Origin: Propionivibrio sp.
GTDB taxonomy: Bacteria > Pseudomonadota > Gammaproteobacteria > Burkholderiales > Rhodocyclaceae
Reading direction: 5' to 3'
DNA: 64,000 nucleotides
Assembly (NCBI GenBank): GCA_016705685.1
Contig: JADJLB010000001.1
Span: forward strand, 930,001-994,000
The position numbers and the translations under genes were made by a program. Positions 1 to 64,000 of this stretch are shown piece after piece. Under the pieces are notes generated by a model. That model was not told the DNA's origin and made no database searches. It saw only the letters and a program-made list of their open reading frames with translations. The first letter of the stretch is position 1, and every line of letters starts with the position of its first letter.

Positions 1-1329
1 GGAAAGCGCATGCATTCCAACCTGCCCAAAGTACTGCACCCAGTGGCTGGCAAGGCGCTGGTTTCGCGGGTCATCGATAGCGCACGTTGCCTGTCGCCGC
101 AAACGCTGTGCCTGGTCTATGGACATGGCGGCGATGTCTTGCGGACAACGCTAGACGAACCTGACCTGGCCTGGGCATTACAGGAGCCCCAGCTCGGCAC
201 CGGGCACGCCGTGCAACAAGCCTTGCCGCATCTGAAAAACGAGGGAACGACGCTCATCCTCTATGGCGACGTGCCGCTGATTCGAGCAGAGACGCTGAAG
301 CGGCTGGTCGATGCGGCGCGGGACACACTGGCCATTCTGACGGTCGAGTTGAGCGACCCCAGCGGCTATGGCCGTATCGTTCGCGACGATGCCGGTCGGG
401 TGATGCGCATCGTGGAACAGAAAGACTCAAGCGCCGCCGAACGCGAAATACGCGAGATCAATACCGGTATCATGGCCATGCCGACGGCGCTGCTCGGGGA
501 ATGGCTGGGTCGCTTGTCCAACAACAATGCGCAGCAGGAGTATTACCTGACCGACATTGTCGGCATGGCTGTCGAAGCCGGGTTGACCATCCGTACGACC
601 TGTCCGGAAAACGAATGGGAAGTGCTCGGGGTGAATAGCAAGGTGCAGCTTGCCGAACTGGAGCGCATCGCACAACGTTGCACCGCCGAGCAGTTGATGG
701 AGCAGGGCGTGCGCCTGGCCGACCCGGCGCGCATCGACGTTCGCGGCGAGCTCGTTTGCGGGCGTGATGTGTTCATCGACGTCAATTGTGTTTTCGAGGG
801 GAAAGTCGTGCTCGACGATGCCGTCGAAATCGGTCCCAACTGCGTACTCTCCAATGCCCGTATCGGCGCCGGCACACGAATTGCCGCCTTTACGCACATT
901 GACGATGCCAGCGTCGGGCCGGCCAATAAAATCGGCCCCTTTGCGCGTTTGCGCCCGGGGACCGAACTGGCCGAGGATGTGCACATCGGCAATTTTGTTG
1001 AAATCAAGAAGAGCGGGATTGCGGCGCATTCCAAAGTCAATCATCTGGCTTATATCGGCGACGCCACTATTGGTCGCCGGGTCAATGTGGGCGCCGGAAC
1101 GATCACCTGCAACTACGATGGAGTAAACAAATTCCAGACCATCATAGAGGACGATGCGTTCATCGGTTCGGACACGCAGTTGGTTGCGCCGGTGACCGTT
1201 GGGCGTGGCGCAACCCTGGGCGCCGGCACCACGCTGAGTGAAAATGCCCCCCCCGACACGCTGACGCTGACCCGCGCCCGGCAAATATCCATCAACGGTT
1301 GGAAACGGCCGGTCAAAATCAAAAAGTGA
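1..1329 (+). CDS. glmU: Bifunctional GlmU (UDP-GlcNAc pyrophosphorylase / GlcN-1-P acetyltransferase), 5' partial
   Basis: GlmU acetylates glucosamine-1-phosphate and then couples it to UTP, giving UDP-GlcNAc for peptidoglycan and LPS in the cytoplasm. The reading frame is open from base 1 and begins [20 protein letters not shown], which is the end of the nucleotide-binding loop LAAGxGxRM. About ten N-terminal residues therefore lie upstream of the window, and the ATG at 10 is internal. The N-terminal half is the uridyltransferase domain. The second half is a left-handed beta-helix of hexapeptide repeats containing [13 protein letters not shown], with the acetyltransferase histidine, and [13 protein letters not shown]. 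It ends nine bases before glmS, so the two genes that make UDP-GlcNAc are probably co-transcribed. The identification is secure; only the start is missing. Confidence 0.97.
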
Positions 1330-1337
1330 GCTAGTTC

Positions 1338-3167
1338 ATGTGTGGCATCGTTGCGGCGGTCGCAGATCGCAATGTAGTTTCCGTTTTACTCGAAGGCTTG
1401 CGCAGGCTCGAATATCGGGGCTATGACTCGGCTGGTTTGGCGCTGATCAATGGCTCAGGTTTGCATCGCTTGCGTGCCGTCGGCCGGGTGGCCGAACTCA
1501 CCGCACAGGCCGACGAAAACCACGCTTCCGGTAACACGGGAATTGCCCATACCCGCTGGGCAACGCACGGTGCGCCGTCCGAACGCAATGCCCATCCGCA
1601 TATCTCGGAAGGCCTGGCCGTTGTGCATAACGGCATCATCGAAAACCACGAATTCCTGCGTGCCCGGCTGAAGTCCGAAGGCTATCAATTCACGTCGGAT
1701 ACCGACACCGAGGTCGTCGGCCACCTGATTGCTTCCGAACTGAAAAAATGCCCGGACTTCTTTGACGCGACGCGCGCAGCGATCGCCCAACTGCAAGGAG
1801 CGTATGCTCTCGCCGTCCTGTGCGAAGCCGACCCCGAGCGCATCGTCGTTGCCCGTGAAGGCTCGCCCCTGTTGCTTGGCCTGGCCGACGACGGCAACTA
1901 TGCCGCATCCGACGCGTCGGCCCTGCTGCAAGTCACGCGGCGCATCGTTCACCTGGAAAACGGCGATTGCGCCGAATTGAAGCGCGGCAGTTATCGCATC
2001 ACGCGCATTGACGGCTCGCCGGTCGAGCGTGCCGAGACCGAGTCGCAGCTCTCCGCCGATGCGGTGGAGCTCGGCCAGTATCGCCACTACATGCAGAAGG
2101 AAATCTTCGAGCAACCGGTGGCGCTCTCCAACACGCTGGAAATGCTCGGCGCGGCGCGCAGCATTCAGCCCGGCCTGTTTGGCGCCAACACCGAGGCGGT
2201 CTTCAAGGAAATCCGCCAGGTACTGATCATCGCCTGCGGCACCAGCTATCATGCGGGTCTGGTGGCGCGTTACTGGCTGGAAGAAATCGCCGGCATTGCG
2301 TGCAACGTCGAAGTGGCCAGCGAATACCGCTATCGCGAATCGGTTCCCGATCCCCGGACGCTGGTCGTCACGCTGTCGCAGTCGGGCGAAACGGCCGACA
2401 CGCTGGCCGCGCTGCACCACGCCAAAGCGCTTGGCATGACGCACACCTTATGCATCTGCAATGTGCCCGAGTCTTCGCTGGTCCGCGAGAATGCGCTGCG
2501 CTTCATCACCCGCGCCGGCCCGGAAATCGGCGTCGCTTCTACCAAGGCATTCACCACGCAACTGGCCGCGTTGTACCTGATGACCCTGATATTCGCCAAG
2601 CTGCGCGGTCGTTTATCCGAGCAGCGTGAGGCCGCTGAGCTGCAAGCCTTGCGCCATCTGCCGATTGCGCTTGCCAAAGTGCTAGAGCTTGAACCACAGA
2701 TCCGCGAATGGTCCGAACACTTTGCCATGAAACAGGATGCGCTGTTCCTCGGTCGCGGCCGGCATTATCCAATCGCGCTCGAAGGCGCCCTCAAGCTCAA
2801 GGAAATCAGCTACATCCACGCCGAAGCCTATCCGGCCGGCGAGCTAAAGCACGGACCGCTGGCCCTGGTCGACAAGAATATGCCGGTGATCGCCGTGGCG
2901 CCCAACGATGCACTGCTGGAAAAGTTGAAGTCGAACCTGCAGGAGGTTCGCGCGCGTGGCGGCGAACTCTATGTCTTTGCCGACGCGGATGGCGAAATGG
3001 TCGCCTCGGACGGCTTGCATGTCATGCATCTGCCCGAGCATTACGGCCAGCTTTCCGCGCTGCTGCACGTTGTTCCTCTGCAATTGCTGGCCTATCACGT
3101 CGCGCTGGTACGCGGGACAGATGTCGACAAGCCACGCAATTTGGCCAAGTCAGTAACTGTTGAGTAG
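1338..3167 (+). CDS. glmS: Glutamine--fructose-6-phosphate aminotransferase (isomerizing)
   Basis: GlmS converts fructose-6-phosphate and glutamine to glucosamine-6-phosphate, the first committed step of amino-sugar synthesis. The protein has 609 residues, the normal length. It starts MCGIVAAV, so Cys2 becomes the N-terminal nucleophile of the glutaminase domain after Met removal, followed by [10 protein letters not shown]. Two SIS sugar-isomerase domains follow, seen in [24 protein letters not shown] and [11 protein letters not shown]. The C-terminus has the usual [13 protein letters not shown] ending. It lies directly behind glmU. No glmS ribozyme is expected in this group, and none can be seen in the nine-base gap. 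No convincing terminator follows the gene. Confidence 0.98.
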
Positions 3168-3196
3168 CCTGTTCGACAATGGAATGCCTGTTCTTT

Positions 3197-3256
3197 GCCA
3201 ATATAGTCTGAGACAGCGCAATAAACTCTGAGACAGGGCATTAAAGTCTGAGACAG
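3197..3256. repeat. Three tandem 20-bp repeats, possible insertion-sequence end
   Basis: Three consecutive 20-bp units (3197-3216, 3217-3236, 3237-3256) each end in the identical decamer TCTGAGACAG. The preceding ten bases are also similar (gccaatatag, cgcaataaac, ggcattaaag). Short repeats at this spacing are typical of multi-site transposase-binding ends, such as those of IS21-type elements. No transposase gene or second end is visible nearby, so this may be a solo remnant. The period of two helical turns would also suit a protein-binding array. Confidence 0.6.
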
Positions 3257-3843
3257 GTCGGCACCACAACGCAACGCATCTAGTGAAGCCGGTTTGAGTA
3301 GTGAAAACCGCCAATTATTCCAATCGCAAATCCGACAGTGACTTAGATAGGAGCGTGCCACCTAAAACACTTCGTTCCCGTCACTTCTTTGTGCCCCTAA
3401 GTTTGGTCATTTGAAGCTGTCGAGAAGGCCTCACCGCTGGAACCAAAAATAGCCATTCTGAGTGCTCAGAAACCGTATTCTTGAACGGGAACGGCAGCTC
3501 TTGATGCCCATGCTTAATCAGCGAACGGCTGCTTCCATTCTTGGCCACTGACCGCAGAGGGCACAGAGCACGTATTCGCGCAATAGGTAACCCGCCGTTC
3601 AGGACGATGTGGGGCTCAGCGGCAGGCAAGCGTTACACGGCTGACCGAACGTCAACGCAACGCCAACGGCGGCTAAGGCTGAACGGCCTTAGGGTTCTGT
3701 GCCAAGAAACAATTTGACACCCTCGTGCCGAATAGATAACTGCTCCTGCAATTCCACCTGCCGACGGCACACCTGCTGCATGACTTGCTGGCCGCGGCTA
3801 TACTTGCGCTTCCCTTGTCGAAAAATTCTTTCAGGACGCTTTA
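3257..3843. other. Intergenic region without a supported gene
   Basis: This stretch between glmS and the trpB2-like gene has no reading frame with recognisable protein sequence. An 82-codon minus-strand frame (3381-3629) looks accidental. There is a small perfect hairpin, CTAAGGC / GCCTTAG (3673-3679 with 3686-3692), not followed by a T run. A TATACT hexamer at 3799-3804 could be a -10 box for the next gene, but no good -35 box goes with it. The base composition is lower in G+C than the flanking genes, consistent with acquired or decayed DNA next to the repeats at 3197-3256. Confidence 0.4.
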
Positions 3844-5208
3844 ATGGAATCGCTGCGCTTCGTGCTGCCCAAGCTGAAATCCCGACGCACTGGTACAACG
3901 TCGTTGCCGATATGCCCAATGCGCCTTTGCCGCCACTCGGGCCGGACGGCAAGCCAGCTACGCCGGAACAGATGGGCGCCATCTTCCCGATGGCGATTCT
4001 TGAACAGGAAATGTCGAGCGAGCGCTGGATTCCGATTCCGCAGCCGGTGCGCGAGATTTATCGCCTATGGCGACCGTCGCCCTTGGTGCGCGCCGCCAGA
4101 CTTGAGGAAATGCTGGGGACACCGGCAAAGATCTACTACAAGAACGAGAGCGTTTCGCCTGCCGGTTCGCATAAGCCGAATACTGCGGTGGCGCAGGCGT
4201 ATTACAACAAGCAGGCGGGCATCAAGCGCATCACCACGGAAACCGGCGCCGGTCAGTGGGGCAGTTCAATGGCGCTGGCCGGCCAAATGTTCGGGCTCGA
4301 TGTCCGCGTCTATATGGTCAAAGTCAGTTATCACCAGAAGCCATACCGCCGTTCGATGATGCAAAACCTGGGGCGCCGAGGTGTTTGCCAGCCCATCCAA
4401 CTTGACGAAGACCGGCCTCGATGCACTGGCGATCGATCCGAACAATATGGGTTCGCTCGGTCTGGCCATCTCCGAAGCCGTTGAGGAAGCCGCTTCGCGC
4501 GCCGATACCAACTATGCCCTCGGCTCGGTGCTCAACCATGTGGCCCTGCATCAGACCATCATCGGTCTGGAAGCCAAGAAGCAACTCGAAATGGCCGGCG
4601 ATTGGCCGGATGTCATCTTCGCGCCCTGCGGCGGAGGCTCTTCGTTTGCCGGACTGGCATTCCCCTTCATTGCCGACAATGCAAGCGGCGGACGCAACGG
4701 CAAGCCGGTGCGGCTGGTGGCGGTTGAGCCCGCGTCGTGCCCGTCATTGACCAAGGGCGATTTTGCTTACGATTTCGGCGATGCTTCCGGTTTCACCCCG
4801 CTGATGAAAATGTATACGCTGGGTCACGACTTCATGCCGCCGGGAATTCATGCCGGCGGCCTGCGCTATCACGGCGCATCGCCGCTCGTTTCGCAGCTTT
4901 ACCACGAAGGTTTGATCGAGGCGATGGCTGTGCCGCAACTGGCGACCTTCGACGCCGGGGTGATGTTTGCCCGCGCCGAAGGCATCATTCCGGCGCCCGA
5001 ATCCAATCACGCCATTCGTGCCGTTATCGATGAAGCCTTGCGCTGCAAGGAAACCGGCGAGGCCAAGACCCTTCTCTTTAACCTGACAGGGCACGGTTAC
5101 TTTGACATGGCCTCGTATGACCGCTATTTTGCCGGTGAACTGGAGGATTTCAGTTACCCGGAAGCGGCGATCAAGGAATCGCTGCGGCACTTGCCGAAGG
5201 TCGGCTGA
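3844..5208 (+). pseudogene. trpB2: TrpB2-type tryptophan synthase beta chain, two compensating frame breaks
   Basis: The family makes tryptophan from indole and serine with PLP; this is the TrpB2 subgroup rather than the canonical beta chain. The start is ATG 3844 (MESLRFVLP) with AGGA eight bases upstream. Homology then moves to another frame near 3870 (AEIPTHWYNVVADMP), as if one base were missing after CCC. It runs through KNESVSPAGSHKPNTAVAQA (PLP lysine region) and ETGAGQWGSSMALAGQ. It returns to the first frame at 4363-4366, where AAAA in place of AAA turns the expected MQTWGAEVFASPSN into MQNLGRRGV. The rest, with the phosphate loop FAPCGGGSS, is intact to the stop. Because the two breaks cancel, sequencing error at homopolymers is as likely as a true pseudogene. 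The next gene begins 20 bases downstream. Confidence 0.85.
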
Positions 5209-5228
5209 GGCCAAGGAATCGATTCAGA

Positions 5229-5915
5229 ATGCGCGTCCTCGTTTTCCTGCTAATCCTGATCAACCTGTTGTTTCTGGCATGGACGCAGGGTTACCTGGGC
5301 GATTCGTCCAACCCCGATGCCCATCGCATACAAAATCAATTGTTGGCCGACCAGGTCAAGGTCGTGTCGCGCGACGAACCGCCAGAAGTCGCGACTGCAC
5401 CCAAGAAATCCAGCAAGGCGGAAGAGACGAGTAGTGCCGACGCCTGCCTACTGCTAAGCGATGTGTCGATCGCCGAAATCGCCCAGATCGAAGCGTTGCT
5501 CACCGAAAAGCTGCCCGCTTTCAAGTCCGAGCGAACGGCCATTACCGGTGGATCGAGCTATTGGGTCAATATCCCCCCGTTGGCCAACAAGAAAGAGGCT
5601 GACGCGAAAGTCGCCGAACTGAAGAAGCTCAATATCACGGAGTTTTTTGTCGTGCAGGAGACCGGTCCCAATAATCGAGCCATTTCGCTGGGGCTGTACT
5701 CCACTCAGGCCGCGGCCAAGACGCGGCTCGAAGCGCTGGCGAACAAGGGAGTTAAATCGGCCAAGATTGTCGAGCGCATCGTCAAGCCGGCATCGGCCTC
5801 GATCGAAATTCGTGGGCCAGAAGCACAGGCCGATGCGCTGCGACAAGCAATTGCCGAGGCACTGCCCGAGAGCAAGTCGACCGCCTGCAAGGTGCAGGCG
5901 GCTGCCAAGCAATGA
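5229..5915 (+). CDS. SPOR-domain membrane-anchored protein
   Basis: The protein has 228 residues. A hydrophobic N-terminal segment (about residues 3-20, VLVFLLILINLLFLAW) is a probable single membrane anchor, so the rest should lie in the periplasm. A charged linker follows (about residues 25-70). The C-terminal half has the SPOR pattern: SYWVNIPPLANKKEADAKVA, then FFVVQETGPNNRAISLGLYS and a final ARLEALANKG-like helix. SPOR domains bind peptidoglycan that lacks stem peptides, usually at the division septum. The neighbouring zapD also acts in division. The stop overlaps the coaE start (ATGA). The precise partner or role cannot be read from the sequence. Confidence 0.85.
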   Translation: MRVLVFLLILINLLFLAWTQGYLGDSSNPDAHRIQNQLLADQVKVVSRDEPPEVATAPKKSSKAEETSSADACLLLSDVSIAEIAQIEALLTEKLPAFKSERTAITGGSSYWVNIPPLANKKEADAKVAELKKLNITEFFVVQETGPNNRAISLGLYSTQAAAKTRLEALANKGVKSAKIVERIVKPASASIEIRGPEAQADALRQAIAEALPESKSTACKVQAAAKQ

Positions 5916-6517
5916 GTTTTGTCGTTGGCTTGACCGGCGGCATAGGCAGCGGCAAGAGCACCGTGGCCGAGTGTTTCTCCTCGCTGGGCGTGGCCGTCGT
6001 CGATACCGATGTCATCGCGCATGCACTGACCGTCGCGCAAGGCGCCGCCATGCCGGATATTCAGGCAGCCTTTGGCGAATCGGTGCTGCTGGCAGACGGT
6101 GGCCTGGATCGTGCGGCAATGCGCCGCCTTGTCTTTTCCGATCCTTCGGCAAAATCCCGGCTGGAAGCCATCATTCACCCCCTGATCCGCCACGAGAGCG
6201 AGCTGCGTTGCCGTTTGGTGACAGGGGTGCCGTATGTGATGCTGGTCGTTCCGCTGCTCATAGAATCCGCCGCGTATCGCCAGCGGGTCAATCGGATTCT
6301 GGTTGTCGATTGCGATGAAGATCTGCAGATATCAAGGGTCATGGCGCGCAGCGGCCTTTCGGATAAAGAAGTTCGGTCGATCATCGCCACGCAGGCTTCG
6401 CGTGAACAGCGCTTGGCTGCGGCCGATGACGTTGTATTCAATACGGCGGACCGGGAATATATTCGGGAACAAGTGATTGCATTACATCGGCGTTATCTTG
6501 ACCTTACGACCTTATGA
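5912..6517 (+). CDS. coaE: Dephospho-CoA kinase
   Basis: CoaE phosphorylates the 3'-hydroxyl of dephospho-CoA, the last step of coenzyme A synthesis in the cytoplasm. The 201-residue protein has the P-loop GLTGGIGSGKSTV at residues 6-18, then VVDTDVIAHALT (adenine/CoA-site aspartates) and HPLIRHESE in the lid region, all standard for the family. It overlaps the SPOR gene by four bases, so translation is probably coupled. In most betaproteobacteria coaE follows the prepilin peptidase gene pilD; here the SPOR gene takes that position. The downstream order coaE-zapD-yacG is the usual one. Confidence 0.96.
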   Translation: MSFVVGLTGGIGSGKSTVAECFSSLGVAVVDTDVIAHALTVAQGAAMPDIQAAFGESVLLADGGLDRAAMRRLVFSDPSAKSRLEAIIHPLIRHESELRCRLVTGVPYVMLVVPLLIESAAYRQRVNRILVVDCDEDLQISRVMARSGLSDKEVRSIIATQASREQRLAAADDVVFNTADREYIREQVIALHRRYLDLTTL

Positions 6518-6624
6518 CCCCGTGCTGATATAGTTAGCGAAGATTGTTAATGCAGACTGTTGAGGTTTTGTTGCAAATGCCTCAGAATGAATCCGATTTT
6601 CATTTTTTATCCTCTGGCGACGGT

Positions 6625-7380
6625 GTGATTACATACGAATATCCTTTCAATGAGCGCATACGCACCTTGCTGCGCCTGGAGGATTTGTTCGACAAGGCGA
6701 GCTACTTTGTCGAACTCGAGGGTACGCGCGAACATCACGTCGTTCTGCTGACGCTGTTCGAGATCCTTGAAGTGGCGGGCCGTGCCGATCTCAAGATGGA
6801 TCTGATTCAGGAACTCGAACGTCAACGTCAGTCCTTGCTTATCTTCCGCAATAATCCGGATATCTCCGAAGAGGCGCTGTCCGGCGCGCTCTACGAAATA
6901 GAACAGGCTTCCGCAGCGTTGCTCGGCATGACCGGCAAGATCGGCCAGTATTTGCGCGAAAACGACTGGTTGATGGGCATCCGCAGCCGCGCTGTCATTC
7001 CGGGGGGGGTCTGCCAATTCGATTTGCCCTCGTACCATTCCTGGATGCACCAGAGCCCCGCTACCCGACGCGACGCCTTGCTGGCTTGGTTCAAACCTTT
7101 CATGCCGTTGCGCAATGGGCTGACCATCGTGCTCAGGTTGTTGCGCGGCAGCGGACGTATGGAGCAAAAAGTGGCCGAAGGCGGCGCTTTCCAGATGATG
7201 CTCGGCAGCAGTGGGGCTCAGATGGTGCGGGTTTCGCTTCAGGAAAAAGAGCCGTATGTCCCCGAAATCAGTGCCAACAAGTACGCGCTGAATATCCGCT
7301 TCACCTGCCCGGACTACGATCATCGCTCGCGTCATGCCGAGAGCAATGTCGAGTTTGACATGGTGTTCTGCAACCTCTGA
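6625..7380 (+). CDS. zapD: Cell division protein ZapD
   Basis: ZapD crosslinks FtsZ filaments at the division ring. The homologous part starts VITYEYPFNERIRTLLRLED, the usual N-terminus of the family, at GTG 6625. The same frame is open upstream to ATG 6550 and TTG 6544, which would add 25-27 residues that the family normally lacks. None of these candidate starts has a strong ribosome-binding site, so the start is open. The mainly helical N-terminal domain contains LLTLFEILEVAGRADLK and IPGGVCQFDLPSYHSWMH, and the C-terminal beta domain ends with SNVEFDMVFCNL. The stop overlaps the yacG start (TGATG), and the gene order matches other betaproteobacteria. Confidence 0.92.
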   Translation: MITYEYPFNERIRTLLRLEDLFDKASYFVELEGTREHHVVLLTLFEILEVAGRADLKMDLIQELERQRQSLLIFRNNPDISEEALSGALYEIEQASAALLGMTGKIGQYLRENDWLMGIRSRAVIPGGVCQFDLPSYHSWMHQSPATRRDALLAWFKPFMPLRNGLTIVLRLLRGSGRMEQKVAEGGAFQMMLGSSGAQMVRVSLQEKEPYVPEISANKYALNIRFTCPDYDHRSRHAESNVEFDMVFCNL

Positions 7381-7583
7381 TGCTCGGAGCCGGGCGGAAG
7401 ATCAACTGCCCGCAGTGTGGCAGCGAGTCGGTCTGGAGCGTCGAGAACCCTTGTCGCCCGTTCTGTTGCGAACGCTGCAAACTCATTGACATGGGTGCCT
7501 GGGCCTCCGAGGCGTACCGGGTGCCGGTACAGGAGTCGACCGATCCGCTCTCCGAGTCTTCCCCGGCCGGTGAGGCTTCCTGA
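7380..7583 (+). CDS. yacG: DNA gyrase inhibitor YacG (zinc-finger protein)
   Basis: YacG is a small zinc protein that binds GyrB and blocks DNA binding by gyrase. The 67 residues include a treble-clef zinc site with cysteines at positions 10, 13, 29 and 33 (NCPQCGS ... CCERCKLIDMGAWA). The conserved LIDMGAWASEAYRV segment follows. The ATG overlaps the zapD stop by one base, so the two genes are translationally coupled. The next gene is convergent. Confidence 0.93.
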   Translation: MLGAGRKINCPQCGSESVWSVENPCRPFCCERCKLIDMGAWASEAYRVPVQESTDPLSESSPAGEAS

Positions 7584-7590
7584 GTCGTTC

Positions 7591-8534
7591 TTACCAGCCG
7601 CGCATCAGCGCTATTCCGTGAGCGCCAAACGCCCAGGCGGTTTCAAGCAGTTCGGGCTTCATGCCACCGAGGGAAAAGACCGGCAGCGGTGATTTTCGCT
7701 CAAGCGCGCGAATTCGTCCCAGCCCATGCCAATGACGCCGGGATGGCTTTTCGTGGGCAGGAGCGGGCCGAGCAGGGCAAAATCGAGACCGAGCGCGGCT
7801 GCGCGTGCCAATTCCTCCGCGGTGTGGCAGGAAGCCCCAATCCGCTCAAATGACGGGCGTTGCGCAAGCGCCATGAGCCGAGAGCTTGAGAGGTGCAAGC
7901 CGTGCGCGCCTACCGCGCGAGCCAGCGCTTCGTCATCGTTAACCAGGACGCGAGCGCCAGGATAGCCAGCGGTCAGCGCCATTACGCCTCTGGCCAGACG
8001 CAAACGTTCGGAAGGTGACAAGGTCTTGTCCCGAACCTGGATCATGCGCAGGCCCCCGGCCAGTGCGCTTTCCAGTCTTGCCAATTCGGCGTCGATGCCA
8101 TTTGCGGCGGCGTTGGTCAGGGCATAGAGGGACGGCAGGTCGAGTGCGCGCAGTATCGGGCCGTTGGCGGGCAGCAGAGGTGCCACGGGCGACACGGCGC
8201 CGATCCTTGTCCAGGCAAAGCCGCTGTGCTCGATGGGCGCGATTTCGCCTTGCCATGCCACGACCCGGAAAAACTTCAGGCGTACGGTGGCGTGCGGGTA
8301 GGTGTACTGGCAGGAAAGCCATGGCCAGGCGCGCTCCAGGGTAATACCCAGTTCTTCCTGCAACTCGCGCTGCAGCGCCTCGCGCAGGCTTTCGCCCGGC
8401 TCGACCTTGCCGCCGGGAAACTCCCAGTAGCCGGAATAGGGTTTGCCTTCGGGCCGCTGGGCGAGCAGGAATTCAGTGCCTTCCTGGCCTTCGCGCAACA
8501 AAATGGCCGCGGCGACTTCGACCACTTCGCTCAT
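7591..8534 (-). CDS. Nudix hydrolase fused to a ThiE-like domain, frame break near 7701
   Basis: The N-terminal domain (about residues 1-130) is a MutT-type Nudix hydrolase. GGKVEPGESLREALQRELQE followed by ELGI is the Nudix box GX5EX7REUXEEXGU, which binds metal and cleaves (d)NTP-type substrates such as 8-oxo-dGTP. The C-terminal domain resembles thiamine-phosphate synthase (SLYALTN, MIQVRDKTL, VLVNDDEALA, GLHLSSS, GASCHTAEEL, LGPLLPTKSHPG), a fusion common in betaproteobacteria. Whether the ThiE-like part is active is unclear. The uninterrupted frame stops at 7659. The expected end (ERKSPLPVFSLGGMKPELLE to ALMRGW, stop 7591) is present in another frame, so one base seems to be missing near 7701. 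The start overlaps the stop of the ATPase gene by four bases. Confidence 0.88.
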
Positions 8535-9433
8535 CGGCGGCGTTTTGTGCGGGCGGCCTTATGTTCATGCGATCCGGCCCAGTCCTTGGCAAACTGCCAT
8601 GCCACGCGTCCGCTGCGCGACCCGCGCATCAAGGCCCAGTTGAGCGCATCGCGTTCAGCATGGGCAATTTCGGACTCGTTGCAACCATAGTGCTGCAGCC
8701 AATGCGCGGCGATGTCGAGGTAGGCGTCCTGATCAAAGGGGTAGAAAGAAAGCCAGAGACCGAATCGTTCGGACAGCGAAATCTTTTCCTCTACGGATTC
8801 GCCTGGGTGGATTTCATCGCCGACACGTTTGTTTTCGAGGTTTTCCTCGAAATACTCCGGCATCAGATGGCGGCGGTTCGATGTGGCGTAGATCAGCACA
8901 TTATCCGGCGCCGAGGCCAGCGAACCGTCAAGAACAACTTTCAAGGCCTTGAACGTGGCATCGCCGGCATCGAACGACAGATCGTCGCAAAACAGGATGA
9001 ACCGTTCGGGTCGGCCTTCGACCAGTTCGACGATGTCCGCCAGGTCGATCAGATCGCCTTTCTCGACTTCAATGACTCGCAAACCTTGAGCTGCGTACTC
9101 GTTGAGCAGTGCCTTGATCAGAGACGATTTACCCGACCCGCGTGCGCCTGTCAGCAGAACATTGTTTGCCGGCCGCGCGGCGATGAATTGGCGCGTATTG
9201 ATGTCGACGCGCATCTTCTGGTCGTCGATATCGAGCAAATCGATCAGACGGATGCTGGAGAGGCGCATGATCGGTTGCAGATATCCCGCCCGGCCACGCT
9301 TGCGCCAGCGAAAGGCGATGGCGGAATTCCAGTCCGGCACGGGAGAGGCCGGTGGGAGCAAAGGTTCGATGCGTTCGAGCAACTTTTCAGCGCGGGCAAG
9401 GAAATCGGCAAGTTGCCGGGTCGGGTCGTTCAT
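8531..9433 (-). CDS. DUF815-family AAA+ ATPase
   Basis: The protein has 300 residues. The ATPase core starts about residue 60. Walker A is TGARGSGKSSLIKALL (about residue 95), a Walker B-like FILFCDDLSFD follows, and IYATSNRRHLMPEYF fits sensor 1. HPGESVEEKISLSERFG before the C-terminal helical part is typical of DUF815, a widespread ATPase family of unknown cellular role. It is translated just before the Nudix gene with an ATGA overlap. It diverges from mltA across about 50 bases, so that short gap must hold both promoters. Confidence 0.9.
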   Translation of the reverse strand: MNDPTRQLADFLARAEKLLERIEPLLPPASPVPDWNSAIAFRWRKRGRAGYLQPIMRLSSIRLIDLLDIDDQKMRVDINTRQFIAARPANNVLLTGARGSGKSSLIKALLNEYAAQGLRVIEVEKGDLIDLADIVELVEGRPERFILFCDDLSFDAGDATFKALKVVLDGSLASAPDNVLIYATSNRRHLMPEYFEENLENKRVGDEIHPGESVEEKISLSERFGLWLSFYPFDQDAYLDIAAHWLQHYGCNESEIAHAERDALNWALMRGSRSGRVAWQFAKDWAGSHEHKAARTKRRR

Positions 9434-9483
9434 CGGGAAGCTATACTTTGCAGTTTTATAAGTCCCTGCACTTTAGCCAAACC

Positions 9484-10710
9484 ATGACCAAAAGCCAAAC
9501 AAGACCATTTTTCCTGCGTGCCGTTATCCTTTTCGCATCTTTTCTTGCCGCCTGCGCCACCGTCAAGGAACCGCCGGTGGTGATTTGCCCGGTGTGTACC
9601 GTTTGCCAGCAATGCCCTCAGCCCGCCACGCCGGTGCAGGCGCCTGCCAAGCCACTGCAGGCGGCACGCTGGAGCGATCTGCCGGGCTGGTTGGACGACG
9701 ATCTGGCCGCTTCGTGGCCGGCATTTCTAAGCTCCTGCCGTGCGCTTGAGAGCAGACCGCAATGGCTGTTGTGGCGGGCTGCTTGCGAAGAAGCGAAAGG
9801 GCTTGCGGCAAACGACAGCGCCGCTTTGCGCCGCTTTTACGAATCCCGTTTCGAGCCCTATCAACTGACCAATCCCGATGGCACGACCAGCGGCTTGATC
9901 ACTGGCTATTACGAACCACTCCTGCGCGGTTCGCGCACACGCAGTGCTGTTTTTTCACAACCGGTGCTGGGCGTGCCCCTCGACCTCCTGAATATCGAAC
10001 TGGCCGATGTCTTGCCGGAGCTCAAGAACCTGCGACTGCGCGGCCGTTTGCGGGGGAACAAAGTGGTCCCCTATTTTTCGCGTGCGGATATCGTCAGTCG
10101 TGAAAAGGACTATGCCGATCGCGTATTGCTGTGGGTGGATGATGCCGTCGAACTGTTCTTCCTGCAGATTCAGGGTTCGGGACGAGTCAAGTTACCCGAT
10201 GGGCGCATGATTCGCATCGGCTATGCCAATCAAAACGGCCATCCGTATCAATCGATCGGCCGGGTGCTCATCGAGCGCGGCGAACTCAAGCCCGAGCAGG
10301 CTTCGATGCAAGGCATCCAGGCTTGGGCGCGCGCCAATCCGGACAAGCTGAACGAACTGCTGAATAGCAACCCAAGCTATGTATTTTTCCGAGAGATTGC
10401 CACCAAGGGGAACGACAGCGAAGGTCCGCTTGGGGCGTTGGGCGTGCCATTGACCGCAGGGCGCAGCATCGCCGTCGATCCGCAGCACGTGCCGCTCGGT
10501 GCGCCGATCTTCCTGGCGACAACGCAGCCCAATTCAGCCGTGCCCCTGCGCCGCCTGATGCTGGCGCAGGATACCGGTGGTGCGATTCGCGGCGTCGTTC
10601 GCGCCGACTTCTTCTGGGGTTTTGGCGCCGATGCGGGCAGCCAGGCGGGGCGCATGCGTCAGCAAGGGCAGATGTGGATTCTGCTGCCACCGGGAGCCGC
10701 ACCAAAATAA
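9484..10710 (+). CDS. mltA: Membrane-bound lytic murein transglycosylase A
   Basis: MltA cleaves peptidoglycan to 1,6-anhydromuropeptides at the outer membrane. I use ATG 9484 because it gives a lipoprotein signal peptide, with lipobox FLAAC and Cys24 as the lipidated residue. The frame stays open upstream, but that part lacks family character. The mature protein has the MltA domain (TSGLITGYYEPLLRGSRTRS; FFLQIQGSGRVKLPDG; GYANQNGHPYQSIGR). The C-terminal 3D domain contains LAQDTGGAIRG and RADFFWGFG, which should include the catalytic aspartate. The 408 residues are normal for the family. The gene diverges from the DUF815 ATPase gene. Confidence 0.94.
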   Translation: MTKSQTRPFFLRAVILFASFLAACATVKEPPVVICPVCTVCQQCPQPATPVQAPAKPLQAARWSDLPGWLDDDLAASWPAFLSSCRALESRPQWLLWRAACEEAKGLAANDSAALRRFYESRFEPYQLTNPDGTTSGLITGYYEPLLRGSRTRSAVFSQPVLGVPLDLLNIELADVLPELKNLRLRGRLRGNKVVPYFSRADIVSREKDYADRVLLWVDDAVELFFLQIQGSGRVKLPDGRMIRIGYANQNGHPYQSIGRVLIERGELKPEQASMQGIQAWARANPDKLNELLNSNPSYVFFREIATKGNDSEGPLGALGVPLTAGRSIAVDPQHVPLGAPIFLATTQPNSAVPLRRLMLAQDTGGAIRGVVRADFFWGFGADAGSQAGRMRQQGQMWILLPPGAAPK

Positions 10711-10736
10711 GGCTGATTCAAATGCCGCTCTCGGAT

Positions 10737-10753
10737 TGTCCCAATATGGTGCC
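10737..10753 (+). promoter_or_regulatory. Probable NtrC-binding site 1
   Basis: TGTCCC-AATAT-GGTGCC matches the NtrC palindrome TGCACC-N5-GGTGCA at nine of twelve half-site bases, with the correct 5-base spacer. It lies exactly 30 bp upstream of a second such site, on the same face of the helix. Confidence 0.5.
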
Positions 10754-10766
10754 GAGTAACTGCAAA

Positions 10767-10783
10767 TGCGCAAGATTGGTGCG
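10767..10783 (+). promoter_or_regulatory. Probable NtrC-binding site 2
   Basis: TGCGCA-AGATT-GGTGCG matches the NtrC palindrome TGCACC-N5-GGTGCA at nine of twelve half-site bases. It ends 54 bases before the GG of the sigma-54 promoter, a common enhancer position. Confidence 0.55.
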
Positions 10784-10835
10784 ATCCGGCCGGGGTCGTT
10801 AATGGCAAGTTATTGATAAATATATATTCGGCCTT

Positions 10836-10852
10836 TTGGAACAAAACTTGCA
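10836..10852 (+). promoter_or_regulatory. Sigma-54 (RpoN) promoter of amt
   Basis: TTGGAACAAAACTTGCA has the invariant GG (10838-10839) and GC (10850-10851) separated by exactly ten bases. This is the -24/-12 pattern of RpoN promoters (TGGCACN5TTGCA-like). It lies 33 bases before the amt start codon and just downstream of two NtrC-like sites, which fits control by nitrogen limitation. Confidence 0.75.
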
Positions 10853-10884
10853 TCCGTGCACCCGATTGATTTTCAGGAGGTAGC

Positions 10885-12087
10885 ATGGAAGCGCTCAAAA
10901 CGAGTAGTGACGTTCTGTTCATTTTGCTTGGCGGCATCATGGTGCTGGCCATGCATGCCGGCTTTGCCTTTCTCGAACTGGGTACGGTTCGCAAGAAGAA
11001 TCAGGTGAACGCGCTGGTCAAAATTCTGGTCGATTTTTCAATTTCGACCATGGCCTATTTCTTTGTCGGTTACACCATCGCTTACGGCGTGAACTTCTTT
11101 ACGGGCGCGGAATCGCTGATGCAAAAAAACGGGTACGAACTGACCCGCTTTTTCTTCCTGCTTACCTTTGCCGCTGCCATCCCCGCAATCATTTCCGGAG
11201 GCATCGCCGAACGCGCCCGATTCAATCCACAATTGATTGCCACCTTCCTTATCGTTGGCTTCATTTACCCGTTCTATGAAAGCATCGCGTGGAATCAGGC
11301 CTTCGGCATCCAGGCCTGGTTGAAGGCCAGTTTCGGAGAGGAGTTCCACGACTTTGCCGGTTCGGTTGTCGTGCATGCCATGGGCGGGTGGATCGCGCTG
11401 CCTGCCGTTCTGTTGCTCGGCGCGCGCCACGGGCGCTACACCAAAGAGGGGCGCATTTCGGCGCACCCGCCTTCATCGATTCCCTTCCTTGCCCTAGGTG
11501 CCTGGATCCTCACCGTCGGTTGGTTTGGCTTCAACGTCATGAGCGCGCAAACGCTCGACAAGATTTCCGGCCTGGTGGCGATGAACTCGCTGATGGCCAT
11601 GGTCGGCGGCACCTTGGTGGCGACGGTCCTCGGCAAGAACGACCCCGGGTTTGTACATAACGGTCCGCTGGCCGGTCTGGTGGCCGTGTGTGCCGGATCG
11701 GACATCATGCACCCGATGGGCGCACTGGTCGTCGGCGGCGTGGCGGGGGCCTTGTTCGTGGTGATGTTCACCTTGACCCAGAATCGCTGGAAGATCGACG
11801 ACGTACTCGGCGTATGGCCGTTGCACGGCTTGTGCGGTGCGTGGGGCGGCATTGCCGCCGGCATTTTTGGGCAGAAAGCGCTTGGCGGTGCTGGAGGCAT
11901 CGCCTTCATGCCACAGTTGCTCATGACCGGTCTGGCCATTGCTGTCGCACTGGCCGGCAGCGCGATCATTTACAGCGTGCTCAGGACGACGATAGGCCTG
12001 CGCCTGGATCGTGAAGAAGAATTCGATGGCGCCGACCTCAGCATCCACCGCATAACCGCCACGCCGGAGCGGGAGCCGAACTGGTAA
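10885..12087 (+). CDS. amt: Ammonium transporter (Amt family)
   Basis: This is an inner-membrane ammonium channel/transporter of 400 residues. ATG 10885 follows a strong CAGGAGG site. The sequence is a series of hydrophobic segments consistent with 11 helices (FILLGGIMVLAMHAGFAFLE, FFVGYTIAYGVNFF, AIPAIISGGIAERARF). The twin pore histidines are His164 (VVVHAMGGW) and His314 (WPLHGLCGAWG). No glnK gene accompanies it here, although glnK-amt pairs are common in this class. The upstream sigma-54 promoter and NtrC-like sites indicate expression under nitrogen limitation. The next gene starts 91 bases downstream and belongs to a very different, G+C-richer block. Confidence 0.95.
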   Translation: MEALKTSSDVLFILLGGIMVLAMHAGFAFLELGTVRKKNQVNALVKILVDFSISTMAYFFVGYTIAYGVNFFTGAESLMQKNGYELTRFFFLLTFAAAIPAIISGGIAERARFNPQLIATFLIVGFIYPFYESIAWNQAFGIQAWLKASFGEEFHDFAGSVVVHAMGGWIALPAVLLLGARHGRYTKEGRISAHPPSSIPFLALGAWILTVGWFGFNVMSAQTLDKISGLVAMNSLMAMVGGTLVATVLGKNDPGFVHNGPLAGLVAVCAGSDIMHPMGALVVGGVAGALFVVMFTLTQNRWKIDDVLGVWPLHGLCGAWGGIAAGIFGQKALGGAGGIAFMPQLLMTGLAIAVALAGSAIIYSVLRTTIGLRLDREEEFDGADLSIHRITATPEREPNW

Positions 12088-12178
12088 ATCTTGTGGTTAA
12101 GCCTTATGATCGAATCCTCTTGTCGGACACTATGACAGAAAGATCGTTCACGGCTTACTCAGGGGTTCCATAGGCGCG

Positions 12179-13738
12179 ATGGCTGTTGTCACCGGATTTT
12201 CATGGCCTCTCGAATGCGAGGTCCATGTCCTTAGCGGAATGACGACCCAACCATTGCGTGACCTTCTCAGGGTTACGATCGACAACAGCCAGCCCTTTGC
12301 GCTCGACAACATGCCTCTCTCGGTCCAGACGGCGGTAGGTCTGGGCAGGCTCTCGTTCGAGCCTGTTTTCAAGCAAGCGCGATCCAACACGACGACGGCA
12401 CAAGGCAATACGCTCGTTCACGGAAACGGCGTTGATTTCGAGCTCGAGACCGGCCGCGTGATCGCGCTGCCCGTGCCTGCCGGGCAGCGGCGGATGCGTA
12501 ACTTTCTGGTCTGGGCGGAGCTCGAAATCGTCGAGTACATCAAGGACACGGAAGAGATGCCGATCGGGGACGACCACTCGGTTCTCGGCGTTCCGGTGGG
12601 TGGCGAGGCGCCCGGTAGCGGGTCGGGTAGCGGCGGCAGTGGTGGCAGCAGCACGGGGCCGGCGACGCCCGTCGCGAGAACGGCGCTTACCGTCATCCGA
12701 ATCCATGTCCATGATCGGATCCGGAACTGGTGGCCCACACCAGGAAAGCTGCGCGTCGTCTCCGGCAGCGCTGGGTCGTTGCCACGCCTGCTCGCCGAAT
12801 TCGACGATGGCGTGGCCGCCGACATCAGCGATTGGCCAGGCGTGATCGAGGGGTTGCGCCTCGATTGGACGAGCGCCGACCCGGCGCGTGTGCAAGTCGA
12901 TGCCTCCACGGGACTGCTGCGCAGTATCAGCGCGCCGTCGACGCCCGCCGTCGACATCCGGGCGACGCTGAACCACCCCGCGCTGCCCCCCGGATTCGCG
13001 CCCTCGGCACCGGTGAGCGCGCATGTGGTCACGGCGTGGTCCCAGGCGCGGCCGGTGACCTTCATCGCGGGGCCCGGCCCGCGGCGCCACGAGTCCGCGA
13101 CCAATATCCTGTTCCTCGCCGATGGCTTTATCGCGGGCGAGGAGGCGCGCTTCCGCGAGCTGGTGGCACGCCTCGCCAATCTGATCGTTTCGCGCGAGGA
13201 CATACAGCCGTTCAAGCTGCTGCGTGAGTCAATCAATTTCTGGGGCCTCTTCCTGGCCTCGGAGGAAAGTGGCACGACGCTGCTGAGCGAGCACCTGGCG
13301 CCGCCGGGGAATGCCGCGTTCAAGCTGGATGAGATGCCCGATGCGGATCTGGAGCACGAAACTGGGCCGCTTACGCTTGAGCGGTTGATCCGGCTCATCG
13401 GCTTGCCGGTGCCCACCGATTTTGGCGCCGGGGAGTCGGACGCCGACGCTTTCGCGCGCTTGGTGTCGTTCCTGGCGAATGATTTCGTGCTGCCAATGCC
13501 GTTCAACGTCGATCTGGCCACGTTCGTCGCTTGGCGTCGGCTTGCGGGCCGTGGTCTTGTGGAATCGCGCGACACGCTCTTTGCCGTGCAAGCCGGAGGG
13601 CGCCCCTTCGTGGGCCGGAGGCCGTCCCCTCGCCGTCATTGGATAGTCGCCGGATCGAGGATGACGACATTGCGGCGTTGGTCGGCGCGCTTTATTGCGA
13701 CGTCAAAGACGGCGGATCGCCCCAGCGCGTGCCGGTAG
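12179..13738 (+). CDS. M64-like metallopeptidase, N-terminal part (frame broken)
   Basis: This is the first gene of the 15-kb module. Residues 1-140 form an unrecognised domain without a signal peptide. A Gly/Ser-rich linker follows (GSGSGSGGSGG, about residues 142-155), then another unrecognised domain. From about residue 305 the sequence resembles the start of the M64 (IgA-peptidase-like) catalytic domain: TNILFLADGFIAGEEARFRE and LLRESINFWGLFLASEESGT. After about 13600 the frame stops making sense. The continuation (VPSPSLDSRRIEDDDIAALV) lies in the frame starting with codon positions 13531+3n until about 13740, and the rest lies in other frames to 14987. ATG 12179 is the longest start; ATG 12239 is an alternative. 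It follows amt by 91 bases. Confidence 0.6.
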   Translation: MAVVTGFSWPLECEVHVLSGMTTQPLRDLLRVTIDNSQPFALDNMPLSVQTAVGLGRLSFEPVFKQARSNTTTAQGNTLVHGNGVDFELETGRVIALPVPAGQRRMRNFLVWAELEIVEYIKDTEEMPIGDDHSVLGVPVGGEAPGSGSGSGGSGGSSTGPATPVARTALTVIRIHVHDRIRNWWPTPGKLRVVSGSAGSLPRLLAEFDDGVAADISDWPGVIEGLRLDWTSADPARVQVDASTGLLRSISAPSTPAVDIRATLNHPALPPGFAPSAPVSAHVVTAWSQARPVTFIAGPGPRRHESATNILFLADGFIAGEEARFRELVARLANLIVSREDIQPFKLLRESINFWGLFLASEESGTTLLSEHLAPPGNAAFKLDEMPDADLEHETGPLTLERLIRLIGLPVPTDFGAGESDADAFARLVSFLANDFVLPMPFNVDLATFVAWRRLAGRGLVESRDTLFAVQAGGRPFVGRRPSPRRHWIVAGSRMTTLRRWSARFIATSKTADRPSACR

Positions 13739-13808
13739 GTCGCGTATGGGGAGCGCCCGTCGCCCGTCCGGCGCGGCAAAGACGCTGGTCTTGTCTGCGT
13801 GCTGAGCC

Positions 13809-14987
13809 GTGCGGCGAGCTTCGGCGCAGCGACGACAGCCGATCCCGTGTTTGGCCCCGAAACATGTACTGGCGAAGCTGTGGCGCTACAACGGCACCGA
13901 AGACGAGATAGCGGCACGTCAAACCGGACGGGCGACCTTCGTGCTGCGACCGTCCATGGTCAATCCGGCCCACGGCGCGTCTCCGAACGTGGCCCTGCCC
14001 GTTGTGCATGAGATCGGCCATGTCTTCGGCCTTGTGGACGAGTACGGCGGCAAGCGTCCGACAGAGCAGGTGGAGCCACCCAAAGCGTTCCCCAACGGCC
14101 AGTGGCGATACGAGCTCTTCCGGCGTCCCGGCGATCCGCTCGGCGACTACGATCCGGCGACGACCCTCCCCACGGAGCAGCGGATTTCGCCTTCGAAAAT
14201 CGTCTGGGCGGCCTGGCCTCGCCTGCGCGCGGCTGGCGAACTAGTGGCGCCGCCGGCGATCGTCGGTACGACCGTCCGCGTGCAGTTGCGCATCGGGCAT
14301 GCGCTTAACTTCGCCGTCGATCAGTACGTCAAGTTGCGCCAGCGACCCCTGCTCGGCGGCGCGGGTGGGCGGAATTCGCCGGCCATGCGCATCACCGAGG
14401 TTATCGGGGACGAGGTTCGGCTTGAGCGTGCACCGAGCTTCACGTCGGGCGACATCCTTGATTTCGATGTCGTCGCGGACAAGCCTGCGCCAGTGTTGAT
14501 TCTGCCGTTGCGCCGCCCGGGTGCCGAAACTCCCGCCAGGCGCGAGCAAGGGCTCGTGGCCCCGGAAATCCTCGCGCACATTGGCGAGAGCGGCGGCCCG
14601 CTGAACGCTGCGGCGGATAATCCGTTGCGTCCTTGCACGCCGGCCGAGTCGCCCGTCGCCTCGCAGTTTCCGAGGAACTTGCCCGCGACGTTGACCCGGA
14701 CGCCGGCGATGGAAGGCGCGATGTTTCGCTGGCCAAGCATTGTCGGTCTGTACCAGGGCGGCATCGGCGTGAATTGCGGCGCCTATCATCCGGCGGGCGA
14801 TTGCATGATGCGCGGCGCGAGCGAGGAGTCCTGGGCGCAACGGACATCGTCGGCGGCGACGACCGAGTTCCGGCCTTTCTGTCACGTTTGCCGCTACTGG
14901 CTGGTCGATCGCATCGATCCCTCGAAGCATCGCGAGCTCGACGACCTCTACGACCCGAGCTACCCCGGACCGCGGCCGTATGAGTGA
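13809..14987 (+). pseudogene. M64-like metallopeptidase, C-terminal catalytic part (separated by frame breaks)
   Basis: This part carries the zinc site HEIGHVFGLVDEY (HExxH at 14007-14021), the M64 pattern. The Cys-rich ending (GAYHPAGDCMMRGASEE, then FCHVCRYWLVDRID) is also typical of that family. It has no start codon of its own with a ribosome-binding site. Homology upstream continues in other frames: AGLVCVLSRAASFGAATTAD at about 13784-13843, then PKHVLAKLWRYN from about 13855. Removing one C from CCCC near 13855 and one G from GGGG near 13748 joins the pieces, so this is probably the second half of the gene that starts at 12179. Three breaks within 250 bases could be sequencing error or real decay. 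The stop overlaps the next start. Confidence 0.65.
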
Positions 14988-17900
14988 GCGCGATACCCTC
15001 GCCGCGATCGCCGAGCATCTGGCACTCGCCTTCGCCCCGCTGCGCGAGGCGACTGCCGATCTCGACGCTTTCGTCGGCTTCATGCTACGACTCGGCTGGT
15101 CGGTCGAGTCGCTGCCGCAGGCCTTCGTTGATCTTGGCACCAATGCCGCGCAGTTGGCGGTCGCCGTCGAGGCGCTGATCGACGATCCCGACCCGGAGAG
15201 CGTTGAGACGACTTTTACGGCGCTGCGTAGCCTCGTTACGGCGATTGAGGCGGTCGATTCCGCCGGAGCGCCGGTCGGAGTCGATCCTGCCGCCTTTGCC
15301 GCGGAAGTCGGCGAGCGTCTCGGCGAGCTTCTGCTGACCGAGTATCTCGTCGTCGCCTGGCCAGGTTTGAGCCAGGTGCTGGAGACGCTTGGCGTCCTCG
15401 TCATCGACTATATCGACGAGACCGCTACGCGGCCCGGCCACGTCCAGCGCCGGTTTGTCTTCGACCAGCTCGGGGCGCTGGTCAGCGATCCGCTCGCCGC
15501 GCCGCGCCGTATCTACGGTTGGGGAACGCCGGACATCGACTTCGCGCGCCTTGCTTTCCACCTTGTCGAGATCATCCACGCCTTCGGCCCGGCGGCGATG
15601 CTGGGCCGGGTTCCGGCACCGCTCGCGCGCAGTTTCGCCGGCCCGGATGGCATGCCGGGCATGATGCTGCGTATTCCGCTGGTGCAGGTCGACGTCGCCG
15701 GCACGCCGGTCGAACTCGGCCTGTCATTGCTTGAGCTCCCACCGGAGACGGGCCGGCTCGGCGGCCTGGTCTTGCTGCCGTTGATCCCGTCGCAGGTGCA
15801 GCGCTCGATACCGCTAAGTGCCAACGCCTCGCTCGAGATCGGAGCCTCGTCGAATATCGCGCAGAGCTTTGGCGTGGTGATGCGGCCGGACGCGATCGCC
15901 TTGCGCTACCCCGGCAGTGGCGCTGCACCACCGACACTCGAATTCGATGCCGCATTGCGCTACGCGCCGCGCGCGCCTCGCCGCCTGGTCGACATCGGCG
16001 GCGCGGTCGGCATCGAGCTGGGCGGCATGGCGGTCGCGCTGGCGATCGATGCCGCAGCCGCGGACAGCGAAGTGGCGCTCAGTCTCGACCTCGCCGGCCT
16101 GGCGATTGCGATTGGCGGCGGCAAGGTCGACGGGTTCCTGGCCAAGATACTGCCCGGCGGCGGTCTGCGCGTGCCGATCGATCTCGGGCTGGCGTGGTCG
16201 AGTCGCAGCGGGGTGAGCTTCCGCGGTGGTGCCGGCTTCGACGTGACCGTCAGGCCGGACCTCCAGCTCGGCCCGGTCAAGGTCGATGCCGTGCGCGTGG
16301 CGCTCGCCGCCAATGCCACGAACCAGACGACACCGGCGCTGCGCGCCTTCGCCGCGGCGGTGTTCTCCGGCAAGCTTGGGCCGGTGCGTTTCCAGGTCAC
16401 CGAGATCGGCTTCCAGCTCGCTGTCGAGTTCCGCCCCGGCAACGCCGGACCGGTCGAGCTGACGATCGGCTTCAAGCCGCCGACCGGAGTCGGCCTCAAG
16501 ATCGATGCCGGCCCGGTGGCGGGCGGCGGCTACCTGTTCTTCGATTACGCCGCCGAACAGTACGGCGGCATCGTCCAGCTCTCGATCAAGAAGAAGATCG
16601 CGCTCAATGCGATCGCCTTGCTGACGACGCGGTTGCCGGGGCTGCCGCCGGGCGAGAAGGGCTTCTCCTTGCTGCTGATCATCACTGCCGAGTTCCCGCC
16701 GATGCCGCTCGGCTTTGGCTTTACGCTCAACGGTATCGGCGGGCTGATTGGCATCAACCGCACGATGCGGCTCGATCCGTTGCGCGACGGCGTGCGCGAC
16801 CGTTCGATCGAGGGAATACTCTTCCCGCAGGATCCGCTCGCCAATGCCGCGAGCCTGATCGGCGCCATGCAACGGATCTTCCCGCCGGAGGAGGGCCGCT
16901 TCGTGTTCGGCCCGATGGTCAAGGTCGGCTGGGGGCCGACGCAACTCATCACCATCGAGGCGGCGCTGATTCTCGAACTGCCCTCGCCGTTACGCCTCGT
17001 GTTGCTCGGACGCATGCGCGCAGTGCTGCCCGACAAGAACGCAGCGGTCGTCGACTTGCGCCTCGACGTCGTTGGTATCCTCGACTTCGATCGGAGCGAG
17101 GCTTCGATCGACGCCTCCTTCGTCGACTCGCGCCTGGCCGGTTTCACGCTCACCGGCGATATGGCTTTGCGCCTGGGCTGGGGCGCGACCAAAGCCTTCG
17201 CGCTCGCGGCCGGCGGTTTCAATCCGCGCTTCACGCCGCCGCCGGACTTTCCCGTGCTGCGCCGCCTGGCGTTGTCGCTCGCCGACAGCGAGAACCCACG
17301 CTTCCGGCTGGAGAGCTATCTCGCGCTGACGGCGAACACCATCCAGTTCGGTGCGCGCGCCGAACTCTCGGCGAAGGTCGAGACGGCGATCGGCGATTTT
17401 GGCGCCGCAGCGATGCTCTTCTTCGACGCGCTGATCGAGCTCGACCCCTTCGGTTTCATCGTCGACCTCGGCGCCACGATCGAGGTCACGCTCGGCGGAA
17501 GGCCACTGATCCAGGCCCAACTGATGGCCACCCTGAGTGGGACCAAGCCGTGGCATGCCGTGGGTTTCGTCGAAGTCGTCTTCCTTGGGCGCCATCGTAT
17601 TCCGTTCGAGGCGCGCGCCGGCGATCCCCAACCGACCACGCTGCCGACGATTGACTTGCTGCCCAAGTTGATTGCGGAGATCGCGCGGCCGGAATCCTGG
17701 ACCACGCTGCCACCGCCCGAGGCGGTCGACGTGCTTGTGTTGCGCGATACCGGCGCGAGCGGTGTGGCCCTTCTCCATCCGCTGGGAGGCGTGGCTTTAC
17801 GTCAGCGCCTGCTACCCTTCGGCAAGCGACTGGCGTGTTTCGGCTCCGCCAAGCCGGAGGGCGGCGGAGCGATGTTTGCGCTGAAGGAGATCGTCGTTGG

Positions 17901-18411
17901 TGGACGGGGCGACACGGCCGCGCCGCTGCTTGACGACTTCGCTCCGGGTCAGTACGAGGCGCTCACTGAAGACGAAAAGCTCGCGCGCCCCGCCTTCGAG
18001 CGCATGCAGGCTGGCGGCGAGACGACCACCGCGCGGGCGATCCGACTTCCGCTCGTCGATCCGCGTACCGGACTCCATGGCACACATATCGCGATCGACT
18101 ACGAGGAGCGCGTCATCGACCGGATCGCCCATCCTTCGCGCACAACGCGTCGTCGCAAGAAACCGGTGATGGCGATCGGGCTGCTTGCGGCGATGGCCGA
18201 TGATGGCCTACGCGGCGACGTCGAGTTCGACGGTCCGAAGGGCCGCGCGATCGCGGTTCCGGGGGAGCGTTGGCGCGCGGCAGACGCAGATCACCTGGGT
18301 GCTATACCGGGTGCTACCCTCGGCAGTTCCGCCGAGGCGCATGATCGTCGCCGGCTCAGCGGGCGGCCGGCGAACACCGTGACCGTGATCGCGCGACATG
18401 AGGCGGCCTGA
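14980..18411 (+). CDS. Very large DUF6603-like protein of unknown function
   Basis: The protein has 1143 residues, no signal peptide and no clear transmembrane helix. Residues 1-170 are helical and acidic. The middle (about 200-900) is a long series of alternating hydrophobic beta-like segments rich in Gly, Leu and Ile. It includes LGFGFTLNGIGGLIGINRTM (about residues 577-596), which I associate with the DUF6603 family of large bacterial proteins. The amphipathic pattern could form a long beta structure that shields a hydrophobic surface, but this is inference. The last 200 residues are more polar and end with an Arg-rich tail. The start overlaps the peptidase stop by eight bases and the next gene starts three bases after the stop, so the genes are coupled. 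Confidence 0.75.
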   Translation: MSERDTLAAIAEHLALAFAPLREATADLDAFVGFMLRLGWSVESLPQAFVDLGTNAAQLAVAVEALIDDPDPESVETTFTALRSLVTAIEAVDSAGAPVGVDPAAFAAEVGERLGELLLTEYLVVAWPGLSQVLETLGVLVIDYIDETATRPGHVQRRFVFDQLGALVSDPLAAPRRIYGWGTPDIDFARLAFHLVEIIHAFGPAAMLGRVPAPLARSFAGPDGMPGMMLRIPLVQVDVAGTPVELGLSLLELPPETGRLGGLVLLPLIPSQVQRSIPLSANASLEIGASSNIAQSFGVVMRPDAIALRYPGSGAAPPTLEFDAALRYAPRAPRRLVDIGGAVGIELGGMAVALAIDAAAADSEVALSLDLAGLAIAIGGGKVDGFLAKILPGGGLRVPIDLGLAWSSRSGVSFRGGAGFDVTVRPDLQLGPVKVDAVRVALAANATNQTTPALRAFAAAVFSGKLGPVRFQVTEIGFQLAVEFRPGNAGPVELTIGFKPPTGVGLKIDAGPVAGGGYLFFDYAAEQYGGIVQLSIKKKIALNAIALLTTRLPGLPPGEKGFSLLLIITAEFPPMPLGFGFTLNGIGGLIGINRTMRLDPLRDGVRDRSIEGILFPQDPLANAASLIGAMQRIFPPEEGRFVFGPMVKVGWGPTQLITIEAALILELPSPLRLVLLGRMRAVLPDKNAAVVDLRLDVVGILDFDRSEASIDASFVDSRLAGFTLTGDMALRLGWGATKAFALAAGGFNPRFTPPPDFPVLRRLALSLADSENPRFRLESYLALTANTIQFGARAELSAKVETAIGDFGAAAMLFFDALIELDPFGFIVDLGATIEVTLGGRPLIQAQLMATLSGTKPWHAVGFVEVVFLGRHRIPFEARAGDPQPTTLPTIDLLPKLIAEIARPESWTTLPPPEAVDVLVLRDTGASGVALLHPLGGVALRQRLLPFGKRLACFGSAKPEGGGAMFALKEIVVGGRGDTAAPLLDDFAPGQYEALTEDEKLARPAFERMQAGGETTTARAIRLPLVDPRTGLHGTHIAIDYEERVIDRIAHPSRTTRRRKKPVMAIGLLAAMADDGLRGDVEFDGPKGRAIAVPGERWRAADADHLGAIPGATLGSSAEAHDRRRLSGRPANTVTVIARHEAA

Positions 18412-18414
18412 GCC

Positions 18415-21108
18415 ATGAGCTACCGGTTCCTTCGACATCTCAGGTTCGGTGCCGGCCTATTGATCACGCAGCGTGAAGGCGACGCCGTCGCCGTCGCCCG
18501 GCCGCCCGTGGCGGTGGCGGCGCAGATCGACCACGCGGGGCAGTGGGCCGATCCAGCGACCATGCCAGCGCCGATTCAACACTCGGTCCCTGGGCCGTCG
18601 CTCGCGCTCTACGGCCCGGGCGATGCGGTCGCGATCGACCGGCGCCAGATTCTGCGCGAGACGCCCCTGCGCGAGTCGCTCGATGCCGATCCCGATCTGC
18701 TCTGTGCGATCGAGTTCCGCCACGCCGGCCTGCCGTGGCTGATGACGCCGTTCGCGCCCGCGGCGTCCAATGACGCACTACGGCCATGGATCGCGCTCGT
18801 CGTCGTCCCGCTTGGCGCCGCAACCCTGACGCCAGGAATGCCGCTGCCACGCCTCGCCGTGAGCGATGCGAGTCAGCTTCCCAAGATTGGCGAAGCGCAT
18901 GCCTGGGCGCATGTGCAGGCCAGTGGCGTTGCTGCCGGCGACGATATTGGCGCGTTGATCGCCACCGATCCTCTGCGCACCCTCTCGCGTCTGCTCTGCC
19001 CGCGACGCTTGCAGCCGCGCACGCGCTATCGGGCCTGCGTCGTGCCGACTTTCGAGGCAGGGCGCCGCACGGGGCTGGGGCAGGACGTTGTTGCGGCCAG
19101 TGCGCTGGCGCCAGCCTGGGGCGCGAGCGGACCGATCGAACTCCCCGTCTATTACAGCTGGGAATTCACCACCGGCGAGGAGGCCGGCTTCGAGGTGCTG
19201 GTGCGGCGTCTCCAACCGCGCCCCGGCCTGACCGGAATCGGCACGCGGCCGCTTGACGCGAGCGATCCGGGCGGCGGCCTCGTGGCGTCGACGACTCCAG
19301 TGACGCTTGCCCTGGATGGTGCGCTGGGGCCCACAAATACCAATCGACCGGCCGTTCCGACGGCGCTCGCGCAAGCGCTCGATGGCCTGCTCGACCGGTC
19401 TGATCGGGTCGGGCCACCGCGCTATGGGCGCTGGCATGCCGGCGCCCTACGTGCGGCAGCCGGTCCCGTCTGGCTCGACGAGCTTAATCGCGACCCGGTG
19501 CGCCGGGTTGCCGCAGCGCTCGGCACGCGTGTCGTCCAACAGCGTCAGGAAGAGCTGATGGCCGCCTGCTGGGAGCAGGTCGGCGAGATCCTGCGCGCCA
19601 ACCAGATCCTGCGCCAGGGCGAGTTGGCAGTGGTGGCGTCGGGCCGTGTCTACGCGCGTCGCGTCATGCCCTTGATGGCCGACGGCGCCGTGATCGCGTT
19701 CGCGAGCCCCGGTGCGGCACGCGTGCGCGCCCATCCGGTGCTCACGCTGCGCGGGCTGGCGCGCAACTCCTGTCTGCCGCTGAGCGCGTTGACGGGCGCT
19801 TTCCGTAAAGCGATGCGCACGACGGGCCCGGTCGGCCGGCGCTTGCGCCGCGCCAATGACGTCGGGCCGCGTATCGGTCAAGTGTTGCGCGCACTCGCCC
19901 AGGGCCTGGCGCGCGCCCTGCCGCGCCCGCTACCGCAGGCCGTCCGCCTGCCGTCCGCCTGGACCCGGGGCAATGCGCCCGACCCAATGCCGGCGTTGCC
20001 AGCGGCCCTTCGCACTCGCGTGAACGCCGCCGCAGCGATCGCGTCGAAGCTGGCGCTTCGGGCGCGCCAGCCTGTCTGCGTTCCGCTCGATCCGCTCACG
20101 CTGGCCGATCGCTTGGCGACATCGCTCGACCCGCGCCGCACGATTCCCAGGCGCGTGCGCGGGCAGTTGGCAATCCCCAGCGGCGTATGGGAGCCGGCCG
20201 ATCGCATCGATCCAGTGATCGCTGCACCGCGGATCGACACGCCGATGGTGCTGCCGCTGATCGATCTCGGCACGCCGTGGCTCATGCCGGGTGTCGACGG
20301 CGTCCCGCCCGAGAGCGTTGTCGCCGTGGCCGCCAATCGCGGCTTCATTGAAGCCTATCTGGTCGGCCTCAATCACGAGATGGCGCGCGAGCTGTTATGG
20401 CGCGGCTTCCCGACCGACCAGCGCGGCACGGTGTTCGCGCGTTTCTGGGACACAACGGCGACCGCCGGCCGGGTCGATGCGCCGGCCTACGACATCGCGC
20501 CGATCCACACCTGGCGCGCCACCAGCGCACTCGGGGCGCATCCCGAAGGTGGTGCGGCAGCACAGCTGGTGATGATCATCCGCGGCGAGCTTGTCCGCCG
20601 CTTTCCCAACGCCACGATATTCCTGCAGAAGGCCAGGGCGGGCGGCGGTACGCGCACCCCCAACGCGATGATCGGCGGACCGTCGAGCGAATTCCCGATC
20701 TTTCGTGGCAGCCTCGGCGATGACCTTGTCTATCTCGGCTTCCGCGTCACGCCGGCCGATGCCCGGGGCGGCACCGCGGCGGCGCCCAACGGCTACTTCC
20801 TGGTTATTCAGGAGCAGCCGCGCGAGCTGAGCTTCGGCTTTTCGAGCTCGGATGGCGATTTCCGCGCCGAAGACGCGACGCGCTGGTCGAGCTGGACCGA
20901 TGTCGTCTGGGAATCATTGCGGCCGAACGCAACCGGGCACCTCGATCTCGCCGCACTGGAAACTACCGGTTTCGGCGGCAACGTGCAGGCGCGACCCTCG
21001 GCCTTCGCTTTCGAGCCACGCTGGTCGGCGTCGAGCGATGCGCTGGCCGCGATCGCGCTGCGACGGCCCTTCCGGCTGTCGATCCACATCAGCGCGGTGC
21101 TGCCATGA
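18415..21108 (+). CDS. Large conserved protein of unknown function (897 aa)
   Basis: I do not recognise a characterised family. There is no signal peptide or membrane helix. Segments that look strongly conserved in pattern are LPVYYSWEFTTGEEAGFEVL (about residues 243-262), PPRYGRWHAG (about 338), AALGTRVVQQRQEELMAACW (about 364-383) and LNHEMARELLWRGFPTDQRG (about 652-671). Later come GYFLVIQEQPRELSFGFSSS and TRWSSWTDVVWE. Similar phrases occur, as far as I recall, in unannotated giant proteins of actinobacteria, myxobacteria and cyanobacteria. The middle third (19.8-20.2 kb) is Arg/Pro/Ala-rich and low in complexity. It is three bases after the DUF6603-like gene and overlaps the next gene (ATGATG/TGA), so it is translated as one unit with them. 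Confidence 0.75.
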   Translation: MSYRFLRHLRFGAGLLITQREGDAVAVARPPVAVAAQIDHAGQWADPATMPAPIQHSVPGPSLALYGPGDAVAIDRRQILRETPLRESLDADPDLLCAIEFRHAGLPWLMTPFAPAASNDALRPWIALVVVPLGAATLTPGMPLPRLAVSDASQLPKIGEAHAWAHVQASGVAAGDDIGALIATDPLRTLSRLLCPRRLQPRTRYRACVVPTFEAGRRTGLGQDVVAASALAPAWGASGPIELPVYYSWEFTTGEEAGFEVLVRRLQPRPGLTGIGTRPLDASDPGGGLVASTTPVTLALDGALGPTNTNRPAVPTALAQALDGLLDRSDRVGPPRYGRWHAGALRAAAGPVWLDELNRDPVRRVAAALGTRVVQQRQEELMAACWEQVGEILRANQILRQGELAVVASGRVYARRVMPLMADGAVIAFASPGAARVRAHPVLTLRGLARNSCLPLSALTGAFRKAMRTTGPVGRRLRRANDVGPRIGQVLRALAQGLARALPRPLPQAVRLPSAWTRGNAPDPMPALPAALRTRVNAAAAIASKLALRARQPVCVPLDPLTLADRLATSLDPRRTIPRRVRGQLAIPSGVWEPADRIDPVIAAPRIDTPMVLPLIDLGTPWLMPGVDGVPPESVVAVAANRGFIEAYLVGLNHEMARELLWRGFPTDQRGTVFARFWDTTATAGRVDAPAYDIAPIHTWRATSALGAHPEGGAAAQLVMIIRGELVRRFPNATIFLQKARAGGGTRTPNAMIGGPSSEFPIFRGSLGDDLVYLGFRVTPADARGGTAAAPNGYFLVIQEQPRELSFGFSSSDGDFRAEDATRWSSWTDVVWESLRPNATGHLDLAALETTGFGGNVQARPSAFAFEPRWSASSDALAAIALRRPFRLSIHISAVLP

Positions 21109-24100
21109 TGTCCTCGGCCGCACTTGCCGCGATTGCCAACGCGCGCGCGGCGCTGCAGGCGGCGGAGGACGCACTGCCGAACACAGTGATTCAGGGCGGC
21201 GATCGCGACGCGGCACGTAAGGCCGTTGAAGCAGCTCGGGCCGAACTTGACCAGACGCGCCTGCAGGGCCTGGGCAACGATTCTGGCTTCGGACTGGTTG
21301 CCGCGGATCTCCCGCTTCTGCTGCTCCCGGTGCGACTCGAGACGCGGTACGTGTCGGGCCCGTATCGGCTTCTGGTGCGGATCTATCCCGACGACATCCA
21401 TGCCGACGGCCACGAGCCGGCGCTTACCCGCGAGGAGCGTGAGCTGCAGAAGAACTACCTGCTCACGATCGAGTCGAGGCACGACGAGCGCGACTGGCTG
21501 GCGGCGTGGCGTGAGCTCGCGCGCCGTGTCGGACCACTGCGCGCGCTGTGGCTGGCGACGGGCCGTACGAACGTGCTGCGGCCGTCCGGGTGGACCCGCG
21601 CGGCCACCGCGCGATTGCTGCCCGATCGGTTTGTCGCCTTCGCCTGGACAACCCCCGGCAACGCGCCGATTCGTGCGGCCGCGCCGAATCCAGTGCGCGA
21701 GCCGCTCATTCTTGGGGCCGATCCGATGTCCGACAATATCGATCCGGACCAACCGCTCGGTGGTGGCGCGCGCTGGCTGCATGACTTCAAGGCGGCGCTC
21801 GAGGCCGGAATGGCGCTCGAAGTTCCGCTCGCGCCGGGCGAGCGCGTGACGCGGCTCGTCGCCCTCGGTGTTCGTGCAACGATCGATCCGTCGGCGCAGG
21901 CCGTCGAGTTCGCGCGACTGATCAATGCGCATCGCTGTACCAACGACGTGTCGTTGTTAGCACCCGGCGAACCGACGAACGCGCTCGGCGAGCAGCGCAC
22001 CGCCTATCGCGCGCAGCCGGACGCCGATGGTCTCTATCGCGACGAGCTGGCCTATTTCGACACTGGTGGCCTTACGCGGCGGCGGCGCGCGTCGTGGGAG
22101 CCGGGCGGTCCGCCGCGCCGCTTCGACGGTGCCGAGGCGGCGGGGTTCCGGCTCGATCGCGCGCTCGGCCTGGCACCCGGCACGCTCGGCCGTCTCGCCG
22201 GCTCGGATGACGACCTGGCGAGTCATGAGCGTTTGCTGCGCAGTCTGGTCGCTTCGGCCGTGACCGACGGCATCGAGCGCCTGCTCGCGCCTTCGGTCAC
22301 GCCGGAGGCGATTGGCTACGCGCTCGCCGTGCTGCGCGCGCAAGTCAGCGCCGCCGGTCCGTTCGCCACCTTGCGCATCGGGCCGCAGCCCTATGGCGTG
22401 CTGCCGGTGCGAATCGCCGATCGCGTGCAGCTTGGTGCCGAGCCGGCAGCCCTTCTCGACCTGCTTGATCGGCTACGCGCGAACGTCTTCGAACCGGCGC
22501 TTGCCGACATTCTGCGCGTATCCGAACCGCGCCGCAGCGATCCGGTGATGAGCAATCCAGGCCGGCGCCTGCTCGAGATTCTGCGCTTCGATGCAAACGT
22601 GCGCACCCTCGGTATCCGCGCCGTGCTCGATCCGGCGCTGCTTTCGGCCGTGCTGCCGGGCATGAGTACGCGCGACCGCAAGGCCAACGCAGCCGCGCGC
22701 CGGAAGATTTGTAGCCTGCTTGCGGCTCTTGGCGATCCCTCGCCGGCGGCCACCGCGATTGGCATGGCCGGCCTGTTTGACGACGTGGCACCGGTCACGC
22801 TGTCGATGGTCGGCGACGCGGCGGCGCTGTCACAGATCCGTGCGTTGCGGCCACCCGAGTTCAGCAACCCGCGACCAGTCGCGCCCGTGCCATTGATGAC
22901 GCTCGAGTTGCTCGATGGCATCGGGGGTCCGTCGCGTCCGTTCACGCTGCTTTACGAGCTGGCGCGCCAGGCGATTCTGCATACGGCCGATCGCGCCGCG
23001 CGGCAGTGGCTGCGCGCCGACGCGCTCGCCTATGGTCGCCCCGTGCCGAGCTTCGATAATCCGCTGGCGCCGCTCGGTACGATGGAGGCGCGGCTGCGCG
23101 CGCCCGCACCGTCTGATTCCACCAACACTATCGCCTTCCTGCTCGACAACGGTGTCCAAGCGGTGCCGGCAGCGAGCGAGTTCTGGCAGTTGCGCGAGGA
23201 TCTCGGCCGCCTTGTTTCGCTGCCGCCGGCGCGCATTGAGGCCACGTTGGGCGCCGTGCTAGGCCTGCTCACCCATCGGCTCGATGCCTGGTATACGGGC
23301 TTCGCCGTGGAGCGGCTCGAGGCGTTGCGCAGCGATGGCGCAAGCTCGGTCGGTGGCGCGCCGCCGATGAAGCCGGGTCTCGTCGTCGGCGCCTTCGGCT
23401 GGCTCGACGCCTTTCCCGCCGGCGGCACGCCGCCAATCGCCGGCTACGTCCATGCGCCGAGCACGCAGCACGCGATGACTGCGGCGGTCCTGCTCTCCGC
23501 CGACAAGGCGCATCGCGAGCAGGGTCACGGCAATGCCTTCGCGGTCGATCTTTCATCCGCGCGTGTGCGTGGCGCGCTGGATCTCCTTGAGGGTCTGCGC
23601 GCCAGCCAGCCGCTGGGCGCGCTGCTCGGCTATGGAATCGAGCGCCGGCTCACGGACGCGGCGCCGGCATTGATCGCGCAGGTGCGTGCCGTGGCGCCGC
23701 TGGTTGCCAACAAGCGCGAGCCGAGCGGTCAGCCAGCCGAGAGCGTCGCGGCAGACAATGTCGTCGACGGCCTCGCGCTGCTGCGCCTGGCCGGTTATGA
23801 CGGCACCAACTCGCCCGACGCGTCTCGACTCACGGCGCTCGACATCACCGGTCGCAGCGTGATCGCGCCGGTCCTGGCCGATGCCGCCGAACGGATCGAT
23901 GCGCTCGCTGACCTTCTGCTCGCCGAGGCCGTGCACCACACGCTCGCCGGCACGCCGATGCGCGCAGGTGCCGCCGGCGATCTGCTTGCGGGCGGCCCGG
24001 TGGCCGTGCCTGACGAGATCGAGGTCGCGCGCATCGGTCAGCGCGGCATCGCCACGACGCATAAGGTTCTGGCGCTCTTCGAATCCGACGTCGCGGGTTC

Positions 24101-25457
24101 GTCACGCTGGACAACGACGCCTCGGGCAAGCGCCGAGCCGGCACTCGAGGCGTGGCTCGCGCAACAGCTTCCCGATCCGTCATTGATTGCCATCGCCGCA
24201 ACATTCACGCTGGCGGACGGTACGGCGGCACCGGTGACGACGACGCTGGCCAACGTGCTCGCCAACGTGGCGGCGCAGCGCGGACTCGGGGCGATTGATC
24301 TTGTGCTGATGAAGACTCCGGTGCTCGAACGGCGCATCAGTGCGCTGCTTGAGTCGCTGCGTCCTGCCACGAGTGCCGGCACGCCGGTGCTGCAGCCCGA
24401 GGCCAAGCGCGAAGGCCAGACCGGCGACTGGTCGCTGGCCGAGGTCATCGAGCTCGCCGCGACGCTGCGTCGCCTGCTCGGCGGCGCACGCGGCCTCGTG
24501 CCGGCCGACCTGGATGCCTTGGGCCAGACGGCCAGTCTCCAGCTCGACCGGGTCGAGCTGGAGAAACGGCTAGCGGCGCTGAATGGGCAGGTCGTGGCAG
24601 CACGCGACGCGCTCGTCGCCGCCGGCAACGAAGCCGCACGCTTGCTCGCGCTTGAGGCAGCCGAACTCTTTGGCCTCGATGCGATCCCCAGCGCCGGCGC
24701 GCTTGCCGCCGCCGTCGCCTCGGTGCGGCGCGAGTTCGATCGGCGCATCGCCGAAGCCGGCGATACCTCGCGACCGCTCGCCGAGCGGATGCGCTCCCTC
24801 GCCGGGCCGGAGCTCGTCGTCGTGCCGCAACTCGTGGTCACCGGCGCCGTGCTCGACACCGCCTTTAGGGCCGTGATCGGTGCGACGCCGCCGGAGATTC
24901 GCGCCTTCCTCGCGCGCGCGGCGGGTGTGCGCGAGCCGGTGGCGCGCCTCGATGCCGTACTCGGCCAGGCCGAGGCACTTGCCGGCACCGCGAGCCTGGT
25001 GCACGTGCTCGGTGTGGCGCAGCACCCGATGGCGCCCGGTGAGCGCTGGACGGCCTTGCCGGGCCCGACGGCGCCGTCGCGGACGTCCTATGTTGTCATG
25101 CGACCCGCAGCGCTCGACCTGGCGCGCATGACGCATGTCGCGGGTTTGTTCATCGACGCATGGGCCGAGGTCGTGCCGCAGGCTGAGCTCGACACGGCAA
25201 TCGTGTTCGACGCCCCCGCTCCATCGCAAGCCGCACCCAACGCGATGCTGCTGCTCGTTCCCGAGGCGTCGCGAGAGTCATGGACGGAGAGTGACGTGCT
25301 GGCCCATGTGCTTGAGGCGCTGGCGCTCGCCAAGCTGCGTGCCGTCGATCCCGACCTGATCACGCGCGCGGGCGCGCTGCTGCCGGCGCTTCTGCTGCGC
25401 GATGGCGACGGAACCGACAGCCTCGCCGATCTCTGGACAACACCGGTGGCGCCATGA
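21105..25457 (+). CDS. Giant conserved protein of unknown function (1450 aa)
   Basis: This is the largest gene in the window and has no characterised relative that I can name. Residues 1-60 are Ala-rich and helical. Around residue 69 begins LPLLLLPVRLETRY, followed by LLVRIYPDDIHADGHEPALT. Further conserved-looking phrases are LRIGPQPYGVLPVRI (about 424-438), GYVHAPSTQHAMTAAVLLS (about 782-800), and DLSSARVRGALDLLEGLRAS with LGALLGYGIERRL (about 815-850). A heptad-like segment near residues 1145-1190 (LEKRLAALNGQVVAARDALV) may be a coiled coil. There is no signal peptide or transmembrane segment. It overlaps both neighbours by four bases (ATGA). The length and mosaic of helical and globular parts suggest a scaffold or large complex subunit, which is only inference. 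Confidence 0.75.
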   Translation: MMSSAALAAIANARAALQAAEDALPNTVIQGGDRDAARKAVEAARAELDQTRLQGLGNDSGFGLVAADLPLLLLPVRLETRYVSGPYRLLVRIYPDDIHADGHEPALTREERELQKNYLLTIESRHDERDWLAAWRELARRVGPLRALWLATGRTNVLRPSGWTRAATARLLPDRFVAFAWTTPGNAPIRAAAPNPVREPLILGADPMSDNIDPDQPLGGGARWLHDFKAALEAGMALEVPLAPGERVTRLVALGVRATIDPSAQAVEFARLINAHRCTNDVSLLAPGEPTNALGEQRTAYRAQPDADGLYRDELAYFDTGGLTRRRRASWEPGGPPRRFDGAEAAGFRLDRALGLAPGTLGRLAGSDDDLASHERLLRSLVASAVTDGIERLLAPSVTPEAIGYALAVLRAQVSAAGPFATLRIGPQPYGVLPVRIADRVQLGAEPAALLDLLDRLRANVFEPALADILRVSEPRRSDPVMSNPGRRLLEILRFDANVRTLGIRAVLDPALLSAVLPGMSTRDRKANAAARRKICSLLAALGDPSPAATAIGMAGLFDDVAPVTLSMVGDAAALSQIRALRPPEFSNPRPVAPVPLMTLELLDGIGGPSRPFTLLYELARQAILHTADRAARQWLRADALAYGRPVPSFDNPLAPLGTMEARLRAPAPSDSTNTIAFLLDNGVQAVPAASEFWQLREDLGRLVSLPPARIEATLGAVLGLLTHRLDAWYTGFAVERLEALRSDGASSVGGAPPMKPGLVVGAFGWLDAFPAGGTPPIAGYVHAPSTQHAMTAAVLLSADKAHREQGHGNAFAVDLSSARVRGALDLLEGLRASQPLGALLGYGIERRLTDAAPALIAQVRAVAPLVANKREPSGQPAESVAADNVVDGLALLRLAGYDGTNSPDASRLTALDITGRSVIAPVLADAAERIDALADLLLAEAVHHTLAGTPMRAGAAGDLLAGGPVAVPDEIEVARIGQRGIATTHKVLALFESDVAGSSRWTTTPRASAEPALEAWLAQQLPDPSLIAIAATFTLADGTAAPVTTTLANVLANVAAQRGLGAIDLVLMKTPVLERRISALLESLRPATSAGTPVLQPEAKREGQTGDWSLAEVIELAATLRRLLGGARGLVPADLDALGQTASLQLDRVELEKRLAALNGQVVAARDALVAAGNEAARLLALEAAELFGLDAIPSAGALAAAVASVRREFDRRIAEAGDTSRPLAERMRSLAGPELVVVPQLVVTGAVLDTAFRAVIGATPPEIRAFLARAAGVREPVARLDAVLGQAEALAGTASLVHVLGVAQHPMAPGERWTALPGPTAPSRTSYVVMRPAALDLARMTHVAGLFIDAWAEVVPQAELDTAIVFDAPAPSQAAPNAMLLLVPEASRESWTESDVLAHVLEALALAKLRAVDPDLITRAGALLPALLLRDGDGTDSLADLWTTPVAP

Positions 25458-27085
25458 ACGATCTCTACCTTCGCCTCGAGCCACGCACGCGCGCCGACGA
25501 CCTGACGCCCGGCCTTGCGGCTGCTGTGCACGACCCGGCCTGGCTGTTAGCCCGCCAGTGGGTGATGGGCGAGTTTGACGGCGAGGACGCCGGCACACCG
25601 GTCTTGGCGTCCACGACACTGCGCACGCATGCGCTCGCGGAGCTCGAGCTGGGAGCCGGACAGCGCGTGCGGCTCGATCCGGCTGGGGCGCCGCTTGACA
25701 TGCTGATCGAGCGCGAACCTACGCTGGCGGCGGCGCGGTGGACAATGCGTCGACGCATCGATGTCGGGCGCGAACTCCTACAGCGCTTGCGTGAGGCCGG
25801 TTTGGCCGCGTTGATCACCGACGTTGTGCGCGAGTATCGACTGGGGGTGCCGACGGGCGGCGAGGCGCTGCTCGATCCACAGGCGGTGGGGTTGGCGCGT
25901 GTCGCGGCGGGACGTCTGCCCGACGGGCAAGCCTGCCACGACGACGCCGGTGCGCCCGGTGCGACGCTGGCCCGGCTCGGGCTGGGCGGCGCCGATATCG
26001 CGCGGCTCGAACCGGCACTGAAGGCCTGGCGCGAGTGGCTGGCAACCGTCCACGCCGAGCCCGCTGCCGGCCACGACGCGTGGGACGCCAAACGCTTCGA
26101 GTATCGCGCACGCTTGCTGGCGCCGAGCTGGTCGCACGCACTGGTCGCCGAGAGCGAGCGCGGTGGGCGAGTCGATTGGGCGAGTTTCGACGCCGTTGCC
26201 GTTCCGGCGAGCGCCCCGCCACCGGCGCCGCTAACGATCACCACACTCCCTACGCCGGTACGCTTCCGTGGCATGCCGCTGGCGCGGCATTTCGAGATGG
26301 AGGATGCCGGCATCGACCTCGGCGCGGTCGATGCCTCGGCCGCCGATCTGGCACGCATGGCGCTGCTGGAGTTCGCTCTCGTCTATGCCGGGGACATGTT
26401 CATGATTCCGGTGCGCGTGCCGCTGGGCACGGTAGCCGAAATCGTTTCGCTCGATGTCGAAGACAATTTCGGCCTGACCACGCGCATCGCCAGTGCCGCG
26501 CGTGCGCCGAACGCAAACGCGCCTGGCTGGAGCTTCCTCGCGCCGGCGACGCCATCGGGCGGTCGCGTGCCTGCGCTCGTGCTGCCTCATGTTGCCGGCC
26601 ATCCTTTGGTCGGCCCGTTGATCGAGGACGTGCGATTGATGCGCGACGAGATGGCCAATCTGGTCTGGGCGATCGAGCGCGCAACCGAAGGCGGAGACGG
26701 GCGCGCCAAGCCGCGCGCGGAGACAGCGCCAGTGGCGCCCGAACGGGGGGAATCCGCGGTTGCCGCCGCGCTCGCCTACTGCCTGATGACGGCCGCGCCG
26801 CCGCACTGGTTCCCGCTGGTCCTTGAGCCTGGGCTGCCGCGCCGCTTGCGGCTGGCGCTGCTGGCGCCGTCGACTGAAGTGCCGCGTGGGCTGCTGCTGC
26901 CCGCGCCCGGTGGCCTCGTCAACGAAGAGGAAGTACCCCGAGAGGGCTTGCGCCTGTTGCGCGAGCGTGTGCTCGCGCGCAGCAGCGACGGTGCGACCCA
27001 CCTTTGGACCCGCCGTCGGCGCCAGGTCGGCCGAGGCGAGGGGAGCAGCGGGCTGGCTTTCGATGAGGCTGAGGTTCAGGGCTGA
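25454..27085 (+). CDS. Conserved protein of unknown function (543 aa), last gene of the module
   Basis: The family is uncharacterised. The N-terminus holds AVHDPAWLLARQWVMGEFDG with EDAGTPV (about residues 24-50), a phrase I recall from large unannotated proteins that occur beside the same partners. Near residue 310 are FALVYAGDMFMIPVRVPLGT and VAEIVSLDVEDNFG. The C-terminus ends in a basic stretch and GSSGLAFDEAEVQG. No export signal is seen. The start overlaps the 1450-residue gene by four bases, so it closes a coupled row of four genes. About 260 bases follow without a gene and with no clear terminator. They include an imperfect palindrome (CCGGTAGCTAGACCGG near 27143) that lacks a T run. 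Confidence 0.72.
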   Translation: MNDLYLRLEPRTRADDLTPGLAAAVHDPAWLLARQWVMGEFDGEDAGTPVLASTTLRTHALAELELGAGQRVRLDPAGAPLDMLIEREPTLAAARWTMRRRIDVGRELLQRLREAGLAALITDVVREYRLGVPTGGEALLDPQAVGLARVAAGRLPDGQACHDDAGAPGATLARLGLGGADIARLEPALKAWREWLATVHAEPAAGHDAWDAKRFEYRARLLAPSWSHALVAESERGGRVDWASFDAVAVPASAPPPAPLTITTLPTPVRFRGMPLARHFEMEDAGIDLGAVDASAADLARMALLEFALVYAGDMFMIPVRVPLGTVAEIVSLDVEDNFGLTTRIASAARAPNANAPGWSFLAPATPSGGRVPALVLPHVAGHPLVGPLIEDVRLMRDEMANLVWAIERATEGGDGRAKPRAETAPVAPERGESAVAAALAYCLMTAAPPHWFPLVLEPGLPRRLRLALLAPSTEVPRGLLLPAPGGLVNEEEVPREGLRLLRERVLARSSDGATHLWTRRRRQVGRGEGSSGLAFDEAEVQG

Positions 27086-27348
27086 TTCGCGCCGCGCCGC
27101 AAGCGCCCATTGCGGATTGCCGGGATGGAAATTGCCCTCCGTCCGGTAGCTAGACCGGCCGATGGGGCCACTGGCAAGTGTCCGGCACGTCGGCCGCCTG
27201 TATATGCGCTTCGGTCTGGCCGATCACTTAACCACGGGTGTGCGAAGATGACTGTCAGGTTTGGTAGAGGTTGCCCAAACGAGCTGCGATGAACAACTTG
27301 GCTTCAATTGGGTGGAATGCGTAAATTGAATCGAGAAAGGGAAGCGCC

Positions 27349-27807
27349 ATGATCGTACAAGCACTGATGCTCTTTCTGCACGTTGCCAGTGTAGTGGTCT
27401 GGGTCGGGGGAATGTTCTTCGCCTATGTTTGCCTGCGGCCGACGGTCGTCGAACTGCTTGAGCCACCCCAGCGCTTGCGATTGTGGGGTGGGGTATTTTC
27501 TCGGTTCTTCATCTGGGTTTGGTGGGCGGTAACGTTGATCGCCACGAGCGGGCTGATTATGTTCGGGGTTCACGATATGGCTGCGGTGCCGGTGAGCTGG
27601 CACATGATGCTGACCAGCGGGGCCGTCATGATTGGCATTTTTATTTATGTCGTCACTGGACCCTTCGCTGCGCTCAAGCGTGCGGTCGAGGCCGGAAACT
27701 GGAATGCCGGCGGAATTGCCTTGAACCGCATTCGGCAGATGGTTGGCATCAACCTGATTCTCGGATTCGCGACGATTGCGTTGGCAACGCTCGGCCGTTA
27801 TCTATGA
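27349..27807 (+). CDS. CopD-like integral membrane protein
   Basis: The protein has 152 residues and four hydrophobic segments: MLFLHVASVVVWVGGMFFAY (residues 6-25), then FFIWVWWAVTLIATSGLIMF, MLTSGAVMIGIFIYVVTGPF and GINLILGFATIALATLG. The early HVASVVVWVGG motif and overall plan match the CopD / DUF2269-type four-helix family found near copper or haem genes. No copper-resistance or haem gene is adjacent, so the substrate is not indicated. ATG 27349 follows AAAGGGAAG at good spacing. The gene is convergent with the DUF3334 gene. Confidence 0.78.
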   Translation: MIVQALMLFLHVASVVVWVGGMFFAYVCLRPTVVELLEPPQRLRLWGGVFSRFFIWVWWAVTLIATSGLIMFGVHDMAAVPVSWHMMLTSGAVMIGIFIYVVTGPFAALKRAVEAGNWNAGGIALNRIRQMVGINLILGFATIALATLGRYL

Positions 27808-27863
27808 GGTGTTCGGACTACCGGTTTCGGCGATACGGCCTGTCATCGTTCAAATACTGTGCC

Positions 27864-28574
27864 TCACATGCCCAGTGAGTCGAGCAGGTCGTCGTGGTCG
27901 TTTGACCCGGACGTTTGGGGCGGCTTGGACTGGGGCTGGGCCGTGGCCTGTGACTGTTTTTGCGCATGGGCTTGCGCAATCAACTCGTCAGGATCGTTGG
28001 CTTCGGGGGTCTCGAAATCGAACAGCTTGATGAATTCGGTTCGGTCGATGGCCAATTCAAGGTAGAAAATATTGTTGCGGCCGGTAAAGAATGTCACGCG
28101 GCGCGCTTCGGGCTTGTCGAGGTTGGTGTCCACGCTCAAAATCACCTGCTTGGTGAGGACGAGCATCTTGGGCTGGTTTTGCGTGATATGGGTTTGCAAT
28201 TCACGCGACACCTTGCCTGTGAAGTCGCCGACGATCTGGTTCATCAGCTCGCCCATGACATTGCTCACCTCATCCGAGGTATGGGCGCTGGCCAGACCTG
28301 ACTTCGACATGCCCATATTCAGCATGTAGCTTTCATACAATTCCATGGCGGCAAGCGCTGAGAAGTTGATCACCACGAGACCGGAAAAACCACCGTCAAA
28401 CAACACAAAGCACCCGATATCCGGCTTGAGGCAGGTCTTGGTGATCCGCTGAACCATGCCCGAGAAGTGAATCTGGCTCTGGGTGGCGGCGTTCAGAACC
28501 CGGGTCACTGAATTGCACAGGCTCAGCAGTATGTCTTCGGTGCCAAATACAACCGTGTTGTCTGGTGTGCTCAT
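27864..28574 (-). CDS. DUF3334 protein with a CheX/CheC-like fold
   Basis: The protein has 236 residues and is cytoplasmic. Its core contains DEVSNVMGELMNQIVGDFTG (about residues 100-119), which resembles the ExxN-type phosphatase helix of CheC and CheX, followed by RRVTFFTGRNNIFYLELAID. The length and pattern fit DUF3334. The last 50 residues are a Gln/Ser/Pro-rich tail ending DHDDLLDSLGM. That may be a docking peptide, because acidic DLLDSLGM-like tails occur on chemotaxis-type adaptor proteins. A role in dephosphorylating a response regulator is plausible but not shown. The gene stands alone, with no chemotaxis genes beside it. Confidence 0.72.
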   Translation of the reverse strand: MSTPDNTVVFGTEDILLSLCNSVTRVLNAATQSQIHFSGMVQRITKTCLKPDIGCFVLFDGGFSGLVVINFSALAAMELYESYMLNMGMSKSGLASAHTSDEVSNVMGELMNQIVGDFTGKVSRELQTHITQNQPKMLVLTKQVILSVDTNLDKPEARRVTFFTGRNNIFYLELAIDRTEFIKLFDFETPEANDPDELIAQAHAQKQSQATAQPQSKPPQTSGSNDHDDLLDSLGM

Positions 28575-28712
28575 GATTTGAGATAGTCCAAATTAAGGGG
28601 AACGGCGTATGTATAACATAGCTTCCGCCTGGATAGACAGCCCGAACGGTTGGCGCCTTTTAATAAAGCCGCTGATCGGGTCGCGCTCTCGGTATGGTCT
28701 GTCATGTAACGC

Positions 28713-28754
28713 AAAAAACCAAAGCCGGAGAGATGGCGAATTCTCCGGCTTTGG
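28713..28754 (-). terminator. Rho-independent terminator after pccA
   Basis: A perfect 13-bp stem (CCAAAGCCGGAGA at 28719-28731 with its complement at 28742-28754) is followed on the minus strand by six T (28713-28718). It lies 46 bases after the pccA stop and closes the mcm-meaB-pccB-pccA transcript. Confidence 0.9.
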
Positions 28755-28800
28755 CGTGTGACGACAGCGATTGAGGCAAGCTGCCTCTGAATGCAACGGT

Positions 28801-30789
28801 TTACATGAACTCGATAATGACCTGATCGACCGAGAGGCTTTCTCCGGATTCGGCAACGACCCTTTTAACCTGACAATCCTTTTCGGCTTTGAGGATGTTT
28901 TCCATCTTCATCGCTTCGATGACGGCCAGTTTTTCCCCGGCGCGAACCAGTTGTTTGTCATGAACGAGAACTTCGCGCAGCAGCCCGGGCATCGGCGACA
29001 GCAAAAACTTCGACAAGTCCGGTGGTACCTTTATGGGCATCCGCGCCAGCAGCAAATCTGCTTTTGGCGTCATCACGATGGCCTTGACCTGTTTGCCGTA
29101 GTGGCTGATCCGATACGCCAGACCGTCGCGCTCGACCTGCATGCAGAACGGCTCGCCGTTGCACGTTCCGCGGAATACCAGTTCCCTGAACAGCCAGTCG
29201 GAGACAATGTCGTAGCGCTTTTCGCCGCAGGTCGCCGAATAGCCGCCGGCGATGGAGTCAAGCGTGACCTTGTGGTGTTTTCCTTCGATGGCCACCACCC
29301 AGTCCCGGCCCACTTTTCGTTCGTGGCCCGGCATCTGGTCGCTGATCTTTACGGCACGGTCGATATAGCGGCGCCGTGCGAAGGCGGCGACAGCGGCCAG
29401 TAGTCCGATATCGTCGTAGGGAACATCGGCAGCGACAAAACCATTGGGGTATTCATCGGTGATGAATGCGGTGGTGAAGATGCCGGAAACAAAGCGCGGG
29501 TGTTGCACCAGCGCCGCCTGGAAGGGGATGTTCGAGCTGACACCGCGAATGAAGAAGGCATTGAGCGCGTCGCGCATGCGCTCGATGGCCTGCAGGCGAT
29601 TGTCACCATGGCAGATGAGCTTGGCGATCATCGAATCATAGTGCATTGAAATCTCGCCACCTTCGTAAACGCCGGTGTCGACGCGCACCCTGCCGTCCGC
29701 GGCTTCCGGCGGCTGGAATTTCACCAGGCGTCCGGTCGAAGGCAGGAAACCGCGGAAGGGGTCTTCGGCATTGATCCGGCATTCGATGGCCCAGCCCTTC
29801 GGCTTGATGTCGGCCTGGGTGAGGGGAAGCTTCTCGCCAGCGGCAACCCGGATCATCAGTTCGACCAGGTCGAGGCCGGTGATGAACTCGGTGACCGGAT
29901 GCTCGACCTGCAAGCGGGTGTTCATTTCGAGGAAGTAGAACGACTTGTCGGAGCCGACGACAAACTCGACCGTGCCGGCGCTCTGGTACTTGACTGCCTT
30001 GGCCAGTGCCACTGCCTGCTCGCCCATGGCTTTGCGCACCGAATCGTCGATAAAAGGCGACGGCGCTTCCTCAATGACCTTCTGGTGGCGGCGCTGAATC
30101 GAACATTCGCGTTCAAGGAGATAGATGGTGTTGCCGTGGGAGTCGGCAATGATCTGGATCTCGATGTGGTGCGGGCCTTCGACAAATTTTTCGATGAACA
30201 CGCGATCATCGCCGAAGCTGTTGCGGGCCTCGTTACGACACGAATCAAAGCCTTCGAAAGCCTCGGCATCGTTGTGCGCGACGCGCAGCCCCTTGCCACC
30301 CCCGCCGGCGGAGGCCTTGATCATTACCGGATAGCCGATCCCCTTGGCGATCTCGACGGCTTGACTAGCGTCGGCAATGGCATCGTTGTAGCCGGGAATG
30401 GTATTGACCTTGGCTTCGATGGCCAGTTTTTTTGACTCGATCTTGTCGCCCATCGCAGCGACCGAATAATGTTTTGGCCCGATGAAGGTAATCCCGTTTT
30501 CTTCAAGACGTTTGGAGAACTCCTGATTCTCGGAGAGGAAGCCATAGCCGGGGTGAACGGCCTCGGCACCCGTCTGCTTGCAGGCAGCGATGATCTTGTC
30601 GATGGACAGGTAGGACTCCTTCGATGCGGCCGGGCCAATGCATACGGCTTCGTCGGCACTCAGCACGTGCAAGGAGTCGCTGTCCGCTTCGGAATATACG
30701 GCGACGGTGGCAATGCCCATGCGGCGGGCGGTCTTCATGACGCGGCAGGCGATTTCACCGCGATTGGCAATTAGAATCTTCTTGAACAT
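28801..30789 (-). CDS. pccA: Propionyl-CoA carboxylase alpha subunit (biotin carboxylase + biotin carrier)
   Basis: PccA carboxylates its biotin with ATP and bicarbonate; the beta subunit passes the carboxyl group to propionyl-CoA, giving methylmalonyl-CoA. The 662-residue protein begins MFKKILIANRGEIACRVMKT. It has the ATP-grasp loop KASAGGGGKGLRVAH, the carboxylase motifs ECSIQRRHQKVIEEAP and NTRLQVEHPVTEF, and a C-terminal biotinyl domain with EAMKMEN (Lys628 is the biotinylation site). The substrate is inferred from the neighbours pccB, meaB and mcm. AGAGG upstream of the ATG is a good ribosome-binding site. It is the last gene of the operon. Confidence 0.94.
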   Translation of the reverse strand: MFKKILIANRGEIACRVMKTARRMGIATVAVYSEADSDSLHVLSADEAVCIGPAASKESYLSIDKIIAACKQTGAEAVHPGYGFLSENQEFSKRLEENGITFIGPKHYSVAAMGDKIESKKLAIEAKVNTIPGYNDAIADASQAVEIAKGIGYPVMIKASAGGGGKGLRVAHNDAEAFEGFDSCRNEARNSFGDDRVFIEKFVEGPHHIEIQIIADSHGNTIYLLERECSIQRRHQKVIEEAPSPFIDDSVRKAMGEQAVALAKAVKYQSAGTVEFVVGSDKSFYFLEMNTRLQVEHPVTEFITGLDLVELMIRVAAGEKLPLTQADIKPKGWAIECRINAEDPFRGFLPSTGRLVKFQPPEAADGRVRVDTGVYEGGEISMHYDSMIAKLICHGDNRLQAIERMRDALNAFFIRGVSSNIPFQAALVQHPRFVSGIFTTAFITDEYPNGFVAADVPYDDIGLLAAVAAFARRRYIDRAVKISDQMPGHERKVGRDWVVAIEGKHHKVTLDSIAGGYSATCGEKRYDIVSDWLFRELVFRGTCNGEPFCMQVERDGLAYRISHYGKQVKAIVMTPKADLLLARMPIKVPPDLSKFLLSPMPGLLREVLVHDKQLVRAGEKLAVIEAMKMENILKAEKDCQVKRVVAESGESLSVDQVIIEFM

Positions 30790-30921
30790 TTTTAAACCTC
30801 TTTTAACGCAGATTTCGCAGAGGCGCAGTGAGCGCGCCGAAATACAAAGGGCGTAAAGGTGTCGATTCGCGGCGACCTTGGCATCCCTGTACCTCGTGCG
30901 TTCAATGCGGTGACCGATTTT

Positions 30922-32454
30922 TCACAAGGGAATGTTGCCGTGCTTGCGCCAGGGATTCTCGAGCTTCTTGTCACGCAACATGGCGAGCGAACGGCAGATG
31001 CGTTTGCGCGTTTCGTTCGGCATGATGACATCGTCAATAAATCCCCGTGCGCCCGCAACGAAGGGGTTGGCAAACTTGGCCTTGTATTCGGCTTCACGCT
31101 GCGCCAGCTTGGCCGGATCGCCTTTCTCTTCGCGGAAAATGATTTCTACGGCGCCTTTCGGGCCCATCACGGCAATTTCGGCGGACGGCCAGGCAAAGTT
31201 CACGTCGCCGCGCAGATGCTTCGAGGACATCACGTCATAGGCGCCGCCATAAGCCTTGCGGGTAATGACGGTGATCTTCGGAACGGTGCATTCGGCATAC
31301 GCGTAAAGTAGTTTGGCGCCGTGCTTGATGATGCCGCCGTATTCCTGCGCGGTGCCGGGCATGAAGCCGGGTACGTCGACAAACGTGACGACAGGGAAGT
31401 TGAATGCGTCGCAGAAGCGGACAAAGCGTGCCGCCTTGGTCGAGCTCTTGATGTCCAGGCAGCCGGCCATGACCAAGGGTTGATTGGCCACAATGCCGAC
31501 CGGCGAGCCGTCCATCCGCCCGAAACCGATGACGATGTTCTTGGCGAAATCGGGTTGCAACTCAAAGAAATCGCCGTCATCGACGGTTTTGAGGATCAAC
31601 TCTTTGATGTCGTAGGGCTTATTCGGATTATCCGGAACCAGTGTGTCGAGCGAGAAATCGAGCCGCTCGGCCGGATCCTGCGCGGGTAAACGCGGTGGTT
31701 TTTCGCGGTTGTTGGCTGGCAGGAAACCGAGGAACCGGCGCATGATCATCAGCGCTTCGACGTCGTTTTCAAAAGCCAGATCGGCGACGCCGGATTTGCT
31801 GGTGTGGCTTACGGCACCGCCCAGTTCTTCGGCGGTGACATCTTCGTGGGTCACCGTCTTGACGACCTCCGGTCCGGTGACGAACATGTACGAGGAGTCC
31901 TTGACCATGAAAATGAAATCGGTCATTGCCGGGCTATACACGGCGCCGCCCGCGCAGGGTCCCATGATCAGTGAAATCTGAGGGATGACGCCGGAAGCCA
32001 TCACATTGCGCTGAAAGACATCGGCGTAGCCGCCGAGCGAAGCAACGCCTTCCTGGATGCGCGCGCCACCCGAATCGTTCAGGCCGATCAGCGGTGCGCC
32101 GACCTTCATCGCGTGATCCATCAGTTTGCAGATCTTTTCGGCGTGCGACTCGGAAAGCGAGCCGCCAAACACCGTAAAGTCCTGAGAGAAAACAAACATC
32201 AGACGACCGTTGATGGTGCCGTAGCCAATCACCACGCCGTCACCCGGAACGGATTGATCGGCCATCCCGAAATCGGTACATCGGTGCTCCTTGAACATGT
32301 CCCATTCTTCAAAGGAGCCGTTATCGAGCAACAGTTCAATCCGTTCGCGGGCGGAAAGCTTTCCTTTGGCGTGCTGGCTGTCGATGCGTTTTTGGCCACC
32401 GCCGAGGTAGGCAGCCCCACGCTTCTCTGCCAGTTGGCGAATGATGTCATGCAT
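30922..32454 (-). CDS. pccB: Propionyl-CoA carboxylase beta subunit (carboxyltransferase)
   Basis: This is the carboxyltransferase of propionyl-CoA carboxylase, 510 residues. The acyl-CoA site [20 protein letters not shown] and the oxyanion-type glycines [20 protein letters not shown] are present. In the second half [19 protein letters not shown] and [18 protein letters not shown] mark the carboxybiotin site. The Asp in [10 protein letters not shown] fits propionyl-CoA preference, as known for this family. It is separated by 132 bases from pccA. That gap contains an irregular run of CGCAGA-like units (30797-30820). GGGAG precedes the ATG. It forms one operon with mcm and meaB upstream. Confidence 0.94.
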
Positions 32455-32518
32455 GAAATTTTCTCCCTGAAGTGATAGGTGAATCAGATTGCAAAAAACC
32501 GAATTTTCTTGTGCCTTC

Positions 32519-33523
32519 TCAATTCTTCAAGCTGTGCAGAAGTCGATACGCTGCGGCGCCAGGCGTTGTGCGACCTTCTGCGACGTCGCGTGACAAGCCG
32601 GGCAGGGCAGCGTGGACAACGGGATGTTCGCGGAAAAAATGGCGCAAACCCGAATCGATCAGGCTCCACATCCAGTCCACCGCTTGTCGTCGACGTTTTT
32701 CGTCAAACTCGCCGCTAGTGCTCATGGCTTGGCGATAACGTTCGATTTCGGCCCAGAATTGAGGTATGCCACGCTTGGCCAGCGCGCTGACAGTGAGTAC
32801 GGGGGGGCGCCAGTTCGGGCTGGCCGAGCGGAGCATGGTCAGTGCGGTTTTCATCTGTACGCGGGCGCATTCGGCAGCACGCTCATCGATGTCCGCCTTG
32901 TTGAAGACGACCATGTCGGCGATCTCGACAATCCCTTTTTTGATCGCTTGCAGATCGTCGCCGGAGTTGGGCAACTGAAGCAGGACAAAGACATCGACCA
33001 TGCCGGCGACCGTCGTCTCGGATTGCCCGACACCCACGGTTTCGACAATGATGACATCGAATCCGGCGGCTTCGCAGATCAGCATCGCTTCGCGCGTTTT
33101 GTCGGCGACACCACCGAGAGATCCTGCTGTCGGGCTGGGGCGAATGAACGCCCTTTCCTGCTGACAGAGCAGTTCCATCCGCGTCTTGTCGCCCAGGATT
33201 GAACCTCCGGAAACCGAAGACGACGGGTCGACGGCCAGGACGGCGACGCGTTTCCCGCTTTCGATCAGGTGAATGCCGAGTGTTTCGATGAACGTTGACT
33301 TGCCGGCGCCGGGCACGCCGGAGATGCCGACGCGGATGGCCTTGCCGGTATGCGGCAGGAGTGCGGTTAAAACCTCGTGGGCGCGCAGTTGATGGTCTCT
33401 GCGCGTTGACTCGATGAGGGTGATCGTTTTGGCCAGCGCACGCCGGCTTTGCCCCAGTACGCCATCGACCAGTTGCTGGTCGATGGCAGGCAGTGGCACA
33501 TTGGGAGTGTTGCTTTCATCCAT
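32519..33523 (-). CDS. meaB: Methylmalonyl-CoA mutase-associated GTPase MeaB
   Basis: MeaB protects methylmalonyl-CoA mutase from inactivation and gates cofactor loading by GTP hydrolysis. The G1 loop is [15 protein letters not shown]. Also present are [20 protein letters not shown] (switch region), ETVGVGQSE and FNKADID (guanine specificity, NKxD). I use ATG 33523 (MDESNTPNV), giving 334 residues. A TTG at 33559 overlapping the mutase stop (TTGA) is an alternative that adds 12 residues. The gene follows mcm directly, which settles its role as the mutase chaperone rather than an arginine-transport kinase, an older label for this family. Confidence 0.93.
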
Positions 33524-33555
33524 TTCAATGGCTAGCTTTCCTATGTGCTTGGGGT

Positions 33556-35730
33556 TCAAGCCTTTGCCGTTGCACGCGCCTTGCGAATTTCAGCGATGAC
33601 CGTGGTTGCCGAATCCTCGATGCGGGTGCCCGGGCCAAAAATGGCTTTGGCGCCAGCCTTGTACAGATAGTCGTAATCCTGGGCCGGAATTACCCCGCCA
33701 GCAAACACGATGATATCGTCGGCGCCCTGATCCTTCAGCGCCTTGACCAGTTCCGGCAGCAAGGTCTTATGGCCGGCGGCCAGCGACGAAACGCCGATGG
33801 CATGGACATCGTTTTCGATGGCCAGACGAGCCGCTTCTTGCGGGGTCTGGAACAGCGGACCAACGTCGATGTCAAAACCCAGGTCGGCAAAGGCCGTGGC
33901 AACCACCTTGGCGCCGCGGTCGTGACCATCCTGGCCGAGCTTGGCGATCATGACGCGCGGGCGGCGACCTTCATCGTCCTTGAATTTTTCGATATCGGCC
34001 TTGAGCGTCTCCCAACTGGTAATGCCTTCGACGACCGATCCATAGACGCCCGAGACGGTTTGCTGGGTGGCGCGGAAGCGACCGAATACCTTTTCCATGG
34101 CGTCGGAAACTTCACCGACGGTAGCGCGCAAACGCATGGCCTTTACCGTCAAATCGAGCAGGTTGCCCTGACCGCTTTCAGCGCACTGGGTCAATGCGTC
34201 GAGCGCCGCCTGCACGGCGGCGCCGTCGCGGCTGGCGCGGATATTCTTCAAGCGGGCCACTTGCGATTCGCGAACGGCGTTGTTGTCGATATCGCGGATG
34301 TCGAGTTTATCTTCCTTGGCTAGCTTGTACTTGTTCACGCCGACGATCACGTCTTTTCCGGAATCGATGCGTGCCTGCTTGTCGGCGGCACAGGCCTCGA
34401 TGCGCATCTTGGCCCAGCCGGATTCGACGGCTTGCGTCATGCCACCCATGCCTTTGACTTCCTGGATGATCTTCCATGCTTCATCGACCATGTCCTGCGT
34501 CAGCTTTTCCATCATGTAGGAACCGGCCCAAGGATCGACGACATTGGTGATATGGGTTTCTTCCTGAATGATGAGTTGGGTGTTGCGCGCAATGCGTGCC
34601 GAAAAATCGGTCGGCAGAGCAATGGCTTCGTCGAGCGAATTGGTATGCAGCGACTGGGTGCCACCAAATACCGCGGCCATCGCTTCGACGGTGGTACGCA
34701 CGACGTTGTTGTACGGATCCTGTTCGGTCAGCGTCCAGCCGGAAGTCTGACTGTGCGTGCGCAGCATCGAAGATTTCGCGCTCTTCGGGTTGAACTCCTG
34801 CATGACCTTCCACCACAACAGGCGCGCGGCGCGCAGCTTGGCCACTTCGAGATAGAAGTTCATGCCGATGGCGAAGAAGAACGACAGGCGGCCGGCAAAA
34901 ACATCGACATCCAGTCCCGAATCGATGGCTGTCTTGACGTAGTCACGGCCGTCGGCGATGGTGAATGCCAGTTCAAGCGCTTGCGTCGCACCGGCTTCCT
35001 GCATGTGATAACCCGAAATCGAGATCGAGTTGAACTTCGGCATGTGCTGCGACGTGTAGCCGATGATGTCGGAAATGATCTTCATCGACGGTTTCGGCGG
35101 GTAAATGTAGGTGTTGCGCACCATGAATTCTTTGAGGATGTCGTTCTGGATCGTCCCCGAGAGCTTTTCCTGCGTCACGCCCTGTTCTTCGGCGGCGACG
35201 ATGTAGCCGGCGAGAACCGGCAGCACGGCGCCGTTCATGGTCATTGACACCGAGATTTTCTCCAGCGGAATACTGTCGAACAGAATCTTCATGTCTTCAA
35301 CCGAATCGATCGCCACACCGGCCTTGCCGACGTCACCGACGACGCGGGCGTTGTCGGAGTCATAGCCGCGGTGCGTGGCCAGATCGAAGGCGACGGAAAC
35401 GCCTTGACCGCCGGCGGCCAGCGCCCTGCGGTAGAAGGCGTTGGACTCTTCGGCGGTCGAAAAGCCGGCATACTGGCGGATCGTCCAGGGACGCACGGAA
35501 TACATGGTCGCCTGGGGGCCGCGAACAAATGGGGCAAAGCCGGGAAGCGTGTCGGTGTATTGCAGACCGGCAACGTCCTGCTTGGTATAAAGGGGCTTGA
35601 CGACGATGCCTTCCGGGGTGACCCAGTCGATGGCATCAACCACACCGCCTGGGGCCGACTTGGTGGCCGCCTTTTTCCAGGCGTCTAAATTCGAGGAATC
35701 AAGAAGCGCGACATTGCTCTCGTTGGACAT
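33556..35730 (-). CDS. mcm: Methylmalonyl-CoA mutase (single-chain)
   Basis: This adenosylcobalamin enzyme interconverts methylmalonyl-CoA and succinyl-CoA. ATG 35730 follows AAAGG at seven bases and gives 724 residues, normal for the fused large chain; the frame extends upstream without family character. The N-terminal TIM-barrel domain has [16 protein letters not shown] and [15 protein letters not shown]. The C-terminal B12 domain has [11 protein letters not shown], with His603 as the lower cobalt ligand, then VGPLFQTP and VFAGGVIP. It is the first gene of the operon with meaB, pccB and pccA. No methylmalonyl-CoA epimerase gene is present in the window, so the epimerase must be elsewhere. 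No cobalamin riboswitch is apparent in the 205 bases upstream. Confidence 0.96.
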
Positions 35731-35935
35731 GAATAGACCTTTCAGAAAGTAAGAAACTTGGGGGACGTTCCTCAACCGGAATGACCGAAAAAAGCAAACC
35801 GGCTGCAAGCGTTGCGCTCACCAGCGGTGGCAAACTCGCCACGACCGGTCAATGCTACTTTACCCACAGCGGCAAGGCAAGAAAAAAACGGATTGATGAG
35901 CATTTTCCTGATAGAAATCATGGCTTCAATGCGCG

Positions 35936-36754
35936 TCAGGTGAATGAGTCCGGCTCAGGAAAAAAGTTCCATAGCATCTTGGCGGCCAAGGCAATGAGCA
36001 CGCAGGCGAAGATGCGTTTCAGGGTGGCGACGGGCAGTCGATGCGCGAGCTTCGCGCCGAGCGGGGCGATCAGCATGCTGGCTGGAACCATCCAGACCAA
36101 GGCCGGCAGGTAGACGAATCCCATGCTCCAGGCCGGAAGGTCGGCGTGACCCCAGCCATTGTAGATGTAGCCCAGGGTGCCGCCGACAGCGATCGGAAAA
36201 CCGATGGCCGCCGACGTGCCAATCGCGTTTTGCACGCGCACGTTGCACCAGGTCAGAAAGGGCACGGTCAGGGAACCTCCGCCGATGGCCACCAGCGCCG
36301 ATACGGCGCCGATTCCCGAACCGACGGCAAAGACGCCGATGGCGCCAGGCAGATCGCGCGAGGCCTTGGGTTTCAGGTTGAGTATCATCTGCACCGCCAC
36401 CAGGCAGACAAAAGCGGTGAAGAAAAGCGCCAGCGGCTTGGCTGGCACCCTGGATGCGAACAGTGTGCCGAGCAGTGTGCCGAGCAGGATGCCAGGGGTA
36501 ATCTGGATCACCACCTTCCAGAGTACGGCGCCGTGCTGGTGGTGCGAGCGCAGGCTCGAAATCGAGGTGAACAGGATCGTGGCGATGGACGTGCCGAGAG
36601 CCAGATGCAGCACTTCACCTGTCGAAAAGCCGACTTGTGCGGCAAACATCATGGCCAGCGCGGGCACCATCACCAGCCCGCCACCAATACCCAGCAGGCC
36701 GGCAAAAAAGCCGGCAAACAGGCCCAATCCGATATACGCCAGCCACCAGCTCAC
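35936..36754 (-). CDS. TauE/SafE-family sulfite/sulfonate exporter
   Basis: This is an inner-membrane protein of 272 residues with about eight hydrophobic segments. The N-terminal repeat has GLFAGFFAGLLGIGGGLVMV and the second repeat VSALVAIGGGSLTVPFLTW, the paired GIGGG motifs of the TauE/SafE (DUF81) family. Members export sulfite, sulfoacetate or related organic anions, but the substrate cannot be read here. It lies upstream of, and in the same direction as, mcm, with 205 bases between them, and is probably transcribed separately. The 5' side faces the MITE-like element. Confidence 0.88.
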   Translation of the reverse strand: MSWWLAYIGLGLFAGFFAGLLGIGGGLVMVPALAMMFAAQVGFSTGEVLHLALGTSIATILFTSISSLRSHHQHGAVLWKVVIQITPGILLGTLLGTLFASRVPAKPLALFFTAFVCLVAVQMILNLKPKASRDLPGAIGVFAVGSGIGAVSALVAIGGGSLTVPFLTWCNVRVQNAIGTSAAIGFPIAVGGTLGYIYNGWGHADLPAWSMGFVYLPALVWMVPASMLIAPLGAKLAHRLPVATLKRIFACVLIALAAKMLWNFFPEPDSFT

Positions 36755-36825
36755 ACCGCTCTCCCTTCAAGTGGGATTGTAACCCGGTCGGCACAAAAAC
36801 TCGCGGGCGACGGCCGCGCTGGTCT

Positions 36826-37071
36826 ATCATCCTAGAAACCTCAGTTGACCGCTCATCTCTTGGCATCGGGCATTGAGACAAATGGCACTTCTCCTGATTG
36901 ACCGTTTCACCATTTGGGTGAGTCCGCTTTGGGGCGGATTGCACGGTTTTTGGGGCGCACGGCGGCGTTGCAACTCCTTGGAACGGAACGACCATTCCGC
37001 GTCGTTGCGCCTTGCCCTGCACCCCCAAAACCTCTCACTCCACCCCGTCCAACTGAGGTTTCTAGGATCAT
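36826..37071. mobile_element. MITE-like element with 17-bp terminal inverted repeats and 5-bp target duplication
   Basis: The element is 36831-37066 (236 bp). Its ends are perfect inverted copies of CCTAGAAACCTCAGTTG (36831-36847 and 37050-37066). Both ends are flanked by the direct repeat ATCAT (36826-36830 and 37067-37071), as left by transposition. The inside has no gene but does have palindromes, for example GGAACGGAACGACCATTCC. This is the structure of a non-autonomous miniature element. The transposase family is not identifiable from these ends alone. The right end lies 20 bases before the SemiSWEET start codon, leaving only that gene's ribosome-binding site outside. A diverged end of the same type occurs at 61023. 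Confidence 0.85.
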
Positions 37072-37090
37072 CCGCAAGAAAAGGTGATCG

Positions 37091-37348
37091 ATGAATTCGT
37101 GGGCTTCCGCAATCGGCTATGTTGCCGCCATCCTCACAACCGTTTCCTTCATACCGCAGGTCTTGAAGATTTGGCACACGCGCTCGGCGAAAGATGTCTC
37201 GCTCGGCATGTACTCCCTGTTTACGCTGGGAATCTTTTTTTGGCTGGTCTACGGCGTGCTGATTGAATCGTGGCCTGTAATCGTGGCCAACTTCGTAACG
37301 CTGGTTCTGGCCGGCGCGGTACTGGTCATGAAGCTCAAGTTCGGGTGA
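37091..37348 (+). CDS. SemiSWEET-type sugar transporter (PQ-loop)
   Basis: The protein has 85 residues and three transmembrane helices, the length of a SemiSWEET half-transporter that works as a dimer in the inner membrane. The first helix carries the PQ motif: TTVSFIPQVLKIWHTRSAKD. Then come SLGMYSLFTLGIFFWLVYGV and IVANFVTLVLAGAVLVMKL. Known relatives move sucrose or glucose by facilitated diffusion. AAGGTG precedes ATG 37091. The MITE-like element ends 20-25 bases upstream, so the promoter lies in or beyond that element. The stop overlaps the end of the convergent kinase gene by 14 bases. Confidence 0.9.
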   Translation: MNSWASAIGYVAAILTTVSFIPQVLKIWHTRSAKDVSLGMYSLFTLGIFFWLVYGVLIESWPVIVANFVTLVLAGAVLVMKLKFG

Positions 37349-38330
37349 GTACGAACGAATCGTCGAGTACGCCGGGGCGTGCGGTTCGCGCATTCGATTG
37401 GGCGCAGGCGGTGGCGAAGCCTATCGCCGATTCCAGTGTTTCCATGGGGAGCTTGTCCCAGGGGCGCGGCGCGTCCATGACCAATAATTGCGCCAGCATC
37501 CCGGCCAGGAATGCGTCACCGCTGCCAATGGGGTTGATGGTCTCGGCGGCCGAAAGCCGGGGGACGGGCAAGGTCCGAACCACCCCGTTGCGGACAAGCA
37601 GCGTGCTGTCGGCGCCACGCGTCAGGACGAAAACGGCGGAATGAAGTGTCGACACCTCGGCGATGGCCTCCATGAATTCGGGCGCAGCGTGCGCCTCGGC
37701 CCGACCTCTGCTGAGCCCGGAAGTGCCGAACCGGCCCGCCAGAAAAGTCGCAACGAATTCGTCAAGGTTGATCTTGATCACGGCGGGTCGGGCGGCCAAA
37801 GCCGCACGGAGTTCAGAGCCCTGCATGTCCAGAAACACGGGGACGCCGTAATCTTGCGCCATCCCGGCCAGACGCGCCGGGAAACCCGCCGGATAGCCGG
37901 GCGCCATCGAGCCGGCGATGACCAGCGCAATGGCTGATGGCAGCAAGTCGTCTACAGTCTTGCTCAGGGCGACGACGCAGGATTCGTCCACCGGCGAGGA
38001 CGGTTCGACGAGTTCGGTGACACGGTTTCCGTGGGCGCCGCTGGTTTCCACAATAGAAGTGCAGGTGCGCAAGCGCCCGGAAGAAGGAATGAAACGCAGA
38101 TCCAGTCCTTCCCGCCGGGCCAGTGCGCTCAGCTCGTCGGCGTTGCTTCCGCCCTGAGCCAGGCAAACGGCCCGGCGGCCCAGTCGCCGCAGCACGCGAC
38201 AGACATTCACCCCCTTGCCGGCAACGTCGACCAGCACCTCGCCCAGCCGATTGACTTCTCCCGGAATCAGGGCGTCGATGAAAACCGTGTGCTGGAGTCC
38301 GGGGCTCAGGCAGATGCAGATGACGGACAT
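37335..38330 (-). CDS. PfkB-family sugar kinase (1-phosphofructokinase-like)
   Basis: This ribokinase-fold enzyme of 331 residues resembles the 1-phosphofructokinase/tagatose-6-phosphate kinase branch. It starts MSVICICLSPGLQHTVFID and has VDVAGKGVNVCRVLRRLG (sugar-binding glycines). The C-terminal signature is NPIGSGDAFLAGMLAQ, where the Asp is the catalytic base; the usual T/A-V-GAGD is replaced by NPIGSGD. The adjacent transketolase suggests a sugar-phosphate role, but no PTS genes are present, so FruK is not assured. The C-terminus overlaps the SemiSWEET gene end to end. Confidence 0.82.
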   Translation of the reverse strand: MSVICICLSPGLQHTVFIDALIPGEVNRLGEVLVDVAGKGVNVCRVLRRLGRRAVCLAQGGSNADELSALARREGLDLRFIPSSGRLRTCTSIVETSGAHGNRVTELVEPSSPVDESCVVALSKTVDDLLPSAIALVIAGSMAPGYPAGFPARLAGMAQDYGVPVFLDMQGSELRAALAARPAVIKINLDEFVATFLAGRFGTSGLSRGRAEAHAAPEFMEAIAEVSTLHSAVFVLTRGADSTLLVRNGVVRTLPVPRLSAAETINPIGSGDAFLAGMLAQLLVMDAPRPWDKLPMETLESAIGFATACAQSNARTARPGVLDDSFVLTRT

Positions 38331-38363
38331 GGTCCTGGAAACCTGGAAGCCGAAGTCAAACGT

Positions 38364-38390
38364 AAAAGACCCGGCGCGAACGTCGGGTCT
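38364..38390 (-). terminator. Rho-independent terminator after transketolase
   Basis: The stem AGACCCG / CGGGTCT (38367-38373 with 38384-38390) is followed on the minus strand by TTTT (38367-38364). It lies about 30 bases after the transketolase stop and 34 bases before the PfkB kinase start, so it separates the two genes. Confidence 0.75.
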
Positions 38391-38420
38391 CGGTTATGGC
38401 CATCTAAGCGCTCGGGTCAA

Positions 38421-40424
38421 TCAACCGGCGATGACGCCCTCGACTGCCTCGGCCACCTTGGCTGCCGTGATGCCGAGGAAATCGAAGACCTGATTGGCCG
38501 GCCCGCACTCGCCGAAGCGGTCGATGCCGACAACGGCGCCTTCGAGGCCCACGTACTGACGCCAGTAGCCGGTGACGCCCGCCTCGACGGCCACGCGCGG
38601 CACACCGCGCGGCAGCACCGCATCGCGATAGCCGGCGTCCTGCTGATCGAACACGAAGCTTGAAGGCATGGAAACGACGCGAACGGCGATTCCCTTTGCG
38701 GCCAGCGATTGCTGGGCGGCGACGGCCAGGCCCACCTCGGAACCGGTGGCGATGATCACCGCTTTAAGTGCGCCGACAGCCTCCTTGAGCACATAGCCTC
38801 CATTACGGATGGCCGCAATCTGCCCGGCGTCGCGAGGCTGATGGGGAAGGTTCTGGCGCGTCAGGATCAGAGCGGTCGGGGTGTTACGGTGTTCGATGGC
38901 GATCTGCCAGGCGACGAAGGTTTCCACGCTGTCGCAGGGACGCCACACATCCAGGTTCGGCATCATGCGCAGGGTAGCGGTCTGCTCGATCGGCTGGTGC
39001 GTCGGGCCGTCTTCGCCGACGCCAACGGAATCGTGCGAAAAGACATAGATCGGGTTGATGCGCATCAGCGCCGCCATGCGGATGGCGTTGCGCGCATACT
39101 CGGAAAACATCAGGAAGGTGCCGCCAAACGGACGCAGGCCGCCGTGCAGAAGCATTCCGTTCATGACTACGGCCATACCGAATTCGCGCACGCCATAGTG
39201 GATGTAGTTGCCGCCTTCGGCCATGGCTTCCGGGCGTACGCTGCGGCAGCCTTTCCACAGGGTCAGATTGGACCCGGCCAGGTCGGCTGAACCACCAACG
39301 AATTCCGGCATCAACGGCGCCAGCGCCTGAATGGCGTTCTGCGACGACTTGCGTGTGGCGATCACTTCACCCTTGGCGGCGATGTCTTGCAAGATTTCCG
39401 CTGTCCGGGCAGTGAATTCGGAATTGAGATCACCCTTCGTGCGGCGCTCGAATTCAGCCGCCAGCGCCGGGTGAGCTTTGCGATAGGCGTCAAACAAGGC
39501 TTGCCAATCCGCCTGGAGTTTGGCACCCGCATCGCGGCTGTTCCAGCCGGCGCGCACCTCAGCGGAAATTTCGAATTCACCCTCGGTGATGCCCAGCGCG
39601 GCGCGCGTCGCGGCGATTTCGTCCTTGCCCAGCGGAGCGCCGTGCACGTCGTGGGTGCCGGCCTTGTTCGGCGATCCCTTGCCGATGATCGTCTTGCAGC
39701 AGATCAGCGTTGGTTTCTTGCTCTGCGATTTTGCCGCGACTATGGCGCGATCGACCGCATCGATGTCGTGACCATCGACATCGCGGATCACGTTCCAGCC
39801 ATAGGCCTCGAAACGCCCGGGCGTATCGTCGGTGAACCAGCCTTCGACGTGCCCGTCGATGGAAATGCCGTTGTCGTCGTAGAAAGCGATGATCTTGGCC
39901 AGCTTCCAGGTGCCCGCCAGCGAACAGACTTCATGGGAAATGCCTTCCATCATGCAACCATCGCCCATGAAGGCGTAGTTGTAATGGTCGACAATCGGGA
40001 AACCCTCACGATTGAACTCGGCGGCCAGCAGCTTTTCGGCCAGGGCGAAGCCGACGATATTGCCGATACCCTGCCCGAGCGGGCCGGTGGTCGTCTCGAC
40101 GCCCGCCGTGTGACCATACTCCGGGTGCCCCGGCGTCTTGCTGTGCAGTTGGCGGAAGCGCTTGAGTTCGTCGAGCGGCAGGTCGTAGCCGGTCAGGTGC
40201 AGCAGGGCATAGAGCAGCATCGAGCTATGGCCGTTGGACAGCACGAAGCGGTCGCGGTTGGGCCATTTGGGGTCGGCCGGATTATGTCTGAGGTGGCGAT
40301 TCCACAGGGCAACCGCGATTTCAGCCATGCCCATCGGAGCACCCGGGTGCCCCGAATTGGCGGCTTGAACAGCATCCATGGCCAGCACGCGAATTGCATT
40401 TGCCAGCGAAGCCTGAGAAACCAT
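38421..40424 (-). CDS. tkt: Transketolase
   Basis: Transketolase transfers two-carbon units between ketose and aldose phosphates in the pentose-phosphate and Calvin cycles, using thiamine diphosphate. The 667 residues are the standard length. The N-terminal domain has [20 protein letters not shown] and [20 protein letters not shown]. The ThDP motif is [13 protein letters not shown] with [11 protein letters not shown]. The middle domain has [20 protein letters not shown] and [15 protein letters not shown] (the pyrimidine-domain acidic residue), and [17 protein letters not shown] closes the C-terminal domain. It is preceded by the HAD phosphatase gene (87-base gap) and followed by a terminator. 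No other Calvin-cycle genes are nearby. Confidence 0.96.
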
Positions 40425-40510
40425 TTGCTAACCCTTCCGATTGATTGAAAATTGTTGGTCAGCGCCGATTTTTGGCCGGCTAGCTGAAGACCCTACATTC
40501 TATCCGGATG

Positions 40511-41338
40511 CTACGCGACTGTCAGTACGAAACGCTGCAGGGTATCCGCGATGGCGTCGCTGTCGTTGCTTCCCGTGACCCAGTCGGCGCACGCCCGCAC
40601 CTCGGCCCGGCTGTTTTCCATGGCCACGCCCAGGCCGGCCATGCGCAGCATTTCGATGTCATTCTGCTGGTCGCCGAAGGCAATCACTTCGTCGCGCGCG
40701 ATGCCTTGTTCGGCGATCCAGGCGTTGAGGCGCCTGCCTTTGCTGTTGCCGGCGTGCGCGATATCGAGGCGGTTGTGCGCGGACCACTCGCCGCTCAAGC
40801 CAAGGGTCGTTTCGAGATCGGCGGCGAAGGCGCTCATGCTCGTCAGGTCGTCGCCGGCCGTAGCAAACTTCCACACCGTTTCGCATTCGTCGAGCATGCG
40901 CTCGAAGGAGTCAATCCGGTCAATGCGCGGGCGCACATCCTGCGGCAGGGTGGCCGACCAATCCAACAGTTTGTTGACGTGGTAACTCTCTCTTTCATAA
41001 GCCATGAAATCGTCGGCGTAGATCATCGTGTAGATACCGCGATCGCGTATCAGCCTGAGCAAACGGCAAGCTTCCTGTCGCGAAAACGGGTTGCTGGCCA
41101 GCGGTCGGCCGGCGCGAAAATCGTACATATATGTCCCGTTGCAGCAGATGGCCGGCAGTTCAAGCCCCAGTTGGCGCCAGTAGGGATAGGCCGCGCCATG
41201 ATGGCGGCCGGTCACGATCATGACTTGCACGCCCTTGGCGCGCACGCGAGCCAGCGCGTCTATCGTTTCGCGGCGAATCTGCAACTGGCTGTCGAGCAGG
41301 GTTCCGTCGAGATCCAGTGCGACCAATCGATACTTCAT
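40511..41338 (-). CDS. HAD-IIB (Cof-type) sugar-phosphate phosphatase
   Basis: The protein has 275 residues from ATG 41338, chosen for the GGGGAAG site upstream and because the HAD motif 1 (MKYRLVALDLDGTLLDSQLQ) then stands at the N-terminus. Motif II is VMIVTGRHHGA and the C-terminal motif is KGRRLNAWIAEQGI with IAFGDQQNDIEMLRMAGLG. The inserted cap is type C2B, as in YidA and Cof. These enzymes hydrolyse sugar phosphates, flavin mononucleotide or PLP; the substrate is unknown here. The gene sits between a CoA-transferase and transketolase, all in one direction. Confidence 0.88.
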   Translation of the reverse strand: MKYRLVALDLDGTLLDSQLQIRRETIDALARVRAKGVQVMIVTGRHHGAAYPYWRQLGLELPAICCNGTYMYDFRAGRPLASNPFSRQEACRLLRLIRDRGIYTMIYADDFMAYERESYHVNKLLDWSATLPQDVRPRIDRIDSFERMLDECETVWKFATAGDDLTSMSAFAADLETTLGLSGEWSAHNRLDIAHAGNSKGRRLNAWIAEQGIARDEVIAFGDQQNDIEMLRMAGLGVAMENSRAEVRACADWVTGSNDSDAIADTLQRFVLTVA

Positions 41339-41378
41339 GCTCTTCCCCTGGAACCATCCGGCCGCTGTCCGTGATTTT

Positions 41379-43019
41379 TCATCGGGCGCCATCGTCAGAT
41401 GCGGTGGCCAGAATATCGTCGCGAATGTCCATCGGTTCGTTGCGGAAGATTCGTGCATCCATGGTTTTCAGTTGCCGGCTGATTGCCGGGCGGAATCCCA
41501 TTTGCGCCAGAATATCGCGCTCCAGATCGACGCCGGGGGCGATCTCGATCAGCTCCAGCCCGTCGGCGATCAGGCGAAAGACGCAGCGCTCAGTGATGTA
41601 CAGCACCGGTTGTCCGCGCTTGAAGGCGTATTCGCCGCTGAACGTGCGATGTTCCACCTCGGGGACGAATTTCGCCATTTCGCCTTCTTTAAGAATTTGA
41701 AGGGCGCCATCGGCGATGCCGATTTCAAGATGGCCGGCCGTGAAGGTGCCGACGAAGACCAGTCGCTTGGCGTTCTGGCTGATGTTGATGAAGCCCCCGG
41801 CGCCGGAAAGACGCGTTCCGAATTTGCTGACGTTGAGGTTGCCGTGCCGGTCGGCCTGCGCCAGACCGAGGAAAGCGAGGTCCAGCCCGCCGCCATCGTA
41901 GAAATCGAATTGCGAGGGTTGGTCGATGATGGCTTCGGCGTTGGTGGCCGCGCCGAAGCTCAGTCCGCCGGCTGGAATGCCGCCGACCACGCCGGGTTCG
42001 GCGGTGAGTGTCATCAGGTCGATGATCTTTTCTTCGGCGGCGACGCTGGCCACGCCTTCGGGCATGCCGATGCCGAGATTGACGACGACATCGGGTCTGA
42101 GTTCGAATGCTGCGCGTCGGGCGATGATCTTGCGTTCGTCCAGTTCCATCGCCGGAATGGCCGACATCGGCACCCTGAGTTCTCCGGCAAACGCCGCGCT
42201 ATAGGGTTCGACGAAGGTTTGCATCTGGTATTCGGGCTTTTCGGAGACGACCACGCAATCGACCAGGATGCCGGGAATTTTTACCTGACGCGAGTTGAGT
42301 GAACCGCGCTCGGCGATGCGCTCGACCTGGGCGATGACGATTCCGCCCGAATTGTGCGCCGCCATGGCAATAGCCAGCGCCTCCAGCGTCAGCGCCTCCT
42401 TCTCCATGGTGATATTGCCGTCGGGGTCGGCGGTGGTGCCGCGAACGATGCCGACATTGATCGGGTAGGTTTTGTAGAAGAGATATTCTTCGCCGTCGAT
42501 GACCATCAGTTCGATCAGGTCTTTCTTCGTGATGGCGTTGATCTTGCCGCCGCCATGGCGCGGATCGACGAAGGTGCCCAAACCAACACGCGACAGCAGC
42601 CCCGGCTTGCCCGCCGCGATGTCGCGGAACAGGTGGGTAATGATGCCCTGCGGCAGGTTATAGGCCTCGATCAGGTTGTTGACAGCGAGCCGCTGCAGCT
42701 TGGGCGCCAGCCCCCAATGCCCGCCGATCACGCGGGCGACCAGGCCTTCGTGGCCGAAGTGGTTCAGGCCGCGATCCTTGCCGTCGCCCTGGCCGGCGGC
42801 GTAGGTCAGCGTCAGATTGCGCGGCGTGCCCGCCGGGGACAGCGGGTCGGCGCCAATAAAGCGCTGTTCGACGGCAACGGCAATGTTTTCGGCAAAACCA
42901 ATGCCGATAAAGCCGCCGGTGGCGACCGTGTCACCATCGCGGATCAGGCGTACGGCTTCGGCCGCGCTGACGATCTTGTTGCGTTTTTCAGCGGCTGGCG
43001 TGGACTTATTGCGGGTCAC
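41379..43019 (-). CDS. Acyl-CoA:acetate/propionate CoA-transferase (YdiF-type)
   Basis: This fused alpha-beta CoA-transferase has 546 residues and resembles E. coli YdiF and propionate CoA-transferases. The first half has [20 protein letters not shown] and [20 protein letters not shown]. The second half has [19 protein letters not shown] and [20 protein letters not shown]; the Glu in TAEPGVVGG is the expected residue that carries CoA as a thioester. The start is GTG 43019 with AAGGAGG eight bases upstream. It follows the aminotransferase by 27 bases, so the two are likely one transcript. Acetate or propionate as donor or acceptor would fit the propionyl-CoA genes in the window, but this is inference. 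Confidence 0.9.
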
Positions 43020-43046
43020 AGCATTCCTCCTTGCGGGTTCTTCTGG

Positions 43047-44183
43047 CTATTCAAGTTCCCCAAGCTTCTTTAACGCATCCTCGAGAATGCTCAGTGTGCG
43101 TTCCGGCCGATGCAGCTTTTCGAGGCCGAACAGACCGATACGGAATGTTCGGAAATCGGCAGGTTCGTCGCACTGCAGCGGAACGCCGGCAGCGGTCTGG
43201 AGCCCGGTCCGGATGAACTTCTTCCCCGACTGGATCTCCGGGTCGGTGGTATAGCTGACCACCACACCGGGCGCCTGGAAGCCCTCGGCTGCAACGCTGG
43301 GGAAACCTCTGGCGACCAGCAGCTCGCGCACTTGCCGCCCGAGTTCCTGCTGCTCGCGGCACACCCGGTCGAAGCCATACGCTTCGGTTTCCAGCATGAC
43401 GCCGCGCAGCACGGCGAGCGCATCGGTAGGCATCGTGGCATGGTAGGCATGGCCACCGTTCTCGAAAGCTTCCATGATCTGCAGCCATTTCTTCAGGTCG
43501 CAGGCGAAGCTGCTGCTGGTGGTCGTGTCGATCCGTTCGCGCGCGCGTTCGCCGATGGCGACCAGGGCACAACACGGCGAGCTGCTCCAGCCTTTTTGCG
43601 GGGCGCTGATCAGCACGTCGACATCGTTGACGACCATGTCGACCCAGACGGCGCCCGAGGCGACGCAATCGAGCACGAACAGGCCATTGTGCTCGTGTAC
43701 CGCAGCGCCGACGGCACGCAGGTAAGCGTCAGGCAGAATCATGCCGGAGGCCGTTTCGACATGCGGCGCAAACACAATATCCGGTCGGTGTTCACGGATC
43801 GCGGCGACGACTTCGTCGATCGGCGCCGGAGTGTAAGGGGCCTGGCTGTCGCCACCGACCGGGCGGGCTTTGAGGACGATGCTCGCCGACGGGATACGGC
43901 CCATCTCGAAAATCTGCGTCCAGCGGTAGCTGAACCAGCCGTTGCGGATGACCAGGCATTTCTTGTCGGTGGCGAATTGACGCGCTACCGCTTCCATGCC
44001 GATGGTGCCGTTGCCTGGGACGACGATCGCGGCCTTTGCGTTGTAAACAGTCTTGAGGATGCGCGAGATATCCTTCATCACGCCCTGGAAACGTTGCGAC
44101 ATGTGGTTGAGCGCGCGATCGGTATAGACCACCGAGTATTCGAGCAGGCCCTGAGGGTCGGGCTGGGGCAGCAAAGCGGGCAT
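43047..44183 (-). CDS. Class V aminotransferase (serine/alanine-glyoxylate type)
   Basis: This PLP enzyme has 378 residues from ATG 44183, which follows AGGAGA. The frame extends upstream without homology. IVVPGNGTIGMEAVARQFAT binds the cofactor phosphate, FAPHVETASGMILPD and FVLDCVASGAVWVDM hold the pyridine aspartate, and SAPQKGWSSSPC carries the Schiff-base lysine. The fold matches the alanine-glyoxylate and serine-pyruvate transaminase group. The amino donor is not determined by the sequence. It lies immediately before the CoA-transferase gene. The leuS gene diverges from it. Confidence 0.87.
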   Translation of the reverse strand: MPALLPQPDPQGLLEYSVVYTDRALNHMSQRFQGVMKDISRILKTVYNAKAAIVVPGNGTIGMEAVARQFATDKKCLVIRNGWFSYRWTQIFEMGRIPSASIVLKARPVGGDSQAPYTPAPIDEVVAAIREHRPDIVFAPHVETASGMILPDAYLRAVGAAVHEHNGLFVLDCVASGAVWVDMVVNDVDVLISAPQKGWSSSPCCALVAIGERARERIDTTTSSSFACDLKKWLQIMEAFENGGHAYHATMPTDALAVLRGVMLETEAYGFDRVCREQQELGRQVRELLVARGFPSVAAEGFQAPGVVVSYTTDPEIQSGKKFIRTGLQTAAGVPLQCDEPADFRTFRIGLFGLEKLHRPERTLSILEDALKKLGELE

Positions 44184-44198
44184 GGTCGCTTCTCCTGA

Positions 44199-47027
<2,829 letters not shown>

Positions 47028-47046
47028 AACCCGGAGGATGAACGTG

Positions 47047-47559
47047 ATGCGCACAACATGCCGATCGACCGCTCTGGTACTTTTCTCGCTGCTCATGGCC
47101 GGTTGCGGTTTCCAGCTTCGCGGCTCCTATGCCCTGCCTTACGAGAGCATTTACCTCGCCGTGCCGGACACCTCGGTCATCGGCGCCAACCTCAAGCGCA
47201 CCATACGTGCTTCGGGATCGACGCGCCTGGCTGAATCGGCCGAAGATGCGCAGGCGACTTTTCAGAACACGTTGGAGACGCGCGAACCGGTGATCCTCTC
47301 GCTTTCCGGCGCCGGTCGCGTTCGTGAGAAACGGTTGCGTTTCCGCTATGGCTACCGCGTGGTCGATAGCAAAGGGCGGAATCTGATCCTGCCCGGCTTG
47401 ATCGAACTGAATCGCGACCTGACCTATGCCGATTCGGCGGTGCTGGCCAAAACCCAGGAAGAGGAATTGCTCTGGCGGGACATGGAAAACGATCTGGTGC
47501 AGCAGTTGATGCGGCGTCTGGCGGCGTCCAAACCGGTGACGCCTGAAGCAGAGGAATAG
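47047..47559 (+). CDS. lptE: LPS-assembly lipoprotein LptE
   Basis: LptE is the outer-membrane lipoprotein that plugs the LptD barrel and helps insert LPS. The lipobox is LLMAGCGFQLRG, so the protein is cleaved before the Cys near residue 20. GGAGG at 47033-47037 sits directly against the ATG at 47038, too close for it. The ATG at 47047 (nine-base spacing) or the GTG at 47044 is therefore the real start. The mature part has LPYESIYLAVPDTS and SLSGAGRVREKRLRFRYGYR, typical of the LptE fold. It lies between leuS and holA, six bases before the holA start. Confidence 0.92.
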   Translation: MRTTCRSTALVLFSLLMAGCGFQLRGSYALPYESIYLAVPDTSVIGANLKRTIRASGSTRLAESAEDAQATFQNTLETREPVILSLSGAGRVREKRLRFRYGYRVVDSKGRNLILPGLIELNRDLTYADSAVLAKTQEEELLWRDMENDLVQQLMRRLAASKPVTPEAEE

Positions 47560-47565
47560 GTCGTC

Positions 47566-48573
47566 ATGCAGCTCAAGGGGGACCAGCTTGCCGCCCATCT
47601 TGAAAAGACCTTGCAGGCGGTTTATGTCGTCTATGGCGACGATCCCCTGTTGGTCATCGAGGCAGCCGATGCCATTCGCGCAGCAGCCCGCCGTCAGGGC
47701 TTTGACGAGCGTGTCGTGCTTACCGCCATCGCGGGATTCAACTGGGTCGAACTGCACCATGCGGCGGGAAACATGTCGCTGTTTGGCGGACGCACGCTGA
47801 TCGACCTGCGCATTCCGGCCGGAAAGCCGGGGCGCGAGGGCAGCGCGGCGATTCAGGAGTATTGCGAACGCCCCTCGCCGGATGCCCTGCTGCTGGTGAC
47901 GTTGCCGGGGCTCGACTGGACGGAGGAAAAGGCCGCCTGGCTGAAAGCCCTGACCGGCGCTGGCGTGGCGGTCAAACTGATCCCGCCCAACCTGGCGGAG
48001 CTGCCGGCCTGGATCGCCGGGCGTTTGCGCCGCCAGCAACAGCGTGCTGAACCCGACGGATTGCGCTTTATCGCCGAACGTGTCGAAGGCAACCTGCTGG
48101 CGGCCCATCAGGAAATTCTTAAACTCGGCCTGCTCTATCCGGCCGGAGATATTAGCCTCGAACAGGTGCAGGAAGCCGTGCTCAATGTCGCCCGCTACGA
48201 CCTAGACGGCTTGCGCGAGGCGCTTCTGGCCGGGGATGCGGTACGTCTGACGCGGACCCTCGATGGCCTGCAGCAGGAAGGCGAAGCGCCGCCCCTGGTG
48301 CTGTGGGCAATGACCGAAGAACTGCGCGCGCTGGCGCAGGTCAAGATCGGATTGCAGGAGAACAGGTCGCTCGACGGATTGCTCAAGGATGCGCGGGTTT
48401 GGGGTGCGCGACAGTCGCCCTTCAAGCGCGCCCTGCAACGCATCGACGTGAATCAGGCCAGTGCCGCTCTGGCGCAGGCGGCGGGCATCGACCGGATGAT
48501 CAAGGGCGCTGCCGGCGCCGGGGACGTGTGGGATGAATTTCTGCGCCTCGGATTGAGTATCGGCGCGCGCTGA
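47566..48573 (+). CDS. holA: DNA polymerase III subunit delta
   Basis: HolA is the clamp-loader subunit that opens the beta clamp. The 335-residue protein begins MQLKGDQLAAHLEKTLQAVY followed by VVYGDDPLLVIEAAD (domain I). LFGGRTLIDLRIPAGKPGRE contains the beta-clamp contact region. EGNLLAAHQEILKLGLLYP and RYDLDGLREALLAGDA form the middle domain. The C-terminal collar has QSPFKRALQRIDVNQASAAL. AGGAATAGG precedes the ATG. The leuS-lptE-holA order is conserved in proteobacteria and supports the call. Confidence 0.93.
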   Translation: MQLKGDQLAAHLEKTLQAVYVVYGDDPLLVIEAADAIRAAARRQGFDERVVLTAIAGFNWVELHHAAGNMSLFGGRTLIDLRIPAGKPGREGSAAIQEYCERPSPDALLLVTLPGLDWTEEKAAWLKALTGAGVAVKLIPPNLAELPAWIAGRLRRQQQRAEPDGLRFIAERVEGNLLAAHQEILKLGLLYPAGDISLEQVQEAVLNVARYDLDGLREALLAGDAVRLTRTLDGLQQEGEAPPLVLWAMTEELRALAQVKIGLQENRSLDGLLKDARVWGARQSPFKRALQRIDVNQASAALAQAAGIDRMIKGAAGAGDVWDEFLRLGLSIGAR

Positions 48574-48623
48574 AATCCTGACAGTCTGCTAGGATAAACG
48601 CCCTGGTCTTCAGAAGGATTGCC

Positions 48624-49466
48624 ATGCGTTTCGAAGGTTCCGAAAACTATGTCGCCACCCGCGATCTGACGCTCGCTGTCAATGCCGCCGTCACGCTGCA
48701 GCGCCCCCTGCTGATCAAGGGCGAGCCGGGTACCGGCAAAACCATGCTCGCCGAGGAAGTGGCCGGCGCGCTCGGCCTGCCGCTTTTTCAATGGCATATC
48801 AAGTCGACGACCAAGGCGCAGCAGGGCCTGTACGAGTACGACGCCGTTTCCCGCTTGCGCGACTCGCAACTCGGCGAGGCCAAGGTGGCCGACATCGCCA
48901 ATTACATCGTCAAGGGCGTGCTGTGGGAAGCCTTTAACTGCGAAACGCCGTCGGTGGTGCTGATCGACGAAATCGACAAGGCCGACATCGAATTCCCCAA
49001 CGACCTGCTGCGCGAACTCGACCGCATGGAGTTCTACGTCTATGAAACGCGGGAATTGGTCCGGGCCAGGCATCGGCCACTCCTGTTCATCACCTCGAAC
49101 AACGAGAAAGAACTGCCGGACGCCTTCCTGCGTCGCTGTTTTTTCCACTACATCAAATTTCCGGACAAGGAGACGATGGTCAAAATTGTCGATGTGCATT
49201 TTCCGGGGCTGAAGAAGAATCTGTTGCGCGAGGCGCTGGAGGTGTTTTTCGAACTGCGCGAAATACCGGGGCTGAAGAAGAAACCGTCGACCTCCGAGTT
49301 GTTGGACTGGCTCAAGCTCCTGCTGGCCGAGGATATTCCTCCCGAAGCTTTGCGCAGCCAGGATCAGAAGATCACCGTCCCGCCCCTGCACGGCGCCCTG
49401 CTCAAGAACGAGCAGGATGTCCATCTTTTCGAGCGGCTGATTTTCATGGCGCGCCAGAATCGCTAG
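48624..49466 (+). CDS. MoxR-family AAA+ ATPase
   Basis: The protein has 280 residues and is cytoplasmic. Walker A is KGEPGTGKTMLAEEVAGALG (about residues 34-53), Walker B is VVLIDEIDKADIEFP, and the sensor and arginine-finger region has LLFITSNNEKELPDAFLRRC. MoxR ATPases act as chaperones that mature metal enzymes or complexes together with a VWA partner. That partner is the next gene, 17 bases downstream. AAGGA precedes the ATG. Which enzyme this pair serves is not shown; CoxD/CoxE-type pairs serve CO dehydrogenase-like enzymes, but none is in the window. Confidence 0.9.
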   Translation: MRFEGSENYVATRDLTLAVNAAVTLQRPLLIKGEPGTGKTMLAEEVAGALGLPLFQWHIKSTTKAQQGLYEYDAVSRLRDSQLGEAKVADIANYIVKGVLWEAFNCETPSVVLIDEIDKADIEFPNDLLRELDRMEFYVYETRELVRARHRPLLFITSNNEKELPDAFLRRCFFHYIKFPDKETMVKIVDVHFPGLKKNLLREALEVFFELREIPGLKKKPSTSELLDWLKLLLAEDIPPEALRSQDQKITVPPLHGALLKNEQDVHLFERLIFMARQNR

Positions 49467-49483
49467 CGCGGGGTTCGGCCCGA

Positions 49484-50653
49484 ATGCTGATCGATTTCTT
49501 CCTCCATCTCAAGGCCAGCAAGCTCCCGGTATCGACGAAGGAGTTCTTGGTGCTGCTCGAAGCTTTGCAGCAGCACGTGGTCGAACACAGCCTGGACGAT
49601 TTCTACGTGCTGTCGCGGGCCACGCTGATCAAGGACGAAACACAATTCGACAAGTTCGACCGCGCCTTCGGCGAATATTTCAAAGGCGTTGAGGCGCTGC
49701 CCGGCATGGACGTGCTGATTCCCGAAGACTGGCTGCGTGACGCCATGAAGAAGCACCTGACCGACGTCGAGCGCGCCAAGCTGGAAAAATACGGCTGGGA
49801 CAAATTGATGGAAACCCTGAAGGAGCGCCTGGCCGAGCAGACCGAGCGCCATGCCGGCGGCAACAAGTGGATCGGTACTGGCGGTACCTCGCCTTTCGGG
49901 CACGGCGGCACGCATCCCGAGGGCATACGCTTCGGCGGCGAGAGCGAACACCGTTCGGCGGTCAAGGTCTGGGCCAAGCGCGAATTCAGAAACCTCGATG
50001 ACAATGTCGAGCTCGGCACGCGCAACATCAAGATCGCGCTGCGCCGCCTGCGCCACTTTGCCCGCCAGGGCGCGGCCGAAGAACTCGATCTGGACGGCAC
50101 CATCGCCGGCACGGCGCGCAACGCCGGCTGGCTGGATCTGCGGATGCGCCCGGAGCGGCACAACGCCGTCAAGGTGCTGCTCTTCCTCGACGTCGGCGGC
50201 TCGATGGACGACCACATACGCGTTTGCGAAGAACTGTTTTCGGCCTGTCGCAGCGAATTCAAGCATCTCGAATATTACTATTTCCACAATTTCGTCTATG
50301 AATGGGCGTGGCAAGACAATACCCGACGCCACACCGAGCGCATTCTCATGCTCGATCTGCTGCACAAGTACGGCAACGACTACAAGCTGATCCTTGTCGG
50401 CGATGCGACGATGAGTCCCTACGAAATTGCCCAGCCCGGCGGCAGCATCGAATACAACAACCGCGAAGCCGGCGCCGTCTGGTTGCGCCGACTCACCGAA
50501 AGCTGGCCGCATGCCATCTGGCTCAACCCCGAGCCGGAGCACTTCTGGCAATACCGCCAGTCGATCTCGATGGTCCACGAGTTGATGGGGGGGCGCATGT
50601 TTCCCCTGACGCTCGACGGGCTGGAGCGCGGCATGCGGCTGCTCAGCAAGTAG
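49484..50653 (+). CDS. VWA-domain protein (CoxE-like), partner of the MoxR ATPase
   Basis: The protein has 389 residues and no signal peptide. The N-terminal half is helical (MLIDFFLHLKASKLPVSTKE). A glycine-rich stretch follows (GTGGTSPFGHGGTHPEG, about residues 128-144). The VWA domain starts at about residue 224 with VLLFLDVGGSMDDHIRVCEE, a MIDAS-like site in which DxGGS replaces the usual DxSGS. It continues with DYKLILVGDATMSPYEI and the last residues are LERGMRLLSK. It pairs with the MoxR ATPase upstream, with which it is co-transcribed. Confidence 0.88.
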   Translation: MLIDFFLHLKASKLPVSTKEFLVLLEALQQHVVEHSLDDFYVLSRATLIKDETQFDKFDRAFGEYFKGVEALPGMDVLIPEDWLRDAMKKHLTDVERAKLEKYGWDKLMETLKERLAEQTERHAGGNKWIGTGGTSPFGHGGTHPEGIRFGGESEHRSAVKVWAKREFRNLDDNVELGTRNIKIALRRLRHFARQGAAEELDLDGTIAGTARNAGWLDLRMRPERHNAVKVLLFLDVGGSMDDHIRVCEELFSACRSEFKHLEYYYFHNFVYEWAWQDNTRRHTERILMLDLLHKYGNDYKLILVGDATMSPYEIAQPGGSIEYNNREAGAVWLRRLTESWPHAIWLNPEPEHFWQYRQSISMVHELMGGRMFPLTLDGLERGMRLLSK

Positions 50654-50691
50654 GTTGAAGCAACCGGAAACGGGTGATCAGACGAGAGAAA

Positions 50692-51285
50692 ATGGATAAA
50701 CGTACTTTTCTGCAGGTGGCCGCTGTATCGACATTGATCCCAGGGGCGACAATCGCCGTCGAAAAGCCGCGCCCGCCGGGCGGACCCACTCTGCTGACGA
50801 TCTCCGGCGACATCAAGGCGCCCAATCGCGGCGGTATTGATAAGGCGCTGGACCAGCTGATGGTCAAGCATGGCGTTCAATTCCAGAAAGCTCGCACCTT
50901 CGATTTTGTCGAGATATCGCGAATTCCCGTGCTCAGGATGCGACCCACGATTGAATATGACACAACAGCCCATCGGCTTGAAGGGCCTGAGTTGACTGGT
51001 CTGCTTGCGCTGGCGGGCGCCCCGGCAGCGGGCGATACGCGCGTCAGCTTACGGGCGATCGACGGTTATCGCGTCGAACTGACGCTCGCTGAAGTGCGCG
51101 ACCTGGGTTTTATTGTCGCGACGCATCTGGACGGCAAGCCCCTGCCGCTCGGCGGCCTGGGTCCGCTGTGGGCGATTGTCGACGCCGACCGCATTCCCGA
51201 ATTGGCCGCGAAGCCAGTAACCGAGCGTTTTGCCCAATGTCCCTGGGCGCTTTATTCCGTTCATGTGAAAGACGCTCGGGGGTGA
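50692..51285 (+). CDS. Molybdopterin-binding-fold (sulfite oxidase-like) protein
   Basis: The protein has 197 residues from ATG 50692, preceded by GAGAG. The N-terminus (MDKRTFLQVAAVSTLIPGAT) looks like a signal peptide without a twin-arginine pair, so the protein is probably exported. The rest resembles the oxidoreductase molybdopterin-binding domain: GPTLLTISGDI, MRPTIEYDTTAHRLEGPELT, LSLRAIDGYRVELTLAEV and PLGGLGPLWAIVDAD. The cofactor-ligating Cys expected in true sulfite-oxidase-type enzymes is not seen, so it may not bind molybdenum. It follows the VWA gene in the same direction by 38 bases. Confidence 0.72.
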   Translation: MDKRTFLQVAAVSTLIPGATIAVEKPRPPGGPTLLTISGDIKAPNRGGIDKALDQLMVKHGVQFQKARTFDFVEISRIPVLRMRPTIEYDTTAHRLEGPELTGLLALAGAPAAGDTRVSLRAIDGYRVELTLAEVRDLGFIVATHLDGKPLPLGGLGPLWAIVDADRIPELAAKPVTERFAQCPWALYSVHVKDARG

Positions 51286-51584
51286 CTCTGCCATTTCTTT
51301 CCGATACTGTGAAGAACGATGAGGGGTGTTGGCAGGCATGCAGAAGGACACTGATCTGAGATTGATCGCGATGACCCGGATGCCTGAACAAGAGTCGGCG
51401 GTGTGGGGACACGCACGGGTGGGTTTCGGCCATTGCTGCCGCTCACGTGTTATATGCGTATGGTCTCCAGCTCGTTCAAGAACGCTACCTAACCTTGAAC
51501 TAGAAGCATGGCCCATAGGCGAAGATTTGCGGCTGGAGGCTGGCTGACATTCAGCCCGCAGCCCAGAGAAGAAGTCACTGGTTT
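51286..51584. other. Intergenic region with no recognised feature
   Basis: This 300-base stretch lies between the convergent ends of the molybdopterin-fold gene and acuI. No reading frame has recognisable sequence. On the minus strand, shortly after the acuI stop, is a 5-bp stem GGCTG / CAGCC without a T run. I see nothing else that I can support. Confidence 0.4.
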
Positions 51585-52568
51585 TCAGGCATTCACATCA
51601 ACGACAACCCGCCCACGAACCAAGCCGTCGAGCAGTCTGCTGGCCATGGGGATAGTCTCTGCGAGGCCGATCTCATTGGTGATGAGGTTCAGTTTTGAAG
51701 TGTCCAGATCCCTACCTAGACGTTGCCACGCGACAAGACGCTCAGCGCTCGGGCACATGACGCTATCGATCCCGACGAGCGTAACCCCGCGCAGAATGAA
51801 AGGGGCGACACTCGCAGGAAAGTCCATGCCACCGGCCAGACCACAGGCGGTCACGATGCCGCGATACTTGGTTGTGGCGCACACATTGGCCAAGGTATGG
51901 CTGCCGACGACATCGACGGCGCCGGCCCAACGCTCCCGAGCAAGTGGTTTGCCAGCTGATGAGAATGCCGATCGTTCCAGAACCTCGCTGGCTCCCAGGC
52001 TCTTAATGTAGTCACTTTCCTCCACACGACCGCTGACACCAACGACGGTATAGCCAAGTTTTGACAGGATGGAGACGGCAACGCTACCAACGCCGCCAGC
52101 GGCGCCCGTGACCAGTATTTCTCCTTTGTCTGGCGTCACGTCGCAGCGCTCAAGCGCAAGTACACACAACATTGCCGTATAGCCTGCGGTGCCTATGGCC
52201 ATGGCTTGCTGGCCTGTAAACTGGGGCGGCAATGGAACCAACCATTCCCCGTTCAGGCGAGCCTTCTGAGCTAACCCTCCCCAATGACCTTCGCCGACAC
52301 CCCAACCATTCAGCAATACGGCGTCGCCGACGCTATAGGCCGGGTGCCTGGTCCCTTCGACAGTACCGACTAAATCGACTCCGGGAACCATCGGGAACTT
52401 GCGAACAACCGGGCCTCTGCCGGTAATTGCCAAGCCATCCTTGTAGTTGAGGGTTGAATGGCTTACGCGTACGGTCACGTCGCCTTCGGGAAGTTGGGAC
52501 TCATCAACGTCCTTGAGGGTTGCGCGATAGCCGGATTCGTCCTTCTCAATCATGATTGCTTTAAACAT
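51585..52568 (-). CDS. acuI: Acryloyl-CoA reductase (NADPH), AcuI/YhdH
   Basis: AcuI reduces acryloyl-CoA to propionyl-CoA, which detoxifies acrylate-derived products. The protein has 327 residues in the medium-chain reductase fold. The catalytic domain has STLNYKDGLAITGRG and PGVDLVGTV. The Rossmann domain has VTGAAGGVGSVAVSILSKLG, where the Ser in VGVSGR fits NADPH binding. It lacks structural zinc cysteines, as is normal for YhdH. It is transcribed with acuR, whose stop is 50 bases upstream; that gap contains one of two operator-like palindromes. Its product feeds the pcc-mcm pathway found elsewhere in the window. Confidence 0.93.
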   Translation of the reverse strand: MFKAIMIEKDESGYRATLKDVDESQLPEGDVTVRVSHSTLNYKDGLAITGRGPVVRKFPMVPGVDLVGTVEGTRHPAYSVGDAVLLNGWGVGEGHWGGLAQKARLNGEWLVPLPPQFTGQQAMAIGTAGYTAMLCVLALERCDVTPDKGEILVTGAAGGVGSVAVSILSKLGYTVVGVSGRVEESDYIKSLGASEVLERSAFSSAGKPLARERWAGAVDVVGSHTLANVCATTKYRGIVTACGLAGGMDFPASVAPFILRGVTLVGIDSVMCPSAERLVAWQRLGRDLDTSKLNLITNEIGLAETIPMASRLLDGLVRGRVVVDVNA

Positions 52569-52587
52569 ATGTCACTCCTTGTTGAAT

Positions 52588-52602
52588 TAGACTGATCGTC
52601 TA
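52588..52602. promoter_or_regulatory. AcuR operator-like palindrome, site 1 (acuR-acuI gap)
   Basis: TAGAC-TGATC-GTCTA is an inverted repeat with 5-base arms and 5-base spacer, in the 50-base gap between acuR and acuI. The same arms occur upstream of acuR at 53269. It is probably the binding site of the TetR-family regulator encoded next door. Confidence 0.75.
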
Positions 52603-52618
52603 TAAAAAGGCAAAAAAA

Positions 52619-53257
52619 TTACCGGCGCCTTAACCCGGCAAAGAAAACATCAGAGAAAATTTCAAGGGCAGCGGGTTGACGCTCAAGTTTTGCCCGCAAC
52701 ACTGCCCCTTCCCAGCCGATCCAGAAGAATACTGCTTGTTGCTCGCAGTCAATTTTTTGTGAAATCTCACCAGTCGCTTGCGCAGCCAACAAACAATGCG
52801 CCACCCGATCCTGCCAGTCTGTAAATACTGCGCTCAATCGGTCGCCAAAGGATGCTGGTAGCGCACCCATTTCCTGCCCGAGATTTCCAATCAGGCAGCC
52901 ACGCGTATAACCGTGCTTGGCCATTCCGGACTGCAAATCGGAAACGAAGGCGCTTAACCGCTCAAGAGGTGAGTGCGACTCGTCATCCAAGTGGCGCTGC
53001 AACTTGCGCGCGAAATAGGTGCCGTACCGAACAATCAATTCAGCACCAAAGGCTTCCTTGCTAGCGAAATAATGATAGAACGATCCTTTCGGGATACCGA
53101 CACTCCGCAATATTTCGTCAATACCAGTTGCACAGAAACCCTTCTCCGTCAGAACCGCTACTCCTGCACGAAGGAGCATTTCACGAGTATCAGACTGTTC
53201 ACCCAATCGCTTTGGTGGCCGACCACGTCGGCGGATATTGGTGCTTTGGATTTCCAT
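52619..53257 (-). CDS. acuR: TetR-family repressor AcuR
   Basis: AcuR represses acuI and releases DNA on binding acrylate or acryloyl-CoA, as known from Rhodobacter. I use ATG 53257 (MEIQSTNIRRRGRPPKR), giving 212 residues; an upstream start would cut into the operator. The TetR helix-turn-helix is at about residues 24-68: EMLLRAGVAVLTEKG, GIDEILRSVGIPKGSFYHYF and ASKEAFGAELI. The rest is helical and forms the ligand domain, with GCLIGNLGQEMG. It is the first gene of acuR-acuI. The palindrome at 53269-53283 covers its 5' flank, so it probably represses itself too. Confidence 0.9.
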   Translation of the reverse strand: MEIQSTNIRRRGRPPKRLGEQSDTREMLLRAGVAVLTEKGFCATGIDEILRSVGIPKGSFYHYFASKEAFGAELIVRYGTYFARKLQRHLDDESHSPLERLSAFVSDLQSGMAKHGYTRGCLIGNLGQEMGALPASFGDRLSAVFTDWQDRVAHCLLAAQATGEISQKIDCEQQAVFFWIGWEGAVLRAKLERQPAALEIFSDVFFAGLRRR

Positions 53258-53268
53258 ATCGCGCAGAT

Positions 53269-53283
53269 TAGACCGAGCGTCTA
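53269..53283. promoter_or_regulatory. AcuR operator-like palindrome, site 2 (upstream of acuR)
   Basis: TAGAC-CGAGC-GTCTA has the same arms and spacing as the site at 52588-52602 and lies 12 bases upstream of the acuR start codon. Two identical palindromes around one TetR gene are strong evidence for autoregulation. Confidence 0.78.
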
Positions 53284-53327
53284 CATAAATCAAGAAATTG
53301 TTTTTACGAGTCCTAACGCTTGCTGGC

Positions 53328-53519
53328 TGCCAAGCCTAGATTGCGCTGCGGAGATACTTGGCAAGTGCAGGAATAGTGCCCTTGATGGGCACCCTAAAGC
53401 TGTGGCTTACTCAGGCCCCTCATTGGATGTGGGGCCGATGATTTCTTTGGGCGAAGACTTGCCAGTGAGCCGTCGTTATGAACGAGCGCCATATTTTGTC
53501 ACCCGCCGTTCATTTGGCG
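53328..53519. other. Palindrome-rich intergenic segment, possible structured RNA
   Basis: The 558 bases between the acuR operator and the acyl-CoA ligase contain no supported gene. Within it lie five perfect short inverted repeats in 190 bases: TGCCAAG/CTTGGCA (53328-53334 with 53357-53363); GTGCCC/GGGCAC (53376-53381 with 53387-53392); GGCCCC/GGGGCC (53414-53419 with 53431-53436); TCGTT/AACGA (53473-53477 with 53481-53485); CGCC/GGCG (53504-53507 with 53516-53519). No T run follows any of them. The function is unknown. Confidence 0.3.
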
Positions 53520-53841
53520 ACTGGTCGAAGGACAGGATTGGCCACATTTGAGACATCGTGCTTCCATGTGTCATCAGGCAGCAAAGGGTTGGGCACGGTC
53601 ACTATGGATTTCGCTGGGATCATCCGCTGGTTTGCAAGGGCCGCAGGTCCATCGCCGTCCGCCCGATAATCTGTGCCGTAAGTCCTGACGATCCGGAATT
53701 TGCTACTTTATTCCTACGGCCGGTACGGGTTCGGTATAAATTAACGCACTACACAGGAAGTTAGGTATTTCTTGTGCTCGCCAGAGACTTGGCGTTCTGC
53801 AAAATATCAATTTTTGCTATTAGCGTTCGAAGGAGATAGCA

Positions 53842-55401
53842 ATGGGTCCCATTCAGAATTATGACGATCTGCCGATGAACTGGGTTGGGGACTGGGCGGG
53901 GCGCCGCGCTGCCCTGACACCCCATCGGGTCGCCTTGTATGACTCGTTCACCCATGAGTCGTATACCTTCCAGGACTTGAACGAGCGCGCTTGCCGGGTC
54001 GGGGTCTATCTGACCGATGTGCTGGGCTTGCGCAAAGGCGACGTCGTGACGCTGATTTGCCGCAACCGCATTGAACCCATCGACATTTATCTGGCATGCG
54101 GAAAACTGGGGATCATCCTGGCTCCGCTCAGCCAGCGTTTGAAGAAGCCGGAACTGGACGATTTGTTGGCGCGTCTGCAGCCCGGTGTTCTCATCCACGA
54201 ACATCAATTTAGCGAGCTGATCTCAGCCTTGTCGTTACCGGCTTCGGTTCGATCGGTGATCAACATCGACGATGAGCGGAATTTTTTTGCAGACGTCATC
54301 CTGAAGTCCGAACCCCGCGAGGTCAATATCCCGCTGGCGATGAATGAGCGTTGTTTGTACGTGCATACTGGCGGAACGACCGCAGTACCGAAAATTTGCA
54401 TCGTGTCGTACCGGCAAATGGTCTGGAATTCATTCGACATCCTGGCTACCGGCGTCGTCGGGCTCTACAGGAAGGTGTTGATCACGTTCCCGTTCTTCCA
54501 TGTCGGAGGATGGAACACCTTTACACCGTTGTTGCACGCAGGCATTACCAGCGTCCTGATGCGCGAATTCAACCCCGGCCTGGTGCTCGATCTGATACAT
54601 GAAGGGCGCGTCGAGAATTTTGGTGCCGTTGAAGCCATGCTGCAATTTCTGATTGCCCATCCGAAATTCGGCGAAACCGATTTTTCAGGGTTGAAGGCGA
54701 TCACCACCGCCGCTGCGCCGTGCTCGAAAGCCGTGATGCAGACCTTCCTGGACAAGGGGGTTCCTGTCAGCCAGACCTATGGGATGACGGAAGCTGGCCC
54801 GTCCAATTATGCCTACATTCCCCGCTCGGATTCGTTCGAAGATATGCTCGCCAACTCGGCGAGTATCGGCACCTCGATGTTTCATTGCGACGCCAGGATC
54901 GTCGACAAGGAATCCGGGCGCGAGGTCAAACCCGGCGAAACCGGTGTCTTGTGTTTGCGCAGCCCGCATAACTTCGACGGCTATCTCAACGATCCGGCGC
55001 GAACGGACAAAATCATCCGCCAGGATGGCTGGATCTACACTGGAGACCTGGCCCTGCAGGATGCGGATGGGCTGACGTACATCCAGGGGCGCGCGGACAA
55101 TATGTTCATTTCCGGGGGTGAAAACATTTCTCCGGAGGAGATCGAGCTGGCCTTGATGAAACATCCCGCTGTCGCAGGAGCAATTTGCGCCGGGGTTCCA
55201 GATGCAAAATGGGGGCAGGCACCGGTGGCACTGGTCATCTTCCACGCCGGAAAAAGCGTCGCAGAAGATGAACTCAAAGCCTTCTGCCGTGACTTCTTGG
55301 CCGACTATAAGGTTCCGAAGCAGATCCGGCCGGTGGCCGAGTTGCCGCTTACCGCCGTTGGGAAACTGAACCGGAATGCCGTTGTCGCAATTTTTTCCTG
55401 A
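53842..55401 (+). CDS. AMP-forming acyl-CoA ligase
   Basis: The enzyme activates a carboxylic acid with ATP and CoA. It has 519 residues. ATG 53842 follows GAAGGAGA. The ATP motif is YVHTGGTTAVPKICIVSYRQ (the TSGTTGxPK loop with His-Thr in the first positions). Also present are SQTYGMTEAGPSNYAYIP, GWIYTGDLALQDADG (adenine-binding Asp), GRADNMFISGGENISP (hinge) and LTAVGKLNRNAVV (catalytic lysine). The pattern resembles medium-chain or aromatic acyl-CoA ligases. The substrate cannot be fixed from sequence; propionate or acrylate would suit the neighbourhood but are not shown. It stands alone, convergent with the small exported protein gene. Confidence 0.87.
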   Translation: MGPIQNYDDLPMNWVGDWAGRRAALTPHRVALYDSFTHESYTFQDLNERACRVGVYLTDVLGLRKGDVVTLICRNRIEPIDIYLACGKLGIILAPLSQRLKKPELDDLLARLQPGVLIHEHQFSELISALSLPASVRSVINIDDERNFFADVILKSEPREVNIPLAMNERCLYVHTGGTTAVPKICIVSYRQMVWNSFDILATGVVGLYRKVLITFPFFHVGGWNTFTPLLHAGITSVLMREFNPGLVLDLIHEGRVENFGAVEAMLQFLIAHPKFGETDFSGLKAITTAAAPCSKAVMQTFLDKGVPVSQTYGMTEAGPSNYAYIPRSDSFEDMLANSASIGTSMFHCDARIVDKESGREVKPGETGVLCLRSPHNFDGYLNDPARTDKIIRQDGWIYTGDLALQDADGLTYIQGRADNMFISGGENISPEEIELALMKHPAVAGAICAGVPDAKWGQAPVALVIFHAGKSVAEDELKAFCRDFLADYKVPKQIRPVAELPLTAVGKLNRNAVVAIFS

Positions 55402-55424
55402 GCCGGCCGGGCAGCGCGCGCGCT

Positions 55425-55994
55425 CTAACGGGATTCGCAACGCTCCAGCCAGGCGGCATCCATGTCGAGCAGTTTTCCCTTGCTCAACGGATTGTCGAGA
55501 AACTGTCCGCGAAACAACCAGCCGGCCGTTCCGTGCAGAATTGACCAGGGCGTTTCCCAGTCCTCGACGGTTACGCCGATTCGCCGCACGGCCACCTCGC
55601 GTATGTCGACATCATTGTCGACACAGGGCAATGAGGGAGCGATCCGCACCCAGTCGTCGTGCGTATAGGCCGATGGCGGCTTGCCGATAGCGGGGCAACG
55701 GCCTGCCAGTTTGCGCTCGTTGGAAATGCGGGCTACCGATCCTTTCAGCCAGTATGTCGGCGTCTTGAAAATCAGGCCGCCGCCGCCCTCGCGGAACATG
55801 GCACAGTCGCCAACCTGAAGATCGGCTGACGTCGAAGGGGCAACTTCAAGCGCATCGGCCGAAGCGGACAGGGCCAGAAGCGCAGCGCCCAGTATCCACA
55901 GGACCGGGCCGAACCCGAGGATCGGTCGCCGCAGGGAGAAGCGTGGCCATCGCGTTCTTCTCCCACCGGGCCACCCGGCATGCCAGCCAGACAA
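55425..55994 (-). CDS. Small exported protein of unknown function
   Basis: From TTG 55994 the protein has 189 residues. A basic N-terminus followed by ILGFGPVLWILGAALLALSASADA looks like a cleavable signal peptide, so the mature protein is probably periplasmic. It contains VGDCAMFREGGGGLIFKTPT, AYTHDDWVRIAPSLPCVDND and WLERC near the end; its four cysteines may form disulfides. I do not recognise the family. The start is uncertain. The same frame is open further upstream into the PEPCK-like gene, and an ATG in another frame at about 55951 has a good GGAGAAGA site, which could mean one more frame break. It lies 14 bases after the PEPCK-like gene. Confidence 0.55.
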   Translation of the reverse strand: MSGWHAGWPGGRRTRWPRFSLRRPILGFGPVLWILGAALLALSASADALEVAPSTSADLQVGDCAMFREGGGGLIFKTPTYWLKGSVARISNERKLAGRCPAIGKPPSAYTHDDWVRIAPSLPCVDNDVDIREVAVRRIGVTVEDWETPWSILHGTAGWLFRGQFLDNPLSKGKLLDMDAAWLERCESR

Positions 55995-56007
55995 TGGGCT
56001 CGGCCGG

Positions 56008-59000
56008 CTATAAAGGCTGCAGGCCGATGGTCCCGACCAGGCCGGCGCGGTATTCGGCCGAGCCGACGCGTACCCGTTCGTTCTGCGTCTGGGCACGTCT
56101 TGCGGCAAGCCCCAGCCGTGCCGCCACGCCGGCATTGTCGGGGCGATCGAGAAAATCATACAGCGAGGCAACGGCACGCGTCAGCCGCGCTTCGTCGCTG
56201 CGTTGCTTGGCATCCAGACGCGCGACATACCAGTCGCTGGCGAGAACGCTCTCCCGGCTAAACAAGGCGCGTACTTCCGGGGAATCAAGCCCCCGACCAT
56301 CCGCCGATCGGCCGTGCGCCATGATTTCCAGCAAGGTTCTCAACGGCGGACAGGCCAGCGAAATCGTGCCGTCAGTGAAGTAGCTTTCGGCAACGCGCTG
56401 ATGGGTGGCGACGATATTGGCCACGCCATCGGCAAAAATGTCCATGTCCTGCAGCTCGGGGCGCAGCATTTCGTCGGTGAATACCGCGTGCGGATGCAGA
56501 AAGATGCGGCCGAAATACGTGCTGGCCAATCGCGCTGTCATGCGATAGCCGAGCCGGCTGGCCAGCACGGGCTGGCCGCGATGTTCAAAATCCTCGACGC
56601 GTTCTAGGGCACCCTTGGCGATCAGGTTATGCGCGTCGCGTTCACTCGGGCTCATGCGGGCAAAGACTTCGGGTACCAGCAAACTTACGTCATGTTCAAC
56701 GCGGACGTTCGGCCCGACGTAGCCGGCAGAAGAAACCCATCCGTCGTAACCGGTCAGCGCGAAGGAAACAAAGGCGGCATTCAAGTCGATGATGGCCGGC
56801 AGGGCATTGAACGGCCCCTTGGTCAGCGCCCCTTCGGAGCCCGCGCCGGTCGTCGATGGCGATTTTCCGGTCATCGAACTGATGAACTCGATAAAGAGTT
56901 CGGGCAGCTCCATGTAGTGCAGCGGATTGTAGGGGCACAGTGCGCGGATGCCGCCCTCCGGAGGATTGTTGCGACGACCGGCGGCAACCACATGCACCGG
57001 GGTGATGAGCGGCGCGGCGCTTGACTGCTTGCGGTACAAGCGCATCGCCAGTTCGGCAATTGCCGTGTCGTTAGGGCGCGCGATGTCGGGGCGCAACTGC
57101 AGATAGCGCGGGTTTTTCGAGGGCTTGCCATCAACCAGACGGGGATGCGCCGAGGATACGAAGTAAGCGGGCGACGATCCTTCGGGTGCGTCGGCGGCAG
57201 CCTGTATCAGTGTTTGCATCGGCGCTGTAAATGCACTGAAGCCGATGGCGTCATCGACCAGTTCGCGTGCATCCGAACCGTCAAGCGGCTGGAAGTTGGA
57301 AATGAAAGTGCCGGGTGTGGCGATATCCGCCTCAGCCTGTCGATCATAGCCGCGGTGGATGGCATCGTCCGGTCTTTGGAACAGACGGCGTTCGCAATTT
57401 TGCACGAATTTCTGCGAGAGTCCGCCAGCAACCCCGGCAACGAGTCCGGCGGGGGCGACCACACTGGCCGTGATGTCGTCCTCGGTCTGCACTTTGGCCG
57501 CGGGATGAAAGTCATGGCGCAGGCCGAAGACCCGCCACGACCCGTCCTTTTCGAATCCGACGCGCAGGGTGTTGACGATTAGCGTGCTGCCATCGAGCTT
57601 GAGCGCATTTCCAGGGCGACCGTTGATCAGGTCGACGGTGTAATGACTTCGCCAGTCATCGCCCCATTCCGGGCGGTGAAAGCGCTTGACGACGAAGACG
57701 AGCTCCATGATGTGCTGCGGTATGGCGCTCAACCAGGTGTTGTACGCTTCGTTGTAATCGCGTTTCGATGGCGTAAGCAGCTTGATGACGCTGCCGATCG
57801 AGCGCTCGCCGCTGAGGATCAGGCGATGATCGCTGCCGTTTCGTTCCTGATCGCTGAAGCGTTCGGAGAAATCGCGGGCAAGAATGGCCGCGACGGCATC
57901 CATATCCTTTTCCAGATCGGCGACATAGACGTGGCCGACCAGTATCGCATCCGAAATCGCCTTGGAGATTTCCGACTTGCCGCCGCCGGAAACCGTCGCC
58001 GGCTTGTGGCAGGCCGTGACCTCGGCCGAGGTCCCGACCAAACTCCATTGATGATGGTCGGCGCTCGACGGTTCCATGTGGATACGGTAACCGTTGGGCC
58101 CCATATAGGTTTTTCCTGCCTGCAGCTTGATCGACGATGTTTTGCCCTCATCCGTTGTCCACGACACGGTCTGGCTGCGCAAGCTGAAGGTCGATTTTTC
58201 CGGCACCAGGATGGTGTTTGGCTGCGTCCGGTCAAGCGCGTGCCCGGCCGGTTGCGTGATGAAGCGCTCGGGATCGCGTGCCAGCACCGCCTTCAAAGCG
58301 TAGCCTTCGCCTGCCGTCAGGTCGGTATATACCTGGCCTTCGTTGTAGCTTGGAAAAACGAGCGCACCGCCGGAATGCTCTTCTTCGGCCGATCCAAAAA
58401 GATTCGCCGAATAGCTGATCTGCGTCTTGACCTCTTTCTTGCAATATCCAAAATAATTGTCGGCAATGATCGTCACGACCACGCCGCGCTCATCCCGAGC
58501 GCATAACTTGAACGCGCTCCCGCCGTTGTACAGCTCGTTCTCGTTCTTGTAGCACATGCCGTCGCGCCGTTGCAGCGGGGTGGCGGCATCCCAGTGGGGG
58601 AGTCCGAGCAGGTGCTTGGGTACATGCGTCAGGTGCGGCGCGAGAATCACGCATCCGGTGTGTCCGGTCCAGCTGTCGGGGTCGAGCGAGGCATCGTTCT
58701 CGGGCAAATACGGGTCGCCGGCGTTGCCGAAAATGCTTTCGACAAAATCAAGATTGGATACCAGTGCTCCGGGAACAAAGAAACGGGTTTCCATCCGCTT
58801 CTCCGTGGTAAAGCCGGGTACGGCCGGGACCACCAGCGGACGCAGGAGCAGAGAGACGAAACACATGGCCGGTGCTGGTTCGCAAGACGTGAACGGCAGG
58901 CGCATCGATTCTGGCGGCGGGTTAAGCGCCATGGCCAGCAGTTTGGAAAAGGCCAGCTTGGGTACCGCCAGTTTGTCGTCGGGGATTGGCAAGCCGCCTT

Positions 59001-59439
59001 CGGCCAGATGAAACACACCGGCCGTGGTGCGGCGGTCGCTGGCGGGATTGTGCAACACGCCGTTGCGCAGACGATAGCTGCTGAGTAGCGGCGATTCGAA
59101 GAAATCGCCATTGGCCGGTAGCGACATGCCCCGCGCCAGCCCGGATTGGTCGAGCACCAGGGTTCTGCCGGGCAGGCGCGGGGCCGGACCTGCATCCGCC
59201 AGATAGGCGTTCAGGAAATTCTGGATTCGCGTATCGGCCGGACAAAGCTTGTCCGAAAGGCGGCGGCTCAGTTCCCGTTGCCGCGCCAATATTGGCGCCA
59301 TCAAGCCCGTGACGGCGGCGCCTTCGGCTCCGGCGGCCAGGGGCAGTTCCAGAAGCGCGAGGCGCAAATTGATTGCGGCCTTCAAGTCATCGGCGCTGAC
59401 GGATGAAGGGGGTAAAGCAGCATTGACAGTGCAATCCAT
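56008..59439 (-). CDS. Large protein resembling PPi-type phosphoenolpyruvate carboxykinase
   Basis: The protein has 1143 residues, no signal peptide and no membrane helix. Its size and the phrases DDLKAAINLRLALLELPL (N-terminus), ADNYFGYCKKEVKTQISYSA, EEEHSGGALVFPSYNEG and VSGGGKSEISKAISDAI (P-loop-like, about residue 490) fit my memory of the PPi-dependent PEPCK family. That family converts PEP, CO2 and phosphate to oxaloacetate and PPi, and reversibly the other way. It is not related closely to the ATP and GTP enzymes. If the call is right, PPi-driven PEP/oxaloacetate exchange would tie in with the methylmalonyl-CoA branch here. GAAAGAG precedes the ATG. Thioredoxin-fold and OYE genes lie upstream in the same direction. 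The gene product is certain as a large intact protein; the enzyme name is a family judgement. Confidence 0.62.
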   Translation of the reverse strand: MDCTVNAALPPSSVSADDLKAAINLRLALLELPLAAGAEGAAVTGLMAPILARQRELSRRLSDKLCPADTRIQNFLNAYLADAGPAPRLPGRTLVLDQSGLARGMSLPANGDFFESPLLSSYRLRNGVLHNPASDRRTTAGVFHLAEGGLPIPDDKLAVPKLAFSKLLAMALNPPPESMRLPFTSCEPAPAMCFVSLLLRPLVVPAVPGFTTEKRMETRFFVPGALVSNLDFVESIFGNAGDPYLPENDASLDPDSWTGHTGCVILAPHLTHVPKHLLGLPHWDAATPLQRRDGMCYKNENELYNGGSAFKLCARDERGVVVTIIADNYFGYCKKEVKTQISYSANLFGSAEEEHSGGALVFPSYNEGQVYTDLTAGEGYALKAVLARDPERFITQPAGHALDRTQPNTILVPEKSTFSLRSQTVSWTTDEGKTSSIKLQAGKTYMGPNGYRIHMEPSSADHHQWSLVGTSAEVTACHKPATVSGGGKSEISKAISDAILVGHVYVADLEKDMDAVAAILARDFSERFSDQERNGSDHRLILSGERSIGSVIKLLTPSKRDYNEAYNTWLSAIPQHIMELVFVVKRFHRPEWGDDWRSHYTVDLINGRPGNALKLDGSTLIVNTLRVGFEKDGSWRVFGLRHDFHPAAKVQTEDDITASVVAPAGLVAGVAGGLSQKFVQNCERRLFQRPDDAIHRGYDRQAEADIATPGTFISNFQPLDGSDARELVDDAIGFSAFTAPMQTLIQAAADAPEGSSPAYFVSSAHPRLVDGKPSKNPRYLQLRPDIARPNDTAIAELAMRLYRKQSSAAPLITPVHVVAAGRRNNPPEGGIRALCPYNPLHYMELPELFIEFISSMTGKSPSTTGAGSEGALTKGPFNALPAIIDLNAAFVSFALTGYDGWVSSAGYVGPNVRVEHDVSLLVPEVFARMSPSERDAHNLIAKGALERVEDFEHRGQPVLASRLGYRMTARLASTYFGRIFLHPHAVFTDEMLRPELQDMDIFADGVANIVATHQRVAESYFTDGTISLACPPLRTLLEIMAHGRSADGRGLDSPEVRALFSRESVLASDWYVARLDAKQRSDEARLTRAVASLYDFLDRPDNAGVAARLGLAARRAQTQNERVRVGSAEYRAGLVGTIGLQPL

Positions 59440-59483
59440 TTTCGTGCTCTTTCAAAGAGTGTGGATGAACAGGAGCAAACGGC

Positions 59484-59921
59484 CTAAGCAAATGTTTGCC
59501 TCGGGCTAAGCTCTGTGATCCTGCCCAGGCGATGGAGTTCCTGATTTTCTTGCCAACTGCGTCGCTCCGGATTCGAATGAGCGTAGTCAAGGCTTTCATC
59601 GGGGGTCTGCTGCCGAAACGTGCCGATCAATTTCTTTAGATGGCTCAAGCGGGGTTGAATGGCCCCGCAAAAAAGCACCCATCGACGGCGACGGATGATA
59701 ATCATTGGAAAATTTTCGATATCCAACTCCCCCAGGTCGTCAGCACGCTCTTCGATATCAAACCAACAGAAACGAGTGTCAGGAAACTGCGTCGTCAGCG
59801 TAAGGAAACCGGGCTTGTAATCACGGCATACCCCGCACCATTCCGCGCACAGGCAGATTACCAGAAACTCAGCCGGTAGCAGAGTTCCTGCTGTTGAATT
59901 GGCGTCTTGGGGCAAAGGCAC
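59484..59921 (-). CDS. Thioredoxin-fold protein with a CGVC site
   Basis: The protein has 145 residues and no signal peptide, so it is probably cytoplasmic. The active site is AEWCGVCRDYKPGFL (CxxC as CGVC, about residues 29-32), after the beta strand LVICLCAEW. A cis-proline-like ENFPMIIIRRRR follows (about residues 69-80). The last 40 residues are polar and unlike standard thioredoxin. It is translated between the OYE gene and the PEPCK-like gene, in the same direction with gaps of 9 and 44 bases. A disulfide-reducing partner of one neighbour is a guess. Confidence 0.8.
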   Translation of the reverse strand: MPLPQDANSTAGTLLPAEFLVICLCAEWCGVCRDYKPGFLTLTTQFPDTRFCWFDIEERADDLGELDIENFPMIIIRRRRWVLFCGAIQPRLSHLKKLIGTFRQQTPDESLDYAHSNPERRSWQENQELHRLGRITELSPRQTFA

Positions 59922-59930
59922 GGTGATTCG

Positions 59931-61019
59931 TTAGGCAGGACGGTAAGTGGGGTAATCCGTATAGCCTTCCGACCCCGGTGTATAGAACGTGGCCGGATTG
60001 GGCGTGTTCAGGGGCAAAGCGGACCTGATCCGCTGCGGCAGATCGGGATTGGCCAGGAATGACGTGCCAAAAGCAACGGCATCAACCCGGCCGCCGGCGA
60101 CCGCGGCCCCGGCCTCGTCACTGGTATAGCCCATATTGGCGATCAGGATTCCCCTGTAATTTTCGCGAATCGGCGTCAGCACATCGCCGCGTTGCTGCTG
60201 AAAAAAATCACCACGCATCACATGAAGATAGGCCAGTTGGAAATCGTTGAGATGCGAAGCAAGCCATGTCGAAAGTCCAATCGGGTCGCTGTCGATCATG
60301 CTGTTATAGCTGTTCAGCGGCGAAATGCGCAGGCCAACCCGGTTGCTGCCCCAGACGCTGCTCACCGCTTCGATCACTTCGAATATCAAACGCGCCCGGT
60401 TTTCGACATTTCCGCCGTATGGCCCCGTGCGCCGATTGGATCCGTTGCGCAAAAACTCGTCCAGCAAATAGCCATTGGCCGCATGCACTTCAACCCCATC
60501 GAATCCTGCCGCCTTGGCATTTGCCGCGGCTGCTTTGAAACCGGCGATGATTTTCGGGATTTCTTCATCGCCGAGTTCACGCGGGATGACATAGGGTTTT
60601 TCCCCTTGCGGCGTATTCACTTCGTCGCCGGTGATGGCAATCGGGCTGGGAGCGACAGGCTGGGCGCCATCGTTAAGCAGCGGATGGCAGGCGCGACCGC
60701 CATGCCAGATCTGGAGAACGATCCGTCCACCGGCCGCATGCACAGCATCCGTCGTGAGCTTCCAGCCGGCGATTTGAGCCGATGAATAGATGCCCGGCTC
60801 CATCCAGAACGAAGAGTTGCCTTCCATCGCCATGGTGGCTTCGGCAACGATCAATCCGGCGCCGGCCCGCTGTGCGTAATATTCGGCCATCAGGGGGTTG
60901 GGAACATGCCCGGCGCTGGCCCGGCAACGCGTCAGTGGTGCCATGAAAACGCGGTTCGGCGCGCTCAGCGCCCCTAACTGAAGCGGGCTGAAAAGCGCGT
61001 CCCTCGCTTCGTGACTCAT
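59931..61019 (-). CDS. Old Yellow Enzyme-family alkene reductase (NemA-like)
   Basis: This FMN-dependent ene-reductase reduces activated C=C bonds such as those in maleimides, enones or nitrate esters. The protein has 362 residues from ATG 61019 (MSHEARDALFSPLQLGALSA). FMN-site phrases are NRVFMAPLTRCRA, QIWHGGRA and FDGVEVHAANGYLLDEFL (His-Asn pair; active-site Tyr in GYLLDEF), with NRRTGPYGGNVENRARL as the OYE signature. The C-terminus has VDAVAFGTSFLANPDLPQRI. It is transcribed ahead of the thioredoxin-fold gene and the PEPCK-like gene. An MITE-type terminus begins four bases upstream of the start. Confidence 0.93.
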   Translation of the reverse strand: MSHEARDALFSPLQLGALSAPNRVFMAPLTRCRASAGHVPNPLMAEYYAQRAGAGLIVAEATMAMEGNSSFWMEPGIYSSAQIAGWKLTTDAVHAAGGRIVLQIWHGGRACHPLLNDGAQPVAPSPIAITGDEVNTPQGEKPYVIPRELGDEEIPKIIAGFKAAAANAKAAGFDGVEVHAANGYLLDEFLRNGSNRRTGPYGGNVENRARLIFEVIEAVSSVWGSNRVGLRISPLNSYNSMIDSDPIGLSTWLASHLNDFQLAYLHVMRGDFFQQQRGDVLTPIRENYRGILIANMGYTSDEAGAAVAGGRVDAVAFGTSFLANPDLPQRIRSALPLNTPNPATFYTPGSEGYTDYPTYRPA

Positions 61020-61022
61020 AAT

Positions 61023-61053
61023 CCTGGAAACCTCAGCTGGATGAGATGGCGTG
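61023..61053. repeat. Diverged single terminus of the MITE-type repeat
   Basis: This 31-base segment beginning CCTGGAAACCTCAGCTGG is identical at 25 of 31 positions to the inward-reading right end of the element at 36831-37066. Most differences are transitions. No matching second end is found in the following 250 bases, so it is a solo or decayed end. Confidence 0.6.
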
Positions 61054-61112
61054 TGCCGCAAGGCAACACGGACGACTGGCAGTGTAACCGGATTACCCAG
61101 GCCCTGCACGGG

Positions 61113-63398
61113 CTAGATGGCACGCCGGGATAGCAGCGGCGCAATGTCCTCAAAGCCCATTGGCTGACCGAAGAGGTAGCCCTGCATCGAGCGACAACCG
61201 AGCTGGTGTAAATAACCGGCTTGAACTTCGGTTTCCACACCTTCGGCAACGACGTCCAGCCCGAGTCCCAGTGCAACGGCGACGATGGCGCGGACGATGG
61301 GCGATTTATCGTCGCTGCGCTCTATCTCACGGATAAGGGACTGTTCGATTTTCAGCGTGTTGACCGGCAGATAGCGAAGGTAACTGAGCGAAGCGTACTG
61401 GGTGCCAAAATCGTCGATGGCAATGCGGATGCCCTCGCGCGAAATTTGAAGCAGTCGATCCGAGACTTTCTGGCGGTCGCCGATAAAGACATTTTCAGTG
61501 ATTTCGATTTCGAAGCTTTCGTGCGGGACGGCATATTGGTGCAGCAAACCGAGAAGGTGCTCAAGAAAATCGTCCTGCTCGATCACCCTGGGCGATACCT
61601 TGACCGACATTCGCGGCATGTCATACCCGAGCTCACACCCGTGTCGTAAATCTCGACACGCGGTTTCGAGTACCTGGTAGGTAAATGCCGGCATCAGGCC
61701 AATCTCTTCGATCGCCGGGATAAAACTGCCGGCCAACAGCAGTCCGCTCGCCGGATGCTGCCAGCGACTCAACGCTTCGAGCCCGACGATGTGTCGCGTG
61801 GCGGCGTCGACCTGCGGCTGATAGTGCAGTTCAAACTCGCCGACCTCAAGTCCGTGGCGGATTTCGCTTTCGATCGACACGCGTCTGCTGGTGGCCTCAT
61901 CCATGGCGTTGGAAAAGAACCCCGATCCGTTCTTGCCGTGCGATTTCACGTGGTACATTGCAATGTCGGCATGGCGCAGCAAGGTTTCGATGTCTTCGCC
62001 ATCGTCCGGAAATATCGAGATGCCGATACTCGCGGTCAGCGTCACCTCGACGTCAGCAAGCAAGAATGGTTTTCTCATGTCGGCGACCAACTTGTTGGCC
62101 ACGTAGGCGGCATCCTCACGGGTGCGCAGGCCCGGCAGCAACACGGTGAATTCGTCACCGCCGATGCGTGCCAGCGTGTCCGTTTCACGCAGGCTTTCTT
62201 GCAGTCGCCGGGCCACGTCTTTCAGCAACTCGTCACCCTTTTGATGGCCGAAGTTGTCATTGGCCAGCTTGAAGCGATCGAGATCGATAAACATGGCGGC
62301 TATCTTCATGCCGCTGCGCTTGGCCTGGACCATGGCCAAGCCGACACGATCGCAAAACAACGCGCGGTTCGGCAACCCCGTCAGGGCATCGTGATACGCC
62401 AGAAACGCCAGACGGTCGTGGTTCAGGATTTTATCGCTGATATCCCGCGCCACGCCGTAGATCCTGCAGCTCCGTGCATTGCCGAGAAACACCTTCGCCG
62501 CAGATGCCTCGATAGGAATCAGGCTGACGTCATAATGACGATATGCAGATTCATCCCGGCCGACGAAACGCAATTCAGTAGAGCACGCGCCATGGCCGAC
62601 ACGCTCCAGCGTGTAGCGCGTTCTTTCCAGGTCTTCCTCGAAAACGATCGACAGAAATGGCTTGCCCTTGAGATCGTCGGCGAGATAACCGTTCAGACTG
62701 GCGACATGTCCGCTGATGAAAGAGAAATTAAAGTGCTCGTCCAGAGTAAAGATCAGATCCGGAGAGGCTTCGACCAAAAAGCGGTATTGGCGTTCCGATT
62801 GCGCCAGCGCGTCCGTCATTTGGCGATGCGATTTTTCCAGGTCGCGTCGTCGCAGTACGGTTTCGATGCTGAACAGGAGCATTTCCGCGGTATAGGGTTT
62901 GCGCACGTAATCGTTGGCGCCAAGACGCATGGCGCTGATGGCCGATTCAATCATCGAATCACCGCTGACCACCACGACAGCGACGTCAAGATTGGCCTGA
63001 CGCAGCATGCCCAATACATCGAGGCCGCTGACCTTGGGCATGAGCAGGTCAAGCAGGACGAGATCACAGGGCGATTCCATCAACATCTCGAGCAGCTCCT
63101 GCCCGTTCGTGCAGGTTGCCGGCTCCGCATAGCCCCTGCTTTTCAGCAGCGCGCACAGGCTTTCACGGAAACCGGTGTCATCATCAACCACGACGATACG
63201 ATGCGGTTTCGGCGAATCGACCAACTTCTTCGGCTGCGAGGCCAGGCTGGACGCGGAACACTTCGCGATGCCGCCATGGCCGGATTGCGCGCGGCGCTCG
63301 ACGCCTGCGGTCGGCAGGTCGGGCCGGCGGGCAAGCATGCCGGCATAGCCCACAGGGTGCATGGCCGCCCGGGGCGCGGCCGTGTGCTGTTGGATCAT
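61113..63398 (-). CDS. Response regulator with PAS, GGDEF and EAL domains
   Basis: This 761-residue c-di-GMP enzyme is likely controlled by the histidine kinase next to it. ATG 63398 overlaps the kinase stop (ATGA). REC domain, residues about 67-180: acidic DDD at 72-74, phospho-acceptor Asp117 (LVLLDLLMP), Lys167. PAS domain, about 200-320: RFLVEASPDLIFTLDEHF. GGDEF domain, about 335-500: intact GGDEF at 413-417 with the inhibitory RxxD (RETD, 404-407) five residues before it. EAL domain, about 515-760: EAL at 541-543, ITENV, AIDDFGTQYASL and LKIEQSLI. The usual KID is KIE here and TGY is TQY, so phosphodiesterase activity may be altered. Both activities may coexist. The substrate c-di-GMP is known for the families. 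Confidence 0.92.
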   Translation of the reverse strand: MIQQHTAAPRAAMHPVGYAGMLARRPDLPTAGVERRAQSGHGGIAKCSASSLASQPKKLVDSPKPHRIVVVDDDTGFRESLCALLKSRGYAEPATCTNGQELLEMLMESPCDLVLLDLLMPKVSGLDVLGMLRQANLDVAVVVVSGDSMIESAISAMRLGANDYVRKPYTAEMLLFSIETVLRRRDLEKSHRQMTDALAQSERQYRFLVEASPDLIFTLDEHFNFSFISGHVASLNGYLADDLKGKPFLSIVFEEDLERTRYTLERVGHGACSTELRFVGRDESAYRHYDVSLIPIEASAAKVFLGNARSCRIYGVARDISDKILNHDRLAFLAYHDALTGLPNRALFCDRVGLAMVQAKRSGMKIAAMFIDLDRFKLANDNFGHQKGDELLKDVARRLQESLRETDTLARIGGDEFTVLLPGLRTREDAAYVANKLVADMRKPFLLADVEVTLTASIGISIFPDDGEDIETLLRHADIAMYHVKSHGKNGSGFFSNAMDEATSRRVSIESEIRHGLEVGEFELHYQPQVDAATRHIVGLEALSRWQHPASGLLLAGSFIPAIEEIGLMPAFTYQVLETACRDLRHGCELGYDMPRMSVKVSPRVIEQDDFLEHLLGLLHQYAVPHESFEIEITENVFIGDRQKVSDRLLQISREGIRIAIDDFGTQYASLSYLRYLPVNTLKIEQSLIREIERSDDKSPIVRAIVAVALGLGLDVVAEGVETEVQAGYLHQLGCRSMQGYLFGQPMGFEDIAPLLSRRAI

Positions 63399-64000
63399 TG
63401 CTTGCCTATCGGCAGAAGAAGCTGAAAACGGGTTCCACGTTCGTTGGAGCGGCAATTGATCAGCCCGTGCAGCTTGCGCACCAGTTCGCCGACGACGGCC
63501 AGGCCGACGCCGAGATGACCTTGCCCCTTGGTGCTGAGAACCGGCTGGTAAAGTTGGTCGAGGATGTCTGCGGGAATTCCGGGGCCGGAATCTTCGACGC
63601 GAATCTCAATATGCGTCGGTTCCGTGCTGCTTCCCCACGGTGCCGTACTGATCCGGACTACCCCGGCGTTCTGGGCGGAGACGGCCTCCAGCGCATTCTT
63701 CAGCAGGTTAAGCAGCAATTGTTTGATCTGATCGCCGTCGGACCAGAAGGCCGGCGGATTGTCAAACAGATCGGTTAGAATTTCCACGTTCTTCGCCGCG
63801 AAATTCGAGGCGCGGCACAGCGCGACCAAATCATCGATAAGCGTATTGAGGTGGATCGCTCCGATCTCCGGCTTGACGGCGTCGGGGGCCTGAAGAACGG
63901 TCTGTAAAATTTTCGAAACGCGGTTGATCTCTTCTTTGACAATGCCCAGTTCATGTGCCGTGTTAGCGCCTTCGGCGAACTGCGTTTCCAGCGTAGACAG
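63395..64000 (-). CDS. Histidine kinase, C-terminal part (5' partial)
   Basis: The frame is open to the window edge, giving 201 codons of the C-terminal end. It includes part of a dimerisation region (LSTLETQFAEGANTAHELGI) and the HATPase domain: N box LLLNLLKNALEAV, G1 box DSGPGIP, then GQGHLGVGLAVVGELV (G2). It ends LLPIGKQ. The phospho-acceptor histidine is upstream of the window. It shares an ATGA overlap with the REC-GGDEF-EAL gene, so it is probably the cognate sensor kinase that phosphorylates that regulator. Confidence 0.88.
   Translation of the reverse strand: MSTLETQFAEGANTAHELGIVKEEINRVSKILQTVLQAPDAVKPEIGAIHLNTLIDDLVALCRASNFAAKNVEILTDLFDNPPAFWSDGDQIKQLLLNLLKNALEAVSAQNAGVVRISTAPWGSSTEPTHIEIRVEDSGPGIPADILDQLYQPVLSTKGQGHLGVGLAVVGELVRKLHGLINCRSNERGTRFQLLLPIGKQ

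What the first reader, a model, noticed from the sequence alone, without database searches (positions are those of the whole stretch)
12179..27085. A 15-kb coupled module of large unrecognised proteins
Five reading units in one direction span 14.9 kb: an M64-like metallopeptidase, a 1143-aa DUF6603-like protein, and proteins of 897, 1450 and 543 aa with no function I can name. Junctions are overlaps of 4-8 bases or a 3-base gap, so the genes are translated as one unit. None has a signal peptide or membrane helix. Recurrent phrases (for example LNHEMARELLWRGFPTDQRG and HDPAWLLARQW) look like features of a widespread set of families that travel together. A multi-subunit intracellular or contact-secreted assembly with a peptidase is one reading. 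This is the strongest candidate here for an undescribed system.
Basis: partly seen in the sequence, partly recalled or inferred. Interest (0 to 1): 0.88.

Follow-up and report, generated by a model that had tools for sequence, protein, structure and literature searches.

The report
Mobile protein machine with swappable enzymes
A mobile set of five genes, found in many distant bacteria and some archaea, encodes four giant shared proteins plus one exchangeable enzyme that seems to be swapped together with the matching end of its partner protein; it looks like an undescribed device that carries enzymes to where they act.

Summary
In detail: 12179-27085 is one co-directional module (junctions -8, +3, -4, -4 bases); its first gene, M64-like, is frame-broken. 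The gene before D is an exchangeable enzyme: M64, PhoD, trypsin-like, subtilase, PLD, tyrosinase, galactose-oxidase-like, patatin, Het-C and others. The key result: the N-terminal 450 residues of D follow the enzyme type, whereas the DUF6603 half of D and all of A, B and C do not. Enzyme plus D N-terminus thus appear to be exchanged as a cassette onto a shared chassis. Against the nearest relative (82% DNA identity) homology ends within four bases of the module's ends. The chassis is cysteine-poor, a few members carry surface-binding domains, and D models as a beta-meander loosely like porins or ApoB. Best reading: a polymorphic enzyme-carrier complex acting outside the cell. The architecture is well supported; delivery is inferred. 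Nine searches of open-licence papers found no description.

The parts
12175..27086 (+). whole module; limits of the DNA match to Candidatus Propionivibrio aalborgensis (L025)
   Evidence: one blastn alignment (E <= 1e-10), 82% over 14.9 kb, no match in the flanks; GC 0.689 inside vs 0.590/0.595 outside
12179..13738 (+). E slot, N-terminal piece of a broken M64-like metallopeptidase gene (519 aa ORF)
   Evidence: PF09471 E 0.0011, below cut-off; 72% to L025 M64
13809..14987 (+). E slot, C-terminal piece with the zinc-binding motif (392 aa ORF)
   Evidence: PF09471 E 2.2e-4, below cut-off; motif; 78% to L025 M64
14980..16329 (+). D N-terminal part, residues 1-450: follows the enzyme type; mostly helices to residue 225, then strands
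   Evidence: E-type changes 16 and 16 on trees of residues 1-225 and 226-450, 16 types; pair identities; model
16330..18411 (+). D C-terminal part, residues 451-1143: most of the DUF6603 domain (Pfam 428-998), beta-meander, part of the shared chassis
   Evidence: PF20248 423.7 bits; follows A, B and C, not E; model and fold comparison
18415..21108 (+). A, 897 aa chassis protein; beta domains around a long helical region in the model
   Evidence: 537 confirmed places; model pLDDT 81, no clear fold match
21105..25457 (+). B, 1450 aa chassis protein
   Evidence: in 79 of 80 A-anchored loci; no domain match
25454..27085 (+). C, 543 aa chassis protein; relatives L031 and L014 carry a PA14 or lamin-tail insert
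   Evidence: in 73 of 80 A-anchored loci; C-anchored searches; domains

Best explanation
A horizontally mobile, polymorphic enzyme-carrier complex. SHOWN by sequence: a fixed chassis (DUF6603 half of D, plus A, B and C) encoded collinearly; an upstream slot E filled by one of many unrelated enzymes, most with their catalytic motif where I checked; and a pattern best explained by exchange of E together with the N-terminal ~450 residues of D, with the switch point inside D about where DUF6603 begins. INFERRED: the D N-terminus docks its cognate enzyme and the DUF6603 half docks that pair to A-B-C; D's long beta-meander contacts or enters lipid; C (and A in some lineages) binds target surfaces; the assembly leaves the cell, mostly without a classical signal peptide, and presents or delivers one enzyme (peptidase, lipase, phosphodiesterase or oxidase) to neighbouring cells or their surfaces.
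For: Collinearity: in 80 A-anchored loci B 79, D 74, C 73, every missing D or C at a contig end. C-anchored set of 14 loci: B 14, A 13, D 11, misses at contig ends. Slot: of 66 loci with room, 57 carry a named enzyme class, 4 an unnamed family, 5 none. Exchange: sister loci with core identity 51-69% and unrelated E; E-type changes 25 on the D tree vs 33, 33, 34 on A, B, C, 63 loci; 16 on D 1-225 and on D 226-450 vs 31-35 on every other segment; 132 different-E pairs have D 1-450 at 16-30% although D 451-890 is 60-95%, while 37 same-E pairs have median 52%. Two E-D pairs before one A-B-C in four Nitrospira loci. Outside action: chassis cysteine 0.14-0.38% vs 0.85% in neighbouring ORFs; PA14, lamin-tail and FG-GAP and peptidoglycan-binding domains in single members. 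Beta-meander.
Against: No secretion or delivery was observed, no export signal was found and the export route is unknown. Three of the six genomes with DUF6603 in the class draw hold a giant form without recognisable B and C. E proteins are not cysteine-poor (0.88%); 7 of 51 slot proteins have a hydrophobic N-terminus and 9 of 51 a membrane-helix-like stretch, as do 24 of 85 D, 5 of 93 B and 1 of 90 A, so membrane anchoring or classical export of some members is open. Surface domains rest on few proteins: of 6 long C proteins scanned, 2 had one above the Pfam cut-off. The D model has pTM 0.53 and its porin/ApoB matches have rmsd 10-12 and cover the DUF6603 half only. E and the D N-terminus are adjacent, so linkage explains part of their co-segregation, and D 1-450 evolves faster than the rest also in same-E pairs. 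Five of 37 same-E pairs lie below 30% in D 1-450; pairs are not independent. The window's own E gene is broken.
Confidence: 0.45

Rival explanations
1. An intracellular conflict or abortive-infection complex: A-B-C-D senses an invader or damage and unleashes the enzyme E inside the cell.
For: No signal-peptide-like N-terminus in the window's proteins; effector-like enzyme types; patchy distribution (1 of 398, 10 of 246 and 6 of 247 genomes, centres counted); plasmid carriage.
Against: No NTPase, nucleotide cyclase or nucleic-acid-binding domain in the window's core by Pfam; no PADLOC match for D, A, B, C; PA14, lamin-tail and FG-GAP inserts and oxidase-type enzymes suit the outside; cysteine depletion of the chassis.
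Confidence: 0.2
2. A secreted or surface-held exoenzyme scaffold for feeding (cellulosome-like in logic): it keeps a hydrolase or oxidase near the cell without injecting it.
For: Enzyme classes are mostly broad hydrolases and oxidases; surface-binding inserts in a few members; many environmental hosts among the record titles.
Against: One or two enzymes per locus rather than an array; a very large chassis for one enzyme; no signal-peptide-like start in most slot proteins, although simple exoenzymes are exported by Sec or Tat (recalled).
Confidence: 0.22
3. Payload of a contractile injection system (eCIS or T6SS) encoded elsewhere; A-D are loading chaperones or tail parts.
For: 8 of 10 module-bearing genomes searched have a contractile-sheath match at E <= 0.001, 5 of them above the curated cut-off.
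Against: The window's genome (97% complete) has neither sheath nor VipB. In the two evenly drawn sets sheath occurs in 5 of 14 module genomes vs 93 of 477 others, p 0.17, centres left out. Two plasmid records carrying the module have none, though their chromosomes were not searched.
Confidence: 0.06
4. Separate unrelated genes that happen to be neighbours.
For: None beyond lack of annotation.
Against: Order kept across 13 phyla and haloarchaeal plasmids; C-anchored set; overlapping genes in distant records.
Confidence: 0.01

Closest known systems
Polymorphic toxin systems (Zhang et al. 2012, PMC3482391; abstract start and passages)
   Same: one conserved trafficking part combined with many exchangeable enzymatic parts by recombination; Het-C occurs in both
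   Different: here the enzyme is a separate gene, the variable piece is the N-terminus of a second protein (D), and the constant part is four giant proteins; among 31 genes downstream of C no family occurred in more than 3 (first 25 of 57 families shown), so no common immunity-type gene was seen
Tc toxin complexes and other multi-part toxin carriers (recalled)
   Same: several giant proteins that carry an enzyme; FG-GAP repeats in one A protein
   Different: the window proteins have no Tc, SpvB or Rhs Pfam match, and the A profile matches no PDB chain at E <= 1
Extracellular contractile injection systems (recalled)
   Same: patchy in environmental bacteria and archaea; varied enzyme cargo
   Different: no sheath or tail genes in the module or sheath in the window's genome; no significant co-occurrence
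NTP-dependent conflict systems with effector-associated domains (PMC7159879; abstract start and two passages)
   Same: exchangeable effectors; some slot enzymes share a ~125-aa adaptor-like domain at one end
   Different: no NTPase in the window's module; the shared C-terminal domain matches no Pfam family at E <= 0.05 when a stand-alone copy is scanned
DUF6603 (PF20248)
   Same: D is a member, 423.7 bits
   Different: function unknown; giant 3000-3400-aa DUF6603 proteins form a second class with an A-like neighbour but no recognisable B and C

Membership tests
DUF6603 (PF20248) | profile match above the curated cut-off | tested here: met
   423.7 bits vs 27, residues 428-998
Peptidase M64 (PF09471) | profile match above the curated cut-off | tested here: inconclusive
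   the two window pieces score 18.7 and 20.9 bits, below 26; the intact relative in L025 scores 33.2
Peptidase M64 (PF09471) | zinc motif HExxH followed by an acidic pair | tested here: met
   motif found in the second window piece; motif pattern recalled
Polymorphic toxin systems | toxin domain exchanged at the C-terminus of one constant polypeptide | tested here: not met
   the varying unit is gene E plus residues 1-450 of D
Polymorphic toxin systems | dedicated immunity gene next to the toxin | tested here: inconclusive
Extracellular contractile injection systems | contractile sheath and tube genes | tested here: not met
   none among the module's proteins; no PF04984 match in the genome
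Type VI secretion | VipB/TssC sheath | tested here: not met
   no PF05943 match in the genome
Tc toxin complex | TcA/TcB/Rhs domains | tested here: not met
   no such Pfam match in the window's D, A, B, C
Known anti-phage defence systems (PADLOC 2023) | profile match of a system protein | tested here: not met
   D, A, B, C: none at E <= 0.01; of three E proteins of relatives, one matched DrmC at E 0.0065
NTP-dependent conflict systems | NTPase in the core | tested here: not met
   no NTPase among the window's core proteins
Outer-membrane beta-barrel or ApoB-like lipid-binding sheet | closed barrel or lipid-bound sheet | tested here: inconclusive

The most novel reading that the evidence does not exclude
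A previously undescribed class of protein delivery machine shared by bacteria and archaea: A-B-C form a target-binding particle, the DUF6603 sheet of D inserts into or wraps lipid to pass cargo, and cargo specificity is set by a replaceable adaptor, the N-terminal 450 residues of D, that moves with its enzyme by recombination inside D.
Probability: 0.3. Interest if true: 0.95.

Novelty: categorically new. Interest (0 to 1): 0.85.

Why it matters
If right, a kind of enzyme-carrying machine present in probably hundreds of species (537 confirmed places in a one-genome-per-species collection, some genomes with two) has gone unnoticed because its giant proteins have no annotation beyond 'DUF6603'. 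The cassette boundary inside D makes a clean prediction (D N-terminus binds its own enzyme; DUF6603 binds the chassis) that can be tested with purified proteins. It would also give a function to DUF6603 and explain why varied peptidases, lipases and oxidases sit before giant hypothetical proteins in soil, sludge and marine microbes.
Full report
WHAT IS THERE. The window holds a co-directional module at 12179-27085. D (DUF6603 protein, 1143 aa), A (897), B (1450) and C (543) are intact; junctions are -8 (M64 to D), +3, -4 and -4. The leading M64-like gene is broken into two ORFs, although its zinc motif survives. A, B and C match nothing in Pfam, NCBIfam or PHROGs at E <= 1 except one PHROG hit of B at 0.24, and have no convincing relative in the PDB by profile. 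The window lies in a 3.46-Mb, 97%-complete genome with one DUF6603 match and one C match.

IT IS A MOBILE UNIT. The nearest relative found, Candidatus Propionivibrio aalborgensis (L025), aligns at 82% DNA identity over window 12175-27086 in a single match, with no other match to its 22.7 kb at E <= 1e-10. The homology starts four bases before the M64 start codon and ends one base after the C stop codon. The flanks were compared as DNA only. GC is 0.689 inside and 0.590/0.595 outside; in L025 it is 0.665 vs 0.594/0.609. I found no flanking repeats of 11 or more bases and no integrase in the module, so the mode of transfer is unknown. Relatives sit on plasmids of Streptomyces, Nocardia, Rhizobium, Paraburkholderia, Gemmatirosa and four haloarchaea: 13 records, protein identity 28-41%.

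IT IS A CONSERVED FOUR-PROTEIN CORE. They come from 13 phyla, one of them archaeal. In these 80, B was found in 79, D in 74 and C in 73. The six missing D and seven missing C are all at contig ends; the one missing B is in a 4.9-kb contig. Order is D-A-B-C in all loci with D except L033, which is A-B-C-E-D. To avoid ascertainment through A, I searched with C: 1 of 398 genomes of the window's phylum (its own), 10 of 246 of the class of L096's genome and 6 of 247 of the phylum of L054's genome, the centres counted. From the 14 non-centre genomes I fetched one C locus each: B is present in 14, A in 13 and D in 11, the misses being at contig ends. In one (L131) B and C are fused. In eight annotated plasmid records 12 of 28 tabulated junctions are exactly -4, and gaps reach 362 bases. 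Against a strict rule: of the six genomes with a DUF6603 match among 274 of the window's class, three (L010-L012) hold a giant DUF6603 protein of 3000-3400 aa followed by an A-like protein but no recognisable B or C.

THE FIRST GENE IS AN EXCHANGEABLE ENZYME. Pfam scans of 48 proteins from the slot before D, and of further single proteins, gave PhoD, M64, PLD, subtilase, galactose/glyoxal oxidase, tyrosinase, patatin, DUF2515, Het-C, beta-lactamase and trypsin/Nal1 families. For a tally over the 80 loci I took the nearest ORF of a slot class upstream of D on its strand; it is not always adjacent (L086: 1.4 kb away). Seven loci have no D before A and seven no room upstream. Of the remaining 66: M64 16, PhoD 11, trypsin-like 10 (2 of them by their C-terminal domain), subtilase 6, PLD 5, DUF2515 2, tyrosinase 2, galactose-oxidase-like 2, beta-lactamase-like 1, Het-C 1, patatin 1, unnamed families 4, none 5. 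Class profiles were built from slot proteins, so the unnamed classes are circular, and several trypsin-like assignments rest on weak Pfam scores plus a GDSG motif. Catalytic motifs, by simple patterns: GDSG in all trypsin-class ORFs listed and a subtilase serine motif in all 8 subtilase ORFs; an HxK motif in the six full-length PLD ORFs; an HExxH-type motif in 20 of 27 M64-class ORFs, the seven without including fragments and, in L029 and L046, the copy next to D. The same class recurs in distant phyla: M64 in five, PhoD in six. Trypsin-like and subtilase proteins share a ~125-aa C-terminal domain that also occurs as stand-alone 138-140-aa genes.

THE EXCHANGE UNIT INCLUDES HALF OF D. Sister loci whose D, A, B and C are 51-69% identical can have wholly unrelated enzymes, for example L063/L077, L055/L057 and L048/L091. 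On trees of 63 loci with 16 enzyme types (minimum 15 changes), the enzyme label changes 25 times on D but 33, 33 and 34 times on A, B and C; shuffled labels give about 43, never below 37. Those 63 are the loci, out of L025-L104 plus six others, that had a label and all four ORFs above set lengths. By segment, residues 1-225 and 226-450 of D need 16 changes each, whereas D 451-670, 671-890 and 891-1143 need 31, 34 and 33, and all eight segments of A, B and C need 34-35. Among pairs with D 451-890 at 60-95% identity, the 132 different-enzyme pairs have D 1-450 at 16-30% (median 24), and the 37 same-enzyme pairs have 17-84% (median 52); 5 of the 37 lie below 30%. The average identity of different-enzyme pairs steps up between residues about 400 and 480, near the start of the Pfam DUF6603 match (428). 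Cautions: D 1-450 evolves faster also in same-enzyme pairs; the D N-termini of different classes may not be homologous, so this is label clustering rather than a dated exchange; pairs are not independent; the trees are quick ones. Adjacency of E and the D N-terminus would link them, but would not put the switch point inside D. That position suggests that the D N-terminus must match the enzyme and the DUF6603 half the chassis. Four Nitrospira loci (L039, L041, L045, L050) carry two enzyme-D pairs before a single A-B-C, the first enzyme seen only as a PLD-like fragment at the end of the fetched stretch. This is what a cognate enzyme-D unit predicts.

WHAT IT IS LIKE. It works like a polymorphic effector system with a multi-protein carrier, but by the tested features it is not a polymorphic toxin of the published type, an eCIS, a T6SS, a Tc complex, a PADLOC-listed defence system or an NTPase conflict system (see the membership table). 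A contractile-sheath link suggested by 8 of 10 genomes, 5 of them above the cut-off, is not significant in the evenly drawn sets: 5 of 14 module genomes vs 93 of 477 others, p 0.17. Nine literature searches, including 'DUF6603' and 'PF20248', found no description. Of papers I saw only search listings with the start of abstracts, and the passages returned for PMC7159879 and PMC3482391; the library is open-licence only.

VERDICT. The architecture (mobile module, shared chassis, exchangeable enzyme, switch point inside D) is well supported. Delivery outside the cell is the best single reading, at about 0.45; a feeding scaffold and an intracellular defence complex remain open. No chassis protein has an annotated function, the D and A models gave no confident fold match (B and C were not modelled), and I know of no system that combines these features, so I rate it categorically new.

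Noticed in passing
L010 (10972-19998 -), L011 (5609-15601 -), L012 (7845-18014 -): Giant DUF6603 proteins of 3000-3400 aa in three genomes of the window's class, followed by an A-like protein (E 3e-5 to 3e-21) but no recognisable B or C: a second, diverged class. Eight of their neighbours gave no telling Pfam match apart from a DctM transporter.
   Followed up: partly
L039, L041, L045, L050: Nitrospira loci carry two enzyme-D pairs (PLD-like fragment, D, then M64 or subtilase, D) before one A-B-C.
   Followed up: partly
L029 401-2968 and 3776-6379; L046 468-2990 and 3768-6374: Tandem M64-class genes, the first with and the second without a zinc motif by simple pattern: perhaps an active/inactive pair.
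   Followed up: no
L061 4399-4812, L082 4455-4868, L088 3668-4087: Stand-alone 138-140-aa copies of the C-terminal domain shared by trypsin-like and subtilase E proteins, just upstream of them.
   Followed up: partly
L033 9944-22880: Leptolyngbya locus with permuted order A-B-C-E-D, the only order exception among the 80.
   Followed up: no
L024 (MT835531.1): An unverified 40-kb 'Bacteriophage sp.' scaffold from a faecal sample carries A, B and C; it may be a mislabelled bacterial contig.
   Followed up: no
L009 residue 618 of A; L023 A: Two A proteins have a strongly hydrophobic insert in the variable middle region (L009; L023 by eye).
   Followed up: no
window 53842-55401, 56008-59439, 59931-61109: Three ORFs with the same lengths (519, 1143, 392 aa) as the module's M64 pieces and D; they are unrelated in sequence, a coincidence.
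   Followed up: yes
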